Shown in pieces: positions 1 to 42,565 of a stretch of DNA of 42,565 nucleotides. The DNA lies in the IMG/VR virus record IMGVR_UViG_3300035125_000070, positions 1 to 42,565 of that record. One strand, 5' to 3'. Both the position numbers and the translations under genes were made by a program. Source of the stretch: a virus. The notes under the pieces were generated by a model, which saw only the letters and a list, made by a program, of their open reading frames with translations, searched no databases and was not told the DNA's origin. How positions within the stretch are numbered: position 1 is the first letter of the stretch; every line of letters starts with the position of its first letter.

Positions 1-1395
1 CGCCCACTGCTTAAGCTGCGGGAGTGGATCCACAAACACAACCTGAAAGGAGAAGACGACATCGAGTTCGACATGACCAAGCCACCGGACAAGCTGGTGC
101 ATGACTACTGCACCCATGATGTTCGGATGACAGCCAAGCTGGCTTCGTTCTTCTGGCCCAAGGTCAAGGACAACTACGCCTTTCAGTTGGACACGCAACT
201 GATCAGGCCACTGATGGAGATGGAGGACAATGGAATCACAATCGACATCGAGTATCTCAGAAAATTCGACCGACTTGGGAAGCGTCGAATTAGGAGGAAC
301 AAGAAAGCTGCTTCTGGATCCCTTGGGGTGGGTAAGGGTAGAAGTCCAACCGGCGATTCCCTACGTGACCATCTCGAATCTCTCGGAGAAACCCGAAAGA
401 CTCCAACTGGAAAAACTAAATCTGACGACGCTGTGCTCAAGGATTGGAGGAGTGATGGTGTGGTTGCACAGGTGAGGAGGGTGAGGAGAGATGAGAAGCT
501 CGTTAAGACATACGCTCGAAACATTCTCTCCGCGTCAGAAGGTTCGGGTAAGTTTCACCCTGGATTTATCCAATCCGGAGCTATTACCCGACGTTTTAGA
601 GCTGCCTCCATGTATGGAGATCAGGGAGTTGTCGCCAAAGGGCAGGTCCAAAACGTCCCTCGAGGTGAGGGGATTCGTACAGCTTTCACGGTGCCGAAAG
701 GATATGCCTTCGTTAAGCTGGACCTTGCCTCGATCGAAGCCAGGCTTGCAGCCCACGCCATGAGCGTGCTGCTCGACGAGGACTGGTTCGCCGCTCAGTA
801 CCGCAAGTCTCGCAAGTTCAACATCTACCTGCACGTTGCTCGGGAGTGTGCCAATGAACGAGTCAAGAAAGGAAGTCACATCTACCAAGCCTACAAACAC
901 GGCTGTCTTGGTATCCAGTACGGAGTCGGAACGAATACGTTCCATAAGACACTCGTGGACAAGTTCGATCTTCCGTATTCCAGATTGGAATGCGAGTCGA
1001 TATATCAGTCTATACGCCGCTCTTTTCCTGTCTTCTCCAGACTTCAGAAGACCATGTCGAAGCTCGCTGAGTCGCAGGGATTTATGTTGGATGATTTCGG
1101 GGCTGTCTACTTTGTGCCCTCCTCCGAGGCCTACAAAGTCGTCAACTACTACTGCCAAGGATGCGCCGGCAACATCCTCAAGTATTGGTGGCTCCGAATA
1201 CACAAATGCTTGTCCGAAGGAGACTACATCTTTAACACGGTTCATGATGAACTCGACCTTGCCGTTCGCCGTAAAGGACGAGCGTCAAGCCGTGTGGCTT
1301 CCTATTGCAAAGTTCTGGAAGGTCTCGACATCTTCAGCCTGCCCATCGTCGCCGAGTCCAGCGGAATGAAGAAGAACTGGGGAGAGTGTGGATGA
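1..1395 (+). CDS. Family A DNA polymerase, 5'-truncated by window edge
   Basis: Replicative DNA polymerase of the Pol I/T7 family. The frame is open from base 1, so the N-terminal exonuclease domain lies mostly outside the window; 464 residues remain. Counting from base 1, residues ~33-45 (HDYCTHDV) fit the Exo III motif of a 3'-5' proofreading domain. Motif A is DLASIEARLA at ~241-250, motif B is YKHGCLGIQYG at ~297-308 with its Lys and YG, and motif C is VHDELD at ~415-420, giving both catalytic Asp positions and the O-helix. The next gene starts inside its stop codon (ATGA), so the two are translationally coupled. Family assignment is firm; the size of the missing part is unknown. Confidence 0.93.
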   Translation, partial: RPLLKLREWIHKHNLKGEDDIEFDMTKPPDKLVHDYCTHDVRMTAKLASFFWPKVKDNYAFQLDTQLIRPLMEMEDNGITIDIEYLRKFDRLGKRRIRRNKKAASGSLGVGKGRSPTGDSLRDHLESLGETRKTPTGKTKSDDAVLKDWRSDGVVAQVRRVRRDEKLVKTYARNILSASEGSGKFHPGFIQSGAITRRFRAASMYGDQGVVAKGQVQNVPRGEGIRTAFTVPKGYAFVKLDLASIEARLAAHAMSVLLDEDWFAAQYRKSRKFNIYLHVARECANERVKKGSHIYQAYKHGCLGIQYGVGTNTFHKTLVDKFDLPYSRLECESIYQSIRRSFPVFSRLQKTMSKLAESQGFMLDDFGAVYFVPSSEAYKVVNYYCQGCAGNILKYWWLRIHKCLSEGDYIFNTVHDELDLAVRRKGRASSRVASYCKVLEGLDIFSLPIVAESSGMKKNWGECG

Positions 1396-1889
1396 AGATC
1401 ATGAGTCTTGATACGGCTACCGTTTCAACCGGCTACGCTCTCTTCGAGGAGACCGGACCCATCCACACCCTCTACCAGTACGGACTGATCAAGGCACCCA
1501 GTAGCAAACCTTGGCGATTCCGGAATCTCTACATCAGCAACCGGGTGAAGGCCATGCGTTTTAAGCACGAGGTTGACCTGGTTGTGATGGAGTTCCCCGA
1601 GTCAAGGCCGGGTCCCGCTGGCATGCAGGCTTGGACTCAGGGCACCACGATCAAGCTGGCTCACTTGTGTGGGCAGTGCGACCTTGGCCGGTGTGAGCTG
1701 GTGACACCCACTCAGTGGAAAGGCCAGCTTCCCAAGAAGGTGACTCTGGCCAGGTGCAACAAGCAGTTCAAGCTCGGGCTCAAGGACAAGGACCACGACA
1801 TTGCCGATGCCATTATGCTTGGGGCATGGTGGTTCATGAAGGCGAGGATGGAAGTCGAACCAGGCCTGTCCAAGAGAGAGGACTACTAA
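1392..1889 (+). CDS. RuvC-like Holliday junction resolvase
   Basis: 165-residue RNase H-fold nuclease expected to resolve branched DNA before packaging. Acidic residues lie where the family needs them: Asp in SLDTATVSTGYALF near residue 6, Glu in VVMEFPE near 67, and the C-terminal DKDHDIADAIMLGAW (~131-145) supplying His/Asp. The start at 1392 overlaps the polymerase stop as ATGA; a longer reading from 1305 would run inside the polymerase and is unlikely. Its TAA overlaps the stop of the convergent gene by four bases, leaving no room for a bidirectional terminator. It could also be a poxvirus-type RuvC homologue; I cannot separate the subfamilies. Confidence 0.8.
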   Translation: MKIMSLDTATVSTGYALFEETGPIHTLYQYGLIKAPSSKPWRFRNLYISNRVKAMRFKHEVDLVVMEFPESRPGPAGMQAWTQGTTIKLAHLCGQCDLGRCELVTPTQWKGQLPKKVTLARCNKQFKLGLKDKDHDIADAIMLGAWWFMKARMEVEPGLSKREDY

Positions 1890-4800
1890 TCCCCTATCAA
1901 GTCCTTCCACTCCTTCCTCACTTCTTTCGTCCAGAACTGGTCGCTCTCGTCCTGCAGCAAAGCCTGCTCCTGAAGAGCCTTGGTGCTCCCGAAGGTCAGA
2001 GTGAGGATCTTGTCCATGAGATCCATCATGGGTCCGTGTGGTGTCTTAGCGGGAAGAGGTCCTGCCAACGCCCACGTCGGAGTTTTCTTGAACCGATCGA
2101 TGGGGATGAACGAGATCAACATGAGCAAGAACATAGTGAAGAGACTCATCTGGACTGCCCTGAAGAAGAGACCGTTCCTTGGGTTCAACACGCTGGACAT
2201 GAAGTCCAAGTAGTTGGTGCTCCAGGTGGTGTACATGGCATAACCTCGGGCCAGGGGATTCCTCATGATGGGCCCTGTACCTCCTGCTCCGTATCTCCAC
2301 TGAGTTAACTCCACGATATAGTGAGTGAACATCTTCTCAGCCTCGGCCAGGGACTCCGGGGTGTTCTCGAGGATTCGCTCGGCTACCTCATGAGTCAGGC
2401 CCCGCATCTGGATCCCCTCCCAGATCGCCTTGTGCTTCCACATCTTCCATGCCGGTTCAACGAAGCTGGTCTGCTTCAACACGTCTATCTCATCTTGCCT
2501 CTTCAGTTCGTTGTCTACAAGAAGGGCACGGATTTGATCTCGAGTGAGCGTGCCGTCGGACTCCTCCCAAGCATTCGTTGTTCTCTCGAACGCTGTGATA
2601 GCTGCCGCGGCTGAGGAGTAGACGTTGATCAAGTCTGACATCTTGTAGACGCTGAGCATGATCTCAGCGAACGACGAGATCATTCCTGTTCCAAGCCTGA
2701 GCTGGACATCCAAGGGTGTGAAGATGGGACGGAGGTTCATCTTCTGAAGCCGCTTGACCAGCTCCTTGTCGTGAGCGATACGCCATAGTCCTTGGAAGTA
2801 TGTCTCTCTTCCCAGCACCATAGCGAATGGGTTCTGTGTGACGATGTTCTTGATAGGCGCCGTGAAGTTCGGAACGATGCCGAGCGTAGTGGCGAAGAGA
2901 TACAGGATACCGGAGTTCCATACATCCCCCGCCGTGATGTGCTCCGGCATCTTGTAATACTTGCTCAGGAAGGAGTCATTCCACTTGGATATGAGTCGGG
3001 CGATCGAATGGCCGGCAAATCCGGTACTGTTGAGGATGTCCAGGTTGTTCCACTTCTGAGCCATCTCGGTTGGAATACCGAAGACACCTTCGAAGTATCC
3101 CTTGAAGATGTTGTCAAGGTCTCGCTTCTCTTGTTGTCCAAGCTCTCCTTCCCACAATCTCCTTGTCTCTTCCATGAAGGAGTTGAGCACAGGAACGAGG
3201 TCTTCGAAGTACATCAACCTCAATGCTCTCCTGGTGTAGATGTCGGCCTGCTTGACAGGATCGGTAACTAACCGTCGGACATCGCTGATGAATGACTCAC
3301 TCGATCGTCGAGAGTACTCCATGAAGGGATGTGTTCTGCTGACCTTGGTGTATCCCCTCCTGTTAAGAGAGTGCGTGAAATCTAGGATCGACATCACGTC
3401 ATCCATCTCATTGTCAGGCATCCGTCTTTCAGGATGGGCAGGGTCATTCACCCATTCCCGGAACTCTTCAGGAGTTTTGGCATTGGACTCGTAGATCCTC
3501 GGCACGTACTTCTGGAGCCATCGATCGGGAGTAACGATCCCATTCCTTGCGAACCACCGATACAGATCCGTGAAGTCCTTCGACACCTCAGCCAGTGTCT
3601 TGCGAATCTGGTTTCGAACATCGTCTCCCTTCAAGTCCATCTGCTTCATGAAGTCATTGATCAGGTACCCAGTGACTTCTCGGTCCTTGAGGGACTCCGG
3701 AACCTTGAGCTGTTTTCTGAGCATGCGTCTCGTATGATCGTCGGCCCTGTGGTACGTGATGATGTTGTCCATCAATCCACGCCCCTTGCCTGGGAACTTG
3801 ACGTGTAACTTCCTCTTGGTGCCAGGGATCTTGACTGATACCAGCGGTTTCGTCATCCACCGAACAGGTACTTTGTTGTGGTAGATGTCTCGGATATGTT
3901 TCTGGATTCGATGCACCATCGTCTTGTACGCTCTCGCACGTTCTTGGACTCCGTTATCAAGATCTACGAATCGAGCGTTGGTCTTCGCTTCAGCCTTCAT
4001 CAACAGCGGTAGCTGTGGACGGACTCCACCAAATCTCCGCAGAGCGATAGGGTTGATCTGAGCATCAACAGGCTTACCTTCCCGTGTGTACAGGTTATCT
4101 GGTCGAAACGGTGTATTCGAATCGAACCTGGATTCGATGGTTGCTGCAGCCCTCTCAGACCCGGATCCATCGATGTTGAAGGCTCGGATATACTCCGTTT
4201 TGACGTACTGCTTCACGCTTCCCTTCAAGTGGTCAATGATCCACGTATAGGAATCGTTCGGCAGTACCTCATCCAGATTGAACGTTTTGCCTGGATCGAT
4301 CTCTGTTACTTGAGGGGACAGCTTGTCGGCGACCGATTCTCCGTAGATGGGAACGGAGAGGATCGCATTCCTCCACAGCTTGATGTACTGGTAGGTCGCA
4401 GCCTCTTGAGAAAGACCAGGCAGGTTGGCCACCGCAGTCTCATGCTCCTCTGCTGTGAGGTCTTCTCCTCGAATACGTTCCGCTTCCTCGAGTCGATTCT
4501 CGGCCTCAGCTCTCACATTCACAGCATCCGATAGGAGTCTTCGAAGATTCCTGTCAACAGTCTCTCCCCACTGTGCGTACCTGATCGGCACTGGATTCAC
4601 AACAGGCTTTCTGAAAACAACGGTGCCGTCTGGTTTGGTGACAGGGCCTTCGATCGGCATGCGTGATGCCAAGATCGAACGAAGCTCCGCATCGCTCTTG
4701 CCCTTCGTCTTGATCTTCTGAGTAGCCGCAAGTTGGTTGAGTCGGAATCGGTCTGCCTGTCCCAGGAATCCCTGAACATGTTGAGGGTCAAGCCCACGTT

Positions 4801-5923
4801 CAGCGTATTCGATGGTAGATCGCCCAGCGATCAGATCCGTGCTGACTCTAGAAATCTCCCACGGCCTGATGTCCTCTTCCAATAGATCTTGTCTGACATC
4901 TTCTTGAGTCTCGATCTGCTTGATGTTGGCCCTTGCCTTCTTCATGAGGACAGGGGTAGCAGCAGCCCGGTACCCAACACCGTATGCGACTCGAACAATC
5001 GGAGCCACTAAGGCAGCACTGATGCCTGCATCTAGGAGATTCTTTTTCAGATTGTCTGCGTCGATGGGTCTCAATCCCATTTTCTCTCGTCGCTCGTTCT
5101 CCTCAGCTACGGCAAATCCTATCGATAGATTTCCGAGAAGACCTTGGACTACTTCTTCCTCTCCTTCTATAGTGACAAAGCCAAGGGATCTAGCAACCGG
5201 GCGTAATCGTCCTGGGACCTTCTTAAGGGCCATCTTCCCTATGCCTGACAATCTCCTGAGACCTGGTATTTTGAAGGCAGCCATCATGGCAGCCTGGGAA
5301 TACTCAACTGTACCCATCGCTGGGCCGGCCAGCATAGAGTACTTGTCTGCGATGTCTTGACTGACACCAGCATCGACTAACTGCTTAGACAATCCATATC
5401 CCTCAATCAAGGCAGCCGTTGCTATGCCTCCACCAATCTTTCCCACAGCTCCACCAACCGCTGTTCCTTTCGGTCCTCCTATCCCAGCTCCAACGACAGA
5501 TCCGACAGCTCCTCCAAGGGCTTGTCCGCCATGAATGAGAGCAACGTATGGAAGCTGTTGTGCGGCGAGATGGAAATACTTCCCCACTCCGCCTCGCCGA
5601 ATCATTTCATTGCTGGCCCGCTGCCATGTCTCTGGAGTGATCCCCTCAATCTTCTCAGCAGCTTTCCTCAAGTAAGGATCAATTATCCATTCGCCGGGAG
5701 TGTAAGTGGCAAGCCCTCCAACAAGCCCGGCAACTGGATTCGTGACACCAACAGCCAGGGACTTCAGGAGGTTAGGTGGCCCGTAGTCGAGAGATCGTTC
5801 GTTCTCAAGTCGGTCCGCTACTTGAGTGAGCAGTGGACGAATCTGATCATCAGACAGGCCTGCATTGATAAACTCATCCGCAGCCGCTGCTAGTTCATTC
5901 TCTGTGACATATGAATAGGACAT
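1886..5923 (-). CDS. Very large virion/ejection-type protein
   Basis: 1345 residues, the largest gene here, at the promoter-distal end of the late block. I recognise no catalytic domain. Residues ~130-175 are a Gly/Ala-rich hydrophobic stretch (runs such as GGAVGSVVGAGIGG) that could insert in a membrane. The middle is helical and highly charged, and a clear hydrophobic helix lies near 1265-1285 (FTMFLLMLISFIP). Size, position after the tail genes and membrane-active segments match internal or ejection proteins of podoviruses, which enter the cell with the DNA; that role is inferred. It converges on the RuvC gene with a 4-base overlap. A polyvalent protein of another kind is the main alternative. 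Confidence 0.55.
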   Translation of the reverse strand: MSYSYVTENELAAAADEFINAGLSDDQIRPLLTQVADRLENERSLDYGPPNLLKSLAVGVTNPVAGLVGGLATYTPGEWIIDPYLRKAAEKIEGITPETWQRASNEMIRRGGVGKYFHLAAQQLPYVALIHGGQALGGAVGSVVGAGIGGPKGTAVGGAVGKIGGGIATAALIEGYGLSKQLVDAGVSQDIADKYSMLAGPAMGTVEYSQAAMMAAFKIPGLRRLSGIGKMALKKVPGRLRPVARSLGFVTIEGEEEVVQGLLGNLSIGFAVAEENERREKMGLRPIDADNLKKNLLDAGISAALVAPIVRVAYGVGYRAAATPVLMKKARANIKQIETQEDVRQDLLEEDIRPWEISRVSTDLIAGRSTIEYAERGLDPQHVQGFLGQADRFRLNQLAATQKIKTKGKSDAELRSILASRMPIEGPVTKPDGTVVFRKPVVNPVPIRYAQWGETVDRNLRRLLSDAVNVRAEAENRLEEAERIRGEDLTAEEHETAVANLPGLSQEAATYQYIKLWRNAILSVPIYGESVADKLSPQVTEIDPGKTFNLDEVLPNDSYTWIIDHLKGSVKQYVKTEYIRAFNIDGSGSERAAATIESRFDSNTPFRPDNLYTREGKPVDAQINPIALRRFGGVRPQLPLLMKAEAKTNARFVDLDNGVQERARAYKTMVHRIQKHIRDIYHNKVPVRWMTKPLVSVKIPGTKRKLHVKFPGKGRGLMDNIITYHRADDHTRRMLRKQLKVPESLKDREVTGYLINDFMKQMDLKGDDVRNQIRKTLAEVSKDFTDLYRWFARNGIVTPDRWLQKYVPRIYESNAKTPEEFREWVNDPAHPERRMPDNEMDDVMSILDFTHSLNRRGYTKVSRTHPFMEYSRRSSESFISDVRRLVTDPVKQADIYTRRALRLMYFEDLVPVLNSFMEETRRLWEGELGQQEKRDLDNIFKGYFEGVFGIPTEMAQKWNNLDILNSTGFAGHSIARLISKWNDSFLSKYYKMPEHITAGDVWNSGILYLFATTLGIVPNFTAPIKNIVTQNPFAMVLGRETYFQGLWRIAHDKELVKRLQKMNLRPIFTPLDVQLRLGTGMISSFAEIMLSVYKMSDLINVYSSAAAAITAFERTTNAWEESDGTLTRDQIRALLVDNELKRQDEIDVLKQTSFVEPAWKMWKHKAIWEGIQMRGLTHEVAERILENTPESLAEAEKMFTHYIVELTQWRYGAGGTGPIMRNPLARGYAMYTTWSTNYLDFMSSVLNPRNGLFFRAVQMSLFTMFLLMLISFIPIDRFKKTPTWALAGPLPAKTPHGPMMDLMDKILTLTFGSTKALQEQALLQDESDQFWTKEVRKEWKDLIGD

Positions 5924-5924
5924 G

Positions 5925-6761
5925 TCATCTACCTAGAGCTTCCCTTGCGTACCTTCTGGCTCGACTGGATTGAGAAGGTAAGGGGCCCGACCTTGGGATC
6001 CGTCCTGTTGGAAGCGTCTCAGGCTGATACCGCTGCATCAGAGCGTTGAGTACATCTTCATACTCAACACGAGGAGGTCCAGGAGCTAAGAACCTTCCTC
6101 GTACAGAAACACCAAGCTCTTCTGCAGCAGCTTTGGGATCTTTCATGTAGTGAGTCAGTCCGCGGGAAATGGCGGTCTTGGCTTGCCACACCTCCATCAT
6201 CCTCATGGCCTTAGCCAGCTCTTCGGCCTTGTCTTCCTTGATCTGGCCTGTCTGAAGCCAGTGATTGAACACTGATGGATCCGTCATGCCGGACCTCTTG
6301 ACATGCTTAGCAAACATGCTCCGGATCTGAGATGCTTCCCTTTTTTGTTTTGGACCCCCGAATCCTCTTCTCGCAATGATAGATTCAATGCTGTTCAAGA
6401 GAACAGGGAGAGGAGCCATCGGAATCTGTGGAGCTTGAGGCTGCTCAGCCGCCTGTTGGGCTGGCTGCGCCGGGGGAGGACGGATCCCTGCTTTCTCACG
6501 CTCTTGTGGGTAGAGAAGCATTCCCGTGGCCCCAGGTCCACGAGCCGAGTACTTCCACGGAGCCCCTCCAGGTATGCCTGGCTCTACAGTTGCTGTGACG
6601 CCCGGAGACAGGCCGAACTCCCTTGAGATGTCGAGAGGAAACCTCGAGGCAGGGGACTCCATCTCCACGGGTGGGGTCGGGAGTCCGGTTGGTGTGCCTA
6701 TCCCATAAAGCTGCGCGAGTATCGGATACGACGGACTTCTCGGGGACACCTCTGGCATCAT
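5925..6761 (-). CDS. Proline-rich virion-associated protein, unknown function
   Basis: 278 residues from the ATG at 6761, chosen because it follows an ideal AGGAGGTG site and overlaps the upstream stop as ATGATGA; a reading from 6812 would lack this. The N-terminal half is low-complexity and rich in Pro, Gly and Gln, with a PPPAQPAQQ-type stretch near 115-130. The C-terminal half is helical and charged (KAEELAKAMRMMEVWQAK). No enzyme motif is visible. It lies between two large late proteins, so an internal virion or tail role is inferred. Confidence 0.55.
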   Translation of the reverse strand: MMPEVSPRSPSYPILAQLYGIGTPTGLPTPPVEMESPASRFPLDISREFGLSPGVTATVEPGIPGGAPWKYSARGPGATGMLLYPQEREKAGIRPPPAQPAQQAAEQPQAPQIPMAPLPVLLNSIESIIARRGFGGPKQKREASQIRSMFAKHVKRSGMTDPSVFNHWLQTGQIKEDKAEELAKAMRMMEVWQAKTAISRGLTHYMKDPKAAAEELGVSVRGRFLAPGPPRVEYEDVLNALMQRYQPETLPTGRIPRSGPLPSQSSRARRYAREALGR

Positions 6762-8071
6762 GCACCTCCTACTGGTGCGGCTACACCTGCTATACTTTTC
6801 AAGTAATCCCACGGCACATCCGATGGAATCTGCGGACCCGCCGAAGGAGAGAATCCATATCCAGCCAATTCATCCATCAAATCCTGAACGAAGATATCTT
6901 GGAATTGAGACAAATCGACAGGCTGCTCTGCCTTGGTCTTGGCACCGACTATGGCTTCCCTGCTGGCCCTCTCAAGAGCAGATTCTCTGGCGGCAAATTC
7001 CTGCCGTTGCTGCATGGCTTGTTGTTCGAGAGCTGCACCATATCCCATACGCCCAAGTTCGAACTCTCTGCCAAGGCCGGCTTCCTGTTGGCGTGCCAAT
7101 AGTTGGGCCATAGCTGTTTGCTGTCCCATCTCCGCTGCTCCCATTCGAGCTCCGGCTCCTATCTGCGCGGCACCAATCTGACCACGAAGCCCCGCTTGCT
7201 GTCCAGCAAGAGCTGTCTGCATCTGCATCTGGGCTCGCTGGAGATCCGTCTGGGCCCCCAGCTCCCCAAGATACTGTCTCAAGGCAAGGTCGGACTCTGC
7301 AGCTTGTGCTTGACGCATGGCTTGTTGCTGTGCCATGGCTAACTGTTGCCTAGCCAAGAGATCGTTGATCGTCTGATCTTGTGTGCCTGTCATGATCTGG
7401 CCGGCGATCCCTCTTTCGTAAGGAGCTTGCACCTGGGCCAGGAGAGGCAGGCCGAGGGCTTGCTCCAATCCCTGCAGGGCACCCATCCTCTCGATAGGCA
7501 CATGGGCTTGGGCTTGGAGAAGCTGAGCCAACAGGGGCTCGGCTTGCTGCATCCGCTCCATGTAGACACGCCCAGCTTCTCCAGCCGCTTCGCCGGGGCC
7601 AAGACCGGCACCTAACATCGACTGACCCAATGCCGTGGACGCAGCACTTCCCTGTGCCCTGGCCCGATTCATCAGGGCCCTCATCATGGGATCGAAGGAT
7701 TCCTGGTATCCACCAAACGCTTCGCCCATTCCGGCTCGAAGGCCTCCGATGCGCTCTATCATGGTGTTGATGGCGGCATCCAGCTCGGGGGATCGAGGGG
7801 CTCTCGTTACTTGTCGAGTTCGAGTCTGAACCGTCTTCGTTGCAGGTCCTTGGATTCCAGCCTTGGCCCTGGCCTTGATTTCCTCTCCCCGGTCCATAGC
7901 TATCGGCGCAGCAACGAGTGGGCTGGCGCCCGGCCTGACAGGAGCACCGCGTTGGCTGCTCACACGTCGTGGAAGTGAGAAGTCAGGCGGAGCCACCCCT
8001 GTCTGCGGTTCGATCCTGAGACCCGGATACCTCGGGGTGTATCCCCATCTTCGTGGCTGACCAATAGGCAT
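6758..8071 (-). CDS. Gln/Ala-rich coiled-coil virion protein
   Basis: 437 residues. From about 120 to 370 it is extremely rich in Ala, Gln, Met and Leu, with patterns such as RQQLAMAQQQAMRQAQAAE and GAQIGAGARMGAAEMG, predicting long amphipathic helices interrupted by Gly-rich pieces. The N-terminus is basic and Pro-rich. An AAGGAGGA site precedes the ATG at 8071. Such composition is common in internal core and ejection proteins of short-tailed phages, and the neighbours support that; no specific family is recognised. Confidence 0.6.
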   Translation of the reverse strand: MPIGQPRRWGYTPRYPGLRIEPQTGVAPPDFSLPRRVSSQRGAPVRPGASPLVAAPIAMDRGEEIKARAKAGIQGPATKTVQTRTRQVTRAPRSPELDAAINTMIERIGGLRAGMGEAFGGYQESFDPMMRALMNRARAQGSAASTALGQSMLGAGLGPGEAAGEAGRVYMERMQQAEPLLAQLLQAQAHVPIERMGALQGLEQALGLPLLAQVQAPYERGIAGQIMTGTQDQTINDLLARQQLAMAQQQAMRQAQAAESDLALRQYLGELGAQTDLQRAQMQMQTALAGQQAGLRGQIGAAQIGAGARMGAAEMGQQTAMAQLLARQQEAGLGREFELGRMGYGAALEQQAMQQRQEFAARESALERASREAIVGAKTKAEQPVDLSQFQDIFVQDLMDELAGYGFSPSAGPQIPSDVPWDYLKSIAGVAAPVGGA

Positions 8072-8081
8072 GGCGTCCTCC

Positions 8082-8348
8082 TTAGCTAATGACTTGAAAG
8101 TTCACGGTCCCGGCAACGTCGACCCAGTAGACGAGATCCCCAGGCTTGAGGCCTTGGATCGCATCTGATCCTGATGTCGTGCCTGGATCCGCGTTGACAA
8201 GTTGTGGTTGCACTCTAAGCTGATCCATGATGTTCAGACGGAATTCTTCTTGACGAGCAATGAGTCTGTCGACAACAGCACCCATCTTCTCATCAAGATC
8301 GATCCCGTCTGCTACTCCCTCAAATCCCACGGAGTCGTTGATATTCAT
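8082..8348 (-). CDS. Small hypothetical late protein
   Basis: 88 residues. The ATG at 8348 overlaps the stop of the upstream nozzle-like gene as TGATG and has a GAGG site five bases upstream; a GTG three bases earlier is a weaker choice. The N-terminal part is helical (DEKMGAVVDRLIARQEEF). The C-terminal part (GLKPGDLVYWVDVAGTVNFQ) looks like a small beta structure. It may be a tail accessory protein given its position, but there is no recognisable family. Confidence 0.5.
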   Translation of the reverse strand: MNINDSVGFEGVADGIDLDEKMGAVVDRLIARQEEFRLNIMDQLRVQPQLVNADPGTTSGSDAIQGLKPGDLVYWVDVAGTVNFQVIS

Positions 8349-10480
8349 CACAACCTCGTGAACACGATAGTCAAGCTATGCAGTTTCACCTCGTCATAGC
8401 TTCGATCGTACCAAGCAGTTCCCCATCGAGGAACGGATTCCATCTTGCTCTCTGACTTGCTGACAAGCAAGGAGTTGTTGCCTGTGTTGTCCCAGTTCGT
8501 CCTCTCGACGGAGGACATCTGCTTATCGTAGCCGGGCTCGTATCCTCGATAGAGTCGGAAGAACGGAAGGTTGTCGTCATTGTGATTCTCAACCGAGCAC
8601 CACAGTTCGATCACCTTTTTGAGCTGCTCCGGATCCCCGAACTCGAACTGCTTTGGACCGAATCTCATCTCAATCAGGCCAAGGTAGAACTTCCACCCCA
8701 CTTGCGGGGGAGGAGAGAACTCTTCCGTGCTGAGACCTCCGATCACGCCATACACCGTAATGCGGCTGGCCGTATGAGACTGGATGTAACCGATCTGTGC
8801 GTACTCGTCGTTTGAGTCGGCCACCATCACCCACCGTCCAACCAGGCCGGCGCCGTCGGTGTAGAGGCTATCGCTCGAGATGTCCACATCAAACGTGGTA
8901 GCGTTCACGACGTTCGAGATCGTGCCCCAGTGAAGACCACCAAGGATCCAATCATCCCATATGTTGGGAGCGAAGATCCTTCCCCAGATCCCCCCGGATC
9001 CTCTTCCCATCCCTTCAGTACCACCAAGCACCATCTGCTCCCCTGTCGAAGGGTCGAGGTAGTTCCCTGTAGACAGGAGATCTTTCTCCAAGTTGAAGAA
9101 CCAGCTCCCTGTGATCGTATACTGCCCGATTCCGAAGTCCACGAGCCTCAAGGCAGATTGGAATGTGACGAATGCTTCGAAGAAGTGCTGCGTCTGATCG
9201 TATGCGCAGTGCCAGTTGCGATGATCGTTTGCATCCTGACTCAGATAGTCGAAAATCCTTGGGATCACACGACTTGTGATGTCCCTGACTCCAGTGCCGT
9301 CGGATTCGATGATGCACTTCTTCTGCATACAGATCCCACGGATCCTACCATCGACCGGGACCAGGCTGTAGTGACTCGACACCGTGTACTCCGTCGAGAC
9401 CAAGTGTTTGTTCGTCTTGAAGGACTCGGTCCCGATCAAGTTCAGATCCAACACGTAGATTGCTGGTGTGTCCGTAAACACCATCACGAGAGGTTGGTTC
9501 GGGACCTGGGCGATACCCATGATCTCACCTTCGAACGTGATCGAGTTGAATGCCGGCCACGCTTCAGGTTCACCGAACTTGCTCCACTGCAGGACATGGC
9601 CAGGGAGGTAAACGATGAAGTCCCTGTTCGCGCCCGCGTTGGGTCCATCGTATGGGAAAGGCTCACCGTCTGTCCCGACCAACCGGATGGTGTTCGCGTT
9701 CAAGTAACGCGCGTAGTAGAGACCTCCGAGATTCACACCACCTGAGTCATCGTCATTGAGCTTGAAGAACCAATCGTGCATGCCGTCGTAGAAGATGTCG
9801 CCATCCGCCGTCACGACCTCAGATCCGCTTGCAACTGTGCAAGTGTTCCCCGTCCCCATCTTGAGGTTCCCACCCGCGAAGATATACCCGTTCGCGTTGA
9901 TGGCGTATCGGTATGCCTTGGGCCTGTAGTTGTCTCTCTCCACAGCCAGACCAAGCAGGTCATCCGTCACGCCGTCGTTGATCGTGACGGAGGTTCCAGC
10001 ATTGATCCCCTGGCCGGCGTAGTAGAATGGCCCTTGGAGCGCCAGGTCGCGGGTATTGGCTCCATATGACCGGTAGATCAGGACGTGTGTGATCCCCGGC
10101 TGGTTGATCGTCGGGACCGTGACATCGATAGAACGGTCACCGACAGCCATGGCGGCCCCAAGGGCAATGGGGTTAGATGGGTTCCCACGGGTGTAGTTTG
10201 TGGATCCGTCGGCTACAGCCACTGGACGTGTGTACCTGGATGAGGCGTAGACCGCTACGTATGCATACCACCGGCCAGCGACTAGTCCTCCGGGTGTGGC
10301 CGACTCCACGACGGATGACGGATCCGAAGCCTGCTGAACACCAAGGATGTGGAAGTTACCATTCGCGTCGATACGACGTGGCCACATCAAGCCGTTAAAG
10401 ACAGCGTATCGGTTCATGTTCCGATCACCTACAACGCAGTCTTTTGCAACTCCCTGACCTGTTCCTATCGTGATGGGCAT
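8348..10480 (-). CDS. Tail nozzle/tubular-like beta-propeller protein
   Basis: 710 residues of almost entirely beta-type sequence rich in Gly, Asn, Tyr and Trp. The region around 320-420 (VVMVFTDTPAIYVLDL, then VSTEYTVSSHYSLVPVDG and IRGICMQKKCIIESDG) resembles blade repeats of T7 gp12 or P22 gp10-like nozzle and stabilisation proteins. The gene sits two genes downstream of the adaptor candidate, as expected for a tail tube/nozzle component closing the head exit. A receptor-contacting tail protein is the alternative. TAGGATGATACC precedes the ATG at 10480. Confidence 0.5.
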   Translation of the reverse strand: MPITIGTGQGVAKDCVVGDRNMNRYAVFNGLMWPRRIDANGNFHILGVQQASDPSSVVESATPGGLVAGRWYAYVAVYASSRYTRPVAVADGSTNYTRGNPSNPIALGAAMAVGDRSIDVTVPTINQPGITHVLIYRSYGANTRDLALQGPFYYAGQGINAGTSVTINDGVTDDLLGLAVERDNYRPKAYRYAINANGYIFAGGNLKMGTGNTCTVASGSEVVTADGDIFYDGMHDWFFKLNDDDSGGVNLGGLYYARYLNANTIRLVGTDGEPFPYDGPNAGANRDFIVYLPGHVLQWSKFGEPEAWPAFNSITFEGEIMGIAQVPNQPLVMVFTDTPAIYVLDLNLIGTESFKTNKHLVSTEYTVSSHYSLVPVDGRIRGICMQKKCIIESDGTGVRDITSRVIPRIFDYLSQDANDHRNWHCAYDQTQHFFEAFVTFQSALRLVDFGIGQYTITGSWFFNLEKDLLSTGNYLDPSTGEQMVLGGTEGMGRGSGGIWGRIFAPNIWDDWILGGLHWGTISNVVNATTFDVDISSDSLYTDGAGLVGRWVMVADSNDEYAQIGYIQSHTASRITVYGVIGGLSTEEFSPPPQVGWKFYLGLIEMRFGPKQFEFGDPEQLKKVIELWCSVENHNDDNLPFFRLYRGYEPGYDKQMSSVERTNWDNTGNNSLLVSKSESKMESVPRWGTAWYDRSYDEVKLHSLTIVFTRL

Positions 10481-10484
10481 GGTA

Positions 10485-12329
10485 TCATCCTACCTTGAAG
10501 ATCGATCCTGTCCTGTCCTGAACACCACCGTCTCGAAGGTTGTTCGTCGTGCCAGCGAACGCCCCGGCATTCACCACCAAGGCCGAGCATGCGATTGGTG
10601 TGAGCATGTCATCACTTTCGCGCCACCAGTCTGAGGCCGTAGCATTCCTGCCGCCACAGATTGGACGAGGCAGGCCATCCCCTTCGTGTACGAAGTAGAT
10701 GTAGTCTGTCGCTGCATTCTGACCCGACGCTACCCATGCCGCGTAGGTCAGAATCGTGGAGAGCTGGATCCAGATCGTCTCTGTATCGTACGCGAACTTG
10801 ACGTAGAACTTCTCCCAATCATCAGCGTCCGTCGCGCCGATGGCCGTGATCTGGAAGTAGTATCCAAGACCAGCGTATCGGTACCGCTTCTCAGCAACCC
10901 ATTTCCCCAGGCCCGCGTTCCACGTGTAGTCGATCCTGGCCCTCGTGTCCTGGAACACAGCAGCGAAGTTGGCTATCCACCCCGTGGCCGGCCCCGCTAC
11001 GCACGCTCCGTTGGTCACATTCCAATTCGTGATAGCGCAGCACCTGGTCTTCTGGTCCGCGTTGTCCACGTACTCCTGGCTGCCGTGCCATTCGTTCGTG
11101 CCTCGGTGCTCCCATACGGACATCGCTGCGACATACCCGAGAACCTCTGCTGTGATGTCCCTGGTCTGGGACCCACCGCTCGTCTCACTCACGGTCAGGG
11201 TAGCCGTATGCTCGCCGGCAGACAGGCCTGTCGTGTCGACTGTCACGGTCACGACTTGAGAAGCTCCGGGGGCCAGGGTACCACTCCCAACGTCCAGGGT
11301 AGCCCACGACTGGTTGGTCGAAGCACTCCACGTCATAGCTCCTGTGCCAATGTTCGAGACCGTGTACAGCACGGTGTCGGTGTAGCCGGCTTCGTCCGGC
11401 CCTACCGACGCTCCTGTGTCTGGAGTCACGGATAGGACAGGATAGTCCGTCTCCGGTATCTCAAGAGCTACGTTCACGGTCTCAGTTTCCTTGCGCCCGT
11501 TGATCACCATGATGTCGTTCTCAGTTGGTGTCAGGCCCCAGTATCCATCGTTCAGAAGGGAGACCCTCAACTGATCCAGGTATGTCCCTGGGTCCAAGCC
11601 AGACACACTGCCTGCCACTTGAAAGTAGTAGTTCGTCTCTCCACTGTACCGCCCTGCCCTTCCATTCTCTCTAGGTGTTGGTGTTCCTGTGGGGGTCAAC
11701 CCTCGGAACCCAACGCTCAGCCACGACGTTGTCCACCTGAACCACAGCCTGACGAAATCGGATGTTCCCTCAACCCTGACCCTGATATTCCCCTCGAGCA
11801 CTCCTGCCGGAGAGAACGAAAACGTTAGTGGTTCGACGATTAGGTTGATCTGTGAATCCCAACGAGTTTGCCACTGATCATTCAGTTCCTCATTTCGATC
11901 CTCAATCTCTGACCAATCCTCCAACCAGGGAACTTCACCAGGAGGGATCGTATCACCCCTACCATAGACGACTCCGTTCCTTTGAATTCTTTGAGGCCAA
12001 TCAGGTGGCGGTGTATATGGGGGACCGCCTGGCAGCTTAGGGCCATCATACAGACCAGGAGGAAGCATTGGATCTGATTCGACTGCAAACACTGCTCCTT
12101 CATGCACGAACCGATACATCCTATCTCGAAACCGAAGTTGCTGGACCGTCCACACGGGACCATCCGCAACACTGCTTGTCATCACGATCTTGCCGGGAAT
12201 TCGATGGAGCGCCGTCAAGAATTTGTCATACATCCCGTGGACTTCATCGACCGTATCATCCCCACCCCCTGTCTGGATCACGCCAGTCAGCTCGTTCAGT
12301 ATCTTCTGCTCGCCGTCGCTCCGTTGCAT
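10485..12329 (-). CDS. Tail-associated protein with BACON/Ig-like domain
   Basis: 614 residues. The central part (~300-395) has the pattern of a BACON or choice-of-anchor Ig-like domain: YPVLSVTPDTGASVG, then MTWSASTNQSWATLDVGSG, LAPGASQVVTVTVDTTGLS and GEHTATLTVSET. Such domains bind carbohydrate or mucin-like glycans in bacterial and phage surface proteins. The N-terminal 170 residues are Pro-rich and specific to this protein; the C-terminal 210 residues are another beta module with several Cys and Trp. Placed between adaptor and nozzle genes, it may decorate the tail. The start at 12329 lacks a clear SD site, so translation may be coupled to the gene four bases upstream. Confidence 0.6.
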   Translation of the reverse strand: MQRSDGEQKILNELTGVIQTGGGDDTVDEVHGMYDKFLTALHRIPGKIVMTSSVADGPVWTVQQLRFRDRMYRFVHEGAVFAVESDPMLPPGLYDGPKLPGGPPYTPPPDWPQRIQRNGVVYGRGDTIPPGEVPWLEDWSEIEDRNEELNDQWQTRWDSQINLIVEPLTFSFSPAGVLEGNIRVRVEGTSDFVRLWFRWTTSWLSVGFRGLTPTGTPTPRENGRAGRYSGETNYYFQVAGSVSGLDPGTYLDQLRVSLLNDGYWGLTPTENDIMVINGRKETETVNVALEIPETDYPVLSVTPDTGASVGPDEAGYTDTVLYTVSNIGTGAMTWSASTNQSWATLDVGSGTLAPGASQVVTVTVDTTGLSAGEHTATLTVSETSGGSQTRDITAEVLGYVAAMSVWEHRGTNEWHGSQEYVDNADQKTRCCAITNWNVTNGACVAGPATGWIANFAAVFQDTRARIDYTWNAGLGKWVAEKRYRYAGLGYYFQITAIGATDADDWEKFYVKFAYDTETIWIQLSTILTYAAWVASGQNAATDYIYFVHEGDGLPRPICGGRNATASDWWRESDDMLTPIACSALVVNAGAFAGTTNNLRDGGVQDRTGSIFKVG

Positions 12330-12332
12330 GGC

Positions 12333-12671
12333 TCAAAAAATAAAGGGCTCCAAAGGGGAGCCCGCAATTCCGGCTGTCAGTTCGGTCAGGCAACTCACAT
12401 CCGATTCAGTCTTGTACTCGTTGTCCTGGTGAATCAGAACGACATCGCCGTTCACAAAAGAAAGCTGTGCAAGGGTGAGTACATGACCTCCCGTGGTTGC
12501 AGACGTATGAGGTAGCTTCCCCGGTATTCTGACGAAATCAAGTCGCTCATCGAAATGTCCGCCCCTTGCCCAGGGAGACTGGTCATCTGAAAGCATGACT
12601 TCATCAACGACTTGGTTAAGGTTTCGAAAGTCATCGATGATCTTGGTGTCTCGAGACGCTGATCTCTGCAC
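12333..12671 (-). CDS. Small hypothetical protein between adaptor and BACON gene
   Basis: 112 residues if begun at the GTG at 12671, which has GGGAG eight bases upstream. A TTG at 12686 would add five residues. It overlaps the stop of the adaptor candidate and ends four bases before the next start. The N-terminal third is charged (DTKIIDDFRNLNQVVDEVML). The C-terminal half is beta-like (VLTLAQLSFVNGDVVLIHQD) and could resemble a hub or fibre-tip fragment. A competing reading frame in the same place has much less protein-like composition. Confidence 0.5.
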   Translation of the reverse strand: MQRSASRDTKIIDDFRNLNQVVDEVMLSDDQSPWARGGHFDERLDFVRIPGKLPHTSATTGGHVLTLAQLSFVNGDVVLIHQDNEYKTESDVSCLTELTAGIAGSPLEPFIF

Positions 12672-12675
12672 ATCG

Positions 12676-13635
12676 TCATCTCCCAATTCCGACTCGCGGT
12701 CTCATACCATGGCCATGGCGAACCCAAACTCCATACGGTCCTGTCTTTCGACCAACAATGGATCCGACAGTCAGATCCGTGACCAATGTCTCAGCTCTCT
12801 TTCGACGTTGTTTCAGATTGCCGACACGCTGCATCGCCCGAGACCACCAGATCTTCGCGGGATCCCACATCCGATGGAACTCGAACCCAATAGATACGGC
12901 CATGTTCACGATGGGCATCCCCATGCTCGGCCACTCAGGGACATCCACGTCGTTGTAGAGGCGCCTTGGCCGACGAGGGTACCGGATCCGGAAGATGTCC
13001 ACGGTCGAGGCTGTTGGAATCCCATAGACAATGAACTGCTGTTGTTCAGCCGGTCGCACACGCGCGGTGTATGTACCGCTCGGTCCTCGGTAAGTCTCAG
13101 TCAACTGGAAAGATGTACCGGACAGGAAGTTGCCGGCGGAGATCATGTATCCGTAGTCACCAGGGTCGTTGGTAGTAGACGTTGGATCGAACCTGACCCA
13201 ATGATCCAGATCCAGTATGGTGTTCGTACTGGTTGTCTGTACAATGGCGCTGCCATTCGTCAGAGTACAGGCTTGGATGACAGCTCCATCTTCTCCTGCA
13301 GTACCGAACCAATCGTAGAACTCCACCCTTCCCATGTTGCCGCTCGTCCTGCGCTCATACTTCAAGGCCAGGGACTGCTCGGGTAGGGGATCGAGACGCC
13401 GGCTGTCATAGTAAATGGAAAGCTCGGTTCCGTTGTAGTCATATGGCAGGAGATAGAACTGCTGGTCAGAAACGGAATCGAACGTTCTCGTTACGAGAAG
13501 GGAAGGAATGACGAACAGCTCGGAGATCCGCTCCCATGCTTCACAAAGCCACTGATCCCTGAACTCATCGATCTCACTCAAGCCGGCTGTTCTGCACAAG
13601 ACATCGAACTCTCGTCGCATTCGAAGTAGGTTCAC
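12676..13635 (-). CDS. Head-tail adaptor-like protein
   Basis: 319 residues. The layout matches podovirus adaptor (gp4/gp11-type) proteins: an N-terminal helical part (residues 1-45, FDVLCRTAGLSEIDEF, WLCEAWERISELF), an inserted beta domain (50-230, starting TRTFDSVSDQQFYLLPYDY) and a C-terminal helical part. Assignment rests on this architecture and on its place in the head-to-tail gene order, not on diagnostic residues. The GTG at 13635 overlaps the upstream stop as GTGA, with GGAG eight bases before it; an ATG at 13620 is an alternative. Confidence 0.5.
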   Translation of the reverse strand: MNLLRMRREFDVLCRTAGLSEIDEFRDQWLCEAWERISELFVIPSLLVTRTFDSVSDQQFYLLPYDYNGTELSIYYDSRRLDPLPEQSLALKYERRTSGNMGRVEFYDWFGTAGEDGAVIQACTLTNGSAIVQTTSTNTILDLDHWVRFDPTSTTNDPGDYGYMISAGNFLSGTSFQLTETYRGPSGTYTARVRPAEQQQFIVYGIPTASTVDIFRIRYPRRPRRLYNDVDVPEWPSMGMPIVNMAVSIGFEFHRMWDPAKIWWSRAMQRVGNLKQRRKRAETLVTDLTVGSIVGRKTGPYGVWVRHGHGMRPRVGIGR

Positions 13636-13844
13636 TGCATGTTCTCCAAGAGTTCTTCCATCTCCTGCTTGATCTGACCCCAGATCGGCTCTTTCATTTC
13701 AACGGAGATGTCCTGCTGCTCCCGGTATCGAGCACAGTGCTTGTGCATTCGGAGACCTCGGTAGTACGTCCCTGGGGGAACGACCACGGTATCTCCACAC
13801 ACATCACACAGGCCGACCTCCTTGGAAGCGTGAAGCTGTCTCAT
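13632..13844 (-). CDS. Small putative zinc-binding protein
   Basis: 70 residues. LCDVCGD near 12-18 and MHKHC near 33-37 give a CxxC...HxxxC-like set that could hold one zinc. The C-terminus is a short acidic helix (IKQEMEELLENM). The start overlaps the upstream stop as ATGA. Function unknown; small zinc-ribbon-like proteins are common in phage late operons. Confidence 0.55.
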   Translation of the reverse strand: MRQLHASKEVGLCDVCGDTVVVPPGTYYRGLRMHKHCARYREQQDISVEMKEPIWGQIKQEMEELLENMQ

Positions 13845-14050
13845 TGACCAGCTTTCAGATTCGGGAGCTTAGTATAGCCCTTGATCGTGAACTCAGTGGG
13901 CTTCCCCCCGATCCCCGGCATCTTTTGGCCACGACCCCTGGACTGCATCAGGGCCTTGGATGGTGGTGCCGAGGTGCTGCTGCCTCCAATGAATCTCTTC
14001 TTGGTCTTGACCGACTGATTCGCTCTGTCCATCTGCGGCATGTTCGGCAT
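13841..14050 (-). CDS. Small basic hypothetical protein
   Basis: 69 residues, strongly basic, with Ser-, Gly- and Lys-rich sequence (KTKKRFIGGSSTSAPPSK) and a probably disordered N-terminus. An AGGAGGAGG site precedes the ATG at 14050. There is no recognisable domain. It lies between the lysis-type genes and the adaptor gene. Confidence 0.55.
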   Translation of the reverse strand: MPNMPQMDRANQSVKTKKRFIGGSSTSAPPSKALMQSRGRGQKMPGIGGKPTEFTIKGYTKLPNLKAGQ

Positions 14051-14059
14051 GGCCTCCTC

Positions 14060-14293
14060 CTATTTGCTGAACAACTCCCACAATTTCTCGATTCCAACGA
14101 CGCTACTCAAGACAGCAACGATCACCAAAATAAGACGCTCGAGACGTTTCACTCGTTCCCTGTTTTCCTTGGCTGTAGAACATCCACCCGTAGCGAGCGT
14201 GTCTACCTTCTTGACCAATGATTCGAGCTGCTCTCCATGGGTCTCTGTCATGGCGAGCAACTTCCCTATCTTCTCGTCAATGCTGTTTGCCAT
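14060..14293 (-). CDS. Holin-like membrane protein (XhlA type)
   Basis: 77 residues: an acidic-to-basic coiled coil (residues 8-50, EKIGKLLAMTETHGEQLESL, then KENRERVKRLERL) followed by one hydrophobic segment (LILVIVAVLSSVVGI, ~54-68) and a short tail. This is the plan of XhlA/haemolysin-type holin accessory proteins. The start overlaps the stop of the upstream protease-like gene as TGATG, supporting a lysis cassette. It could instead be another single-pass phage membrane protein. Confidence 0.6.
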   Translation of the reverse strand: MANSIDEKIGKLLAMTETHGEQLESLVKKVDTLATGGCSTAKENRERVKRLERLILVIVAVLSSVVGIEKLWELFSK

Positions 14294-14712
14294 CAGAACC
14301 TCACCCAGTAGATGCTCTCGATCTCCTTCTTCGTCAGGGGAACGATGTCAGGCCCCTGGGGCTCAACGAACACGAGCTTGGGTTTTCTGTCTTTTCGAAT
14401 GAAGGCACAGTTGATGGCGTGGGCGTACTCATCTCGAGTGACGTACCAGATCTTTCCAACAGCAACAGCTTGAGGAGTAGGCGGCTTTCTCTTCGCGTTG
14501 CAGACTTGGGCCAGGGCATGGTACAGGTCCGAGAAGTTGTCGCAATCAAAATGCTCTTTCCACTTGGTCTCTCCGAACGCTTTCAGGACTTCCTGATACC
14601 ACTGCCCAAACGTCTCGACGAGCCAGGTCCTCGACGGGACAAAGAAGTCCTTGTCGGCAATGTCGGCCTGGCACTTGAAGTGCGAACGGATCTGATGGGA
14701 TGAGAGTGTCAC
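14293..14712 (-). CDS. Cysteine protease-like protein of the MOA-related type
   Basis: 139 residues. FDCDNFSDLYHALAQ near 55-69 places a Cys at the start of a helix, YAHAINCAFI near 95-104 supplies a His, and KLVFVEPQGPDIVPLT near 111-126 supplies a Glu. This Cys/His/Glu order and spacing matches my memory of the papain-like domain of Marasmius oreades agglutinin and its phage relatives; that match is recalled, not searched. It sits between a holin-like and a secreted protein, where an endolysin would be expected, and no other endolysin is visible. Peptidoglycan endopeptidase activity is an inference. Confidence 0.5.
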   Translation of the reverse strand: MTLSSHQIRSHFKCQADIADKDFFVPSRTWLVETFGQWYQEVLKAFGETKWKEHFDCDNFSDLYHALAQVCNAKRKPPTPQAVAVGKIWYVTRDEYAHAINCAFIRKDRKPKLVFVEPQGPDIVPLTKKEIESIYWVRF

Positions 14713-15131
14713 AGTTTCGATTTGATGGCATACTTGAGTTGCTGATTCGTTCGGTCGGGAAGACCATGAAGATTCCGTAGGATGTTGATCTCGTCTTTCA
14801 AAACGAGTACGAGTGCTTTCAGTTCATTCCTCGACCAGTTCTCGAAATCAGCTTCGTGGTCTTGTACCCAGTCGTCGTACCATACAAGAGCGGCTGTTTC
14901 TAGAGAAGCCAGACTTGTCATGGACGGTTGGGAGTGGCCAGGTACGTTCCACATTGAAATCATTGTCCCACTAGGACTAGCAGAAAGCATCCACAATTCC
15001 TTAGTATCAACAGGATATGAAGGACTTCCAACATTCTGCGAATACCAATACAGCAGACAAGTTTGATATTCCACAGCTCCGCAACTCAGTGCGCATAGAC
15101 ATGCAGAAACAAAGACTACTAAACATTTCAT
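14709..15131 (-). CDS. Secreted protein of the lysis region
   Basis: 140 residues with an N-terminal signal peptide (CLVVFVSACLCALSCGAV; cleavage probably near residue 19). LSC resembles but does not fit a classical lipobox. Residues ~35-75 are beta-like with several Trp. The C-terminal 50 residues are helical and charged (NELKALVLVLKDEINILRNL). A periplasmic or outer-membrane role in lysis, for example spanin-like, is possible but unproven. It overlaps the next gene as ATGA; AAGGGGGA precedes the start. Confidence 0.5.
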   Translation of the reverse strand: MKCLVVFVSACLCALSCGAVEYQTCLLYWYSQNVGSPSYPVDTKELWMLSASPSGTMISMWNVPGHSQPSMTSLASLETAALVWYDDWVQDHEADFENWSRNELKALVLVLKDEINILRNLHGLPDRTNQQLKYAIKSKL

Positions 15132-15142
15132 TCTCGTCCCCC

Positions 15143-16900
15143 TTAATCCGTTCTTCCCACATAGTGACCCGTAATGTACGTCCGGCCTTGTACAACATCA
15201 CCACCTATAGGTTTTGTTCCATTGGCATACGCGTTGAGGTATATCAAGTCATTAGTCGTGAGCACATCAATGACCGTAGAGGCAGCCATCGAATAGTGTT
15301 GGTTGTTCGCGCCGGCTTGGTTATCTGAATACGAAACTAGGGTGGTCGTAGCACCTGATGCGTGGTAGAGATACGCGTTCATATATTGCGAAGCGTCCAA
15401 ATCGCTTGCGTATAGATTGTACCCAACATCCCAAACACCAATTACAGGAAATATACCGAGATAGGCATTCGTGTCGTAAATGTCATGGGTGTCAACCGTC
15501 TCCGTGCTCAATGGGACGCGAGTAGATACCCCGCTTGCAAGAGTTATGTTTGTTGGCAAATGTGCTCGAAAGGCGTAAGCCCGCGTCCAATCATTCGTCC
15601 ACACGCCCGCAGTGTTGTCGTATGTCAGCGGGACGCCATCAGTGTTAACACCCAAATCGATTCCAACACCAGCCAGAGTAGCTTCCTGCCACGTCCCAAC
15701 ACCGTTCGCGTCGGATGTGAGTACATAGTTGTTAGCAGCCCCACTGTTAATCCGAACATCGTCAGTACACACCCGACCGTCAAGTGTGATAGTGCCAAGC
15801 AGAGTTCCATTCACTGCCGTGCAATCTCGAAGCTGAACACCTCCTGCCGTATTGATGTTGGCGAAGTCATTGTCCACTGCGTCAGCCACACAATTCTCTG
15901 CATAGAGATATGCGTCTCCAGCATTAGCAACCATTCCATAGCTGGTCAGAGGACTTCCTTCATCCACATCACATGTACAGTTATACAAGTACATGGAGTT
16001 GTCTGAAGTTGCTCCATTGTCATTGGAATGGAAACCTGCGGCGCTAACGGAATGAGCGTTGCAATAGACATATACGTTATAGCAATTCAAAGTAGTGGCG
16101 GCCTCAGCACTAACCTGATTTTCATGAGTCACACCATAGGCCGTAGCGTCGAGGGATTCAACATAGACGAGAACGTCCCGGATTTCTCCACTTGCATCCC
16201 CGACCCAAATGGCACTTTGGCCACCAGCGTGGGAGTTCAAGGTGACATCCACATCCTGGATGATGACATCATCCAAGACAGTTCCAGCCCCTCCATCTAC
16301 CAAAAAACCGTACGTCGTGCTCGCTGTGACATCGACACTTAGATCCCGAATGTTCACGTTGCTCGCTGTCACATGGAACACGTTGATGCTGTCCGTAGTC
16401 GTCTGGATGACGGTCACATATCGACCCTGACCCACGATGGAGACGCTCTTTGTGACATCGATGTCCGCGGTGATTGTGTAGGTTCCGGCAGCCAGAACAA
16501 TCGTGTCACCAGCAGCCGCCGCTGCGATCGTTGCGTCAATGTCGTCGGTGAGTTCGATGAACCAGATGTTGGCTCCTTCCAGATCCAGGTCATCTTCAAT
16601 GTCTGTATCCCCAGCCACTTCAAGGTCGTCGTCGATCTCGACCTCGTTGTTGCCGGTGTCGTCATTGAACGCGTTGCCACCCTGATCAAGATCAGCAGTC
16701 ATAGGATTTGCTACACCACCAACCGTCGTGGCATTCTGTCCACTGTCTTGAAGAACTCTCCCGGTATTGTCAGCGTATGACACAAAGTTCCCTGCCGTCA
16801 CGTTTCCCCGCGTGAAGAGACCTCGCACAACAGGCACGGCAAGTGCAGTCAGAGCGAATAGGCAGACGATGGCAGATGTCTGCAGAAGGATCCTGCGCAT
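15143..16900 (-). CDS. Beta-helix receptor-binding-type protein with signal peptide
   Basis: 585 residues. A signal peptide-like N-terminus (residues 1-22, SAIVCLFALTALAVP) is followed by a fibre-like Asp-rich segment (60-105, VEIDDDLEVAGDTDIEDDLD). Residues ~120-385 form a pectate lyase-type right-handed beta-helix, with rungs such as AAAGDTIVLAAGTYTI and NVNIRDLSVDV. The C-terminal ~145 residues (from AYAFRAHLPTNITLAS) have the pattern of a C1q/TNF-like jelly roll, common at phage fibre tips. The architecture suggests a tailspike or fibre; a secretion signal on such a protein is unusual. It may instead be exported as a free depolymerase or masking protein. Confidence 0.6.
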   Translation of the reverse strand: MRRILLQTSAIVCLFALTALAVPVVRGLFTRGNVTAGNFVSYADNTGRVLQDSGQNATTVGGVANPMTADLDQGGNAFNDDTGNNEVEIDDDLEVAGDTDIEDDLDLEGANIWFIELTDDIDATIAAAAAGDTIVLAAGTYTITADIDVTKSVSIVGQGRYVTVIQTTTDSINVFHVTASNVNIRDLSVDVTASTTYGFLVDGGAGTVLDDVIIQDVDVTLNSHAGGQSAIWVGDASGEIRDVLVYVESLDATAYGVTHENQVSAEAATTLNCYNVYVYCNAHSVSAAGFHSNDNGATSDNSMYLYNCTCDVDEGSPLTSYGMVANAGDAYLYAENCVADAVDNDFANINTAGGVQLRDCTAVNGTLLGTITLDGRVCTDDVRINSGAANNYVLTSDANGVGTWQEATLAGVGIDLGVNTDGVPLTYDNTAGVWTNDWTRAYAFRAHLPTNITLASGVSTRVPLSTETVDTHDIYDTNAYLGIFPVIGVWDVGYNLYASDLDASQYMNAYLYHASGATTTLVSYSDNQAGANNQHYSMAASTVIDVLTTNDLIYLNAYANGTKPIGGDVVQGRTYITGHYVGRTD

Positions 16901-16901
16901 C

Positions 16902-17219
16902 TTAGTCTCCTTCGACTTGGATGTTCATCAGGCACGTACCGGATGTCACCCACACAGACAACTTCAACGCATCGTTGTAGCTGGTCCGAATCGTCAAGGC
17001 ATTCCCAATCTGGATCCGGTAGCTATTCGTGGTTGAGGTAGGAAGGTCGACTCTGATCTCTCGACCGCCGATATTCTCCAGGGACAGCAGCTTCACCTGG
17101 GCAGACATCGGCTTGCCCGCATTGGCCATCAAGGTCGAAACAAGAGTCGGAGTTGGGGTGACAGTGACGCAGAGAAATTGGGAAGCGATGACTCGATGAG
17201 AGTCAGCTACACGCATCAT
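16902..17219 (-). CDS. Small hypothetical structural protein
   Basis: 105 residues from the ATG at 17219, chosen because GGAGG lies seven bases upstream. A longer frame back to 17549 would run inside the capsid gene and is a shadow. The body is beta-rich (MSAQVKLLSLENIGGREI, SYRIQIGNALTIRTSY). It may be a minor head or fibre-support protein given its place between capsid and beta-helix genes. It is preceded by a strong GC hairpin. Confidence 0.55.
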   Translation of the reverse strand: MMRVADSHRVIASQFLCVTVTPTPTLVSTLMANAGKPMSAQVKLLSLENIGGREIRVDLPTSTTNSYRIQIGNALTIRTSYNDALKLSVWVTSGTCLMNIQVEGD

Positions 17220-17241
17220 GAGGAATCCTCCAAGGCATGGA

Positions 17242-17265
17242 GGGAGGGCCCGACCGGACCCTCCC
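17242..17265 (-). terminator. GC-rich hairpin after the capsid gene
   Basis: Arms 17242-17251 and 17256-17265 form about nine GC-rich pairs with one mismatch around a four-base loop. It lies 12 bases after the capsid stop on the transcribed strand. No U-tract follows, so it is more likely a leaky or factor-dependent terminator or mRNA 3'-end stabiliser than a full stop, which would lower expression of the distal genes relative to capsid. Confidence 0.5.
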
Positions 17266-17277
17266 CCCAGATGTGGT

Positions 17278-18450
17278 CTACACTCCAGCCGGGATCTCGT
17301 CCCAGGTGTCTTCCGCACCGTAGTCCGGAGCGGTCTCACCGTCGGTGGCGATCGATCCGCCAACCCAGCACCGCCAGTTCTTGACGATGAAGCCCCACTC
17401 CTGTTCATACGAAATGAAGTAGGAGCGGTTATCCTCATCGCGATAGAACGCCCAGGGGTCTTCCTTGGGAGTCGGCGACATCGGTCGGATGCCGAAGCTG
17501 TTCGCTCTACCGACGTACCAGGTGTTGGCCACCAAGTACGGATCCTCAACCAGCCGGAGACGATAGCCTTCCATCATGAAGACGTTCTCTCGGTTGGTCG
17601 TGTTGCCGGCAGCAGTCGGCTCGATGAACTTGGACTCCAGGATCTCCATCCACCGCGGCGTGTTGTACGAGCTGACCAACAGCGTGTCCGGCTTGTACTG
17701 ATACCGCTCATCGTTCTCGTCGAACTGCATGTTGAACTTGAAGTGGGTGATCACCCGCTTCAGAGCCCAATAGGACGGAGGGAACTGGAAGGCATTGAAG
17801 TACCCACCAGTATCCGGAATCGTGGCCGCGAAGTCAATCGTCGTCCCAACGGCAGCCGATGTCGGACCAACCGTAGCGCGAGCCGCGTACGACTGGTGAG
17901 AGTTGGCCGGCAGTGCGAACAGAGGACTCCCATCATAGATGAGGTTCGTGTTCGTCAGATCAACCATGCCATCCACCCGAGTCCGATGGTTGAAGAACAC
18001 GTTGCCGGCCTGGATCCCACCGAGGTTGAAGAGATCCGCGCACAGGCGGTGGCGCCGCTGTGCCCAGCGCATCTCAAACGCTCGTCCAATGGAATCCGCC
18101 AGGTGGCCGGCGAAACGCCGCTCATCAACCTGACCGTTAGAAACAAACTCCCTGGACCTCTGCTGAAGGCGCTTGGAAAGATTGACCTTCCCAGAACCTT
18201 CGATCGAGATCGCCCCTTCGCACTCGTACCCCATCACCATGTTCTTCTGAGGGATGGGCTCAGCCTCACGGCGCCCGCCCAATTCCCCGATCGGAACAAC
18301 CGAGTACTCCTTAGTCCACAGGCCCTCGATAGGCCGGTCGGCTAAGACGTCATCGTAGGGGTTGTCAAACTCCACGTCGTCCATGAGAGCGAGATTGACC
18401 GCATACTGCTCTTCACGGAACAACTCGATGAATTGTGGACTCAGTAGCAT
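17278..18450 (-). CDS. Major capsid protein
   Basis: 390 residues, directly after scaffold and decoration candidates and followed by a hairpin, as expected for the most abundant virion protein. The body mixes alpha and beta in the order typical of HK97-fold shells: an N-terminal arm, a long helix (~120-145, RRFAGHLADSIGRAFEMRW) and a beta-rich C-terminal half including the stretch DTLLVSSYNTPRWMEIL. There are no diagnostic catalytic motifs in this family, so the call rests on size, composition and context. A GAGGT site is five bases before the ATG. Confidence 0.72.
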   Translation of the reverse strand: MLLSPQFIELFREEQYAVNLALMDDVEFDNPYDDVLADRPIEGLWTKEYSVVPIGELGGRREAEPIPQKNMVMGYECEGAISIEGSGKVNLSKRLQQRSREFVSNGQVDERRFAGHLADSIGRAFEMRWAQRRHRLCADLFNLGGIQAGNVFFNHRTRVDGMVDLTNTNLIYDGSPLFALPANSHQSYAARATVGPTSAAVGTTIDFAATIPDTGGYFNAFQFPPSYWALKRVITHFKFNMQFDENDERYQYKPDTLLVSSYNTPRWMEILESKFIEPTAAGNTTNRENVFMMEGYRLRLVEDPYLVANTWYVGRANSFGIRPMSPTPKEDPWAFYRDEDNRSYFISYEQEWGFIVKNWRCWVGGSIATDGETAPDYGAEDTWDEIPAGV

Positions 18451-18464
18451 GTAACCTCACCCCC

Positions 18465-18941
18465 TTACTTGTTTCCATATCTCAGGTCGGGCGGAACCCC
18501 ACAGGAGACCCACAGCCCATCCTGAGTAACGATTCGTGAAGCGCGTAGGACGCCCATGACCGAGGAGGTCAGGTCGACATACTGAATGCCATTGGCGTCT
18601 ACGAAGATGTCGTAGTCCTTCCCCAAGTGTGCTTCGGTGCAGACTACATCGCCAGACGTCGGGAAAACGTTGGTCTTCTCCAGGGACATATTCACAGGGA
18701 GAAGGTCACCGTCACTCACCGAGGCAGGACGGCCGCCAGCAACACCAACATCCTCCACCTCAGCGAAACCCGCGAGGTTCGAGGAGTTGGCTGTAGCAGC
18801 CTGGTAGCGATGGTGGAGATCTACGGCCTTACCGCCGCGTCTCCGGAAGACTGTACCAGAAGCGAAGGGGACTTGGAAGATACGATCCGGCCCATCGTAC
18901 ACGGCCGAGTTCGGGTCCGTGAACGTGTGCATCCATTCCAT
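18465..18941 (-). CDS. Putative head decoration or minor head protein
   Basis: 158 residues between scaffold and capsid genes. The sequence is beta-rich with little helix: DRIFQVPFASGTVFRR, SDGDLLPVNMSLEKT, DGLWVSCGVPPDLRYG. Phage decoration (cement) proteins often sit here and have this size, but no family signature is visible. GGAGGCACAAC precedes the ATG at 18941. Confidence 0.5.
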   Translation of the reverse strand: MEWMHTFTDPNSAVYDGPDRIFQVPFASGTVFRRRGGKAVDLHHRYQAATANSSNLAGFAEVEDVGVAGGRPASVSDGDLLPVNMSLEKTNVFPTSGDVVCTEAHLGKDYDIFVDANGIQYVDLTSSVMGVLRASRIVTQDGLWVSCGVPPDLRYGNK

Positions 18942-18956
18942 GTTGTGCCTCCGCTA

Positions 18957-19832
18957 TCAATGGACTTGATAGTGGGGGGCACGCTTCTTGGCCTTGCGGT
19001 ACAGATCAACCCGGCTGGACGGAATACCAGCCTTCCTCATCTCTCGAAGCTCTTCAGCAGTCGGAGGTTTCGTATCTCCCTCACTCGTCGTCCCTGCGTC
19101 CCCGAGGGCTACTCCCCTCCGCGCATCAGACCGAACAGCAGCAGCAGTGCCAGACCCACCAGAACCAGAGCGATCTTCAGAAGAAGTCCCTGATCCGTTT
19201 CCATCGGAAGCCTTTCTAGCGAACTTCTCCAGATTCTCTCCCCGATAGCCATACACGACCTGCTTCACGCTGTTAGGATCTGCTTGGTTCGTCACAGCCA
19301 AGGTAGTCACCCGACTCTTGATCTCAGCTTTGTCAGCGTCATCTAGTTCCGGGAATTCCGTCAGGACTGTTTCGAGCACCTTGCCAGCATCGTTCTTCGC
19401 TTGAGCTTGCTGCTCCATCGCGGATACGTCTGCGTTGTACAGACGGTTGATCTCAAGGCCAAGGAGATCGGGAGATTGCTCCGGATTGATCCCCGAGTTC
19501 ACGAGATTCATTGCGGCGCGATACCGCAGGTCAGAAGTGTAGGCAGCTCCAGTTCCAGCGTTGAATTGCGGTGTCGGCTTCACAGATCCCTCATCCGATT
19601 TCGGAGGGGTTTCAGCCTTAGCCTTCTCCTCCTTGAGTTGCCGGATGAGCTGTGTCGCTTGCTTCAATCGATCCTTCTGTACCTTGAAGGCGTGGGAAGC
19701 CTTGCCTTGATCCCCGCTACCTTCGTCCAGTTCCTTGACTTCGTTGGGGACACTGTCACCCAGAAAGGCTTCAGCATCCTTGAGAAACTCTTCGATTCCA
19801 GCGAGGTTCTGGTTAGAGCTTTCTCCCGACAT
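18957..19832 (-). CDS. Scaffolding protein
   Basis: 291 residues, acidic N-terminus (LAGIEEFLKDAEAFLGD), central coiled coil (~50-80, QKDRLKQATQLIRQLKEEKA), Ser/Gly-rich linker (~205-235) and basic helical C-terminus (residues 250-291, EELREMRKAGIPSSRVDLYR). An acidic coiled coil with a basic capsid-binding tail is the usual plan of podovirus scaffolds, and the gene order portal, small protein, scaffold, capsid agrees. An independent promoter and two 5' UTR hairpins lie immediately upstream. Confidence 0.7.
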   Translation of the reverse strand: MSGESSNQNLAGIEEFLKDAEAFLGDSVPNEVKELDEGSGDQGKASHAFKVQKDRLKQATQLIRQLKEEKAKAETPPKSDEGSVKPTPQFNAGTGAAYTSDLRYRAAMNLVNSGINPEQSPDLLGLEINRLYNADVSAMEQQAQAKNDAGKVLETVLTEFPELDDADKAEIKSRVTTLAVTNQADPNSVKQVVYGYRGENLEKFARKASDGNGSGTSSEDRSGSGGSGTAAAVRSDARRGVALGDAGTTSEGDTKPPTAEELREMRKAGIPSSRVDLYRKAKKRAPHYQVH

Positions 19833-19845
19833 CTCAACCTCCGTT

Positions 19846-19892
19846 TACTGTGCTGCCCACAGTAGGCTTAGTGTACATGGAACACGCCATGT
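19846..19892 (-). promoter_or_regulatory. Two hairpins in the scaffold 5' UTR
   Basis: 19846-19852 pairs with 19858-19864 (seven perfect pairs, loop of five), and 19875-19880 pairs with 19887-19892 (six perfect pairs, loop of six). The first is just upstream of the CGGAGG ribosome site at 19838-19843. They lie between the promoter at 19906-19933 and the scaffold start, so they could stabilise the mRNA or tune initiation. Confidence 0.4.
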
Positions 19893-19905
19893 CCGTTGGC
19901 GACAA

Positions 19906-19933
19906 ACTAGATCAAAACATACCGAAAAGTCAA
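19906..19933 (-). promoter_or_regulatory. Late promoter before scaffold/capsid genes
   Basis: On the minus strand: TTGACT, 16-base spacer, TCTAGT. The whole 28-base element matches the one at 36550-36577 at 24 positions, including TTGACTTTTCGG and TTTGATCTA. The -35 box is near consensus and the -10 is weak, so an activator or phage-modified polymerase may be needed. It would give scaffold, decoration and capsid genes their own transcript. Confidence 0.6.
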
Positions 19934-20328
19934 GTCTTTTCTTCATCACCTCCTAAGTTTTTTTGAAGTTCGGCCAGTCTACGCTCGATTCTCTCGGGCT
20001 CATAGAGGATCTCTTCCCACACAGATTTGCGTCCCCGGTGCTCTGCCCAGCACTCCATAGCAGCAGCTACATCCATCTCCGTGACGTAACGCCTGTGGTA
20101 CAACTGAGACATTGAGAGACCCAAAATGAAGTTCTCATGCTTGATCATCGGGTCGCATAGATCACGTACCCTCTGGCCTTCAGGAGTCCTCAGAAACCGC
20201 CGCCTCTTAGCCAACCGATCCTCAAGAACATCGACCTCACGCTTGATGATCTTCCTGTTGACAGACCCCTCTCTGTCTATCGGACTCTCGTACGCGATCG
20301 GATTCCGATTCGACCCTTGTAGTTCCAT
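19930..20328 (-). CDS. Hypothetical charged protein after portal
   Basis: 132 residues, very rich in Arg, Glu and Lys with a helical outlook (NRKIIKREVDVLEDRLAKRR, then EPERIERRLAELQKNLGG). The start overlaps the portal stop as TAATG and has a perfect AGGAGGT site. Placed between portal and scaffold it may be a head-assembly accessory protein; no family recognised. The promoter for the scaffold gene begins inside its final codons. Confidence 0.55.
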   Translation of the reverse strand: MELQGSNRNPIAYESPIDREGSVNRKIIKREVDVLEDRLAKRRRFLRTPEGQRVRDLCDPMIKHENFILGLSMSQLYHRRYVTEMDVAAAMECWAEHRGRKSVWEEILYEPERIERRLAELQKNLGGDEEKT

Positions 20329-22544
20329 TACCTACCTCCTCCAGCGAGCTGACCAACAGGACCACGCTGAGGTGTTTGGATCTCTGTCTGGCCAGGAGAC
20401 TGCCCGGCCACGAGGTTGTCCATCACACCACCCATCATGGCCTGGAGAGCCTCCGCCGGCATCTGCTCCACCTCCTGCTGAGAGGGGATCAAATACTTGA
20501 ACCGACGCACGTCCAACTCTCTCGCAGCTACGTACATCCACCGCATGAAGTACTTCTTGTAGAGCATCGGATCGATAGCGGCGAGCTGATTCAGGATAGG
20601 CATGAAGAGCGACATCGCCTCCGTGAACTTCTGCTTGCGAAGCTCCGTGTTGATGAAGTCACTCGACGCCTGACTCAACCACACCACGCTCTGCCCAAGT
20701 TCATCAATCGTGATGATGTTGCTCGCCGACTCTCCTTCCAACATCTCAGGAGATACAATCCTCGGATTGAGAATGTTGTCTCCCTCGTAGATGGCTTGCT
20801 CGAAGCACGACTTCCATGTGAACTCAGCCAGGTAGTTCCAACCTGTCCTGTTCCAATCCTTGACCATCGCATCCACACCCACAGCGGACTGAGCCAGGAG
20901 CAACCGAGCCTTCTGAGCTGGAGATCGAGGATCGTCCTGCTCGAGCTGACCTTGAGAGTATGGCGTCACGCTCGTGCGGTTGGATGCCCTGGTCTGGGTC
21001 AACGGCAGGAGATGTCGAAGCAGTGCATCGGATACATGGATCGGATCCATCTGCTTGAACTCACCAATGTTGTTCACCCATCCAATCTTCCCTGGCCCGA
21101 ATCCTTCCACAAACGGATTTCCAAATCCACCAGCTTCCGGATGCACAGCCAGGAATGGGCGGAAGGTATCCATCGCCGCGCTGTCTAGGAACAGGTCCAC
21201 AGCATTCGACTCGAGGAAGTCCTCATTGATCAACCGAGCGCCGAACCCAAACCCGTAGTAGCTCTTTGGAGCATGACCCAACTTGAAGTGGATCCAATCT
21301 CGATTCTCATGGAAGTGTGGGTACGTAGCGGCCCGTAGGATCCTGCGTCCTGCAGGACTGTACTCAAACACACACCACTTTGGGATCAATCCTTTCGGAT
21401 CACTCGGAGTCTTGTATCCGTACTTGCAAGCGATCTTGTAGATCGCAAAGATATCCTTGTACGGATGAATGATCGCACCGCCAGTAAGATTCTCAGACTC
21501 AGTCCACCATTCGTACTCGAGTTCCTCGTTGTGACGGATGTTCAACTCTTCCTTCGTAGCCTCCTTGCTTCCCCCTCGAGCTGCTCCAATCACACCACGC
21601 TTGAAGGACCTATCTCGAAGAATGTCGTCGACAGCTTCCTTTCGATACCAGTTGTTGGCATCATCGGAAGCCAGCAGCCGAAGATCATTCGCAGTGTAGT
21701 AGAGTCTCCTCCCTCGGAACTTCAGCTCCTCGTCCGAATACACACCCGGAGGGATTAAGTGATCTTTCTTGTCCACATGAACGAACTTGAGTCCCTTACT
21801 CGTGAGTGTCTTTGCTTCAACCATCACACGAGCAGGTTGTCCATCCATCAGCTTTGCTCTGGCTACCTCGAGTTGTGTTGGATCCAGAACACGATCTTCG
21901 TCTCTTTCCAGACTCTCCGAATCCATGTACGTTTTCAAAGTCCTCTCCGGAACCTGCTCGTACATGGTCGTTGCATCAATAATGGCCGACCCATCCAACA
22001 GGAATTCGAAGATCAGCAGTGGATCAACCAATCCTTCGATCTTCAGATCCTGGGTCAGGACAGAATGGAGAAACCACTCCATCCGATGCATGACCTCGAT
22101 GTCCACTATGTTCGTCACTTCATCGTCGATGATGAAGAGAGGACGAGGGGACAAGATCGCTCGAGATAAACGATCGAGACCTTCAAGCACCTTGTCGCAA
22201 ACCAACCCCGACGTGAAGTTCGCGCTCACACCCATGGATGGGTAGAACTTCTCGACCCACTCAAGCATGTAGACGGCTCGGTACGTCGCCCACTTCTTCT
22301 TCATCTCCTCGTTGTACCGGACACACGCCTTCAGGTCCCGATCAAACCAACTGACCAACTCCTCCTCCTGCTCCTTGTTGATGTCAAGAGGAGGGAAGTA
22401 GTCCTCCAAGGTCACGAACCCTACATCCTCAATTCCAGGAGGACGAGCAACGTCTATGGCTTCAGCCGTTGCTATCTCACCAGCATAGGGCTCCAGTCCT
22501 CCAGGGATGTTTGTTCTAGCCGGCACAGCAAGATCCGTTGGCAT
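20328..22544 (-). CDS. Portal protein
   Basis: 738 residues, the expected size for a podovirus portal. Long helical and mixed segments, an N-terminal acidic region followed by WFDRDLKACVRYNEEMKKKW (~65-85), and ...PYSQGQLEQDDPRSPAQKAR (~525-545), resemble portal clip and wing sequences. A Gln/Pro/Gly-rich tail ends the protein. It immediately follows the large terminase with a TGATG overlap, the classical terminase-portal pair. AAGGAGGT lies seven bases before the ATG. Context and size are strong; there are no catalytic residues to check. Confidence 0.8.
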   Translation of the reverse strand: MPTDLAVPARTNIPGGLEPYAGEIATAEAIDVARPPGIEDVGFVTLEDYFPPLDINKEQEEELVSWFDRDLKACVRYNEEMKKKWATYRAVYMLEWVEKFYPSMGVSANFTSGLVCDKVLEGLDRLSRAILSPRPLFIIDDEVTNIVDIEVMHRMEWFLHSVLTQDLKIEGLVDPLLIFEFLLDGSAIIDATTMYEQVPERTLKTYMDSESLERDEDRVLDPTQLEVARAKLMDGQPARVMVEAKTLTSKGLKFVHVDKKDHLIPPGVYSDEELKFRGRRLYYTANDLRLLASDDANNWYRKEAVDDILRDRSFKRGVIGAARGGSKEATKEELNIRHNEELEYEWWTESENLTGGAIIHPYKDIFAIYKIACKYGYKTPSDPKGLIPKWCVFEYSPAGRRILRAATYPHFHENRDWIHFKLGHAPKSYYGFGFGARLINEDFLESNAVDLFLDSAAMDTFRPFLAVHPEAGGFGNPFVEGFGPGKIGWVNNIGEFKQMDPIHVSDALLRHLLPLTQTRASNRTSVTPYSQGQLEQDDPRSPAQKARLLLAQSAVGVDAMVKDWNRTGWNYLAEFTWKSCFEQAIYEGDNILNPRIVSPEMLEGESASNIITIDELGQSVVWLSQASSDFINTELRKQKFTEAMSLFMPILNQLAAIDPMLYKKYFMRWMYVAARELDVRRFKYLIPSQQEVEQMPAEALQAMMGGVMDNLVAGQSPGQTEIQTPQRGPVGQLAGGGR

Positions 22545-24481
22545 CAGAGGTACCTCCTTATCGCCTCACTCTTCGACTTCACAACCCCAAGAGCGGTCGG
22601 TGTGAACACAGATGCGAACTCCCGAAGCACCTTGGATTCCTCTCCTCTCCTCCGGGACGCATCATGGAATGCTGGGGTATCATGGATGATCTTCAAGGCC
22701 AGGGACGTAGCCATGACTCTGTCGTCTCGGTGACCTGGGGATGCCGTCAACTTCCCATTCGCCTCTGTGAAGTAGAGCATCTCTCCCAAGAGTTCGAGAC
22801 TGTGGAGCAGACAGTCCGTGTTCTTGAAGTCGAGTTTCAATCGACCGCACACGTCCTTCTTCTGGGGTTGCCGAGTCTCCCACCCAAACTCCCTGTGGAC
22901 TTGCTGACCACTGACCTTCTGCCTGTAGTAGAACCTCTTGTATCCTGTCTTCTCCAACTCCGCCTTGAGAGTTCCACCACAGGTGTTGTTCATCTCCGGT
23001 ATGATCAAGGCGTTGTTGTAGTACTGAGCGATCCAAACAGCGTACATGGCCGTCATCTCTTCATCGAAGACACCACCCCACTCCATGACTTGATCGCGTC
23101 GATGAGCGTCAAACACTTCGATGATGCTGTTGTCGCTCACATACTCCGATGTCCTCTTCCCCTCCGCTACATCAATCGTCAGGACATACGGATTGTTCTT
23201 CCTTGGTTCCTTGAACCTGAGCGCACATCCATCCTGAAGCCGGCCTTCCGACGTCCTGATGCACATTACTTTCCCCTGGTTCACGGAGAACGTCACAGTC
23301 TGTGGGACCACACACCTGTCTTCCAACTCCCTAAGACTAGCCACCAATCCATCTGGATGCTGGCTCATTAGCCCAACCAACCCATGGTACTTCTTCCTGA
23401 CAAAGTCGAGATCGTTCTCTTTCCAATCGATGAAGAACTTCAGATCAAGGATCCGACGCTTCACACGTTGGGAATCGAAGTAGAACGACCCAGTCACCAG
23501 GAAAGGTTCCTGTGGATTGAGGGGGAAATCCTGCTTGAACCTCTCGGTGCTCCCACCAAGAAGATCGATCTGATTGCGGCGGAACTTGATGTGCTCTGGC
23601 GTCAGGTCGTAGGCGTTGGCGATCTCCTTCTCTTCCTGTGTGTACTCGAGTTTCTCATTCAGCAAGAGAGGCTCTCTACAGTCAGGAAGATCCTTCCAGT
23701 TGATGAAGACGAAATCCCACCTTGATCCACGCTCCTGTGCCTTGTCACAGTCCTGAGCAAACTTGTTCATGCCATAGGCTGTAGACTCCTTGGCGATGAA
23801 TGCGAATCCTTTCCTTGGGATAGAGTTGAGGAGGGAAGTCTCTGCAGAGTCCGGGTCCCGCCACTTAGAGTTCTCGCTCATATGGCAAACCTGGATCGTC
23901 CCGGATGTACCTGGATTGGAATTCTCTCCCGAGTCCATCTCAAGCATAGATCCGTTGGACAGACGGAGCCCGGATTTCCCTTTCGGCATGGTGACTTTCT
24001 TTGGCTTGCCTGAGCACTGATCGTACTTGTAGAACCGCTCTACCATCCGAAAGATGTTGCTGGTGTGACTAGATAGATCCGCAATCAAGAAGACGTTTGT
24101 GTTCCCCCGAAACCTCATCATCCAATAGTCGAACGCCGCGAACAGAGTTGAGATACCTGCCTTCCTGTGCTTGAGTACGAGGACCTGGACTCGCTCCCAC
24201 AGCCTTCCCTTCAGCCTGGCCGCTACAGCGTCCGCAATCTGAAGTTGAACGGGATTGAGTCGAAACGGTATAATGGGAACTTCTTCGGCATCGCCTTCGA
24301 TCTTGCCTTCCTCGATGAACCCGTACTCTTCCATCCAGTAGATCGGATGAATCTTGCAGATCTCAGTCTCCGTCTTCGGGACATCCCACTCCTCCTTCGC
24401 CGCCTTGGATGCCAGCATCTTTGCGACCTTCTGGTCCAAGTCAGCCAAGTTCGGATAGAGGTCTCGGGGGAACTTCTGCAT
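22544..24481 (-). CDS. Terminase large subunit
   Basis: 645 residues from the ATG at 24481, which overlaps the stop of a 44-residue gene as TAATG; the open frame extends back to 24859 but that part is Arg/Ser-rich shadow sequence. ATPase: deviant Walker A LKHRKAGIST (~105-115) and Walker B-like IQVCHMSEN (~180-188). Nuclease: Asp in YVLTIDVAEG (~428), acidic IIPEMNN (~491-497), and RDDRVMATSLAL near 595-606. It packages DNA through the portal. All core motifs are visible. Confidence 0.85.
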   Translation of the reverse strand: MQKFPRDLYPNLADLDQKVAKMLASKAAKEEWDVPKTETEICKIHPIYWMEEYGFIEEGKIEGDAEEVPIIPFRLNPVQLQIADAVAARLKGRLWERVQVLVLKHRKAGISTLFAAFDYWMMRFRGNTNVFLIADLSSHTSNIFRMVERFYKYDQCSGKPKKVTMPKGKSGLRLSNGSMLEMDSGENSNPGTSGTIQVCHMSENSKWRDPDSAETSLLNSIPRKGFAFIAKESTAYGMNKFAQDCDKAQERGSRWDFVFINWKDLPDCREPLLLNEKLEYTQEEKEIANAYDLTPEHIKFRRNQIDLLGGSTERFKQDFPLNPQEPFLVTGSFYFDSQRVKRRILDLKFFIDWKENDLDFVRKKYHGLVGLMSQHPDGLVASLRELEDRCVVPQTVTFSVNQGKVMCIRTSEGRLQDGCALRFKEPRKNNPYVLTIDVAEGKRTSEYVSDNSIIEVFDAHRRDQVMEWGGVFDEEMTAMYAVWIAQYYNNALIIPEMNNTCGGTLKAELEKTGYKRFYYRQKVSGQQVHREFGWETRQPQKKDVCGRLKLDFKNTDCLLHSLELLGEMLYFTEANGKLTASPGHRDDRVMATSLALKIIHDTPAFHDASRRRGEESKVLREFASVFTPTALGVVKSKSEAIRRYL

Positions 24482-24615
24482 TACAGATACTTCTTCTTGT
24501 TCTTCGGAGGAGGAGGAATCGACTTGCGAGTTTCGGGCGCCTGGGTCTTCGTCCCACCCGCATGCTGTCTCATCCTCTTGTCCTTGTAGCTGGTCTTCTT
24601 CACGTCTCCTCTCAT
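24481..24615 (-). CDS. 44-residue basic protein before terminase
   Basis: Short gene with AAGGAGACGCAG before its ATG, overlapping the upstream stop (ATGA) and the terminase start (TAATG). The product is Lys/Arg-rich (RGDVKKTSYKDKRMRQHAGG) and ends with four prolines and a basic tail (KNKKKYL). Perfect start/stop coupling on both sides makes it convincing despite its size. Possibly DNA-binding; no family. Confidence 0.6.
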   Translation of the reverse strand: MRGDVKKTSYKDKRMRQHAGGTKTQAPETRKSIPPPPKNKKKYL

Positions 24616-24989
24616 CTGCGTCTCCTTCCTCGAGTTGCCTTCGAGATCTCCGTCCTTGGAGGCGGAGGTGGCGGTGGTGGCGCCGGCGGCTTCGGTTTGG
24701 GTTTGGGCTTTGGCTTCGGAGAAGCCAGCGGAGGCGACGCCACATTGACAGAGAAACTACTATCCGCGGGTGCAGGCTCAGAGTCGATAATCGCTTTGGC
24801 CACCGGATACTGCTCATCGGTGACAAACAGCTTGGGCTTCTCCACTGGCTTCGACTCAATCACTACTGCCTCAACCTTCTTCTTCTTCTTCTTCCTCGTG
24901 TACGTCCGCCTCTTCCGCGTCGTTGGCTTTTTGGTCGCCGGCTTCCTCGTACTTGTCTTTCGTGTCGTTGCCTTCTTCGCTCTTGGCAT
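24612..24989 (-). CDS. Histone H1-like basic protein with KP and poly-Pro tail
   Basis: 125 residues from the ATG at 24989. Residues 1-45 are Lys/Arg/Thr repeats (KKATTRKTSTRKPATKKPTT) ending in six consecutive Lys, as in bacterial histone H1-like tails. A short ordered piece (VEAVVIESKPVEKPKLFVTD) follows, then a KPKPKPKPK run and eight prolines (~100-115). It is likely a DNA-associated or packaged protein. A longer reading from 25082 overlaps the neighbouring small gene and lacks an SD site. Confidence 0.6.
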   Translation of the reverse strand: MPRAKKATTRKTSTRKPATKKPTTRKRRTYTRKKKKKKVEAVVIESKPVEKPKLFVTDEQYPVAKAIIDSEPAPADSSFSVNVASPPLASPKPKPKPKPKPPAPPPPPPPPRTEISKATRGRRRR

Positions 24990-24990
24990 C

Positions 24991-25128
24991 TTATCGCCCT
25001 TTCTTCTGTGTGCTTGGCTTCCATCCAGTCTTGCGCATGGTGCCATACACATATTTGCCTGTTCGTTTCTTTCCGTATCCACGCTTCTTCGCCGTTGCCT
25101 TCAGTTTCCTCTCCATAGCTTTTGGCAC
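24991..25128 (-). CDS. 45-residue basic protein
   Basis: The GTG at 25128 lies six bases after AGGAGG; an internal ATG at 25116 is less well placed. The product is MPKAMERKLKATAKKRGYG..., continuing with KYVYGTMRKTGWKPS. Lys/Arg/Gly-rich mini-proteins of this form occur in many phages near head genes, from memory. The gene ends two bases before the H1-like start. Role unknown, perhaps nucleic-acid binding. Confidence 0.55.
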   Translation of the reverse strand: MPKAMERKLKATAKKRGYGKKRTGKYVYGTMRKTGWKPSTQKKGR

Positions 25129-25138
25129 CTGAATCCTC

Positions 25139-25507
25139 CTACTTGATGTACATACCTCGTTGAGATGGACAGGGACGAGGCTTTGTCATCCTATCGTAAA
25201 CCAGCAGGAAGATAGACCCCCAACGTATGCAGGGATAGGCTTCCAGGTCTCTCCATGCTGAGCTGTTGTCAACGTCTGTAAAGAGAATGTGAGCTGTCTC
25301 CCAGAACACATCCTTGTCCCGCAACACCCAGAAACTGTAGACGGGATCATCTACCGTCGGCTTAATCCACAAGAAGTTGATGTCACACTTCCCCTCGTGT
25401 CCCTGAATCAACTCCTCTACATGCAAGGTGTCTCCAGCCACAGGGAAGGAATCCACAGACCCGATCGAGCAGGCAGCCAACTGTTGAGCCAAATAGAATC
25501 CGTCCAC
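25139..25507 (-). CDS. Hypothetical protein, 122 residues
   Basis: The GTG at 25507 follows AGGAGG by five bases. Residues 40-105 alternate strands and helices (CDINFLWIKPTVDDPVYSFW, DVFWETAHILFTDVD, WGSIFLLVYDRM), suggesting a small alpha/beta fold with two Cys and many Trp/Tyr. A GNAT-like or other small fold is conceivable but not supported by motifs. It is the last gene of the island-to-packaging junction. Confidence 0.5.
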   Translation of the reverse strand: MDGFYLAQQLAACSIGSVDSFPVAGDTLHVEELIQGHEGKCDINFLWIKPTVDDPVYSFWVLRDKDVFWETAHILFTDVDNSSAWRDLEAYPCIRWGSIFLLVYDRMTKPRPCPSQRGMYIK

Positions 25508-25516
25508 AACAACCTC

Positions 25517-26356
25517 CTACGACGACGACCCACGGAACGAGTTGCTGTACTTCTCATCAGGTCCACGAATCCGTTGGGTCCTAGCAACATTGACAGCATC
25601 ATCCAACTCAGACCCAAACCACTCATACTTTTCCACAGAGTCATGTTTCTTTGTCCAATTCGGACAGGACCTCTCAAGTCTTGCTGGGTTCGCCTTGCTC
25701 CTGAGCATGTTCGTCCCATACCAACCGATGTGTTGAATCCTAGACGCTTCTGGGTGAGCACGAACGGCTTTCTCTAAGACCCTGAAGTCATCGAACACGA
25801 AATCCCAACTCCAAGTCTTCTTCTCGTAGCATCCATTCTCAAGCCAGTAGGAGTAGAACCGATTCCACCTGTCTCTCCAAGTACCCCATCCAAACGTAGT
25901 GAACTTCGGATCAAATGTGATTCGCTCTTCAGGGTATCCACGAGGGTCTTCGCATCCACTATCCACAGTACACACCCGATGATCTTCCGAGAATTCATGA
26001 ATCATGTACCGCATCAAGTCCATGAAATCCTCACTAACAAGCATGTCATCTTCCAAGTGAACCACAGCGTCTAACTTGAAGATCGTAAACGCGTTTTGAA
26101 TCGACTCCACCACGTTGATAGGACATCCCACTCTTTTGCTTTGTACGTTGATCAGACCAGCGGATTGAGAACGTTCGACAAACTTCACGTAGAAATCAAA
26201 CAGCACCTGGTACGACTGTCGCACGTCGTGCATCGGGCCGTCAAGGCTTATGTACAACGGGACCTCCTCAAGCCCAGAACAATCAAGGAGATAATCAGTC
26301 GTTTTCCGAACCATTTCGGCTCTTCGGTAAGCCGTATAGACAATCCCAATCCTCAC
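25517..26356 (-). CDS. Glycosyltransferase, GT-A fold
   Basis: 279 residues if begun at the GTG at 26356, which has GGAG six bases upstream and lies just after the preceding stop; a GTG at 26368 would add four residues. The N-terminus RIGIVYTAYRRAEMVRKTTD is a typical GT-A first strand/helix. LDAVVHLEDDMLVSEDFM (~93-110) carries the DxD-type acidic cluster, and FGWGTWRDRW (~155-165) is seen in N-acetylglucosaminyltransferase-like and phage sugar transferases. It should transfer a nucleotide sugar; acceptor unknown. Confidence 0.75.
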   Translation of the reverse strand: MRIGIVYTAYRRAEMVRKTTDYLLDCSGLEEVPLYISLDGPMHDVRQSYQVLFDFYVKFVERSQSAGLINVQSKRVGCPINVVESIQNAFTIFKLDAVVHLEDDMLVSEDFMDLMRYMIHEFSEDHRVCTVDSGCEDPRGYPEERITFDPKFTTFGWGTWRDRWNRFYSYWLENGCYEKKTWSWDFVFDDFRVLEKAVRAHPEASRIQHIGWYGTNMLRSKANPARLERSCPNWTKKHDSVEKYEWFGSELDDAVNVARTQRIRGPDEKYSNSFRGSSS

Positions 26357-26358
26357 GA

Positions 26359-26973
26359 CTATCTCCACTGATTCTGCGTTGTGAATAGTACATTCGGACC
26401 AAGACTGAACTCCCGGTACACTTGATACCCCCGAGACTTCATCAGGTCCATGATCTCAGCCCTTCGTTCTGACACTTCCACGCAGAACATCTTGGTTCCA
26501 AGGATCTGGTATGGATTCCCAGGCATCCCCTTCAAGACACTCAGGTCCACGCCTTCCACATCGATCGAGATGAAGTCATAGGGACCAGGAAGGATATCGA
26601 GAATGTCAATCACGCGTACAGAGGCCACGTGGATCTGCTGGTAGGGGACCTGGGACTCCCACACCTTCTTGTGTGTAGTAGACGCAGTCGCCGTCGCACC
26701 ACCATGATCGAAGAACAGCCGGCATCCAACACTGCTTCCAATGAAGGCGTTGACGAGTTTCACCTTCTTGGAATCCTTGTACGTCTTCTGGAGCTGAACG
26801 AAGCATTGAGGACTCGCTTCCACACAGACGCCTGACCATCCCTGTTCAGCCAGCGCGTACGTGTTGCTCATCTCCTTCCCGTTGTAGGCGCCAATATCTA
26901 GAAACGTCCCAATGTAATCCTCGAAATAGCTGAGAACCTCCACGTCTTCACCCTGCTGAGAATACTTGCGCAT
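26359..26973 (-). CDS. FkbM-family methyltransferase
   Basis: 204 residues from the ATG at 26973, which overlaps the upstream stop (TGATG) and has GGAG seven bases before it. SAM-binding motif I is GTFLDIGAYNGKEMSNTYAL (~20-40), followed by SGVCVEASPQ (~46-55) and the later YDFISIDVEGVDLSVLKGM (~135-153), the FkbM signature. FkbM enzymes O-methylate sugars or small acceptors. Within the island it probably methylates a glycan residue. Confidence 0.8.
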   Translation of the reverse strand: MRKYSQQGEDVEVLSYFEDYIGTFLDIGAYNGKEMSNTYALAEQGWSGVCVEASPQCFVQLQKTYKDSKKVKLVNAFIGSSVGCRLFFDHGGATATASTTHKKVWESQVPYQQIHVASVRVIDILDILPGPYDFISIDVEGVDLSVLKGMPGNPYQILGTKMFCVEVSERRAEIMDLMKSRGYQVYREFSLGPNVLFTTQNQWR

Positions 26974-27605
26974 CAGTAGACTCCATACTCGCGCATGATC
27001 CACTTTTTCTTCTCCCTCTCCATGCGCTTGTTCCACATGCAATAGTGTCGAATCTTAGTCCGAGCCATACACTGGGACTCCCCATTCGCGTATCGAGTGA
27101 TCTGATCGAGTCCCATGTACGGGATGTAGGAAAGGTCTTCCTCCCACTTGTAGAGTTTCATGTGCGGAAGCGAGGGGTAGACTTGACCAGGCAGCGGATC
27201 ATGACCATCTCTAGTAGGCATCGGCTTCTCATACTTGAACATCATGGCCTTCTTCGGGCTGTGCCAGAACCCGTCGATCTCATCCGCGATGTTCTCCCCG
27301 ACCAGCATCTCGTCCTGGTCCAGGGCCAGGACCATGTCCGGTCGAATGGAATCCAGCATCCTAAGATTTCTCTCGTGATATGTGTCCCTCCTCCAAGGGC
27401 ATTGGGTTCGTCTCACCTTTATGATTTTTCGACTCTTCTTACAGTGGGATAGGATGAATGGAAGTTTCGATAACCGAACGGTCTTCATGTCAATCCGAAC
27501 ACAGACCTCTGAGCACAAGGATTCCATCGCCTTCAGGCACAACCTCCACTTCGGGAAGTCTCCAATCAACATGATGCCGGCGATCCTCAATGTTTTGGTC
27601 CCCAT
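26973..27605 (-). CDS. Glycosyltransferase-like protein, paralogue A
   Basis: Up to 210 residues. The ATG at 27605 has no SD site; a TTG at 27590 would overlap the upstream stop as TTGA and give the start MRIAGIMLIGD, closer to its paralogue at 28905-29540, so it may be the true start. RPDMVLALDQDEML (~90-103) is the acidic metal-binding region, and QVYPSLPHMKLYKW (~142-155) is shared with the paralogue. The N-terminus is GT-A-like. Sugar specificity unknown. Confidence 0.6.
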   Translation of the reverse strand: MGTKTLRIAGIMLIGDFPKWRLCLKAMESLCSEVCVRIDMKTVRLSKLPFILSHCKKSRKIIKVRRTQCPWRRDTYHERNLRMLDSIRPDMVLALDQDEMLVGENIADEIDGFWHSPKKAMMFKYEKPMPTRDGHDPLPGQVYPSLPHMKLYKWEEDLSYIPYMGLDQITRYANGESQCMARTKIRHYCMWNKRMEREKKKWIMREYGVY

Positions 27606-28159
27606 TCTGAAGCCAAGTCAATCTTCCTTCCTACAAACGACGATAGGTCATGTTGCTGCTTCTGTATATCACAACCGTAACAGAACCAAAACGGATGGAC
27701 GTGAGTCGTGATCTGAGTCATCTTGTGAGCAGCCGCGTGCAAGGCCTTCGTCACAGTCTTGAACCTACCATTCCGTATGTGAGACATCGCCATGGACATC
27801 GGATTTCGAATGCAGCAGATCCACTTCACATCTTCGAACACCTTCTTGTAGCACGGCAACATGAGAGAGATCCGAGGATCCTTCATCCCATAGGGAACTC
27901 TCTTCTCAGACTCCCTCATCGCCCGATACATCTCCAACTTTCCCATCAACCAAGAACTATCAACGGGATCACTATTCGTCGTCTTCCAGTTGTTCCCCTT
28001 CCGGCGAAGAGCCTCTTCGTTGATATCCAACAGAGGATAATCCTCCCAATGGTTACAGCCTGTCTCTCTCACCCACATCGGGATGCCGGCGTCGTGTAAC
28101 GCCTTAGAGATGAACCTCGTACCACACCCACCTAATCCAACGATGATGACAGTTCTCAC
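27587..28159 (-). CDS. Sulfotransferase-like protein
   Basis: 190 residues. The GTG at 28159 overlaps the upstream stop as GTGA with GGAG six bases upstream; a TTG at 28171 is weaker. VIIVGLGGCGTRFISKAL near 4-21 is a 5'-phosphosulfate loop-like P-loop. KDPRISLMLPCYKKVF (~92-107) followed by VKWICCIRNPMSMAMS (~110-125) matches the 3'-phosphate-binding Arg and Ser of PAPS-dependent sulfotransferases. It would sulfate a sugar of the island's product. A nucleotide kinase-like P-loop protein is the alternative. Confidence 0.7.
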   Translation of the reverse strand: MRTVIIVGLGGCGTRFISKALHDAGIPMWVRETGCNHWEDYPLLDINEEALRRKGNNWKTTNSDPVDSSWLMGKLEMYRAMRESEKRVPYGMKDPRISLMLPCYKKVFEDVKWICCIRNPMSMAMSHIRNGRFKTVTKALHAAAHKMTQITTHVHPFWFCYGCDIQKQQHDLSSFVGRKIDLASEWGPKH

Positions 28160-28908
28160 GTCTTGCTCCAATGAAAGTCATTCGGATCACAATCGAAGGG
28201 CGCCCATCTCGTCCACTTCGGAAGAGAGAACTTCTCTAAGAACTTCCCACCAGTGTAATGCTGCACGACAACATCCGGATCCAGCTTCTCTGCCTCGAAC
28301 ATCTTCTTGGGTGCCTTGGATACCATCAAGTCGTTCAGATTCTTGACAGCGCAGGCCAGGCAAGGCATCTCCCTTCCTCGACCGAACTTCTCCCAGTATG
28401 AACGCCACAACTGAAAGAACGTTCGAACAATGCCGTTCTTCCGAAAGCAGATGAACGCTCCGTTGTACACAGTCAAGGGAAGTTGAACACCAAACATCTT
28501 CATTGCCCGAGCGTAGATATTCAGAACCCTATCACCCATCCTCCACTCTATGAACTTGTTCAAGACAACGTCGGGAACAACCTCCACAGCTCCCTGAGAT
28601 AGTCTTGGCTCATCCAACGCATCGAACGCAGCTCCAATACCAGGTCTTTGGATGATCGAATCACAATCCAAGTACAACGTCTCATCGAACGGGGTGATGT
28701 TCACCATGCGAGTCTTGTAGTCCCGATTCTCCTCTGTCTTCGCGTTGACCCTACAGACCTTCGTATTGTCTGGTACACTCAAATCCCCATGAAGATTCGT
28801 CACCACATAGAATGGATAGTTCGTGTTTTTCCTAGAGATCCGCATGCACGCCGCTGCGATCTTCCAGTACTCCTCCCCAAACACTACGTACAGGATTCCA
28901 CGCTTCAT
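28156..28908 (-). CDS. Glycosyltransferase family 8-like protein
   Basis: 250 residues. FDETLYLDCDSIIQRP (~75-90) has the DxD metal site in the GT8 context. VYNGAFICFRKN (~147-158) fits the NxG(A/V) motif after it, and DVVVQHYTGG (~219-228) fits the C-terminal HxxG(x)xKPW-like region. It has no obvious membrane segment, so it is cytoplasmic. The ATG overlaps the upstream stop as ATGA; the SD is weak, consistent with coupling. Confidence 0.72.
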   Translation of the reverse strand: MKRGILYVVFGEEYWKIAAACMRISRKNTNYPFYVVTNLHGDLSVPDNTKVCRVNAKTEENRDYKTRMVNITPFDETLYLDCDSIIQRPGIGAAFDALDEPRLSQGAVEVVPDVVLNKFIEWRMGDRVLNIYARAMKMFGVQLPLTVYNGAFICFRKNGIVRTFFQLWRSYWEKFGRGREMPCLACAVKNLNDLMVSKAPKKMFEAEKLDPDVVVQHYTGGKFLEKFSLPKWTRWAPFDCDPNDFHWSKT

Positions 28909-29540
28909 GGTATTCCGAGGACAGCCTGAATGTCATAGCGTTTCCGAATCCAGTCCTCTTTCTCCTTCTGAAGTTTCTTCGTGTACATACACCAATGATT
29001 GATCTTCGTCCGAGAGACATACTGAAAACTCTTCTTGACGTATTGGACGATTCGAGCCCGTCCCTGATACGGAAGATACGTCAGACCAGGCTGCCACTTG
29101 AATGCCCGCATGTGGAGAAGAGATGGGTACACGTAGGGAAGCTGACGGCCATCATCCGTCACCATCTTGAACTCGAACATGATGGCTCGTTTCGTCGGCA
29201 TCTTCCAGAACCTACGAAGCTCCTTCCTGAATGGAGTCTCAAACGTCTCATCGTGGCACTGAGTCAAGACGATATCAGGCTCAAGATCATCCACCATCCG
29301 AAGCAAACTCTCGTGCCACTTCCCTACCTTCCATGACGTCTCTGCAATCCTCAGCTTGATCAACTTCCCGCGGAAGAATCTATCCCCATGGTGTTTCAGA
29401 AACTTGTAGACATCCCTATCCCCGTGCTCCATGTCGAACTCCACACAGATCCCGTCACAGAAGTAGGGCAGCTTCTTGAGAGTCTTCTCCCAGAATGGGA
29501 ACCGCGTCATAGCAACCGTCGAGATGACCTTGAGTCTCAT
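28905..29540 (-). CDS. Glycosyltransferase-like protein, paralogue B
   Basis: 211 residues, clearly related to the product of 26973-27605: both have HE..LRM near 75, PD(M/I)VL followed by an acidic cluster (TQCHDETF here), VYPSL.HM..(Y/F)KW, Y(I/L)PY.G, and a closing TKI.H.CM segment with a basic helix. Here the usual LDQDE acidic motif is replaced by TQCHDE, so activity or metal use may differ. ATGA overlap with the upstream gene. Confidence 0.6.
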   Translation of the reverse strand: MRLKVISTVAMTRFPFWEKTLKKLPYFCDGICVEFDMEHGDRDVYKFLKHHGDRFFRGKLIKLRIAETSWKVGKWHESLLRMVDDLEPDIVLTQCHDETFETPFRKELRRFWKMPTKRAIMFEFKMVTDDGRQLPYVYPSLLHMRAFKWQPGLTYLPYQGRARIVQYVKKSFQYVSRTKINHWCMYTKKLQKEKEDWIRKRYDIQAVLGIP

Positions 29541-30679
29541 ATGGCAGCCAGAGCCTCCTGAAAGAGCTCGAAGTCAGGACGGTCGAACGGGATCTCCACT
29601 TCACCCCACTCGATTGCCTCGTCCTTTTTCACATCAACAAGGAGCTTCACTCCCCTAGCCAAGCAGATTGGGAGACCAAAGTTTGTAGTGGTGTTCCCGA
29701 TCATTCCATAACAGTCGTATCCTCCCAACCCATCTAACTCATGCCCGGCTGGAAGATCTTTCTTCGCGTAAGCATAGACGTTCGTTACGAACCCATGTCG
29801 CGGGCGAAGAAGAGACTTCCCCTCAGCGGCGTCCACAATGCATTGCATAGACTCGACATGACAGAGATGGTAAGGACGGTAGAACAAGTAGTTCGGACCA
29901 TCTCCCATCTTGTAGTACTTCATCAAGCGACGCTGATACGGATCCCCACACCGACCAATCACGAACACCCCACCACCAGGTTCAGCATCAAGGATGTAGT
30001 CCACATACGGATACGAAAGATCACGATCGAACAACTCGAGTGCATCACGGACCGATGATGTCCGATATCCCTGCATACCTCCAGGAGGAACCTTCAAGTC
30101 GTAAGCGTTCGCCACCAGAGACATCTCGATGTTCATCTTGGTCCCATCCGTCATGGCCGTAGCTTGCTCGTAGTCCAGATCCCTCTTGTCCGCTTCTGGT
30201 TTGATCTTCTCTGGGTTGGAGTACTTGTCAAGGAAGCCCTTCATGTTCCCAGTCATGACCAACGAGAAACCCCAGTACCGAACCTCATCAATCAACTTCG
30301 CCAGGACAGCCGGCTGGTCCCCATCACAGCTTGTATACGTCACCCCGTTCTTCGCGGCGATCTTCATCAAGGCAGGACCAAAGATCAGGTCTGCTTCCGC
30401 GTTCATCATGATGAGATGTCGACCTCTATGAAGAGCTTCCACATCAAAGGTGGCAGCCTCAAGAATTGAGGAAGTAGCATCGATCACTACATCCGCGTGA
30501 GCGTCAAGGAGATACTCCATCTTCTCATATGAAGGAACTCGATAGTTCTTAGATACCGCCTCGCACTTCTCCTTGTCCTTGTCAATGATACCCACACACC
30601 GCAGGCCAGGAGTGATAGCAATCTGATGAACAAGACCACGACCCATACAGCCTACACCAATCACGACGACGTTGATCAT
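29537..30679 (-). CDS. NAD(P)-dependent oxidoreductase with SAF-like C-terminus
   Basis: 380 residues from the ATG at 30679 (TGATG overlap). A Rossmann fold opens the protein with VVVIGVGCMGRGLVHQIA (~4-21), followed by an acidic IIDKDKEK end of strand two (~32-39). CDGDQPAVLAKLIDEV (~115-130) and the C-terminal DLPAGHELDGLGGYDCYGM (~325-345) fit homoserine dehydrogenase-like enzymes with SAF domain found in sugar and amino-sugar clusters. It probably makes or modifies a sugar precursor; the substrate is not evident. Confidence 0.65.
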   Translation of the reverse strand: MINVVVIGVGCMGRGLVHQIAITPGLRCVGIIDKDKEKCEAVSKNYRVPSYEKMEYLLDAHADVVIDATSSILEAATFDVEALHRGRHLIMMNAEADLIFGPALMKIAAKNGVTYTSCDGDQPAVLAKLIDEVRYWGFSLVMTGNMKGFLDKYSNPEKIKPEADKRDLDYEQATAMTDGTKMNIEMSLVANAYDLKVPPGGMQGYRTSSVRDALELFDRDLSYPYVDYILDAEPGGGVFVIGRCGDPYQRRLMKYYKMGDGPNYLFYRPYHLCHVESMQCIVDAAEGKSLLRPRHGFVTNVYAYAKKDLPAGHELDGLGGYDCYGMIGNTTTNFGLPICLARGVKLLVDVKKDEAIEWGEVEIPFDRPDFELFQEALAAI

Positions 30680-31344
30680 CACATCCCCCTCAGTTCAATG
30701 ATGGAATCCTCAACCTTCGAATCGTTGCTGTAGCAGACTTCAACATTCGGCGACCTTAAGGAAATCCCGTACTTATGAAGAAGATAGCTCAAGCAACTTT
30801 GATCATGTCGGTGGGATTGAAATCCAGGAGCAGAACTCTTCCCTGATCCTCCCTGAAACGAAATCCCATCCCGGCTCAATTCAAACATCTCTCTCAGAAT
30901 GTTCATTGCCGTCTGATTGTACTGATTGAATCCGATGACGCCGCCCAGGCACTGAGGAAACGTTTTCGCTTCTTCGATCGAACACCCCAACTGATTCAGA
31001 CAATCCTCTGAAGTGAAGTGATGTTCCCAACACGCATTACAGAACGCAATGACACCCTCATCCCATATCACTCGAAAGAATCGATCCAAAGGCTTCCGTA
31101 TAACACAGCTCGCATCCAACCACAGAGCACAGTCGTATCCCCGTTCGAAGGCAGTCTGTATAGCGTAGTACTTGAAGGCGTAGGGAACCTCCTGGTGTGT
31201 GGGACTGCCCGGGGGATACCTTCCAGCCCAGAGGATGCAGTCCTTCTTGTAGACTTCCTCCAGGGAGAGCTTCAACCTGGCCTGGCCCTCCATGTACCTC
31301 TCCCGGCCAGGACAGGCGAAGTTCACGACGCAAGTCTTCCTCAT
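30679..31344 (-). CDS. Glycosyltransferase-like protein
   Basis: 221 residues from the ATG at 31344, which overlaps the upstream stop as ATGA and has a GGAGGGG site; a longer frame to 31377 is not needed. TAFERGYDCALWLDASCVIR (~60-80) has a WLDAS motif where GT-A enzymes have DxD. Such phage and bacterial proteins carry a similar plan, with GGVIGFNQYNQTAM (~130-145) following. Acceptor unknown; the single Asp at the metal site is atypical. Confidence 0.55.
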   Translation of the reverse strand: MRKTCVVNFACPGRERYMEGQARLKLSLEEVYKKDCILWAGRYPPGSPTHQEVPYAFKYYAIQTAFERGYDCALWLDASCVIRKPLDRFFRVIWDEGVIAFCNACWEHHFTSEDCLNQLGCSIEEAKTFPQCLGGVIGFNQYNQTAMNILREMFELSRDGISFQGGSGKSSAPGFQSHRHDQSCLSYLLHKYGISLRSPNVEVCYSNDSKVEDSIIELRGM

Positions 31345-32042
31345 TCTATCCCCTCCGCCAACTCGCAGTGCCGGCACAATATGTCTCTCGACTCGTCATC
31401 CAATCCGTCTCTCACGATGTTCCACTCAGTCTTGAATAGGGACTCATAGCTATCTGTTTCAAGGTTCCCAAGGACATGCTTCATTCCATAGTCCATGCAA
31501 CACAGGACAACATCTCCATTCGGCATGAGGACGTTGTGGTCGAGATTCCTCCAGGAGGAAGCACAACCAATCCTGCCCTTCCTCTTGGGACTATCAAACA
31601 GATTCCCTCCACGACTCAACACAGCTCCCGGCTTGTGTGGATTCCATGTCGTCGCTGAAGGAATCGTCCTCTGACACATCTGGACTATCTCCCATGAAGC
31701 CCCCTCAACACGATGGATGCAAAAGTATTTGAAGGGGATATGCGAGATCCGATCGATGTCCTCGAATGTCATGCCGATGGTAGTAGTGTGGACAGTCAAC
31801 TTGAACCCCAACCTGTGAACACAGAGGATCATGTCTGTACATCGAGGATGTGACCACGGCTCTGACATTCCAGCAAAGACGATCCCGACATCAATAGGTA
31901 TCTTACCCATGAACAGATGGAACTTGCTGAGTTTCATCGTCTTTGGCTCAAGGTCCTTGTATCTCGAAACGAGAACATCCTGTGGGCAGTAATCACACCT
32001 CACAGGACAGCCAACCTTTGTTGTGATCTCGAGAATTCTCAT
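31341..32042 (-). CDS. Radical SAM/SPASM-type enzyme
   Basis: 233 residues from the ATG at 32042 (ATGA overlap; upstream codons in frame lie in the neighbouring gene). GCPVRCDYCPQ (~12-22) is the CxxxCxxC [4Fe-4S] cluster motif that binds S-adenosylmethionine. The C-terminal quarter has CASSWRNLDHNVLMPNGDVV, LCCMDYG and a final CRHC, a shortened SPASM-like auxiliary cluster. SPASM enzymes modify peptides, sulfatases or sugars by radical chemistry. Shorter than most (~350+). Substrate here unknown. Confidence 0.78.
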   Translation of the reverse strand: MRILEITTKVGCPVRCDYCPQDVLVSRYKDLEPKTMKLSKFHLFMGKIPIDVGIVFAGMSEPWSHPRCTDMILCVHRLGFKLTVHTTTIGMTFEDIDRISHIPFKYFCIHRVEGASWEIVQMCQRTIPSATTWNPHKPGAVLSRGGNLFDSPKRKGRIGCASSWRNLDHNVLMPNGDVVLCCMDYGMKHVLGNLETDSYESLFKTEWNIVRDGLDDESRDILCRHCELAEGIE

Positions 32043-32854
32043 TCCGGTTTTCCGAGATACTGCTTCAGATGTTTCGGGATCTCCACCCACTCCTGCCGAG
32101 TGAAGTGTCGGACCTCCGGCCAGATTTGCCAGAGTGTGAACATATGGCAATCCTTCACCCCCGGCTTCAAGGTTGGAAGAACATCCCGAACCCACTTGTC
32201 AAAGTCGTACAGCTTATCACCGTAGTGGCTCGACTGGATGTGCTTTCGAACCGTATCCTCCATAGAACGCCTAGTGGATGTGAAGTGGAAGATCCCAGGT
32301 AGGTTCATGTCCGCGGCCGTTATCTCTGGTGTCCTACCGGCTAGGAACTTCTCAGAGGTCTTGATGTACACCTCCAACCCATCCCCAATGCTCCCCACAG
32401 GATAGCCGGGGAACCCTATGATGGGCACAGACTTCATGCAGACAGCCTTCGGGTTCCCTTTGTCCAAGAACATGTCCAGCCTCTGTAAAGCACTACGTCT
32501 CCAGATCTCATCAGCGTCCAGGATGAGAGCGTGTTCCACGCCGGCCCGCTTCATCACGTCCATGGAGTAGTTCCGGATCTCAGTCTCTGCCTCCAAGTAG
32601 TGTCCCTTCTTCTTCTGTGGAGTTTCAACCCGCTCGAAGTGAACATGCATCTTCATCCGCTTCAATCTGTTCACCACAGTGTTGATTCCAGCCAAATCCT
32701 CCGAAGATACCTCAGTTCCATTCCAGTATGTCGTAGGAACGAAGAAGAAGAAATCCTTCATCTTCTGAAGGACCAAGGACTGGCAGGCATCCATCAAACA
32801 GAATTCATCCCGAACAGCTAAGCAACACGCCGCGTATCGTCTCTTGTATCCCAT
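32039..32854 (-). CDS. Glycosyltransferase-like protein with DADE motif
   Basis: 271 residues. The N-terminus KRRYAACCLAVRDEFCLMDA resembles GT92/GT2-like phage transferases that begin with a strand, then a charged residue. EHALILDADEIWRRSA (~107-122) is the DxD-type site. The rest is mixed alpha/beta with His/Trp-rich C-terminal sequence (KLYDFDKWVRDVLPTL). AGGTGACTC precedes the ATG. Cytoplasmic; donor sugar unknown. Confidence 0.68.
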   Translation of the reverse strand: MGYKRRYAACCLAVRDEFCLMDACQSLVLQKMKDFFFFVPTTYWNGTEVSSEDLAGINTVVNRLKRMKMHVHFERVETPQKKKGHYLEAETEIRNYSMDVMKRAGVEHALILDADEIWRRSALQRLDMFLDKGNPKAVCMKSVPIIGFPGYPVGSIGDGLEVYIKTSEKFLAGRTPEITAADMNLPGIFHFTSTRRSMEDTVRKHIQSSHYGDKLYDFDKWVRDVLPTLKPGVKDCHMFTLWQIWPEVRHFTRQEWVEIPKHLKQYLGKPE

Positions 32855-32857
32855 GAG

Positions 32858-33508
32858 TCACCTGCATCTGTAGTAGTACATGATGTTGTCACCAAGTAGG
32901 ATCTCCTTCTTCAAGAGACCCGACTGATAGATTGCATTACTCCACTCAGCATCCTCACCAACATCCTTGTCTGGAAATCTGAACTTCTTGGCTATCCCCG
33001 ACCGGATCGGATTGAGATGATTCGGTGGTCGATAGTAAATACCTCCTCGTTCGAACCAATGATCCAACGTGATTGAATGAATGAATCGACTGACCTGGCC
33101 CTTCGACGTCATCTCCCCAACGATTCCAACACAGTCCAAGTCAGGGACTCTCGTTACCAAACTAACGATTTCTTTCAAATAGAAACCAGACACCCAATCA
33201 TCGTCGTCCACAAAAGCAACGTAGTCTCCCCTCGACGCTTCGAGTAGTGCATTTCTCTTCTCTCCAACAAACCTCCTACCATCATCCACAAAGATCACAA
33301 ACTCAACAGACTTGTCCACACCAGATGTCAATGCTTGATCAGCCAGGAACTTGAGCAGACCTTCTGCCTTTCTTCTTCTGTTGTCCAGTGATGCCACCAG
33401 AACACTGAAGACCTTCGACCCCAAAGTGATCTTTCTCCCGTCTACGGTAAACTGCTTCCCCGTGCTGATAAGCCTTTGGGGAGTTCTCCCGTCGGTATGT
33501 GTCGTCAT
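32858..33508 (-). CDS. Glycosyltransferase family 2
   Basis: Up to 216 residues. VGEKRNALLEASRGDYVAFV (~80-99) followed by DDDDW is the classical GT2 sequence before and at the metal-binding site, and VGEDAEWSNAIYQSG (~183-197) supplies the later catalytic ED. The first ~28 residues overlap the preceding gene; a TTG at 33424 would begin just before the first GT-A strand (KVFSVLVASLDNRRRK) and shorten the overlap from 170 to 86 bases. Either start leaves real overlap. Confidence 0.75.
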   Translation of the reverse strand: MTTHTDGRTPQRLISTGKQFTVDGRKITLGSKVFSVLVASLDNRRRKAEGLLKFLADQALTSGVDKSVEFVIFVDDGRRFVGEKRNALLEASRGDYVAFVDDDDWVSGFYLKEIVSLVTRVPDLDCVGIVGEMTSKGQVSRFIHSITLDHWFERGGIYYRPPNHLNPIRSGIAKKFRFPDKDVGEDAEWSNAIYQSGLLKKEILLGDNIMYYYRCR

Positions 33509-34340
33509 GAGGAAGCCCCCCGATGGAGTAGTGGTTGTGTTTGAAGACCAAATCCCACGCCGGAATGTTCACTCCCATGAGTCGCGCACGTTGTGTGAAG
33601 TCGTTGTCACCCCACACGCTGATATACTCGGGGTAGTACAGATACCCCGCTGATTCGTAGTACCCCCGAGAGAGAATCAGAATCGTCTGGATCGAATTGT
33701 CATAGGAGGGCTGAATCCCATCGTTCACTTCTAGGACCCACTGCCCATCCTTGTTCGACTTCCTCACACGCTTCTGAATCTCGAGATCCCAATGCAATGG
33801 ACACTCGAAGTCATCCGACACGTACAGCAAGACATCTCCTGTCGAGATCTCGGCGCCATTGTTCATCGCATCCACGACAGATCGGTTCTGATTAACCAGG
33901 ACCCGGATGGGGAAGTACCCAGCGATCTCTGCTACGACCTGCATGTAGTTCCTCGCATCGTCACTATCCAGGGACAGGATGTACTCCAACTCATTCAGGC
34001 CAGAGAACTTGTTGCACCATAGCTCCACGCACGCAGCGCAAAAGCTAGGCCGGCCTCGTGTAGGATGGACGATGCTGAACTTCTGTCGAACATGTCCTTT
34101 CGGCTTCACCAACCGAGGAGGCCAGGGCCATGCATCGTACCTGGGAGAGATTCTTGGAATCATGGTGGGAGGAGGCGGCGCACCGTGACGCTCGTGTCGT
34201 GCCCTACGAGTTACTCCAGATGGTGTCCGCCTCCTGTCCTTCATACGTTTGACCTCCGGGGTCCTCTCAACGAAGCTCAGGTACTCGGCTTTGTTCTTGA
34301 AGACGAGCTTCTTCCCCGTGCTCCGGTCAATATACCTCAC
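33339..34340 (-). CDS. Glycosyltransferase-like protein with N-terminal extension
   Basis: 333 residues from the GTG at 34340, which has GGAG eight bases upstream; a TTG at 34361 would add seven. Residues 1-40 (RYIDRSTGKKLVFKNKAEYL) form a small basic domain, 40-75 are Arg/Pro-rich linker, and the GT-A domain begins at FSIVHPTRGRPSFC. LDSDDARNY and VLLYVSDDFECPLHWD are the acidic motifs, and VWGDNDFTQRARLMG is the acceptor-side motif. Its last ~26 codons lie inside the following GT2 gene. Confidence 0.65.
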   Translation of the reverse strand: MRYIDRSTGKKLVFKNKAEYLSFVERTPEVKRMKDRRRTPSGVTRRARHERHGAPPPPTMIPRISPRYDAWPWPPRLVKPKGHVRQKFSIVHPTRGRPSFCAACVELWCNKFSGLNELEYILSLDSDDARNYMQVVAEIAGYFPIRVLVNQNRSVVDAMNNGAEISTGDVLLYVSDDFECPLHWDLEIQKRVRKSNKDGQWVLEVNDGIQPSYDNSIQTILILSRGYYESAGYLYYPEYISVWGDNDFTQRARLMGVNIPAWDLVFKHNHYSIGGLPHDDTYRRENSPKAYQHGEAVYRRREKDHFGVEGLQCSGGITGQQKKKGRRSAQVPG

Positions 34341-34364
34341 ACCAAAAACTCCAATCCCCAATCT

Positions 34365-35477
34365 TCATAACAGTTCCTTCGCCTTCTCTACGATCTCCTC
34401 TGGAGTGATCGAACCCAGCACCCTGCACCATTCGATCAGGGACTTCGGGGGAGACCCATCCGCGTCTTTGCATTGTTCGAACGGCAACACGAAGTTGTGA
34501 TCCCGGCAGGGGGCTGTTGGGCAGCACTCCGGGTGGAAGATCGGGTGGTTGTTGGTGTAGTACTTCGCGCGGTCATCAGGATGGAACACACCCCACAGGG
34601 AGATGATCGGCACGTTCGGGAAGCACGCGGCCAGGTGCATGATCGCCGAGTCAGGGCAGATCACTAGAGACGCCCGCTCCACGATCGGGATCAGCTCGCG
34701 GAAGTTCTTGGTCTTCTCGAGCATGTTGACCACGAGAGACGACATCCCATCGAAGATCCAGTCGTACTTCCCGTCAGGATCCACACCCACTACGAGGATC
34801 AGCTTGCCGGTCTCCTTGGCTAGGAGATTGAGCATCTTCTGTGCGAGCTTCGGTGGGTAGCATCGGTTCTCGTTCTTCGGACTCATGTGATAGACGATGT
34901 AGTCCGACGTCTTGAGATTCATCTCCTTGAAGACACGGTAGTCTTCCGGACGAGGGAAGATGCATGGTTTCTTCGCGGAAGGTGGAGCGTCGAAGATCCC
35001 TATCGTTGTGAAGAAGTAGTCGTAGCAGCAGGGCTGGTCTGGTTCGGAGTTGTTTTCGAGCATTCCCTCGTAGAAGATGTGGTAGTCGTACCCATGCAAG
35101 ATGGTGTCGAACAGCATTGGGACAGGCACGGCGGCTCCCCCAACATAAGGGTTAGCGTACCATAGTGGCAGAACCCCTTGCCGGCAATACAGATGAATCG
35201 TAGCATCTGGATACCTCCTCACAAGTTCTGCCGGAACAGAGCTGGCGATGAGCTGGTCACCCCACGCGTCGTGCCGGTAGACAACGACCTTCTTTCCGTT
35301 CAGGTCCTGACCAAAGTACTTCCGTTCGTACGAGTTGAATGAACTCCACCGCCACTGTGTGGTCGGTGTCTTAGAGATGAGCATCTGGCCTTCCCAATCC
35401 GTCACGACATATCGCGTGTAGGGCTTGAAGTAGGCGTAGTCAGTTATCACCACCTTGTTCGGCGTCACTATCTGCAT
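34365..35477 (-). CDS. Glycosyltransferase family 9 (heptosyltransferase-like)
   Basis: 370 residues. GKKVVVYRHDAWGDQLIASS (~61-80) is the GT9 N-terminal motif (R-x-D-x-x-G-D). VICPDSAIMHLAACFPNVPI (~270-290) followed by ISLWG is the second signature, where the LPS enzymes read D-(S/T)-x-x-x-H-(L/I)-A-A. A Cys-rich insert (HPECCPTAPC) follows. GT9 enzymes transfer heptose or related sugars onto lipid A cores, which hints at a Gram-negative host surface or a mimic of it. A GGGGGT site precedes the ATG; it overlaps the HTH gene by 38 bases. Confidence 0.82.
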   Translation of the reverse strand: MQIVTPNKVVITDYAYFKPYTRYVVTDWEGQMLISKTPTTQWRWSSFNSYERKYFGQDLNGKKVVVYRHDAWGDQLIASSVPAELVRRYPDATIHLYCRQGVLPLWYANPYVGGAAVPVPMLFDTILHGYDYHIFYEGMLENNSEPDQPCCYDYFFTTIGIFDAPPSAKKPCIFPRPEDYRVFKEMNLKTSDYIVYHMSPKNENRCYPPKLAQKMLNLLAKETGKLILVVGVDPDGKYDWIFDGMSSLVVNMLEKTKNFRELIPIVERASLVICPDSAIMHLAACFPNVPIISLWGVFHPDDRAKYYTNNHPIFHPECCPTAPCRDHNFVLPFEQCKDADGSPPKSLIEWCRVLGSITPEEIVEKAKELL

Positions 35478-36381
35478 CCATTACCCCCGTTCCGAATCGT
35501 TCCTCATACTTCGCTCGCCTCGCAGCGATTTCGCTCTTCATCATCTCGGTCTCTCGCTGTTCGGCATTCGCATCCAAGATCAGCTTCCTGCGTCGATGAG
35601 CAATCAAGTCTGCAGTCTTCGGATCCACCTCACCTGCCAAGAGACCATCAAGAACAACTCGGTCGGCCGCGTAGATGACTTCAGGACCGAGCTGCTTCTT
35701 TGCTTTTTGGACGTCTTTTCTTGTGACGTTTTGAATAATATCGGAAGAATCTACATGAAGAATCTCTGCAGTTTGGGCAGGAGTCCGGCCAACCGCCATA
35801 AGCATCGCAGCCTGCTGATAGATGCTTTCCGCGGACGTGAAAATCAATCGTGTGCACTCGTTCGTCCCCAGCTTCCCCGCTTCGATCACGGCTACTGCCT
35901 GCTTCGCGTGTTCCTTCACATCCTTGGCCAGGGGGACGGCTGACTTCATCCGCTTCTTTCGATACCGCTCTCTTCCTTTTTCGGCATGTACGGATCTCCG
36001 TAAGTTGTGCAAGGCCACCAGGCCACGAGGGTCCACTTTCCTCAGCTTCTGGTAGATCTTCTTCCTCACGGTTATACTGACTTGGTCCAACCACATGACT
36101 TTCTTCCGAGTCAGGAATTTGTCGGCGCTCTCGATCTTGTCCAAGTATCTCCGAAAGCTCGCTTGTCCCAATTTTGTGTAGAGACTTCCCCAGGGGTTTC
36201 TCCAGGAAACTTCTCCGCACCAGGATGAAGCCTTTCCCTTTCGTCCCCGCTTTCCGGTAGTCGGTACGGATCTTGAATGCGTTCTCACCGAAGAGCCAGT
36301 CGACTTTTTTGAGGAACGCGTAGAGCTGGGCGTGCCGGACTTGTTGGTTTTTCCCCGGTGGGATGACTTCGACGCCTTCAT
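35440..36381 (-). CDS. HTH protein, possible small terminase; joins the frame upstream by +1 shift
   Basis: This frame holds the credible C-terminal ~230 residues. From about 36180 downward: ADKFLTRKKVMWLDQVSITV, then a long basic helix, AMLMAVGRTPAQTAEILHVD (helix-turn-helix, ~35850-35760), LLAGEVDPKTADLIAHRRRK and an acidic tail. HTH plus helical oligomer region is the plan of small terminases, but it may be another regulator. The part above 36230 in this frame is Ser/Arg-rich and looks like shadow of the overlapping frame, so no good independent start is visible. Confidence 0.6.
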   Translation of the reverse strand: MKASKSSHRGKTNKSGTPSSTRSSKKSTGSSVRTHSRSVPTTGKRGRKGKASSWCGEVSWRNPWGSLYTKLGQASFRRYLDKIESADKFLTRKKVMWLDQVSITVRKKIYQKLRKVDPRGLVALHNLRRSVHAEKGRERYRKKRMKSAVPLAKDVKEHAKQAVAVIEAGKLGTNECTRLIFTSAESIYQQAAMLMAVGRTPAQTAEILHVDSSDIIQNVTRKDVQKAKKQLGPEVIYAADRVVLDGLLAGEVDPKTADLIAHRRRKLILDANAEQRETEMMKSEIAARRAKYEERFGTGVMDADSDAEQGGDN

Positions 36382-36538
36382 CTTCAGGTAGGTGAGCCAG
36401 GAACGTCAGAACCTTGTGCCATCGAACAGGAAAGAACTTGATCTTCTCTTCGACAGTCCAGTCGCCCTCGTCGTAATCGTCGATCTCCCAACACGACCTG
36501 GGACCCTTATGTCCCCGACTAATGTCGATTCTCTTCAC
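35681..36538 (-). CDS. N-terminal part of the HTH protein in another frame
   Basis: The GTG at 36538 opens a frame whose first ~110 residues look real: DEGDWTVEEKIKFFPVRWHK, EVIPPGKNQQVRHAQLYAFL, KVDWLFGENAFKIRTDYRKA. Below about 36150 the frame continues to 35681 with Cys/Arg-rich shadow sequence while the next frame becomes convincing. The two frames are related by +1 (skip one base). Either one protein is made by frameshifting, or this is a mutation or assembly error. The promoter at 36550-36577 lies directly upstream and there is no SD site. Confidence 0.5.
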   Translation of the reverse strand: MKRIDISRGHKGPRSCWEIDDYDEGDWTVEEKIKFFPVRWHKVLTFLAHLPEDEGVEVIPPGKNQQVRHAQLYAFLKKVDWLFGENAFKIRTDYRKAGTKGKGFILVRRSFLEKPLGKSLHKIGTSELSEILGQDRERRQIPDSEESHVVGPSQYNREEEDLPEAEESGPSWPGGLAQLTEIRTCRKRKRAVSKEADEVSRPPGQGCEGTREAGSSRDRSGEAGDERVHTIDFHVRGKHLSAGCDAYGGWPDSCPNCRDSSCRFFRYYSKRHKKRRPKSKEAARS

Positions 36539-36549
36539 ATGACCGAAGT

Positions 36550-36577
36550 ATTAGATCAAATGATCCCGAAAAGTCAA
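36550..36577 (-). promoter_or_regulatory. Promoter before HTH gene and glycan island
   Basis: Minus strand: TTGACT (overlapping the stop of the zincin gene), 16-base spacer, TCTAAT. It shares 24 of 28 bases with the element at 19906-19933. The predicted start of transcription is at about 36540, where ATGTGA (start-stop) overlaps the GTG at 36538, so the transcript would be nearly leaderless. It should drive the HTH gene, island and packaging genes. Confidence 0.65.
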
Positions 36578-36924
36578 GCTAAAAGTATCTCAAGCAGCTT
36601 AGTAACTCGCTCATATTCCTGGTCCAACTCATCCTCATAGATCCACCTGGATCCTCCCATCCAGTACAACCGATAGAGAAGAACATGGATCATCTCATGA
36701 CGAGCATGATCCCTCATGGTACACCCACTGGGGGAGACATCTCTCTTGTTCAATCCAACTTCCACCACGTATCTGTCCCCCTGAGCACGAACCCACGCAA
36801 TGAAGTTCTTTTTTGGATCCTCCCACACCAAGTCCAATCTCCAATCCATGAGATTGAACCTCTTCTGGTAATAGAGGCACCACTTCTTGAACTCCTCGAA
36901 CTGTTTCTTCGTTGTCTTCTTCAT
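36574..36924 (-). CDS. SprT-like zinc metalloprotease domain protein
   Basis: 116 residues from the ATG at 36924, which overlaps the upstream stop (TGATG) after a GGGGGAG site; a longer frame to 36996 lies in the neighbour. DHARHEMIHVLLYRLYW (~72-88) contains HExxH, the zinc-binding and catalytic motif. The preceding EEFKKWCLYYQKRFNLMDWR and YVVEVGLN strand fit small SprT-like domains. Phage SprT-like proteins may process DNA-protein crosslinks or virion proteins; role here inferred only. Confidence 0.65.
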   Translation of the reverse strand: MKKTTKKQFEEFKKWCLYYQKRFNLMDWRLDLVWEDPKKNFIAWVRAQGDRYVVEVGLNKRDVSPSGCTMRDHARHEMIHVLLYRLYWMGGSRWIYEDELDQEYERVTKLLEILLA

Positions 36925-37187
36925 CACTCCCCCCGCCGTTCGCGTAGCACGCCTCGCAAACGCATCTGTTTCTTGCCAATGCTTTCGACGACACATTTCG
37001 CTTCTGCGCCACTGTCGTTCCTGACATAGACCGTCTCTCCATTACGGAAGATAGGCCAGAGCCGTTCGTCTTGTAAGCTGTTCCGCCTCCCTGGCTCCAT
37101 AGCATCGAGAAACACATCTCGTTGTCTCTGCAATTCTTTGATGTCATCAGCGTGGAAAAACGTTCCGTCATTCGGATTCTGCATCAT
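36924..37187 (-). CDS. Small hypothetical protein upstream of the zincin
   Basis: 87 residues from the ATG at 37187, with AGGAGGA a few bases upstream; a second ATG at 37184 or GTG at 37190 are close alternatives. The first half is helical and acidic/basic (DIKELQRQRDVFLDAMEPG). The second half is beta-like (NGETVYVRNDSGAEAKCVV), resembling a small SH3- or OB-like piece. No family recognised. Confidence 0.55.
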   Translation of the reverse strand: MMQNPNDGTFFHADDIKELQRQRDVFLDAMEPGRRNSLQDERLWPIFRNGETVYVRNDSGAEAKCVVESIGKKQMRLRGVLRERRGE

Positions 37188-37203
37188 CACTCCTCCTCAA
37201 GTT

Positions 37204-37275
37204 AGTGAGGGGAGCCGCCCCAAGGACACCCCGCCGGGTGCCGGCCCCGAAGGACCGGAAGGCGGCCCCCTCACT
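37204..37275 (-). ncRNA. Highly structured intergenic RNA element
   Basis: 37204-37219 and 37261-37275 pair over 15 GC-rich positions with one bulged base. The enclosed 41 bases hold two more hairpins: one at 37240-37257 (seven pairs capped by a four-base loop, CCGGTCC/GGGCCGG on the minus strand) and one at about 37228-37239. The three-way junction lies between the ATPase stop, which it includes, and the next SD site. It could be a processing site, factor-dependent terminator or regulatory RNA. Confidence 0.5.
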
Positions 37276-38248
37276 TTGGTTTCGTATCCGACCAGTATTT
37301 TGCGATGGTCGAACGAGATCTCTTCACAAACTTCGCCACATCCCGTTGGCTCCAATCAGGATGAATCCTTCTCGCATCCCGAATCATCTCCTCCGTCGAG
37401 GCCTTGATGATCCCGATCTGTTGATCCGCCAGGTGCCAGAACGGCATGTCCACGTCATGAGAGTGCTCAATGAAGAGATCCCGCAGATGCTTCTTCCCCT
37501 CCATCAGGCCGGTGGACCGCACGTTCTTCCCAAACCGCAGCTTGAAGATGAACCTCTGCTCGTCGCTCAGAGTCAGCTCGCAGCTCGTCCGGACCCAGTT
37601 CGCCAGGGCACTGGTCCCCGCGGCCAGGTACACGCTCTCCAGGACGGTCCACTTCTTCGTGTCCTTGGGCTTCGGGGTGTGCGCGACCAGGAGCAGCGCG
37701 AAGTCCAACCTCTTCATGACCTTCTCCACCTCCTCGCGCCAAGACAGGAAGGAGGTGCTGTCGTTGATGTTGACGCTGCCCACATACGACTGATACGGGT
37801 CCACGACGACCAGGTCGGGCTGCTTGCTCGCCCCGGCGATGATCTCATCCAACCACAACCCGAAGTCCGAGCCGCCAATACCGAACGCATGGATAATCCG
37901 GAGATGTTTTCCCAGGAGGGTTTGGTTCAGCTTGAGGGTCTTCGCGATCGACTTGAAATCCCTGGAGAGGACTTCATCATCGTTCTCAGCTTGCACGTAG
38001 AGCACCCGGGAGGGCTTCTTAACGGAGATCTTCTCCAGGATTGGGGAGCCTGCCGCGACGCAAGCCGCGATCTGCTCAGCCAGGACCGACTTGCCAATTC
38101 CGGTTCCTCCGGTCAGGAGGGTTGCGGCGCCCTTCTTGAGAAAGCCATTGCCGGCCAGGTGCTTTTTGGGATCGAGCTTGAACGCTTTGAGGTCTTTCCA
38201 TGTGTAGGTCGGGAAGTTCGGCAGGTCCTGCGTGGTCGTGGGGGTCAT
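37271..38248 (-). CDS. RecA-like AAA ATPase/replicative helicase (RepA/DnaB-like)
   Basis: 325 residues. GAATLLTGGTGIGKS (~40-54) is Walker A. PSRVLYVQAENDDEVLSRDF supplies the acidic residue after strand two, and DLVVVDPYQSYVG (~146-158) is Walker B; LLLVAHTPKP is the following sensor strand. The C-terminus DWSQRDVAKFVKRSRSTIAK (~298-318) is a helix-turn-helix, so the protein may bind origin DNA as well as hydrolyse ATP. It heads the minus-strand operon next to the candidate origin. A 14-residue leader overlaps its start as ATGA. Confidence 0.75.
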   Translation of the reverse strand: MTPTTTQDLPNFPTYTWKDLKAFKLDPKKHLAGNGFLKKGAATLLTGGTGIGKSVLAEQIAACVAAGSPILEKISVKKPSRVLYVQAENDDEVLSRDFKSIAKTLKLNQTLLGKHLRIIHAFGIGGSDFGLWLDEIIAGASKQPDLVVVDPYQSYVGSVNINDSTSFLSWREEVEKVMKRLDFALLLVAHTPKPKDTKKWTVLESVYLAAGTSALANWVRTSCELTLSDEQRFIFKLRFGKNVRSTGLMEGKKHLRDLFIEHSHDVDMPFWHLADQQIGIIKASTEEMIRDARRIHPDWSQRDVAKFVKRSRSTIAKYWSDTKPK

Positions 38249-38289
38249 GGCGCGTTTTTCCCTTGGGTTGTGCGTTTCTCCTCGTTCAT
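38245..38289 (-). CDS. 14-residue putative leader peptide
   Basis: ATG at 38289, stop overlapping the ATPase start (ATGA): MNEEKRTTQGKNAP. The ATG is eight bases after the -10 of the promoter at 38298-38327, so the mRNA would begin at or just before it. No SD site. The ATPase itself has only a distant AAGGG, so translation through this leader could reinitiate at 38248. Short enough to be chance. Confidence 0.3.
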   Translation of the reverse strand: MNEEKRTTQGKNAP

Positions 38290-38297
38290 GGCTGGGT

Positions 38298-38327
38298 ATA
38301 GTATCTTACCGGGGGGTGCTCGGTCAA
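38298..38327 (-). promoter_or_regulatory. Leftward promoter for the ATPase operon
   Basis: Minus strand: TTGACC at 38327-38322, 18-base spacer, TACTAT at 38303-38298. The fit to the sigma-70 consensus is good. It is divergent from the plus-strand early promoter 520 bases away. Confidence 0.55.
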
Positions 38328-38368
38328 GGCCTTTTTTCGTGAAATCGCCGAGCAGGCAACGTTCGGGT

Positions 38369-38410
38369 GCTCGCCCTACCGCCCCCTACGGGGGCGAGCG
38401 GTAGGCGAGC
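38369..38410. repeat. 42-bp GC-rich palindrome
   Basis: Outer arms GCTCGCC(C)TACCGC and GCGGTAGGCGAGC flank an inner hairpin of CCCC and GGGG with a TACG loop; one side has a small CGA bulge. It lies inside the GAGC-repeat zone, as a cruciform or protein-binding site might at an origin. There is no adjacent T-run, so it is not a simple terminator. Confidence 0.55.
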
Positions 38411-38494
38411 AGCCTCACCGAGCACGTCCGGCGCTCGATCGAGCGGGGGGCGAGCGCAAATCGAGCGCACTTGTCGAGCAGGGTGATTTTGGGT

Positions 38495-38539
38495 GGTTGT
38501 TGTGTGAGAAAGTCCTGGTTGTTGTGAGAGAGAAAGTCC
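38495..38539. repeat. Tandem direct repeat, two units of 21-23 bp
   Basis: Two adjacent copies separated by one base: each starts GGTTGTTGTG and ends GAGAAAGTCC. The second is two bases longer. Two copies suggest an iteron-like protein-binding site or a remnant of slippage. Confidence 0.55.
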
Positions 38540-38686
38540 GTCCCTCTTCGCGCCGCCCGCACGTTTTTGGAGTCCCGTTTGGGTGGTCGGGAGGGTGTCC
38601 GTTAAGGATTTGACGGTATTGCTATGGAGAAACACGTGTATCTCTATGCCGATATGCACGGCAAAACATATCGCTATGTAAGAACA

Positions 38687-38713
38687 TTAGCCCCCCAATA
38701 TTTAGGGGGCTAA
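38687..38713. repeat. Nine-bp stem-loop TTAGCCCCC/GGGGGCTAA
   Basis: Perfect arms 38687-38695 and 38705-38713 around a nine-base AT-rich loop. It is symmetrical, flanked by AT-rich sequence, and lacks a long T-run on either strand. It could be a weak bidirectional terminator separating the divergent units or a binding site. Confidence 0.45.
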
Positions 38714-38746
38714 ATAAATTGGTTTGACCCCTCACTGTGCGGAAAC

Positions 38747-38783
38747 CCACACACTCACACAAGTGTGTGGAAATCCACACACT
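38747..38783. promoter_or_regulatory. Three-arm alternating palindrome
   Basis: CCACACACT (38747-38755), AGTGTGTGG (38762-38770) and CCACACACT (38775-38783). The middle arm can pair perfectly with either outer arm, with loops of six or four bases. It lies about 60 bases upstream of the first early promoter, so it is more likely a DNA-binding site or cruciform than an attenuator. Confidence 0.5.
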
Positions 38784-38846
38784 TTGTATGGCAAAGCTCA
38801 CCACGATATCCGTGAAAAATTTAACACGAAAAGACGAAATGGACTG

Positions 38847-38881
38847 TTGACAGTATGGTCCTATATGCTATAATAGGACCA
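38847..38881 (+). promoter_or_regulatory. Early promoter 1 with palindromic operator
   Basis: TTGACA, 16 bases, TATAAT: both boxes are perfect sigma-70 consensus. TGGTCCTAT (38856-38864) and ATAGGACCA (38873-38881) form a perfect 9-bp inverted repeat overlapping the -10, a repressor-type operator. From TTGACA to the following ATG it matches the promoter at 40269 at 35 of 37 positions. The predicted transcription start is at about 38881, on the A of an ATG. Confidence 0.85.
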
Positions 38882-38946
38882 TGATCGAACAGGGGCTGCT
38901 GCCCGAGGAAGGGGGTGATACTGCATGCCAGAACAATCACACGTAG
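38881..38946 (+). CDS. 21-residue putative leaderless leader peptide 1
   Basis: The ATG is seven bases after TATAAT, at the predicted transcript 5' end. The peptide begins MIEQGLL, like MLEKGPL of the matching leader at 40303. It overlaps the start of the next gene by 22 bases in another frame, so its translation would cover or clear that ribosome site. Length alone is not evidence; the parallel with the second promoter is. Confidence 0.35.
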   Translation: MIEQGLLPEEGGDTACQNNHT

Positions 38947-39182
38947 TAGTGGTCGAGCGTTACCACGGTGGCCCGTCTGATGGCGCGGCCGAGACACGTA
39001 CCTATCGCGTCGCAGAGCCCTGCGACTACGATGGTCGGTCTGGGTACCTCTGTGAAGGTATCAGTGGCGTAACAACAGGAGAGTTCATGGCCCTTGCCGT
39101 CGATTCCCTGTCGTCGGTTGATGGTGTCGGAGTCGTGGTCTATGATCCTACGTGGTCTGAGCAGTGGAAAGCGTACGAATAG
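38925..39182 (+). CDS. Early hypothetical protein, 85 residues
   Basis: First gene of early unit 1, preceded by GGGGGTGATACTGC, which resembles the AGGAGGTGATACAG before the first gene of unit 2. The product is mixed alpha/beta, acidic, with beta strands (SHVVVVERYHGG, GVGVVVYDPTWSEQW) and Trp/Tyr at the end. Small acidic early proteins often take over host functions; function not recognised. Confidence 0.65.
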   Translation: MPEQSHVVVVERYHGGPSDGAAETRTYRVAEPCDYDGRSGYLCEGISGVTTGEFMALAVDSLSSVDGVGVVVYDPTWSEQWKAYE

Positions 39183-39264
39183 TCTCACGCGCAGAAGGGA
39201 CCGTGCCTATGGATCGACGCCCGTCGTTTGTTTGCTGCAGAGAACAAAACCCGTGGAGGAAGCT

Positions 39265-39408
39265 ATGACCTATGGGACCAGAGAATATTACGAAACCGTC
39301 GCGCAGTATCGCCGCGAGCACGCCTTGCGCTTGCGCCAAGCTCGCTTGGCCTTGCGTTTGGCCTTGCGTGAGATCCGTCGCGCGCGTAAGGCGCGCTTCG
39401 CCGTCTGA
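39265..39408 (+). CDS. 47-residue basic early protein
   Basis: The ATG at 39265 has GGAGGAAGCT upstream; earlier in-frame codons overlap the preceding gene. The product begins MTYGTREYYETVAQYRREHA and continues as one amphipathic Arg/Leu/Ala helix with short internal repeats (LRQARLALRLALREIRRA). Likely a nucleic-acid or protein-binding helix. No family. Confidence 0.55.
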   Translation: MTYGTREYYETVAQYRREHALRLRQARLALRLALREIRRARKARFAV

Positions 39409-39409
39409 A

Positions 39410-39470
39410 GATTGAATCCGATGCTTTCCCTCGCGCCTCGCGTGCGCGAGGGATTGCATCTGAATCAATC
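39410..39470 (+). promoter_or_regulatory. Long imperfect stem-loop between early genes
   Basis: A perfect core CCCTCGCGC (39428-39436)/GCGCGAGGG (39444-39452) is extended outward by GATGC/GCATC and then GATTGAATC against GAATCAATC. It begins two bases after a stop codon and is followed by ATCAATCGATCAATCGATC, with no T-run. It could be an RNA processing site or stabiliser separating the two early cistrons. Confidence 0.5.
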
Positions 39471-39526
39471 GATCAATCGATCTTTGACAATTGAATAATG
39501 CGCCTTGTTTCCCGTGGGAGGATGCC

Positions 39527-40162
39527 ATGAAGAAGCAGGCAAAGAAAAACGACCGCTCAGACTCGATCGTTGCTAAGTACGGCAAACGACTCCAGAACGT
39601 GTGCTCGCATGCATACGCGCGAGAGACTATGGCCGAGGATGTCATGGGCCTTGAAACAAAGCTCAAGGCCCTGAAGATCGACGTAAGGAAAGCCAAAGAA
39701 GCTTTCTTCGCGTCCTACGGTGACCTGGCCAAAGACATCATCGGCTATACCAAGATCAAGGAAGTCAAGCCCACCGACATCAACGCCTATCATAAGGCGT
39801 TGAGAACGGTAGCCGCAAAGACTGATCCGCCGTACGGTGGATACGCTCCCCGCACGTTCGATAAGCTCTTGGCCGAAGCAAGAGCTTTCAAACGGTTCGC
39901 CCCGGACGCGCGCGCGACAAACGCACGCGGCAAGGGCAAGGGCAAGGGCAAGGGCAAGGGCAAGGGCAAGGGCAATCCACCCGCAAAGCATGGTGACGAA
40001 GGTATGCAGTTGCCAGTCCCATACTGTGATACACTGGAGCAGTACGAGGCTATCACGGCAAACGTGCTAAGTCGGTTCGACCGCAATGACGTAGTGCGCA
40101 CGTTTCAGGACGCTCTACGTCACGCGGGGTTCACGAGCCCCGTAGAGATGGCGGCCAGTTAG
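39527..40162 (+). CDS. Early protein with Gly-Lys repeat linker
   Basis: 211 residues from the ATG at 39527 (GGGAGGATGCC upstream); an in-frame codon at 39491 lies before the SD site. Residues 1-130 are helical and Lys-rich (METKLK-like helices, [20 protein letters not shown]). Residues ~133-149 are seven GK pairs encoded by seven GGCAAG copies. The C-terminal 60 residues are a small mixed domain ending [20 protein letters not shown]. Not recognised; the basic linker suggests nucleic-acid contact. A strong terminator follows. Confidence 0.65.
39929..39970 (+). repeat. Hexanucleotide microsatellite, seven GGCAAG units
   Basis: Seven perfect copies, then GGCAAT. They encode (Gly-Lys)7 and keep the reading frame whatever the number, so slippage would change linker length, not frame. 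The antisense strand is also open over it. Confidence 0.9.
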
Positions 40163-40196
40163 ATTCGGTAACCCGTGCAAGGCGCATTATTCTCTC

Positions 40197-40233
40197 AAGA
40201 GCCTAGGCTTTCGAGCCTAGGCTCTTTTGTTTT
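40197..40233 (+). terminator. Strong intrinsic terminator of early unit 1
   Basis: A 13-bp perfect stem (40197-40209/40214-40226) with a TTCG tetraloop, followed by TTGTTTTT. It ends the unit begun at 38847, immediately before promoter 2. Confidence 0.93.
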
Positions 40234-40268
40234 TCTATCGGACGGTACACGTTGGATTTTGATTTTTC

Positions 40269-40303
40269 TTGACAGTTTTGTCCTATATGCTATAATAGGA
40301 CCA
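40269..40303 (+). promoter_or_regulatory. Early promoter 2 with operator
   Basis: TTGACA, 16 bases, TATAAT, with TTGTCCTAT (40278-40286) against ATAGGACCA (40295-40303); one mismatch in the palindrome compared with promoter 1. Start of transcription predicted at 40303, on an ATG. Confidence 0.85.
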
Positions 40304-40392
40304 TGCTTGAAAAAGGCCCGCTTTTCCTTATCAGAAGCGGGGCGATTTTGTTCCTCAGCGGGAACAAAACGAAGCGAAGCGAAAGGAGGTGA
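40303..40392 (+). CDS. 29-residue putative leaderless leader peptide 2
   Basis: The ATG is seven bases after TATAAT. The peptide begins MLEKGPLFLI, passes through two hairpins and stops at TGA inside the AGGAGGTGA ribosome site of the next gene, five bases before its ATG. The arrangement would couple translation and expose the hairpins to ribosome passage. Confidence 0.4.
   Translation: MLEKGPLFLIRSGAILFLSGNKTKRSERR
40316..40369 (+). promoter_or_regulatory. Two leader hairpins in early unit 2
   Basis: Hairpin 1: GCCCGCTT (40316-40323) with AAGCGGGGC (40335-40343), one bulge. Hairpin 2: TTTTGTTCC (40346-40354) with GGAACAAAA (40361-40369), loop of six. Neither is followed by a long T-run. 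Both lie inside the leader peptide and upstream of the SD site, so translation would unfold them. Confidence 0.5.
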
Positions 40393-40397
40393 TACAG

Positions 40398-40655
40398 ATG
40401 CTGCCGGATGACTACAAAGACGCCATAGCGGTTCAAGACGCGTGCAACCTAAGCGGGGTTGCGCACAACTTGTCCCGAATCATGACGCGCTTGTGGGATG
40501 AAGCGCGTGCGACGGGCAAGGGCACGGACTGGGTGAACAAGCACCCGATCGTGGTTCTGTACGCGGCCAAGCTATATGACTTGGCCGGAGCGGAGCGGAA
40601 CTACTCAGCTGCATACAACATCTGCACAGCGAAAGCAGACGGGGAGGACGTGTAA
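40398..40655 (+). CDS. Early hypothetical protein, 85 residues
   Basis: Preceded by AAAGGAGGTGATACAG, an 11-base match to the 16S rRNA tail, so very strong initiation. The product has helices with conserved-looking ACNLSGVAHNLSRIMTRLWD and GTDWVNKHPIVVLYAAKLYD. I recall similar small proteins (ACNLSG..., W-N-HP-..LYA..) in other phages and plasmids, function unknown. First gene of early unit 2. Confidence 0.7.
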   Translation: MLPDDYKDAIAVQDACNLSGVAHNLSRIMTRLWDEARATGKGTDWVNKHPIVVLYAAKLYDLAGAERNYSAAYNICTAKADGEDV

Positions 40656-40656
40656 C

Positions 40657-41361
40657 ATGAAGAACAAGGTGATGGCCTACCGTGGCGGTGGGTACGGTGG
40701 TTGCTTCTGGGAGTGGAACTTCTGTTGGTGGGACAAGCAGTCTCACTGGCACGACATCTACTCCTCCGGCAGACTCGGGGCCAGGACGGAGAAGCAAGCC
40801 CTGAGGCACAAAGCGGAGGACACGAACGTATACATCTACGACCTGAGGTACCCCAAGCACGTCCGAGAGTTCCAGGAGAAGCACAACCCGGGCCACGTCA
40901 AGGGCGTGACCCAAAAGGTCAACCGCCTGCATCCCGACAAGCCGATGTTCTGGGTATGTGATGTGTGCGGGTGTGAGTTCCACGATGTGGAGGATATGTA
41001 CCTGGAAGGATGGCATGGCTGCGGAGGCATTATGAGTCAGCCCGAGCAGAAGATATGCTACGAGTGCTACTCCCTTGGCCTGTGCCCGTCGTGTGAGGAG
41101 TATGTGGGCGAGGGCGAGCTGCAAGCAGGTGGGTGTTGCTCGTACTGCACGGACACCATCCTGGAGGAGAGCGGAGCTCAGGAGATGATCATGGCCTTGG
41201 TGGAGGACAAGTACCGGGCCAAGACCATGGTCAAGCAGTACTGTGAAGTGCGCCCGGCCTACGCGGACAAAGCACGCTCCTGGCTGGACACAGCCTTGGC
41301 CCAGCTATCCGAAGCCATCGACACGATCACGCGTGAAGCCATACAGGAGAAGGTAGGATGA
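40657..41361 (+). CDS. Early Cys-rich zinc-binding protein
   Basis: 234 residues from the ATG at 40657. Gly/Trp-rich N-terminus (YRGGGYGGCFWEWNFCWWDK), middle helix, then two Cys clusters: VCDVCGCEFHD (~105-115) and CYECYSLGLCPSCEEY (~133-148) followed by CCSYC (~160-164), giving likely zinc knuckles. The C-terminal helix is DKARSWLDTALAQLSEAIDT. Probably a nucleic-acid or host-protein binder. The next small frame overlaps the stop as ATGA. Confidence 0.65.
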   Translation: MKNKVMAYRGGGYGGCFWEWNFCWWDKQSHWHDIYSSGRLGARTEKQALRHKAEDTNVYIYDLRYPKHVREFQEKHNPGHVKGVTQKVNRLHPDKPMFWVCDVCGCEFHDVEDMYLEGWHGCGGIMSQPEQKICYECYSLGLCPSCEEYVGEGELQAGGCCSYCTDTILEESGAQEMIMALVEDKYRAKTMVKQYCEVRPAYADKARSWLDTALAQLSEAIDTITREAIQEKVG

Positions 41362-41447
41362 AGATCACATACAACCAGAAGCTGATGCTCACCCAGGACA
41401 AGCGTATGACGGCCCGAGAGGCGGCGACAAAGGGGGAAAGCCTATGA
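41358..41447 (+). CDS. 29-residue small frame after the zinc protein
   Basis: ATGA overlap with the zinc protein; MKITYNQKLMLTQDKRMTAR then a short basic tail. Its end runs into the duplicated 73-bp leader and overlaps the 11-residue uORF (41444) as ATGA. GGTAGG upstream is a weak SD. It may be a real mini-protein or a truncated former gene. Confidence 0.4.
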   Translation: MKITYNQKLMLTQDKRMTAREAATKGESL

Positions 41448-41493
41448 AAAGACACCGGCCCGGACGGGCAGAGGCCTAGAACACTGTGGGGAA
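41421..41493 (+). repeat. 73-bp leader repeat, copy 1
   Basis: Identical to 42060-42132. Contains GGGGGAAAG, an 11-residue frame and GGGG near the end that serves as the SD for the heptad gene. With the following 35 bases nearly identical too, gene and leader were duplicated together. Confidence 0.95.
41444..41479 (+). CDS. 11-residue uORF, copy 1
   Basis: MKRHRPGRAEA, stop TAG, preceded by AAAGGGGGAAAGCCT. It ends 20 bases before the ATG of the heptad gene. It is repeated exactly at 42083-42118. An upstream frame with its own SD could regulate the following gene; exact conservation may just reflect recent duplication. Confidence 0.4.
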   Translation: MKRHRPGRAEA

Positions 41494-41499
41494 AAAAAG

Positions 41500-42039
41500 A
41501 TGAAAGCAGCTCTTGTCAAACGCGAAGCTAATATCTATGGCGATGTCAGCGGCATCCGGGGCAAAGTCGATAACATCCAGGGCGATGTCAGCGGCATCCA
41601 GGGCGATGTCAGCTTCATTCGGGGCGAAGTCAGCGGCATCCGGGGCAAAGTCGATAACATCCAGGGCGATGTCAGCTTCATTCGGGGCGAAGTCAGCGGC
41701 ATCCGGGGCAAAGTCGATAACATCCAGGGCGATGTCAGCGGCATCTATGGTGATGTCAGTGGCATCCAGGGCAAAGTCGATAACATCTGGGGCAAGGTCA
41801 GCTTCATCCAGGGCGAGGTCAGCTTCATTCGGGGCGAAGTCAGTGGCATCCAGGGCAAAGTCGATAACATCCAGGGCAAGGTCAGCTTCATCCAGGGCGA
41901 CGTCAGCTACATCCGGGGCGACGTCAGCGGCATCGAGGGCAATGTCAGCGGCATCCAGGGCAACATAGACGATTGCGATATCACAGCCGATGACAGACAG
42001 AAAGGCATCCATATCGAAACGCTTATCCGAAAAAAGTAA
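41500..42039 (+). CDS. Heptapeptide-repeat protein 1
   Basis: 179 residues: 11-residue head (MKAALVKREAN), 21 units of seven residues of the form I-x-G-x-(V/I)-(S/D)-x (IRGKVDN, IQGDVSF, IRGEVSG), and a 21-residue cap (CDITADDRQKGIHIETLIRK). Units 4-9 show a 21-residue supra-repeat. The regular Ile/Gly/Val spacing suggests a beta-solenoid. Phages and bacteria carry similar heptad proteins of unknown role, from memory. GGGG nine bases before the ATG. Confidence 0.8.
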   Translation: MKAALVKREANIYGDVSGIRGKVDNIQGDVSGIQGDVSFIRGEVSGIRGKVDNIQGDVSFIRGEVSGIRGKVDNIQGDVSGIYGDVSGIQGKVDNIWGKVSFIQGEVSFIRGEVSGIQGKVDNIQGKVSFIQGDVSYIRGDVSGIEGNVSGIQGNIDDCDITADDRQKGIHIETLIRKK

Positions 42040-42059
42040 CAGCCGCGCGGGCGCGCGGG
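42040..42059 (+). repeat. GC-rich hairpin between heptad genes
   Basis: CCGCGC GGGC GCGCGG follows the stop of heptad gene 1, a six-bp stem with a four-base loop and no T-run. It probably stabilises the 3' end rather than stopping transcription. Confidence 0.4.
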
Positions 42060-42132
42060 GCGGCGACAAAGGGGGAAAGCCTATGAAAAGACACCGGCCC
42101 GGACGGGCAGAGGCCTAGAACACTGTGGGGAA
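42060..42132 (+). repeat. 73-bp leader repeat, copy 2
   Basis: Exact copy of 41421-41493, offset 639 bases, in front of heptad gene 2. Confidence 0.95.
42083..42118 (+). CDS. 11-residue uORF, copy 2
   Basis: Same peptide and ribosome site as 41444-41479, 21 bases before the ATG at 42140. Confidence 0.4.
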   Translation: MKRHRPGRAEA

Positions 42133-42139
42133 TATGGCA

Positions 42140-42565
42140 ATGAAAGCAGCTCTTGTCAAACGCGAAGCTAACATCGAGGGCGACGCCAGCAACATCCGGG
42201 GCGACGCCAGCTACATCCGGGGCGACGTCAGCTATATCCGGGGTAATGTCAGCGGCATCGAGGGCGACGCCAGCTACATCCAGGGTGATGTCAGCGGCAT
42301 CTATGGTGATGTCAACGGCATCCGGGGCGACGTCAACGGCATCAAGGGCAATGTCAGCTACATCTGGGGCGACGTCAACGGCATCGAGGGCGACGTCAGC
42401 TACATCTGGGGCGACGTCAGCGGCATCGAGGGCGACGCCAGCTACATCCGGGGCGACGTCAACGGCATCGAGGGCGACGTCAGCAACATCCGGGGCGACG
42501 TCAACGGCATCAAGGGCAATGTCAGCGACATCCAGGGCGACATCGACGACTTCGATCTCAACGGC
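42140..42565 (+). CDS. Heptapeptide-repeat protein 2, truncated by window edge
   Basis: 142 residues visible without a stop. Same head (MKAALVKREAN) as gene 1, then 18 heptads richer in Asp and Asn (IRGDASY, IEGDVSN, IKGNVSY) and the beginning of a cap (FDLNG) in place of CDITA. The ATG at 42140 is chosen by homology; an in-frame ATG at 42134 lies three bases after GGGG. A diverged tandem copy of gene 1. Confidence 0.78.
   Translation, partial: MKAALVKREANIEGDASNIRGDASYIRGDVSYIRGNVSGIEGDASYIQGDVSGIYGDVNGIRGDVNGIKGNVSYIWGDVNGIEGDVSYIWGDVSGIEGDASYIRGDVNGIEGDVSNIRGDVNGIKGNVSDIQGDIDDFDLNG

Follow-up and report, generated by a model that had tools for sequence, protein, structure and literature searches.

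The 13 tightly packed genes on the minus strand at positions 25517-35477 are a real, lineage-wide phage feature and encode glycan enzymes, and the cassette that they form adds to the forms of glycosylation known to be encoded by phages. The cluster occupies about a quarter of the contig (the window, which is the whole 42,565-nucleotide stretch that was analysed) and encodes about nine glycosyltransferases (GTs), an FkbM methyltransferase, a sulfotransferase-like protein, a DXR-II-like oxidoreductase of the DLO type and a radical SAM/SPASM (rSAM) protein.

Layout and conservation of the cassette

The cluster is bordered by a replication ATPase/HTH gene on one side and by the large terminase gene on the other. 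Its genes and their neighbors are as follows, where labels such as G001 and L005 denote relatives.

37271-38248, minus: AAA_25 replication ATPase/helicase, the upstream border marker (Pfam 9.6e-25; orthologues at the same border in G001, G005 and G006)
35440-36381, minus: HTH-like protein (orthologues at about 30% in G001 and G006)
34365-35477, minus: GT9-superfamily glycosyltransferase, the constant first gene (Pfam Glyco_transf_9 1.7e-8, 34.6 bits, cut-off 22)
33339-34361, minus: GT2 glycosyltransferase (Pfam 6.5e-8; orthologues 43% in G001, 39% in G005)
32858-33508, minus: GT2 glycosyltransferase (Pfam 6e-7; phrog_14775 glycosyltransferase 2e-26)
32039-32854, minus: GT-A-like protein with a DADE motif and no family match, GT call from motif and context (45% orthologue at the same place in G001)
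31341-32042, minus: radical SAM/SPASM protein (CX3CX2C motif GCPVRCDYC; SPASM 4.7e-7, 30.4 bits, cut-off 21.5)
30679-31377, minus: GT-A-like protein, GT call from motif and context (orthologues 52% in G001, 38% in L005/L052)
29537-30682, minus: DXR-II-like oxidoreductase of the DLO type, with an NAD-binding domain and a weak C-terminal SAF (DRL_cat 1.2e-40)
28905-29540, minus: GT-A-fold glycosyltransferase, paralogue of 26973-27605 (AlphaFold2 pLDDT 70)
28156-28908, minus: GT8-like glycosyltransferase with an LDCD motif, GT call from motif and context (50% orthologue in G001)
27587-28171, minus: sulfotransferase-like protein (Sulfotransfer_3 8e-4, 20.1 bits, below the cut-off of 27)
26973-27605, minus: GT-A-fold paralogue of 28905-29540 (37% identity)
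26359-27042, minus: FkbM-family methyltransferase (TIGR01444 4e-17, 62.9 bits, cut-off 37.7)
25517-26368, minus: GT2/GT13-like glycosyltransferase with LEDDM and GWGTW motifs (GNT-I 0.0012, 18.2 bits, below cut-off; relatives without an orthologue)
25139-25507, minus: small conserved protein, the cassette's last gene, adjoining the packaging genes (orthologues in eight other contigs)
22544-24481, minus: large terminase for packaging (phrog terminase 1.4e-12; 51-57% in six relatives)

All 13 minus-strand reading frames described in the earlier note are present, and the tight coupling that it claimed is borne out, as every junction within the cluster is an overlap or a gap of at most 9 nt. Four junctions are 4-nt ATGA overlaps, at 28905, 29537 and 30679 and at the rSAM gene if ATG 32042 is its start, which is probable, rather than 32195 as in the listed reading frame. 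The 32858 GT2 gene probably starts at about 33397-33424, inside its listed frame, the terminase probably starts near 24481, and the FkbM gene possibly starts at ATG 26973. The note had placed the cluster between an HTH protein, possibly a small terminase, and the large terminase. The location holds, whereas the identity of 35440-36381 as a small terminase is unconfirmed (its sole phrog match, phrog_29168, is a function-unassigned family) and two further genes intervene before the terminase, namely 25139-25507 and a basic Lys/Pro-rich reading frame at 24612-25082. The predicted model of the former (pLDDT 77) has top fold matches that are almost all methyltransferases, at E values of 0.05 or worse, and is possibly a truncated methyltransferase-like fold.

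Copies of the cassette were found in other phages. A 49.5-kb relative with a 57% identical terminase keeps most of the cluster, nearly unchanged in order and position: 10 of the 13 genes (11 when both paralogues of one pair are counted) have orthologues there at 30-55% identity, which shows that these reading frames are real genes. Sequence orthologues of 25517, of the rSAM gene and of the sulfotransferase were absent from that phage. Seven contigs continue past the packaging genes on the upstream side, and each has glycosyltransferases at this position; GT9 is first in all four that extend to it, and the small conserved protein is last. The middle of the cassette varies among phages, through additional methyltransferases, a UDP-sugar epimerase, GT4 genes and an unrelated sulfotransferase. 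The cassette as a whole spans 3 to 10 kb and keeps its single location next to the terminase genes. The divergence of the cassette orthologues is close to that of core genes, which indicates that the lineage has long had this locus and that its contents are exchangeable. In a single-protein scan the terminase had no relatives; among phage records, distant terminases (about 26%) occur mostly in Vibrio phages. Searches of phage records with the putative capsid protein and GT9 gave no match. The window encodes a putative major capsid protein at 17278-18450 and a 158-aa head protein at 18465-18941.

The slightly lower G+C over most of the cluster (about 0.50-0.51 against 0.54) would fit host DNA joined by misassembly, a concern raised in the earlier note, or captured recently without a phage function. 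This explanation is hardly credible: the syntenic copies that independent contigs carry, one of these contigs with 91-bp end repeats, refute it by excluding a chimeric assembly and host contamination, and recent capture is further opposed by the core-like divergence. The search for homologous clusters that the note had proposed also disposes of its other objection, that the enzymes might be unrelated, because the homologues are glycan enzymes.

Enzymes encoded by the cassette

GT9 enzymes form the superfamily of lipopolysaccharide (LPS) heptosyltransferases. The phage protein contains the Glyco_transf_9 domain and stays far from the equivalog cut-offs for those enzymes: against the NCBIfam models for heptosyltransferase I, II and III, RfaQ and RfaF, the best score was 35.9 bits (cut-off 467), and the GT9 of G006 scored 43 (cut-off 134.6). 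Its orthologues in three relatives are 50-55% identical and there are four invariant C-terminal Cys, which, presumably as in TibC, hinted at likeness to a protein heptosyltransferase. That assignment is unsupported, as the sole credible solved match is LPS heptosyltransferase II, in its nucleotide-binding part. The two GT2 proteins scored 33.1 and 30.0 bits in Pfam (cut-off 23.3), and orthologues of the 32858-33508 gene lie immediately upstream of the packaging block in G001, G005, L005, L053 and L055. Neither PDB nor Pfam gave a match for 30679-31377, and 28156-28908 had no Pfam GT match. These two, together with 32039, 28905 and its paralogue 26973, make up the five cluster proteins that had no credible Pfam match, and PDB profile searches with three GT-like families returned nothing usable.

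The model of 28905 best matches SunS, a bacteriocin S-glycosyltransferase, followed by TarS, TarP and chondroitin synthases (E 1e-4 to 1e-3), mostly GT-A glycosyltransferases. SPASM proteins are frequent peptide maturases, and together these points would suit a pathway to a small peptide or metabolite that is glycosylated or modified, in which the rSAM/SPASM protein would be the maturase and the GT-A proteins would glycosylate the peptide. We regard this as very improbable. The SunS match holds at the GT-A level only, relatives without the rSAM gene keep the rest of the cassette, and neither a precursor peptide nor a protease nor an exporter was seen.

Among the modifying enzymes, the FkbM protein has orthologues of 47% in G001 and 37% in L055. 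Both PAPS motifs were read by eye in the sulfotransferase-like protein, a P-loop-like 5'-PSB (GLGGCGTRFISKAL) and a 3'-PB of the form R..P....S (RNPMSMAMS). In G001 the same slot holds an unrelated sulfotransferase of 40 bits, above the Pfam cut-off. Orthology between the two phages was rejected for the sulfotransferases and for a second FkbM. The Radical_SAM domain of the rSAM protein (0.012) is below its cut-off, and no viral relatives of this protein were found in a single-protein scan. The enzyme identities given in the earlier note thus stand for GT9, GT2, FkbM and SPASM, all above their cut-offs, whereas the sulfotransferase falls below the Pfam cut-off in this phage. Within the literature covered, a search for FkbM and sulfotransferase combined in a phage found no report.

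The protein called a SAF oxidoreductase in the note is an oxidoreductase with a weak C-terminal SAF, but it is specifically DXR-II-like. It scores 139.6 bits for DRL_cat (cut-off 27), matches Brucella DRL (3upy/3upl) at 8e-50 and contains the DRL catalytic and NAD-binding domains. Fold family, domain order, Arg320 and Tyr322 are common to the phage protein and DXR-II/DRL (Brucella DRL, 3upl/3upy; PMC3847144). However, Thr229, which is absolutely conserved in DXR-II (PMC3847144), is replaced by Met, Gly121 by Ala and His250 by Gln, as in the DLO type. Because these signature residues are absent, identity as the DXR-II isoprenoid enzyme was rejected. Cellular DLO homologues carry Leu/Ile at position 229, as in DLO1, and in 16 of their 21 loci the neighbors are genes for dTDP-rhamnose or GT-like genes that recur. 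Listeria phage matches to the DLO protein come from unannotated records.

Possible acceptors of the glycan

No flippase (PF01943) or initiating phosphoglycosyltransferase (PF02397) was found in four contigs, in searches whose controls were positive, and a Wzx/Wzy-type polysaccharide export locus was therefore rejected. No integrase (PF00589) exceeded the cut-off in the four contigs, three of which are perhaps incomplete; this counts against lysogenic conversion or seroconversion, which was rejected as far as the integrase route is concerned, in agreement with the earlier note. A glycan built on modified bases of the phage DNA, as anti-restriction hypermodification, is improbable. Glycosyltransferases by which phages attach diverse glycans to their DNA have been described (Pyle 2024, as cited in PMC12619734), but a thymidylate-synthase-type hydroxymethylase (PF00303) is absent from all four contigs, including one that is apparently complete, in a search positive in 9 of 14 control genomes, and DNA hypermodification was rejected on this ground. 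The Tet_JBP search was positive in no control genome.

The reading that we prefer, tentatively and with slightly less than even confidence, is a cytoplasmic pathway that builds a short, chemically modified oligosaccharide, which would be attached to the phage's own virion proteins. Soluble transferases would act in sequence, GT9 and then the GT2/GT-A enzymes, using sugars from host nucleotide-sugar pools. A rare sugar may be supplied or altered by the DLO oxidoreductase (and by the epimerase in a relative), FkbM and the sulfotransferase would cap the oligosaccharide with methyl and sulfate, and the rSAM protein may add a further modification or act on the acceptor. The predicted product is a methylated, possibly sulfated oligosaccharide. 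The middle of the cassette is swapped among phages, a pattern that diversifying selection on the glycan, exerted by receptors, host defences or other binders, would be expected to produce.

Every protein of the cluster is soluble, with no predicted membrane segment (highest 19-residue hydropathy 1.67), and this, with the missing flippase and initiating transferase, indicates that the glycan would be made in the cytoplasm, the site of virion assembly. The cassette runs straight into the packaging/head operon, so that glycan and capsid would be produced together; the glycosyltransferases are tightly coupled into the terminase, portal and head genes, as would be expected of a virion-glycosylating phage. 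The strand, the tight spacing and the lack of promoter or terminator enrichment at the cluster suggest late expression. Virion glycosylation is weakened by the failure to identify an oligosaccharyltransferase or an O-linking enzyme, and the part that it gives to the rSAM gene is conjectural.

The main alternative, which we consider rather unlikely, is that during infection the cassette remodels a glycan of the host surface, be it LPS core, O-antigen or a capsule precursor, to block superinfection or to keep progeny off debris. LPS heptosyltransferase models are the best matches of GT9, and FkbM and GT2 enzymes are frequent in bacterial surface-polysaccharide loci. The neighborhoods of the cellular DLO homologues point the same way, as does the phage's pectate-lyase-like beta-helix protein, which suggests polysaccharide recognition. 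Moreover, the evidence for cytoplasmic synthesis fits host LPS just as well, as the LPS core, too, is assembled at the cytoplasmic face, where no phage flippase is needed. However, GT9 lies far under the equivalog cut-offs, flippase, initiating transferase, membrane protein and integrase are all lacking, and gene position favors late expression, when surface remodelling would be less useful. The virion, rather than the host surface, is the suggested target, as judged from the genes.

Relation to known glycosylation systems

To our knowledge, phage virion glycosylation is represented by few systems, none with more than a few glycosyltransferases. In mycobacteriophages, glycans are carried by subunits of the capsid and of the tail tube (Freeman 2023, as cited in PMC12619734). 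Phage-encoded glycosyltransferases are common to both cases, and a virion protein is the proposed target here; the present lineage is a different one, known from genes alone, and its single block adds genes for methylation and sulfation-like functions, a DLO gene and an rSAM gene to about nine GTs. In gene content, the cassette resembles the pathways for unusual capsid or fibril glycans encoded by chlorovirus PBCV-1 and giant viruses (PMC9614988, PMC7826918), whose clade-specific clusters contain GTs and, in some cases, methyltransferase and sulfate-metabolism genes (PMC9614988), although those are viruses of eukaryotes, with genomes far above the approximately 42-50 kb here. Bacterial O-antigen/LPS core loci likewise hold GT9, GT2, FkbM, sulfotransferase and DLO-type genes and a variable middle between constant ends; the phage cassette differs in having no flippase or initiating transferase and in being set among replication and packaging genes.

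In its fullest form, which we consider unlikely as a whole, the proposal is that small phages cover their capsids with a heteroglycan that is methylated, sulfated and specific to the lineage, made by their own cassette of about a dozen enzymes and swapped like a bacterial O-antigen locus, so that virions would vary antigenically with a radical SAM-modified glycan and a sugar from a new DLO-type oxidoreductase. With this cassette, the DLO oxidoreductases, a group without an assigned function, are placed in glycan synthesis in phages as well as in cells. If the proposal is true, O-antigen-like glycan diversification would be run by small phages, in a lineage without a close cultured relative, and the cassette would provide a defined gene set for asking whether virion glycans influence adsorption, defence or persistence.

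Layout and transcription of the gene block

The window (42,565 bases, the entire IMG/VR virus record) carries no end repeat, and the contig may be incomplete. The thirteen minus-strand genes that the earlier note had placed at 25517-35477 were confirmed by open reading frame listing and translation. Neighbouring genes in the block either overlap slightly or lie no more than 9 nt apart, and four junctions are of the 4-nt ATGA type when the radical SAM start is shifted to the ATG at 32042; two longer overlaps, of 70 and 170 nt, probably come from wrongly placed start codons. The main features are as follows.

34365-35477 (-), GT9
31341-32042 (-), radical SAM protein
29537-30682 (-), oxidoreductase
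26359-27042 (-), FkbM
25139-25507, small protein always sited between the cassette and the terminase
24612-25082 (-), Lys/Arg- and Pro-rich ORF immediately upstream of the terminase
22544-24481 (-), terminase

Neither the promoter scan (8 against 13.0 in shuffles) nor the terminator scan (16 against 13.8) showed enrichment, and a single long transcript from the cluster into the terminase genes is therefore plausible. The N-terminal end of the long terminase frame, as annotated, runs out of frame over the Lys/Arg- and Pro-rich ORF, which indicates that the listed start is too early. The model of the small protein (pLDDT 77) matched almost only methyltransferases, yet at E-values of 0.05 or worse; a truncated fold of the methyltransferase type is no more than a lead.

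Several observations were made elsewhere in the window. A perfect sigma-70 consensus promoter (TTGACA-16-TATAAT with TG) lies at 38847-38874 (+), where the minus-strand block and the rightward genes diverge, near a strong stem-loop at 38713-38687 (-). Two tandem genes of 21-nt (7-residue) repeats of the I-x-G-D-V-S-G type, at 41500-42039 and 42125-42565 (+), form a coiled-coil-like heptad array, and the second continues past the contig end. A pectate-lyase-like beta-helix protein (15143-16900, -) right downstream of the putative capsid gene is a candidate tailspike or head fibre, and a virion-region protein at 10485-12329 (-) has an Ig/BACON-like domain.

Conservation of the cassette in related phages

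The search for homologous clusters in other phages, which the earlier note had named as a check, found them: all seven contigs with enough sequence, the window among them, carry the cassette. Because the relatives were found through exact peptide patterns, their number is a lower bound.

Related phage contigs carrying the cassette
G001 (IMGVR_UViG_3300034378_000082), 49.5 kb: terminase 57%, putative capsid protein 69%
G005, 50.6 kb, 91-bp end repeats: short cassette of GT9, GT2, a GT34-family gene and GT2
G006, 37.5 kb: GT9, group-1 glycosyltransferase, second GT-B-type gene, one gene without assignment, methyltransferases
L005, L053, L055, shorter contigs: glycosyltransferases immediately upstream of the packaging block, FkbM in one

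G001 has 10-11 cluster orthologues in nearly the window's order, with the same flanking genes on both sides, and additionally a UDP-sugar epimerase-like gene, a second FkbM, another methyltransferase and a sulfotransferase. The last is over the Pfam cut-off; it was rejected as an orthologue of the window's sulfotransferase. In G006, the second GT-B-type gene is without a Pfam match and apparently similar to the group-1 glycosyltransferase, and there are apparently three methyltransferases, two with Pfam matches. GT9 is the first cassette gene in 4/4 contigs extending that far, and the 25139-type small protein is the last in all nine that include its gene. Judged by these sequences, the cassette is a real, conserved and modular phage feature, the middle of which undergoes gene exchange.

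The main cassette orthologues of the window and G001 share 43-55% identity, about the divergence of the terminase (51-57%) and portal-like proteins (46-49%), which indicates that this lineage has had the locus for a long time. A search of 50,697 annotated phage records returned no homologue of the putative capsid protein or of GT9. The 84-kb phage contig L011 carries a distant relative of GT9 (29%) downstream of its tail genes, with further glycosyltransferases adjoining, so this lineage is not the only one in which such a GT9 is coupled to virion genes. Read by eye, L011:9848-20182 holds GT2-like genes and one methyltransferase-like gene along with this GT9, right after apparent tail genes.

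Enzymes of the cassette

Pfam and NCBIfam gave firm family matches for GT9, two GT2 proteins, FkbM, the DRL-type oxidoreductase (DRL, DXR-II reductoisomerase) and the SPASM domain, only weak ones for the sulfotransferase and the 25517 protein, and none for the paralogous pair 28905/26973. Fold matches to the AlphaFold2 model of 28905 (pLDDT 70) were mostly GT-A glycosyltransferases; SunS, TarS and chondroitin synthases were among the best of them (E about 1e-4 to 1e-3). Motif and context mark 28156, 30679 and 32039 as glycosyltransferase-like. The enzyme combination is unusual; no described match to the cassette was found in a search outside which most subscription journals lie, which is weak evidence of novelty.

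Brucella DRL (3upy/3upl) is a homologue of the oxidoreductase at 29537-30682 (E 8e-50). True DXR-II enzymes have an invariant Thr229, Gly121 and mostly His250, which set them apart from two uncharacterised clades of DXR-II-like oxidoreductases, DLO (PMC3847144). Position 229 is Met in the phage oxidoreductases and, as in DLO1, Leu or Ile in 14 aligned cellular homologues. By these residues the protein is classed as DLO-type and not as an isoprenoid enzyme. Its closest homologues in cells reach about 52% identity and are spread over many bacterial phyla. In 16 of their 21 loci the neighbourhood includes a GT-like gene that recurs, dTDP-rhamnose genes or a GT2 gene, which ties the family to glycan synthesis. 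This suggests a glycan role for these functionally unassigned oxidoreductases, both in the phage and in the bacterial loci (L013-L035).

Probable site and possible acceptors of glycan synthesis

The cassette enzymes are all soluble, with no membrane-like segment in any cluster protein, and no flippase, initiating phosphoglycosyltransferase or integrase exceeded the cut-off in four contigs. Since the enzymes are soluble and the flippase and initiating transferase were not found, glycan synthesis would take place in the cytoplasm, on an acceptor present there, which could be a virion protein, the inner-leaflet LPS core or DNA. Phage DNA is unlikely, as no thymidylate-synthase-type gene was found in the four contigs. 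The host envelope ranks after a virion protein and is a tentative reading; its best support is that GT9 resembles LPS heptosyltransferases, but GT9 scores far below the LPS heptosyltransferase equivalog cut-offs. A virion protein, to which we would give roughly an even chance, is favoured because the genes are coupled to virion genes and virus-encoded virion glycans have precedents (PMC12619734, PMC9614988). Decoration of the virion by the cassette is a reasonable proposal.

Follow-up and report, generated by a model that had tools for sequence, protein, structure and literature searches.

A BtrN-like Twitch radical SAM enzyme, probably a sugar-tailoring oxidoreductase, encoded in a hypervariable phage glycan locus

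What does a short radical SAM enzyme do among the glycosyltransferase genes of a phage? The window analysed here is a viral sequence of 42,565 nucleotides (IMG/VR record IMGVR_UViG_3300035125_000070). An initial annotation had placed at 31341-32042 an open reading frame of 233 residues with CxxxCxxC, NGDVVLCC and CRHC motifs, and had described it as a radical SAM/SPASM enzyme whose substrate could be either a sugar or a phage mini-protein. The frame and its motifs were all recovered, on the minus strand (Table 1), as CPVRCDYC (C12, C16, C19), NGDVVLCC (C181, C182) and CRHC (C223, C226), with 11 residues ahead of the first cysteine; the plus-strand reading of the same interval contains five stops. 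The minus-strand frame is unbroken, and the base composition of the gene resembles that of its neighbours. Both junctions are of the form ATGA, the ATG start lying on the stop of the upstream gene GTc and the gene's own stop on the start of the downstream gene GTd. A longer start, GTG at 32195 (284 aa), was rejected because the relatives begin at about the 233-aa start, which overlaps the upstream stop. The protein is short yet within the range of its family, whose domains have a median length of 274 residues and a minimum of 192. The annotated gene thus exists and is intact.

Relatives were collected by a viral scan, in which 407 stretches encoding relatives were matched and 80 kept, and by a cellular scan, which gave 78 loci in bacterial and archaeal genomes. 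The resulting set held 151 unique domains, of which 150 had C12, C16 and C19 conserved; C160 and E61 were conserved in all 151, C181 in 150, C223 and C226 in 149, R144 in 144 and C182 in 143. Within the core family of 127 relatives from viruses, bacteria and archaea, all seven cluster cysteines were present in 124; position 144 was R in 124, position 182 C in 119 and position 183 M in 114. A loss of the three radical SAM cysteines among relatives, named in the initial annotation as a sign against the assignment, was thus not observed. Its other doubt, that the frame might be a degraded fragment of a host gene, is contradicted by the overlap of the start codon with the upstream stop, by the unbroken frame and by the retention of the seven cysteines in the core family. 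More broadly, it is extremely improbable that the gene is a functionless one of host origin, whether decayed or passively acquired. No copy was found in three related phages (see below), so the lineage can do without it, but the frame is intact, it is coupled by ATGA on both sides, all cofactor residues are kept, the base composition is neighbour-like and the fold is predicted with confidence.

We then assigned the domain class. SPASM domains carry the seven-cysteine motif CX9-15GX4C-gap-CX2CX5CX3C-gap-C (PMC6231123), and the Twitch domain is their shortened form, which has a single auxiliary cluster (PMC6231123, PMC9012708). Pfam matched the protein to SPASM above the cut-off (E=3e-7) and to Radical_SAM below it (0.0075). 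Membership in the radical SAM superfamily agrees with the CxxxCxxC cysteines C12, C16 and C19, with a partial TIM-barrel core in the predicted structure and with the top PDB matches, which are all radical SAM enzymes. The SPASM motif is incomplete: only C160-X15-G-X4-C181 and C223-X2-C226 are present, and the chain stops at residue 233. Because the protein has four of the seven cysteines of a SPASM domain, and these four (C160, C181, C223, C226) are those of a single auxiliary cluster of the BtrN type, the C-terminal domain is, as judged from its cysteine pattern, a one-cluster Twitch domain and not a full SPASM domain. The radical SAM part of the initial assignment therefore stands and its SPASM part does not. 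The four cysteines are predicted auxiliary-cluster ligands, and R144 and C182 are predicted active-site residues.

The structure prediction that had been suggested as a check was carried out with AF2, using 58 sequences as input. It gave a confident model (pLDDT 96, pTM 0.92). The top Foldseek match was BtrN (4m7t; TM 0.77 over the query, E 1.5e-11); the second protein was SpeY, also a Twitch dehydrogenase (TM 0.48). VIA re-alignment ranked BtrN first as well (Z 19.7 over 219 residues, rmsd 3.0), the next family reaching 15.3. A sequence profile search matched BtrN across the full length (E 2e-14), the next match being DesII (0.001), and SpeY and other Twitch sequences could not be aligned to the protein by sequence. 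No solved structure of a family member was found. In the alignment, C160, C181, C223 and C226 correspond to BtrN C169, C187, C232 and C235, and R144 corresponds to R152, an arginine with a catalytic role in BtrN.

BtrN, the 2-deoxy-scyllo-inosamine dehydrogenase of butirosin biosynthesis (PDB 4m7s, 4m7t), thus shares with the phage protein a radical SAM barrel of minimal size (about 235-250 aa), the single auxiliary cluster with four aligned cysteines (predicted in the phage protein), the aligned arginine and a structural match over nearly the full length. SpeY (PDB 7wzv, 7x0b) shares the Twitch architecture but is larger (about 300 aa) and matches more weakly. Identity between the phage protein and BtrN is only about 16-18%, and F188-E189, which lie beside a cluster ligand in BtrN, are replaced by C182-M183, so that the substrate pocket is expected to differ. 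The contexts differ too: BtrN belongs to a butirosin/2-deoxystreptamine gene cluster, whereas the phage gene lies in a glycan operon and its relatives in phage and bacterial glycan loci. The enzyme resembles BtrN in architecture but not in pocket or context, and the F188-E189 replacement in particular means that it is not BtrN itself. BtrN oxidises the aminocyclitol 2-deoxy-scyllo-inosamine (PMC9012708), and according to a similarity network of Twitch and SPASM enzymes the fold does not fix the reaction (PMC6231123).

The genes around the radical SAM gene form a ten-kilobase operon on the minus strand, running from 35477 to 25517 and covering about a quarter of the 42.5-kb genome (Table 1). 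Its content agrees with the initial description of an enzyme lying among glycosyltransferases, with an oxidoreductase and a sulfotransferase nearby, the latter being a match below the cut-off. Homologues of GTd recur beside homologues of GTa, GTb and the FkbM methyltransferase in other viral contigs, and its assignment as a probable glycosyltransferase draws on this recurrence as well as on the motif.

Table 1. Genes of the glycan operon and its borders in the window, in order of transcription
Feature	Position	Strand	Basis and relatives
TerS-side flanking gene, HTH-like by eye, upstream island border	35440..36381	-	homologues in the same place in L194 and L196
GT9-like glycosyltransferase, first cassette gene	34365..35477	-	Pfam Glyco_transf_9 1.7e-8; kept in three related phages
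GTa, glycosyltransferase family 2	33339..34361	-	Pfam GT2 6.5e-8; PHROG glycosyltransferase
GTb, glycosyltransferase family 2	32858..33508	-	Pfam GT2 6e-7; PHROG 2.3e-26
GTc, probable glycosyltransferase, directly upstream of the radical SAM gene	32039..32854	-	DADEIW motif by eye and context; no Pfam match; 45% identical homologue in the same operon place in L163
Twitch radical SAM gene	31341..32042	-	233 aa and stop, read from 32042 to 31341
GTd, probable glycosyltransferase, directly downstream of the radical SAM gene	30679..31344	-	WLDAS motif by eye; no Pfam match
NAD(P)-binding oxidoreductase, DRL (DXR-like) catalytic domain	29537..30682	-	Pfam DRL_cat 1.2e-40, GFO_IDH_MocA 2e-8; 54% identical in L163
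GTe, probable glycosyltransferase, paralogue of GTg	28905..29540	-	no family match above cut-off; matches the same L163 gene as GTg
GTf, probable glycosyltransferase	28156..28908	-	YLDCDSI motif by eye; no Pfam match; 50% identical in L163
Sulfotransferase-like protein	27587..28171	-	Pfam Sulfotransfer_3 8e-4, below cut-off; no match in L163
GTg, probable glycosyltransferase	26973..27605	-	paralogue of GTe
FkbM-type methyltransferase	26359..27042	-	Pfam Methyltransf_21 8.9e-14
Probable glycosyltransferase, GNT-I/MGAT2-like	25517..26368	-	Pfam GNT-I 0.0012, below cut-off
Terminase large subunit, downstream island border	22544..24484	-	PHROG terminase; 50% identical in L196

Among GenBank phages, the DRL oxidoreductase is matched only by Listeria phage records (about 33% identity). 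Elsewhere in the window, positions 41500-42541 hold long 21-base tandem repeats that encode heptad-like VSGIQGKVDNIQGD repeats, which may point to a fibre or surface protein of coiled-coil type. A perfect hexanucleotide repeat, GGCAAG in 7.8 copies at 39929-39975, lies in an ORF and gives a GKGKGK run; it might mediate phase variation or encode a basic linker.

Searches with GTc alone or with the terminase alone returned no close relatives of the window phage. With the DRL gene as bait, a related contig of 49.5 kb (L163/L194) was found, which shares the upstream border gene and the terminase with the window and keeps nearly the same operon order at 30-55% identity, GTb and FkbM having moved. 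The radical SAM gene is nowhere on this contig, and the sulfotransferase is absent too; GTc and GTd are neighbours, separated by about 80 bases with a 30-codon ORF. This ORF (L163:4524-4620, MKTPWPERKREQFEDKYGERIMENFKDYEF) has an ATGA overlap with GTc, ends at GTd and fills the radical SAM slot, perhaps as a small gene, perhaps as a remnant. The radical SAM gene was not found in L195 or L196 either, the absence being less certain for L195, whose cassette runs off the contig end. In L196 the terminase and portal are 50% identical to those of the window, and of the island's genes only the first and the last have homologues there. Across the four related phages (the window, L194, L195 and L196), the GT9 first gene and the last gene (25139-25507) are kept and the interior is exchanged. 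Because related phages lack the gene and the interior is exchanged, this region, bounded by the TerS-side gene and TerL, is a hypervariable glycan locus with the radical SAM gene as an optional part. The DRL oxidoreductase was considered as an obligatory partner and ruled out, since L163 has DRL without radical SAM and no other radical SAM locus has a DRL homologue. Two related phages whose operons otherwise match, one with the gene and one lacking it, amount to a natural experiment, in which a comparison of the glycans would tell the enzyme's action directly.

The choice between sugar and peptide was examined through the neighbours of relatives. In 46 viral loci, 115 near genes were tallied, with 126 genes more than 3.5 kb away on the same contigs as a control. 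The near genes comprised 12 GT2, 8 DUF6445, 6 Methyltransf_23, 5 FkbM, 3 epimerase and 3 fucosyltransferase genes; among the families matched by at least two of the distant genes there was no glycosyltransferase family. In several phages a GT2 gene directly follows and overlaps the radical SAM gene, and in one (L009) a sulfotransferase takes that place. In another (L011) the radical SAM gene lies directly behind a fucosyltransferase gene in an apparent sugar-biosynthesis cassette. Bacterial relatives adjoin GT2 and capsule genes, and in T4-like phages a Twitch radical SAM domain is fused behind an FkbM methyltransferase. L004 and some other viral relatives lie in the head module, with no annotated glycosyltransferase nearby.

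A peptide maturase acting on a small phage-encoded protein, in the manner of RiPP enzymes, would have precedents, as peptides are the substrates of many SPASM enzymes and of some Twitch enzymes (SkfB), and ChlB, anSME and SuiB come after BtrN by fold. Such a role is nevertheless very unlikely. The co-occurrence check proposed with the mini-protein idea was run on 423 small ORFs within 3 kb of the radical SAM gene in 47 divergent loci, and none recurred in at least three loci. The protein has no RRE leader-binding domain, a domain common though not universal in RiPP maturases, and no N-terminal extension that could hold one. The association with glycosyltransferases and methyltransferases also extends over distinct lineages. 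Of the two proposed substrates, the mini-protein is thus left unsupported, and the sugar is favoured by the operon, by presence and absence in related phages, by the neighbour tallies, the FkbM fusions and the L009 sulfotransferase, and by the likeness to BtrN.

With the intact gene, its cysteines, its optional place in the operon and the glycan association observed, and the fold as modelled, we consider that the protein probably tailors a sugar of a glycan encoded by the phage, as a Twitch radical SAM oxidoreductase of the BtrN type. It would probably be an optional, exchangeable tool that oxidises or inverts one sugar carbon. By analogy with BtrN chemistry, the [4Fe-4S] cluster of CxxxCxxC would cleave S-adenosylmethionine to a 5'-deoxyadenosyl radical, which would abstract hydrogen from a sugar carbon that bears a hydroxyl; the sugar may be free, nucleotide-linked or already transferred. 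R144 would help to remove the hydroxyl proton, and the electron would be accepted by the one auxiliary [4Fe-4S] cluster, leaving a keto sugar. The product would then pass to the co-translated glycosyltransferases, the DRL-like oxidoreductase, the sulfotransferase and the FkbM methyltransferase.

Alternatively, C182 might give a hydrogen atom back from the other face and yield an epimer. NeoN reportedly inverts a sugar carbon with a single cysteine in this way. That the enzyme is a Twitch epimerase and not a dehydrogenase, C182 donating hydrogen to the substrate radical and so inverting the carbon, is a tentative but distinctly possible reading: the conserved C182, standing in place of BtrN F188, would be compatible with it, but the best two solved relatives, BtrN and SpeY, are dehydrogenases, and a Cys-Cys pair is common in SPASM-type motifs, which counts against C182 as a sign of epimerisation. 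HygY and NeoN are radical SAM sugar epimerases of aminoglycoside pathways. HygY is described as a Twitch epimerase dependent on one cysteine, whose mutation reveals a latent dehydrogenase activity (cited in PMC10991966); C182 is a candidate counterpart.

For the sugar-tailoring oxidoreductase, the likeliest target would be an acceptor in the cytosol, for instance a virion protein, since transmembrane-like segments are missing from all cassette proteins and the operon lies in the packaging/structural module; this is the weakest step of the proposal. The enzyme could instead serve superinfection exclusion by changing a glycan on the host surface (O-antigen or capsule), a role often ascribed to phage glycosyltransferases. 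The bacterial relatives beside capsule and GT2 genes would fit, and so would the radical SAM cassettes placed in the host-recognition region of pelagimyophages in the genome descriptions of PMC7029224. We regard this as somewhat unlikely here, the cassette having no membrane protein and hence no flippase or GtrA/GtrC-like gene, and its place between the TerS-side gene and TerL suggesting late expression.

The enzyme belongs to a widespread, uncharacterised viral family that is BtrN-like in architecture. Viral and cellular sequences are intermingled in a tree of 110 rows, with 14 label changes, at least 6 of them forced by well-supported branches; judging from this phylogeny, the gene has therefore passed between viruses and cells on several occasions. 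The protein of the window has no close relative in the tree and no firm placement there. Phage radical SAM genes near glycosyltransferases have been reported before (PMC7029224, PMC5332604, PMC7150976), only the superfamily being named in the passages that deal with them. Those of marine myophages lie in host-recognition and auxiliary regions (PMC7029224, PMC5332604), in PMC7029224 within a glycosyltransferase-rich region as in the window; unlike the present analysis, the corresponding passages of these two papers contain no Twitch family, structure or operon comparison.

Most of the known radical SAM sugar enzymes come from antibiotic pathways. The present data add a family of compact BtrN-like proteins associated with glycan genes, which has 407 viral matches and also occurs in a range of bacteria and archaea. 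A bolder reading, which we think rather unlikely, is that these miniature Twitch radical SAM enzymes form a widespread family, so far undescribed, of sugar epimerases or dehydrogenases and act in phages as an interchangeable module for stereochemistry, such that gain or loss of this one gene in a conserved glycan operon changes one sugar centre of the virion glycan. If true, it would be a route by which phages vary their surface.

Fusions of TPR, FkbM methyltransferase and Twitch radical SAM domains occur in L003, L032, L040, L048, L082 and other T4-like phages, often with a DUF6445 protein following, and are labelled in GenBank as FkbM methyltransferase only. One example is WJZ48257 of Synechococcus phage DSL-LC02. 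Its radical SAM domain, behind the TPR and FkbM domains, is homologous to the window's protein (about 37% identical, all cluster cysteines kept), whereas in the window the two functions are separate genes of one operon. Finally, five loci of Lachnospiraceae and Clostridia (L100, L104, L109, L112, L123) carry two or three diverged Twitch radical SAM copies each, of about 400 aa with an N-terminal extension.
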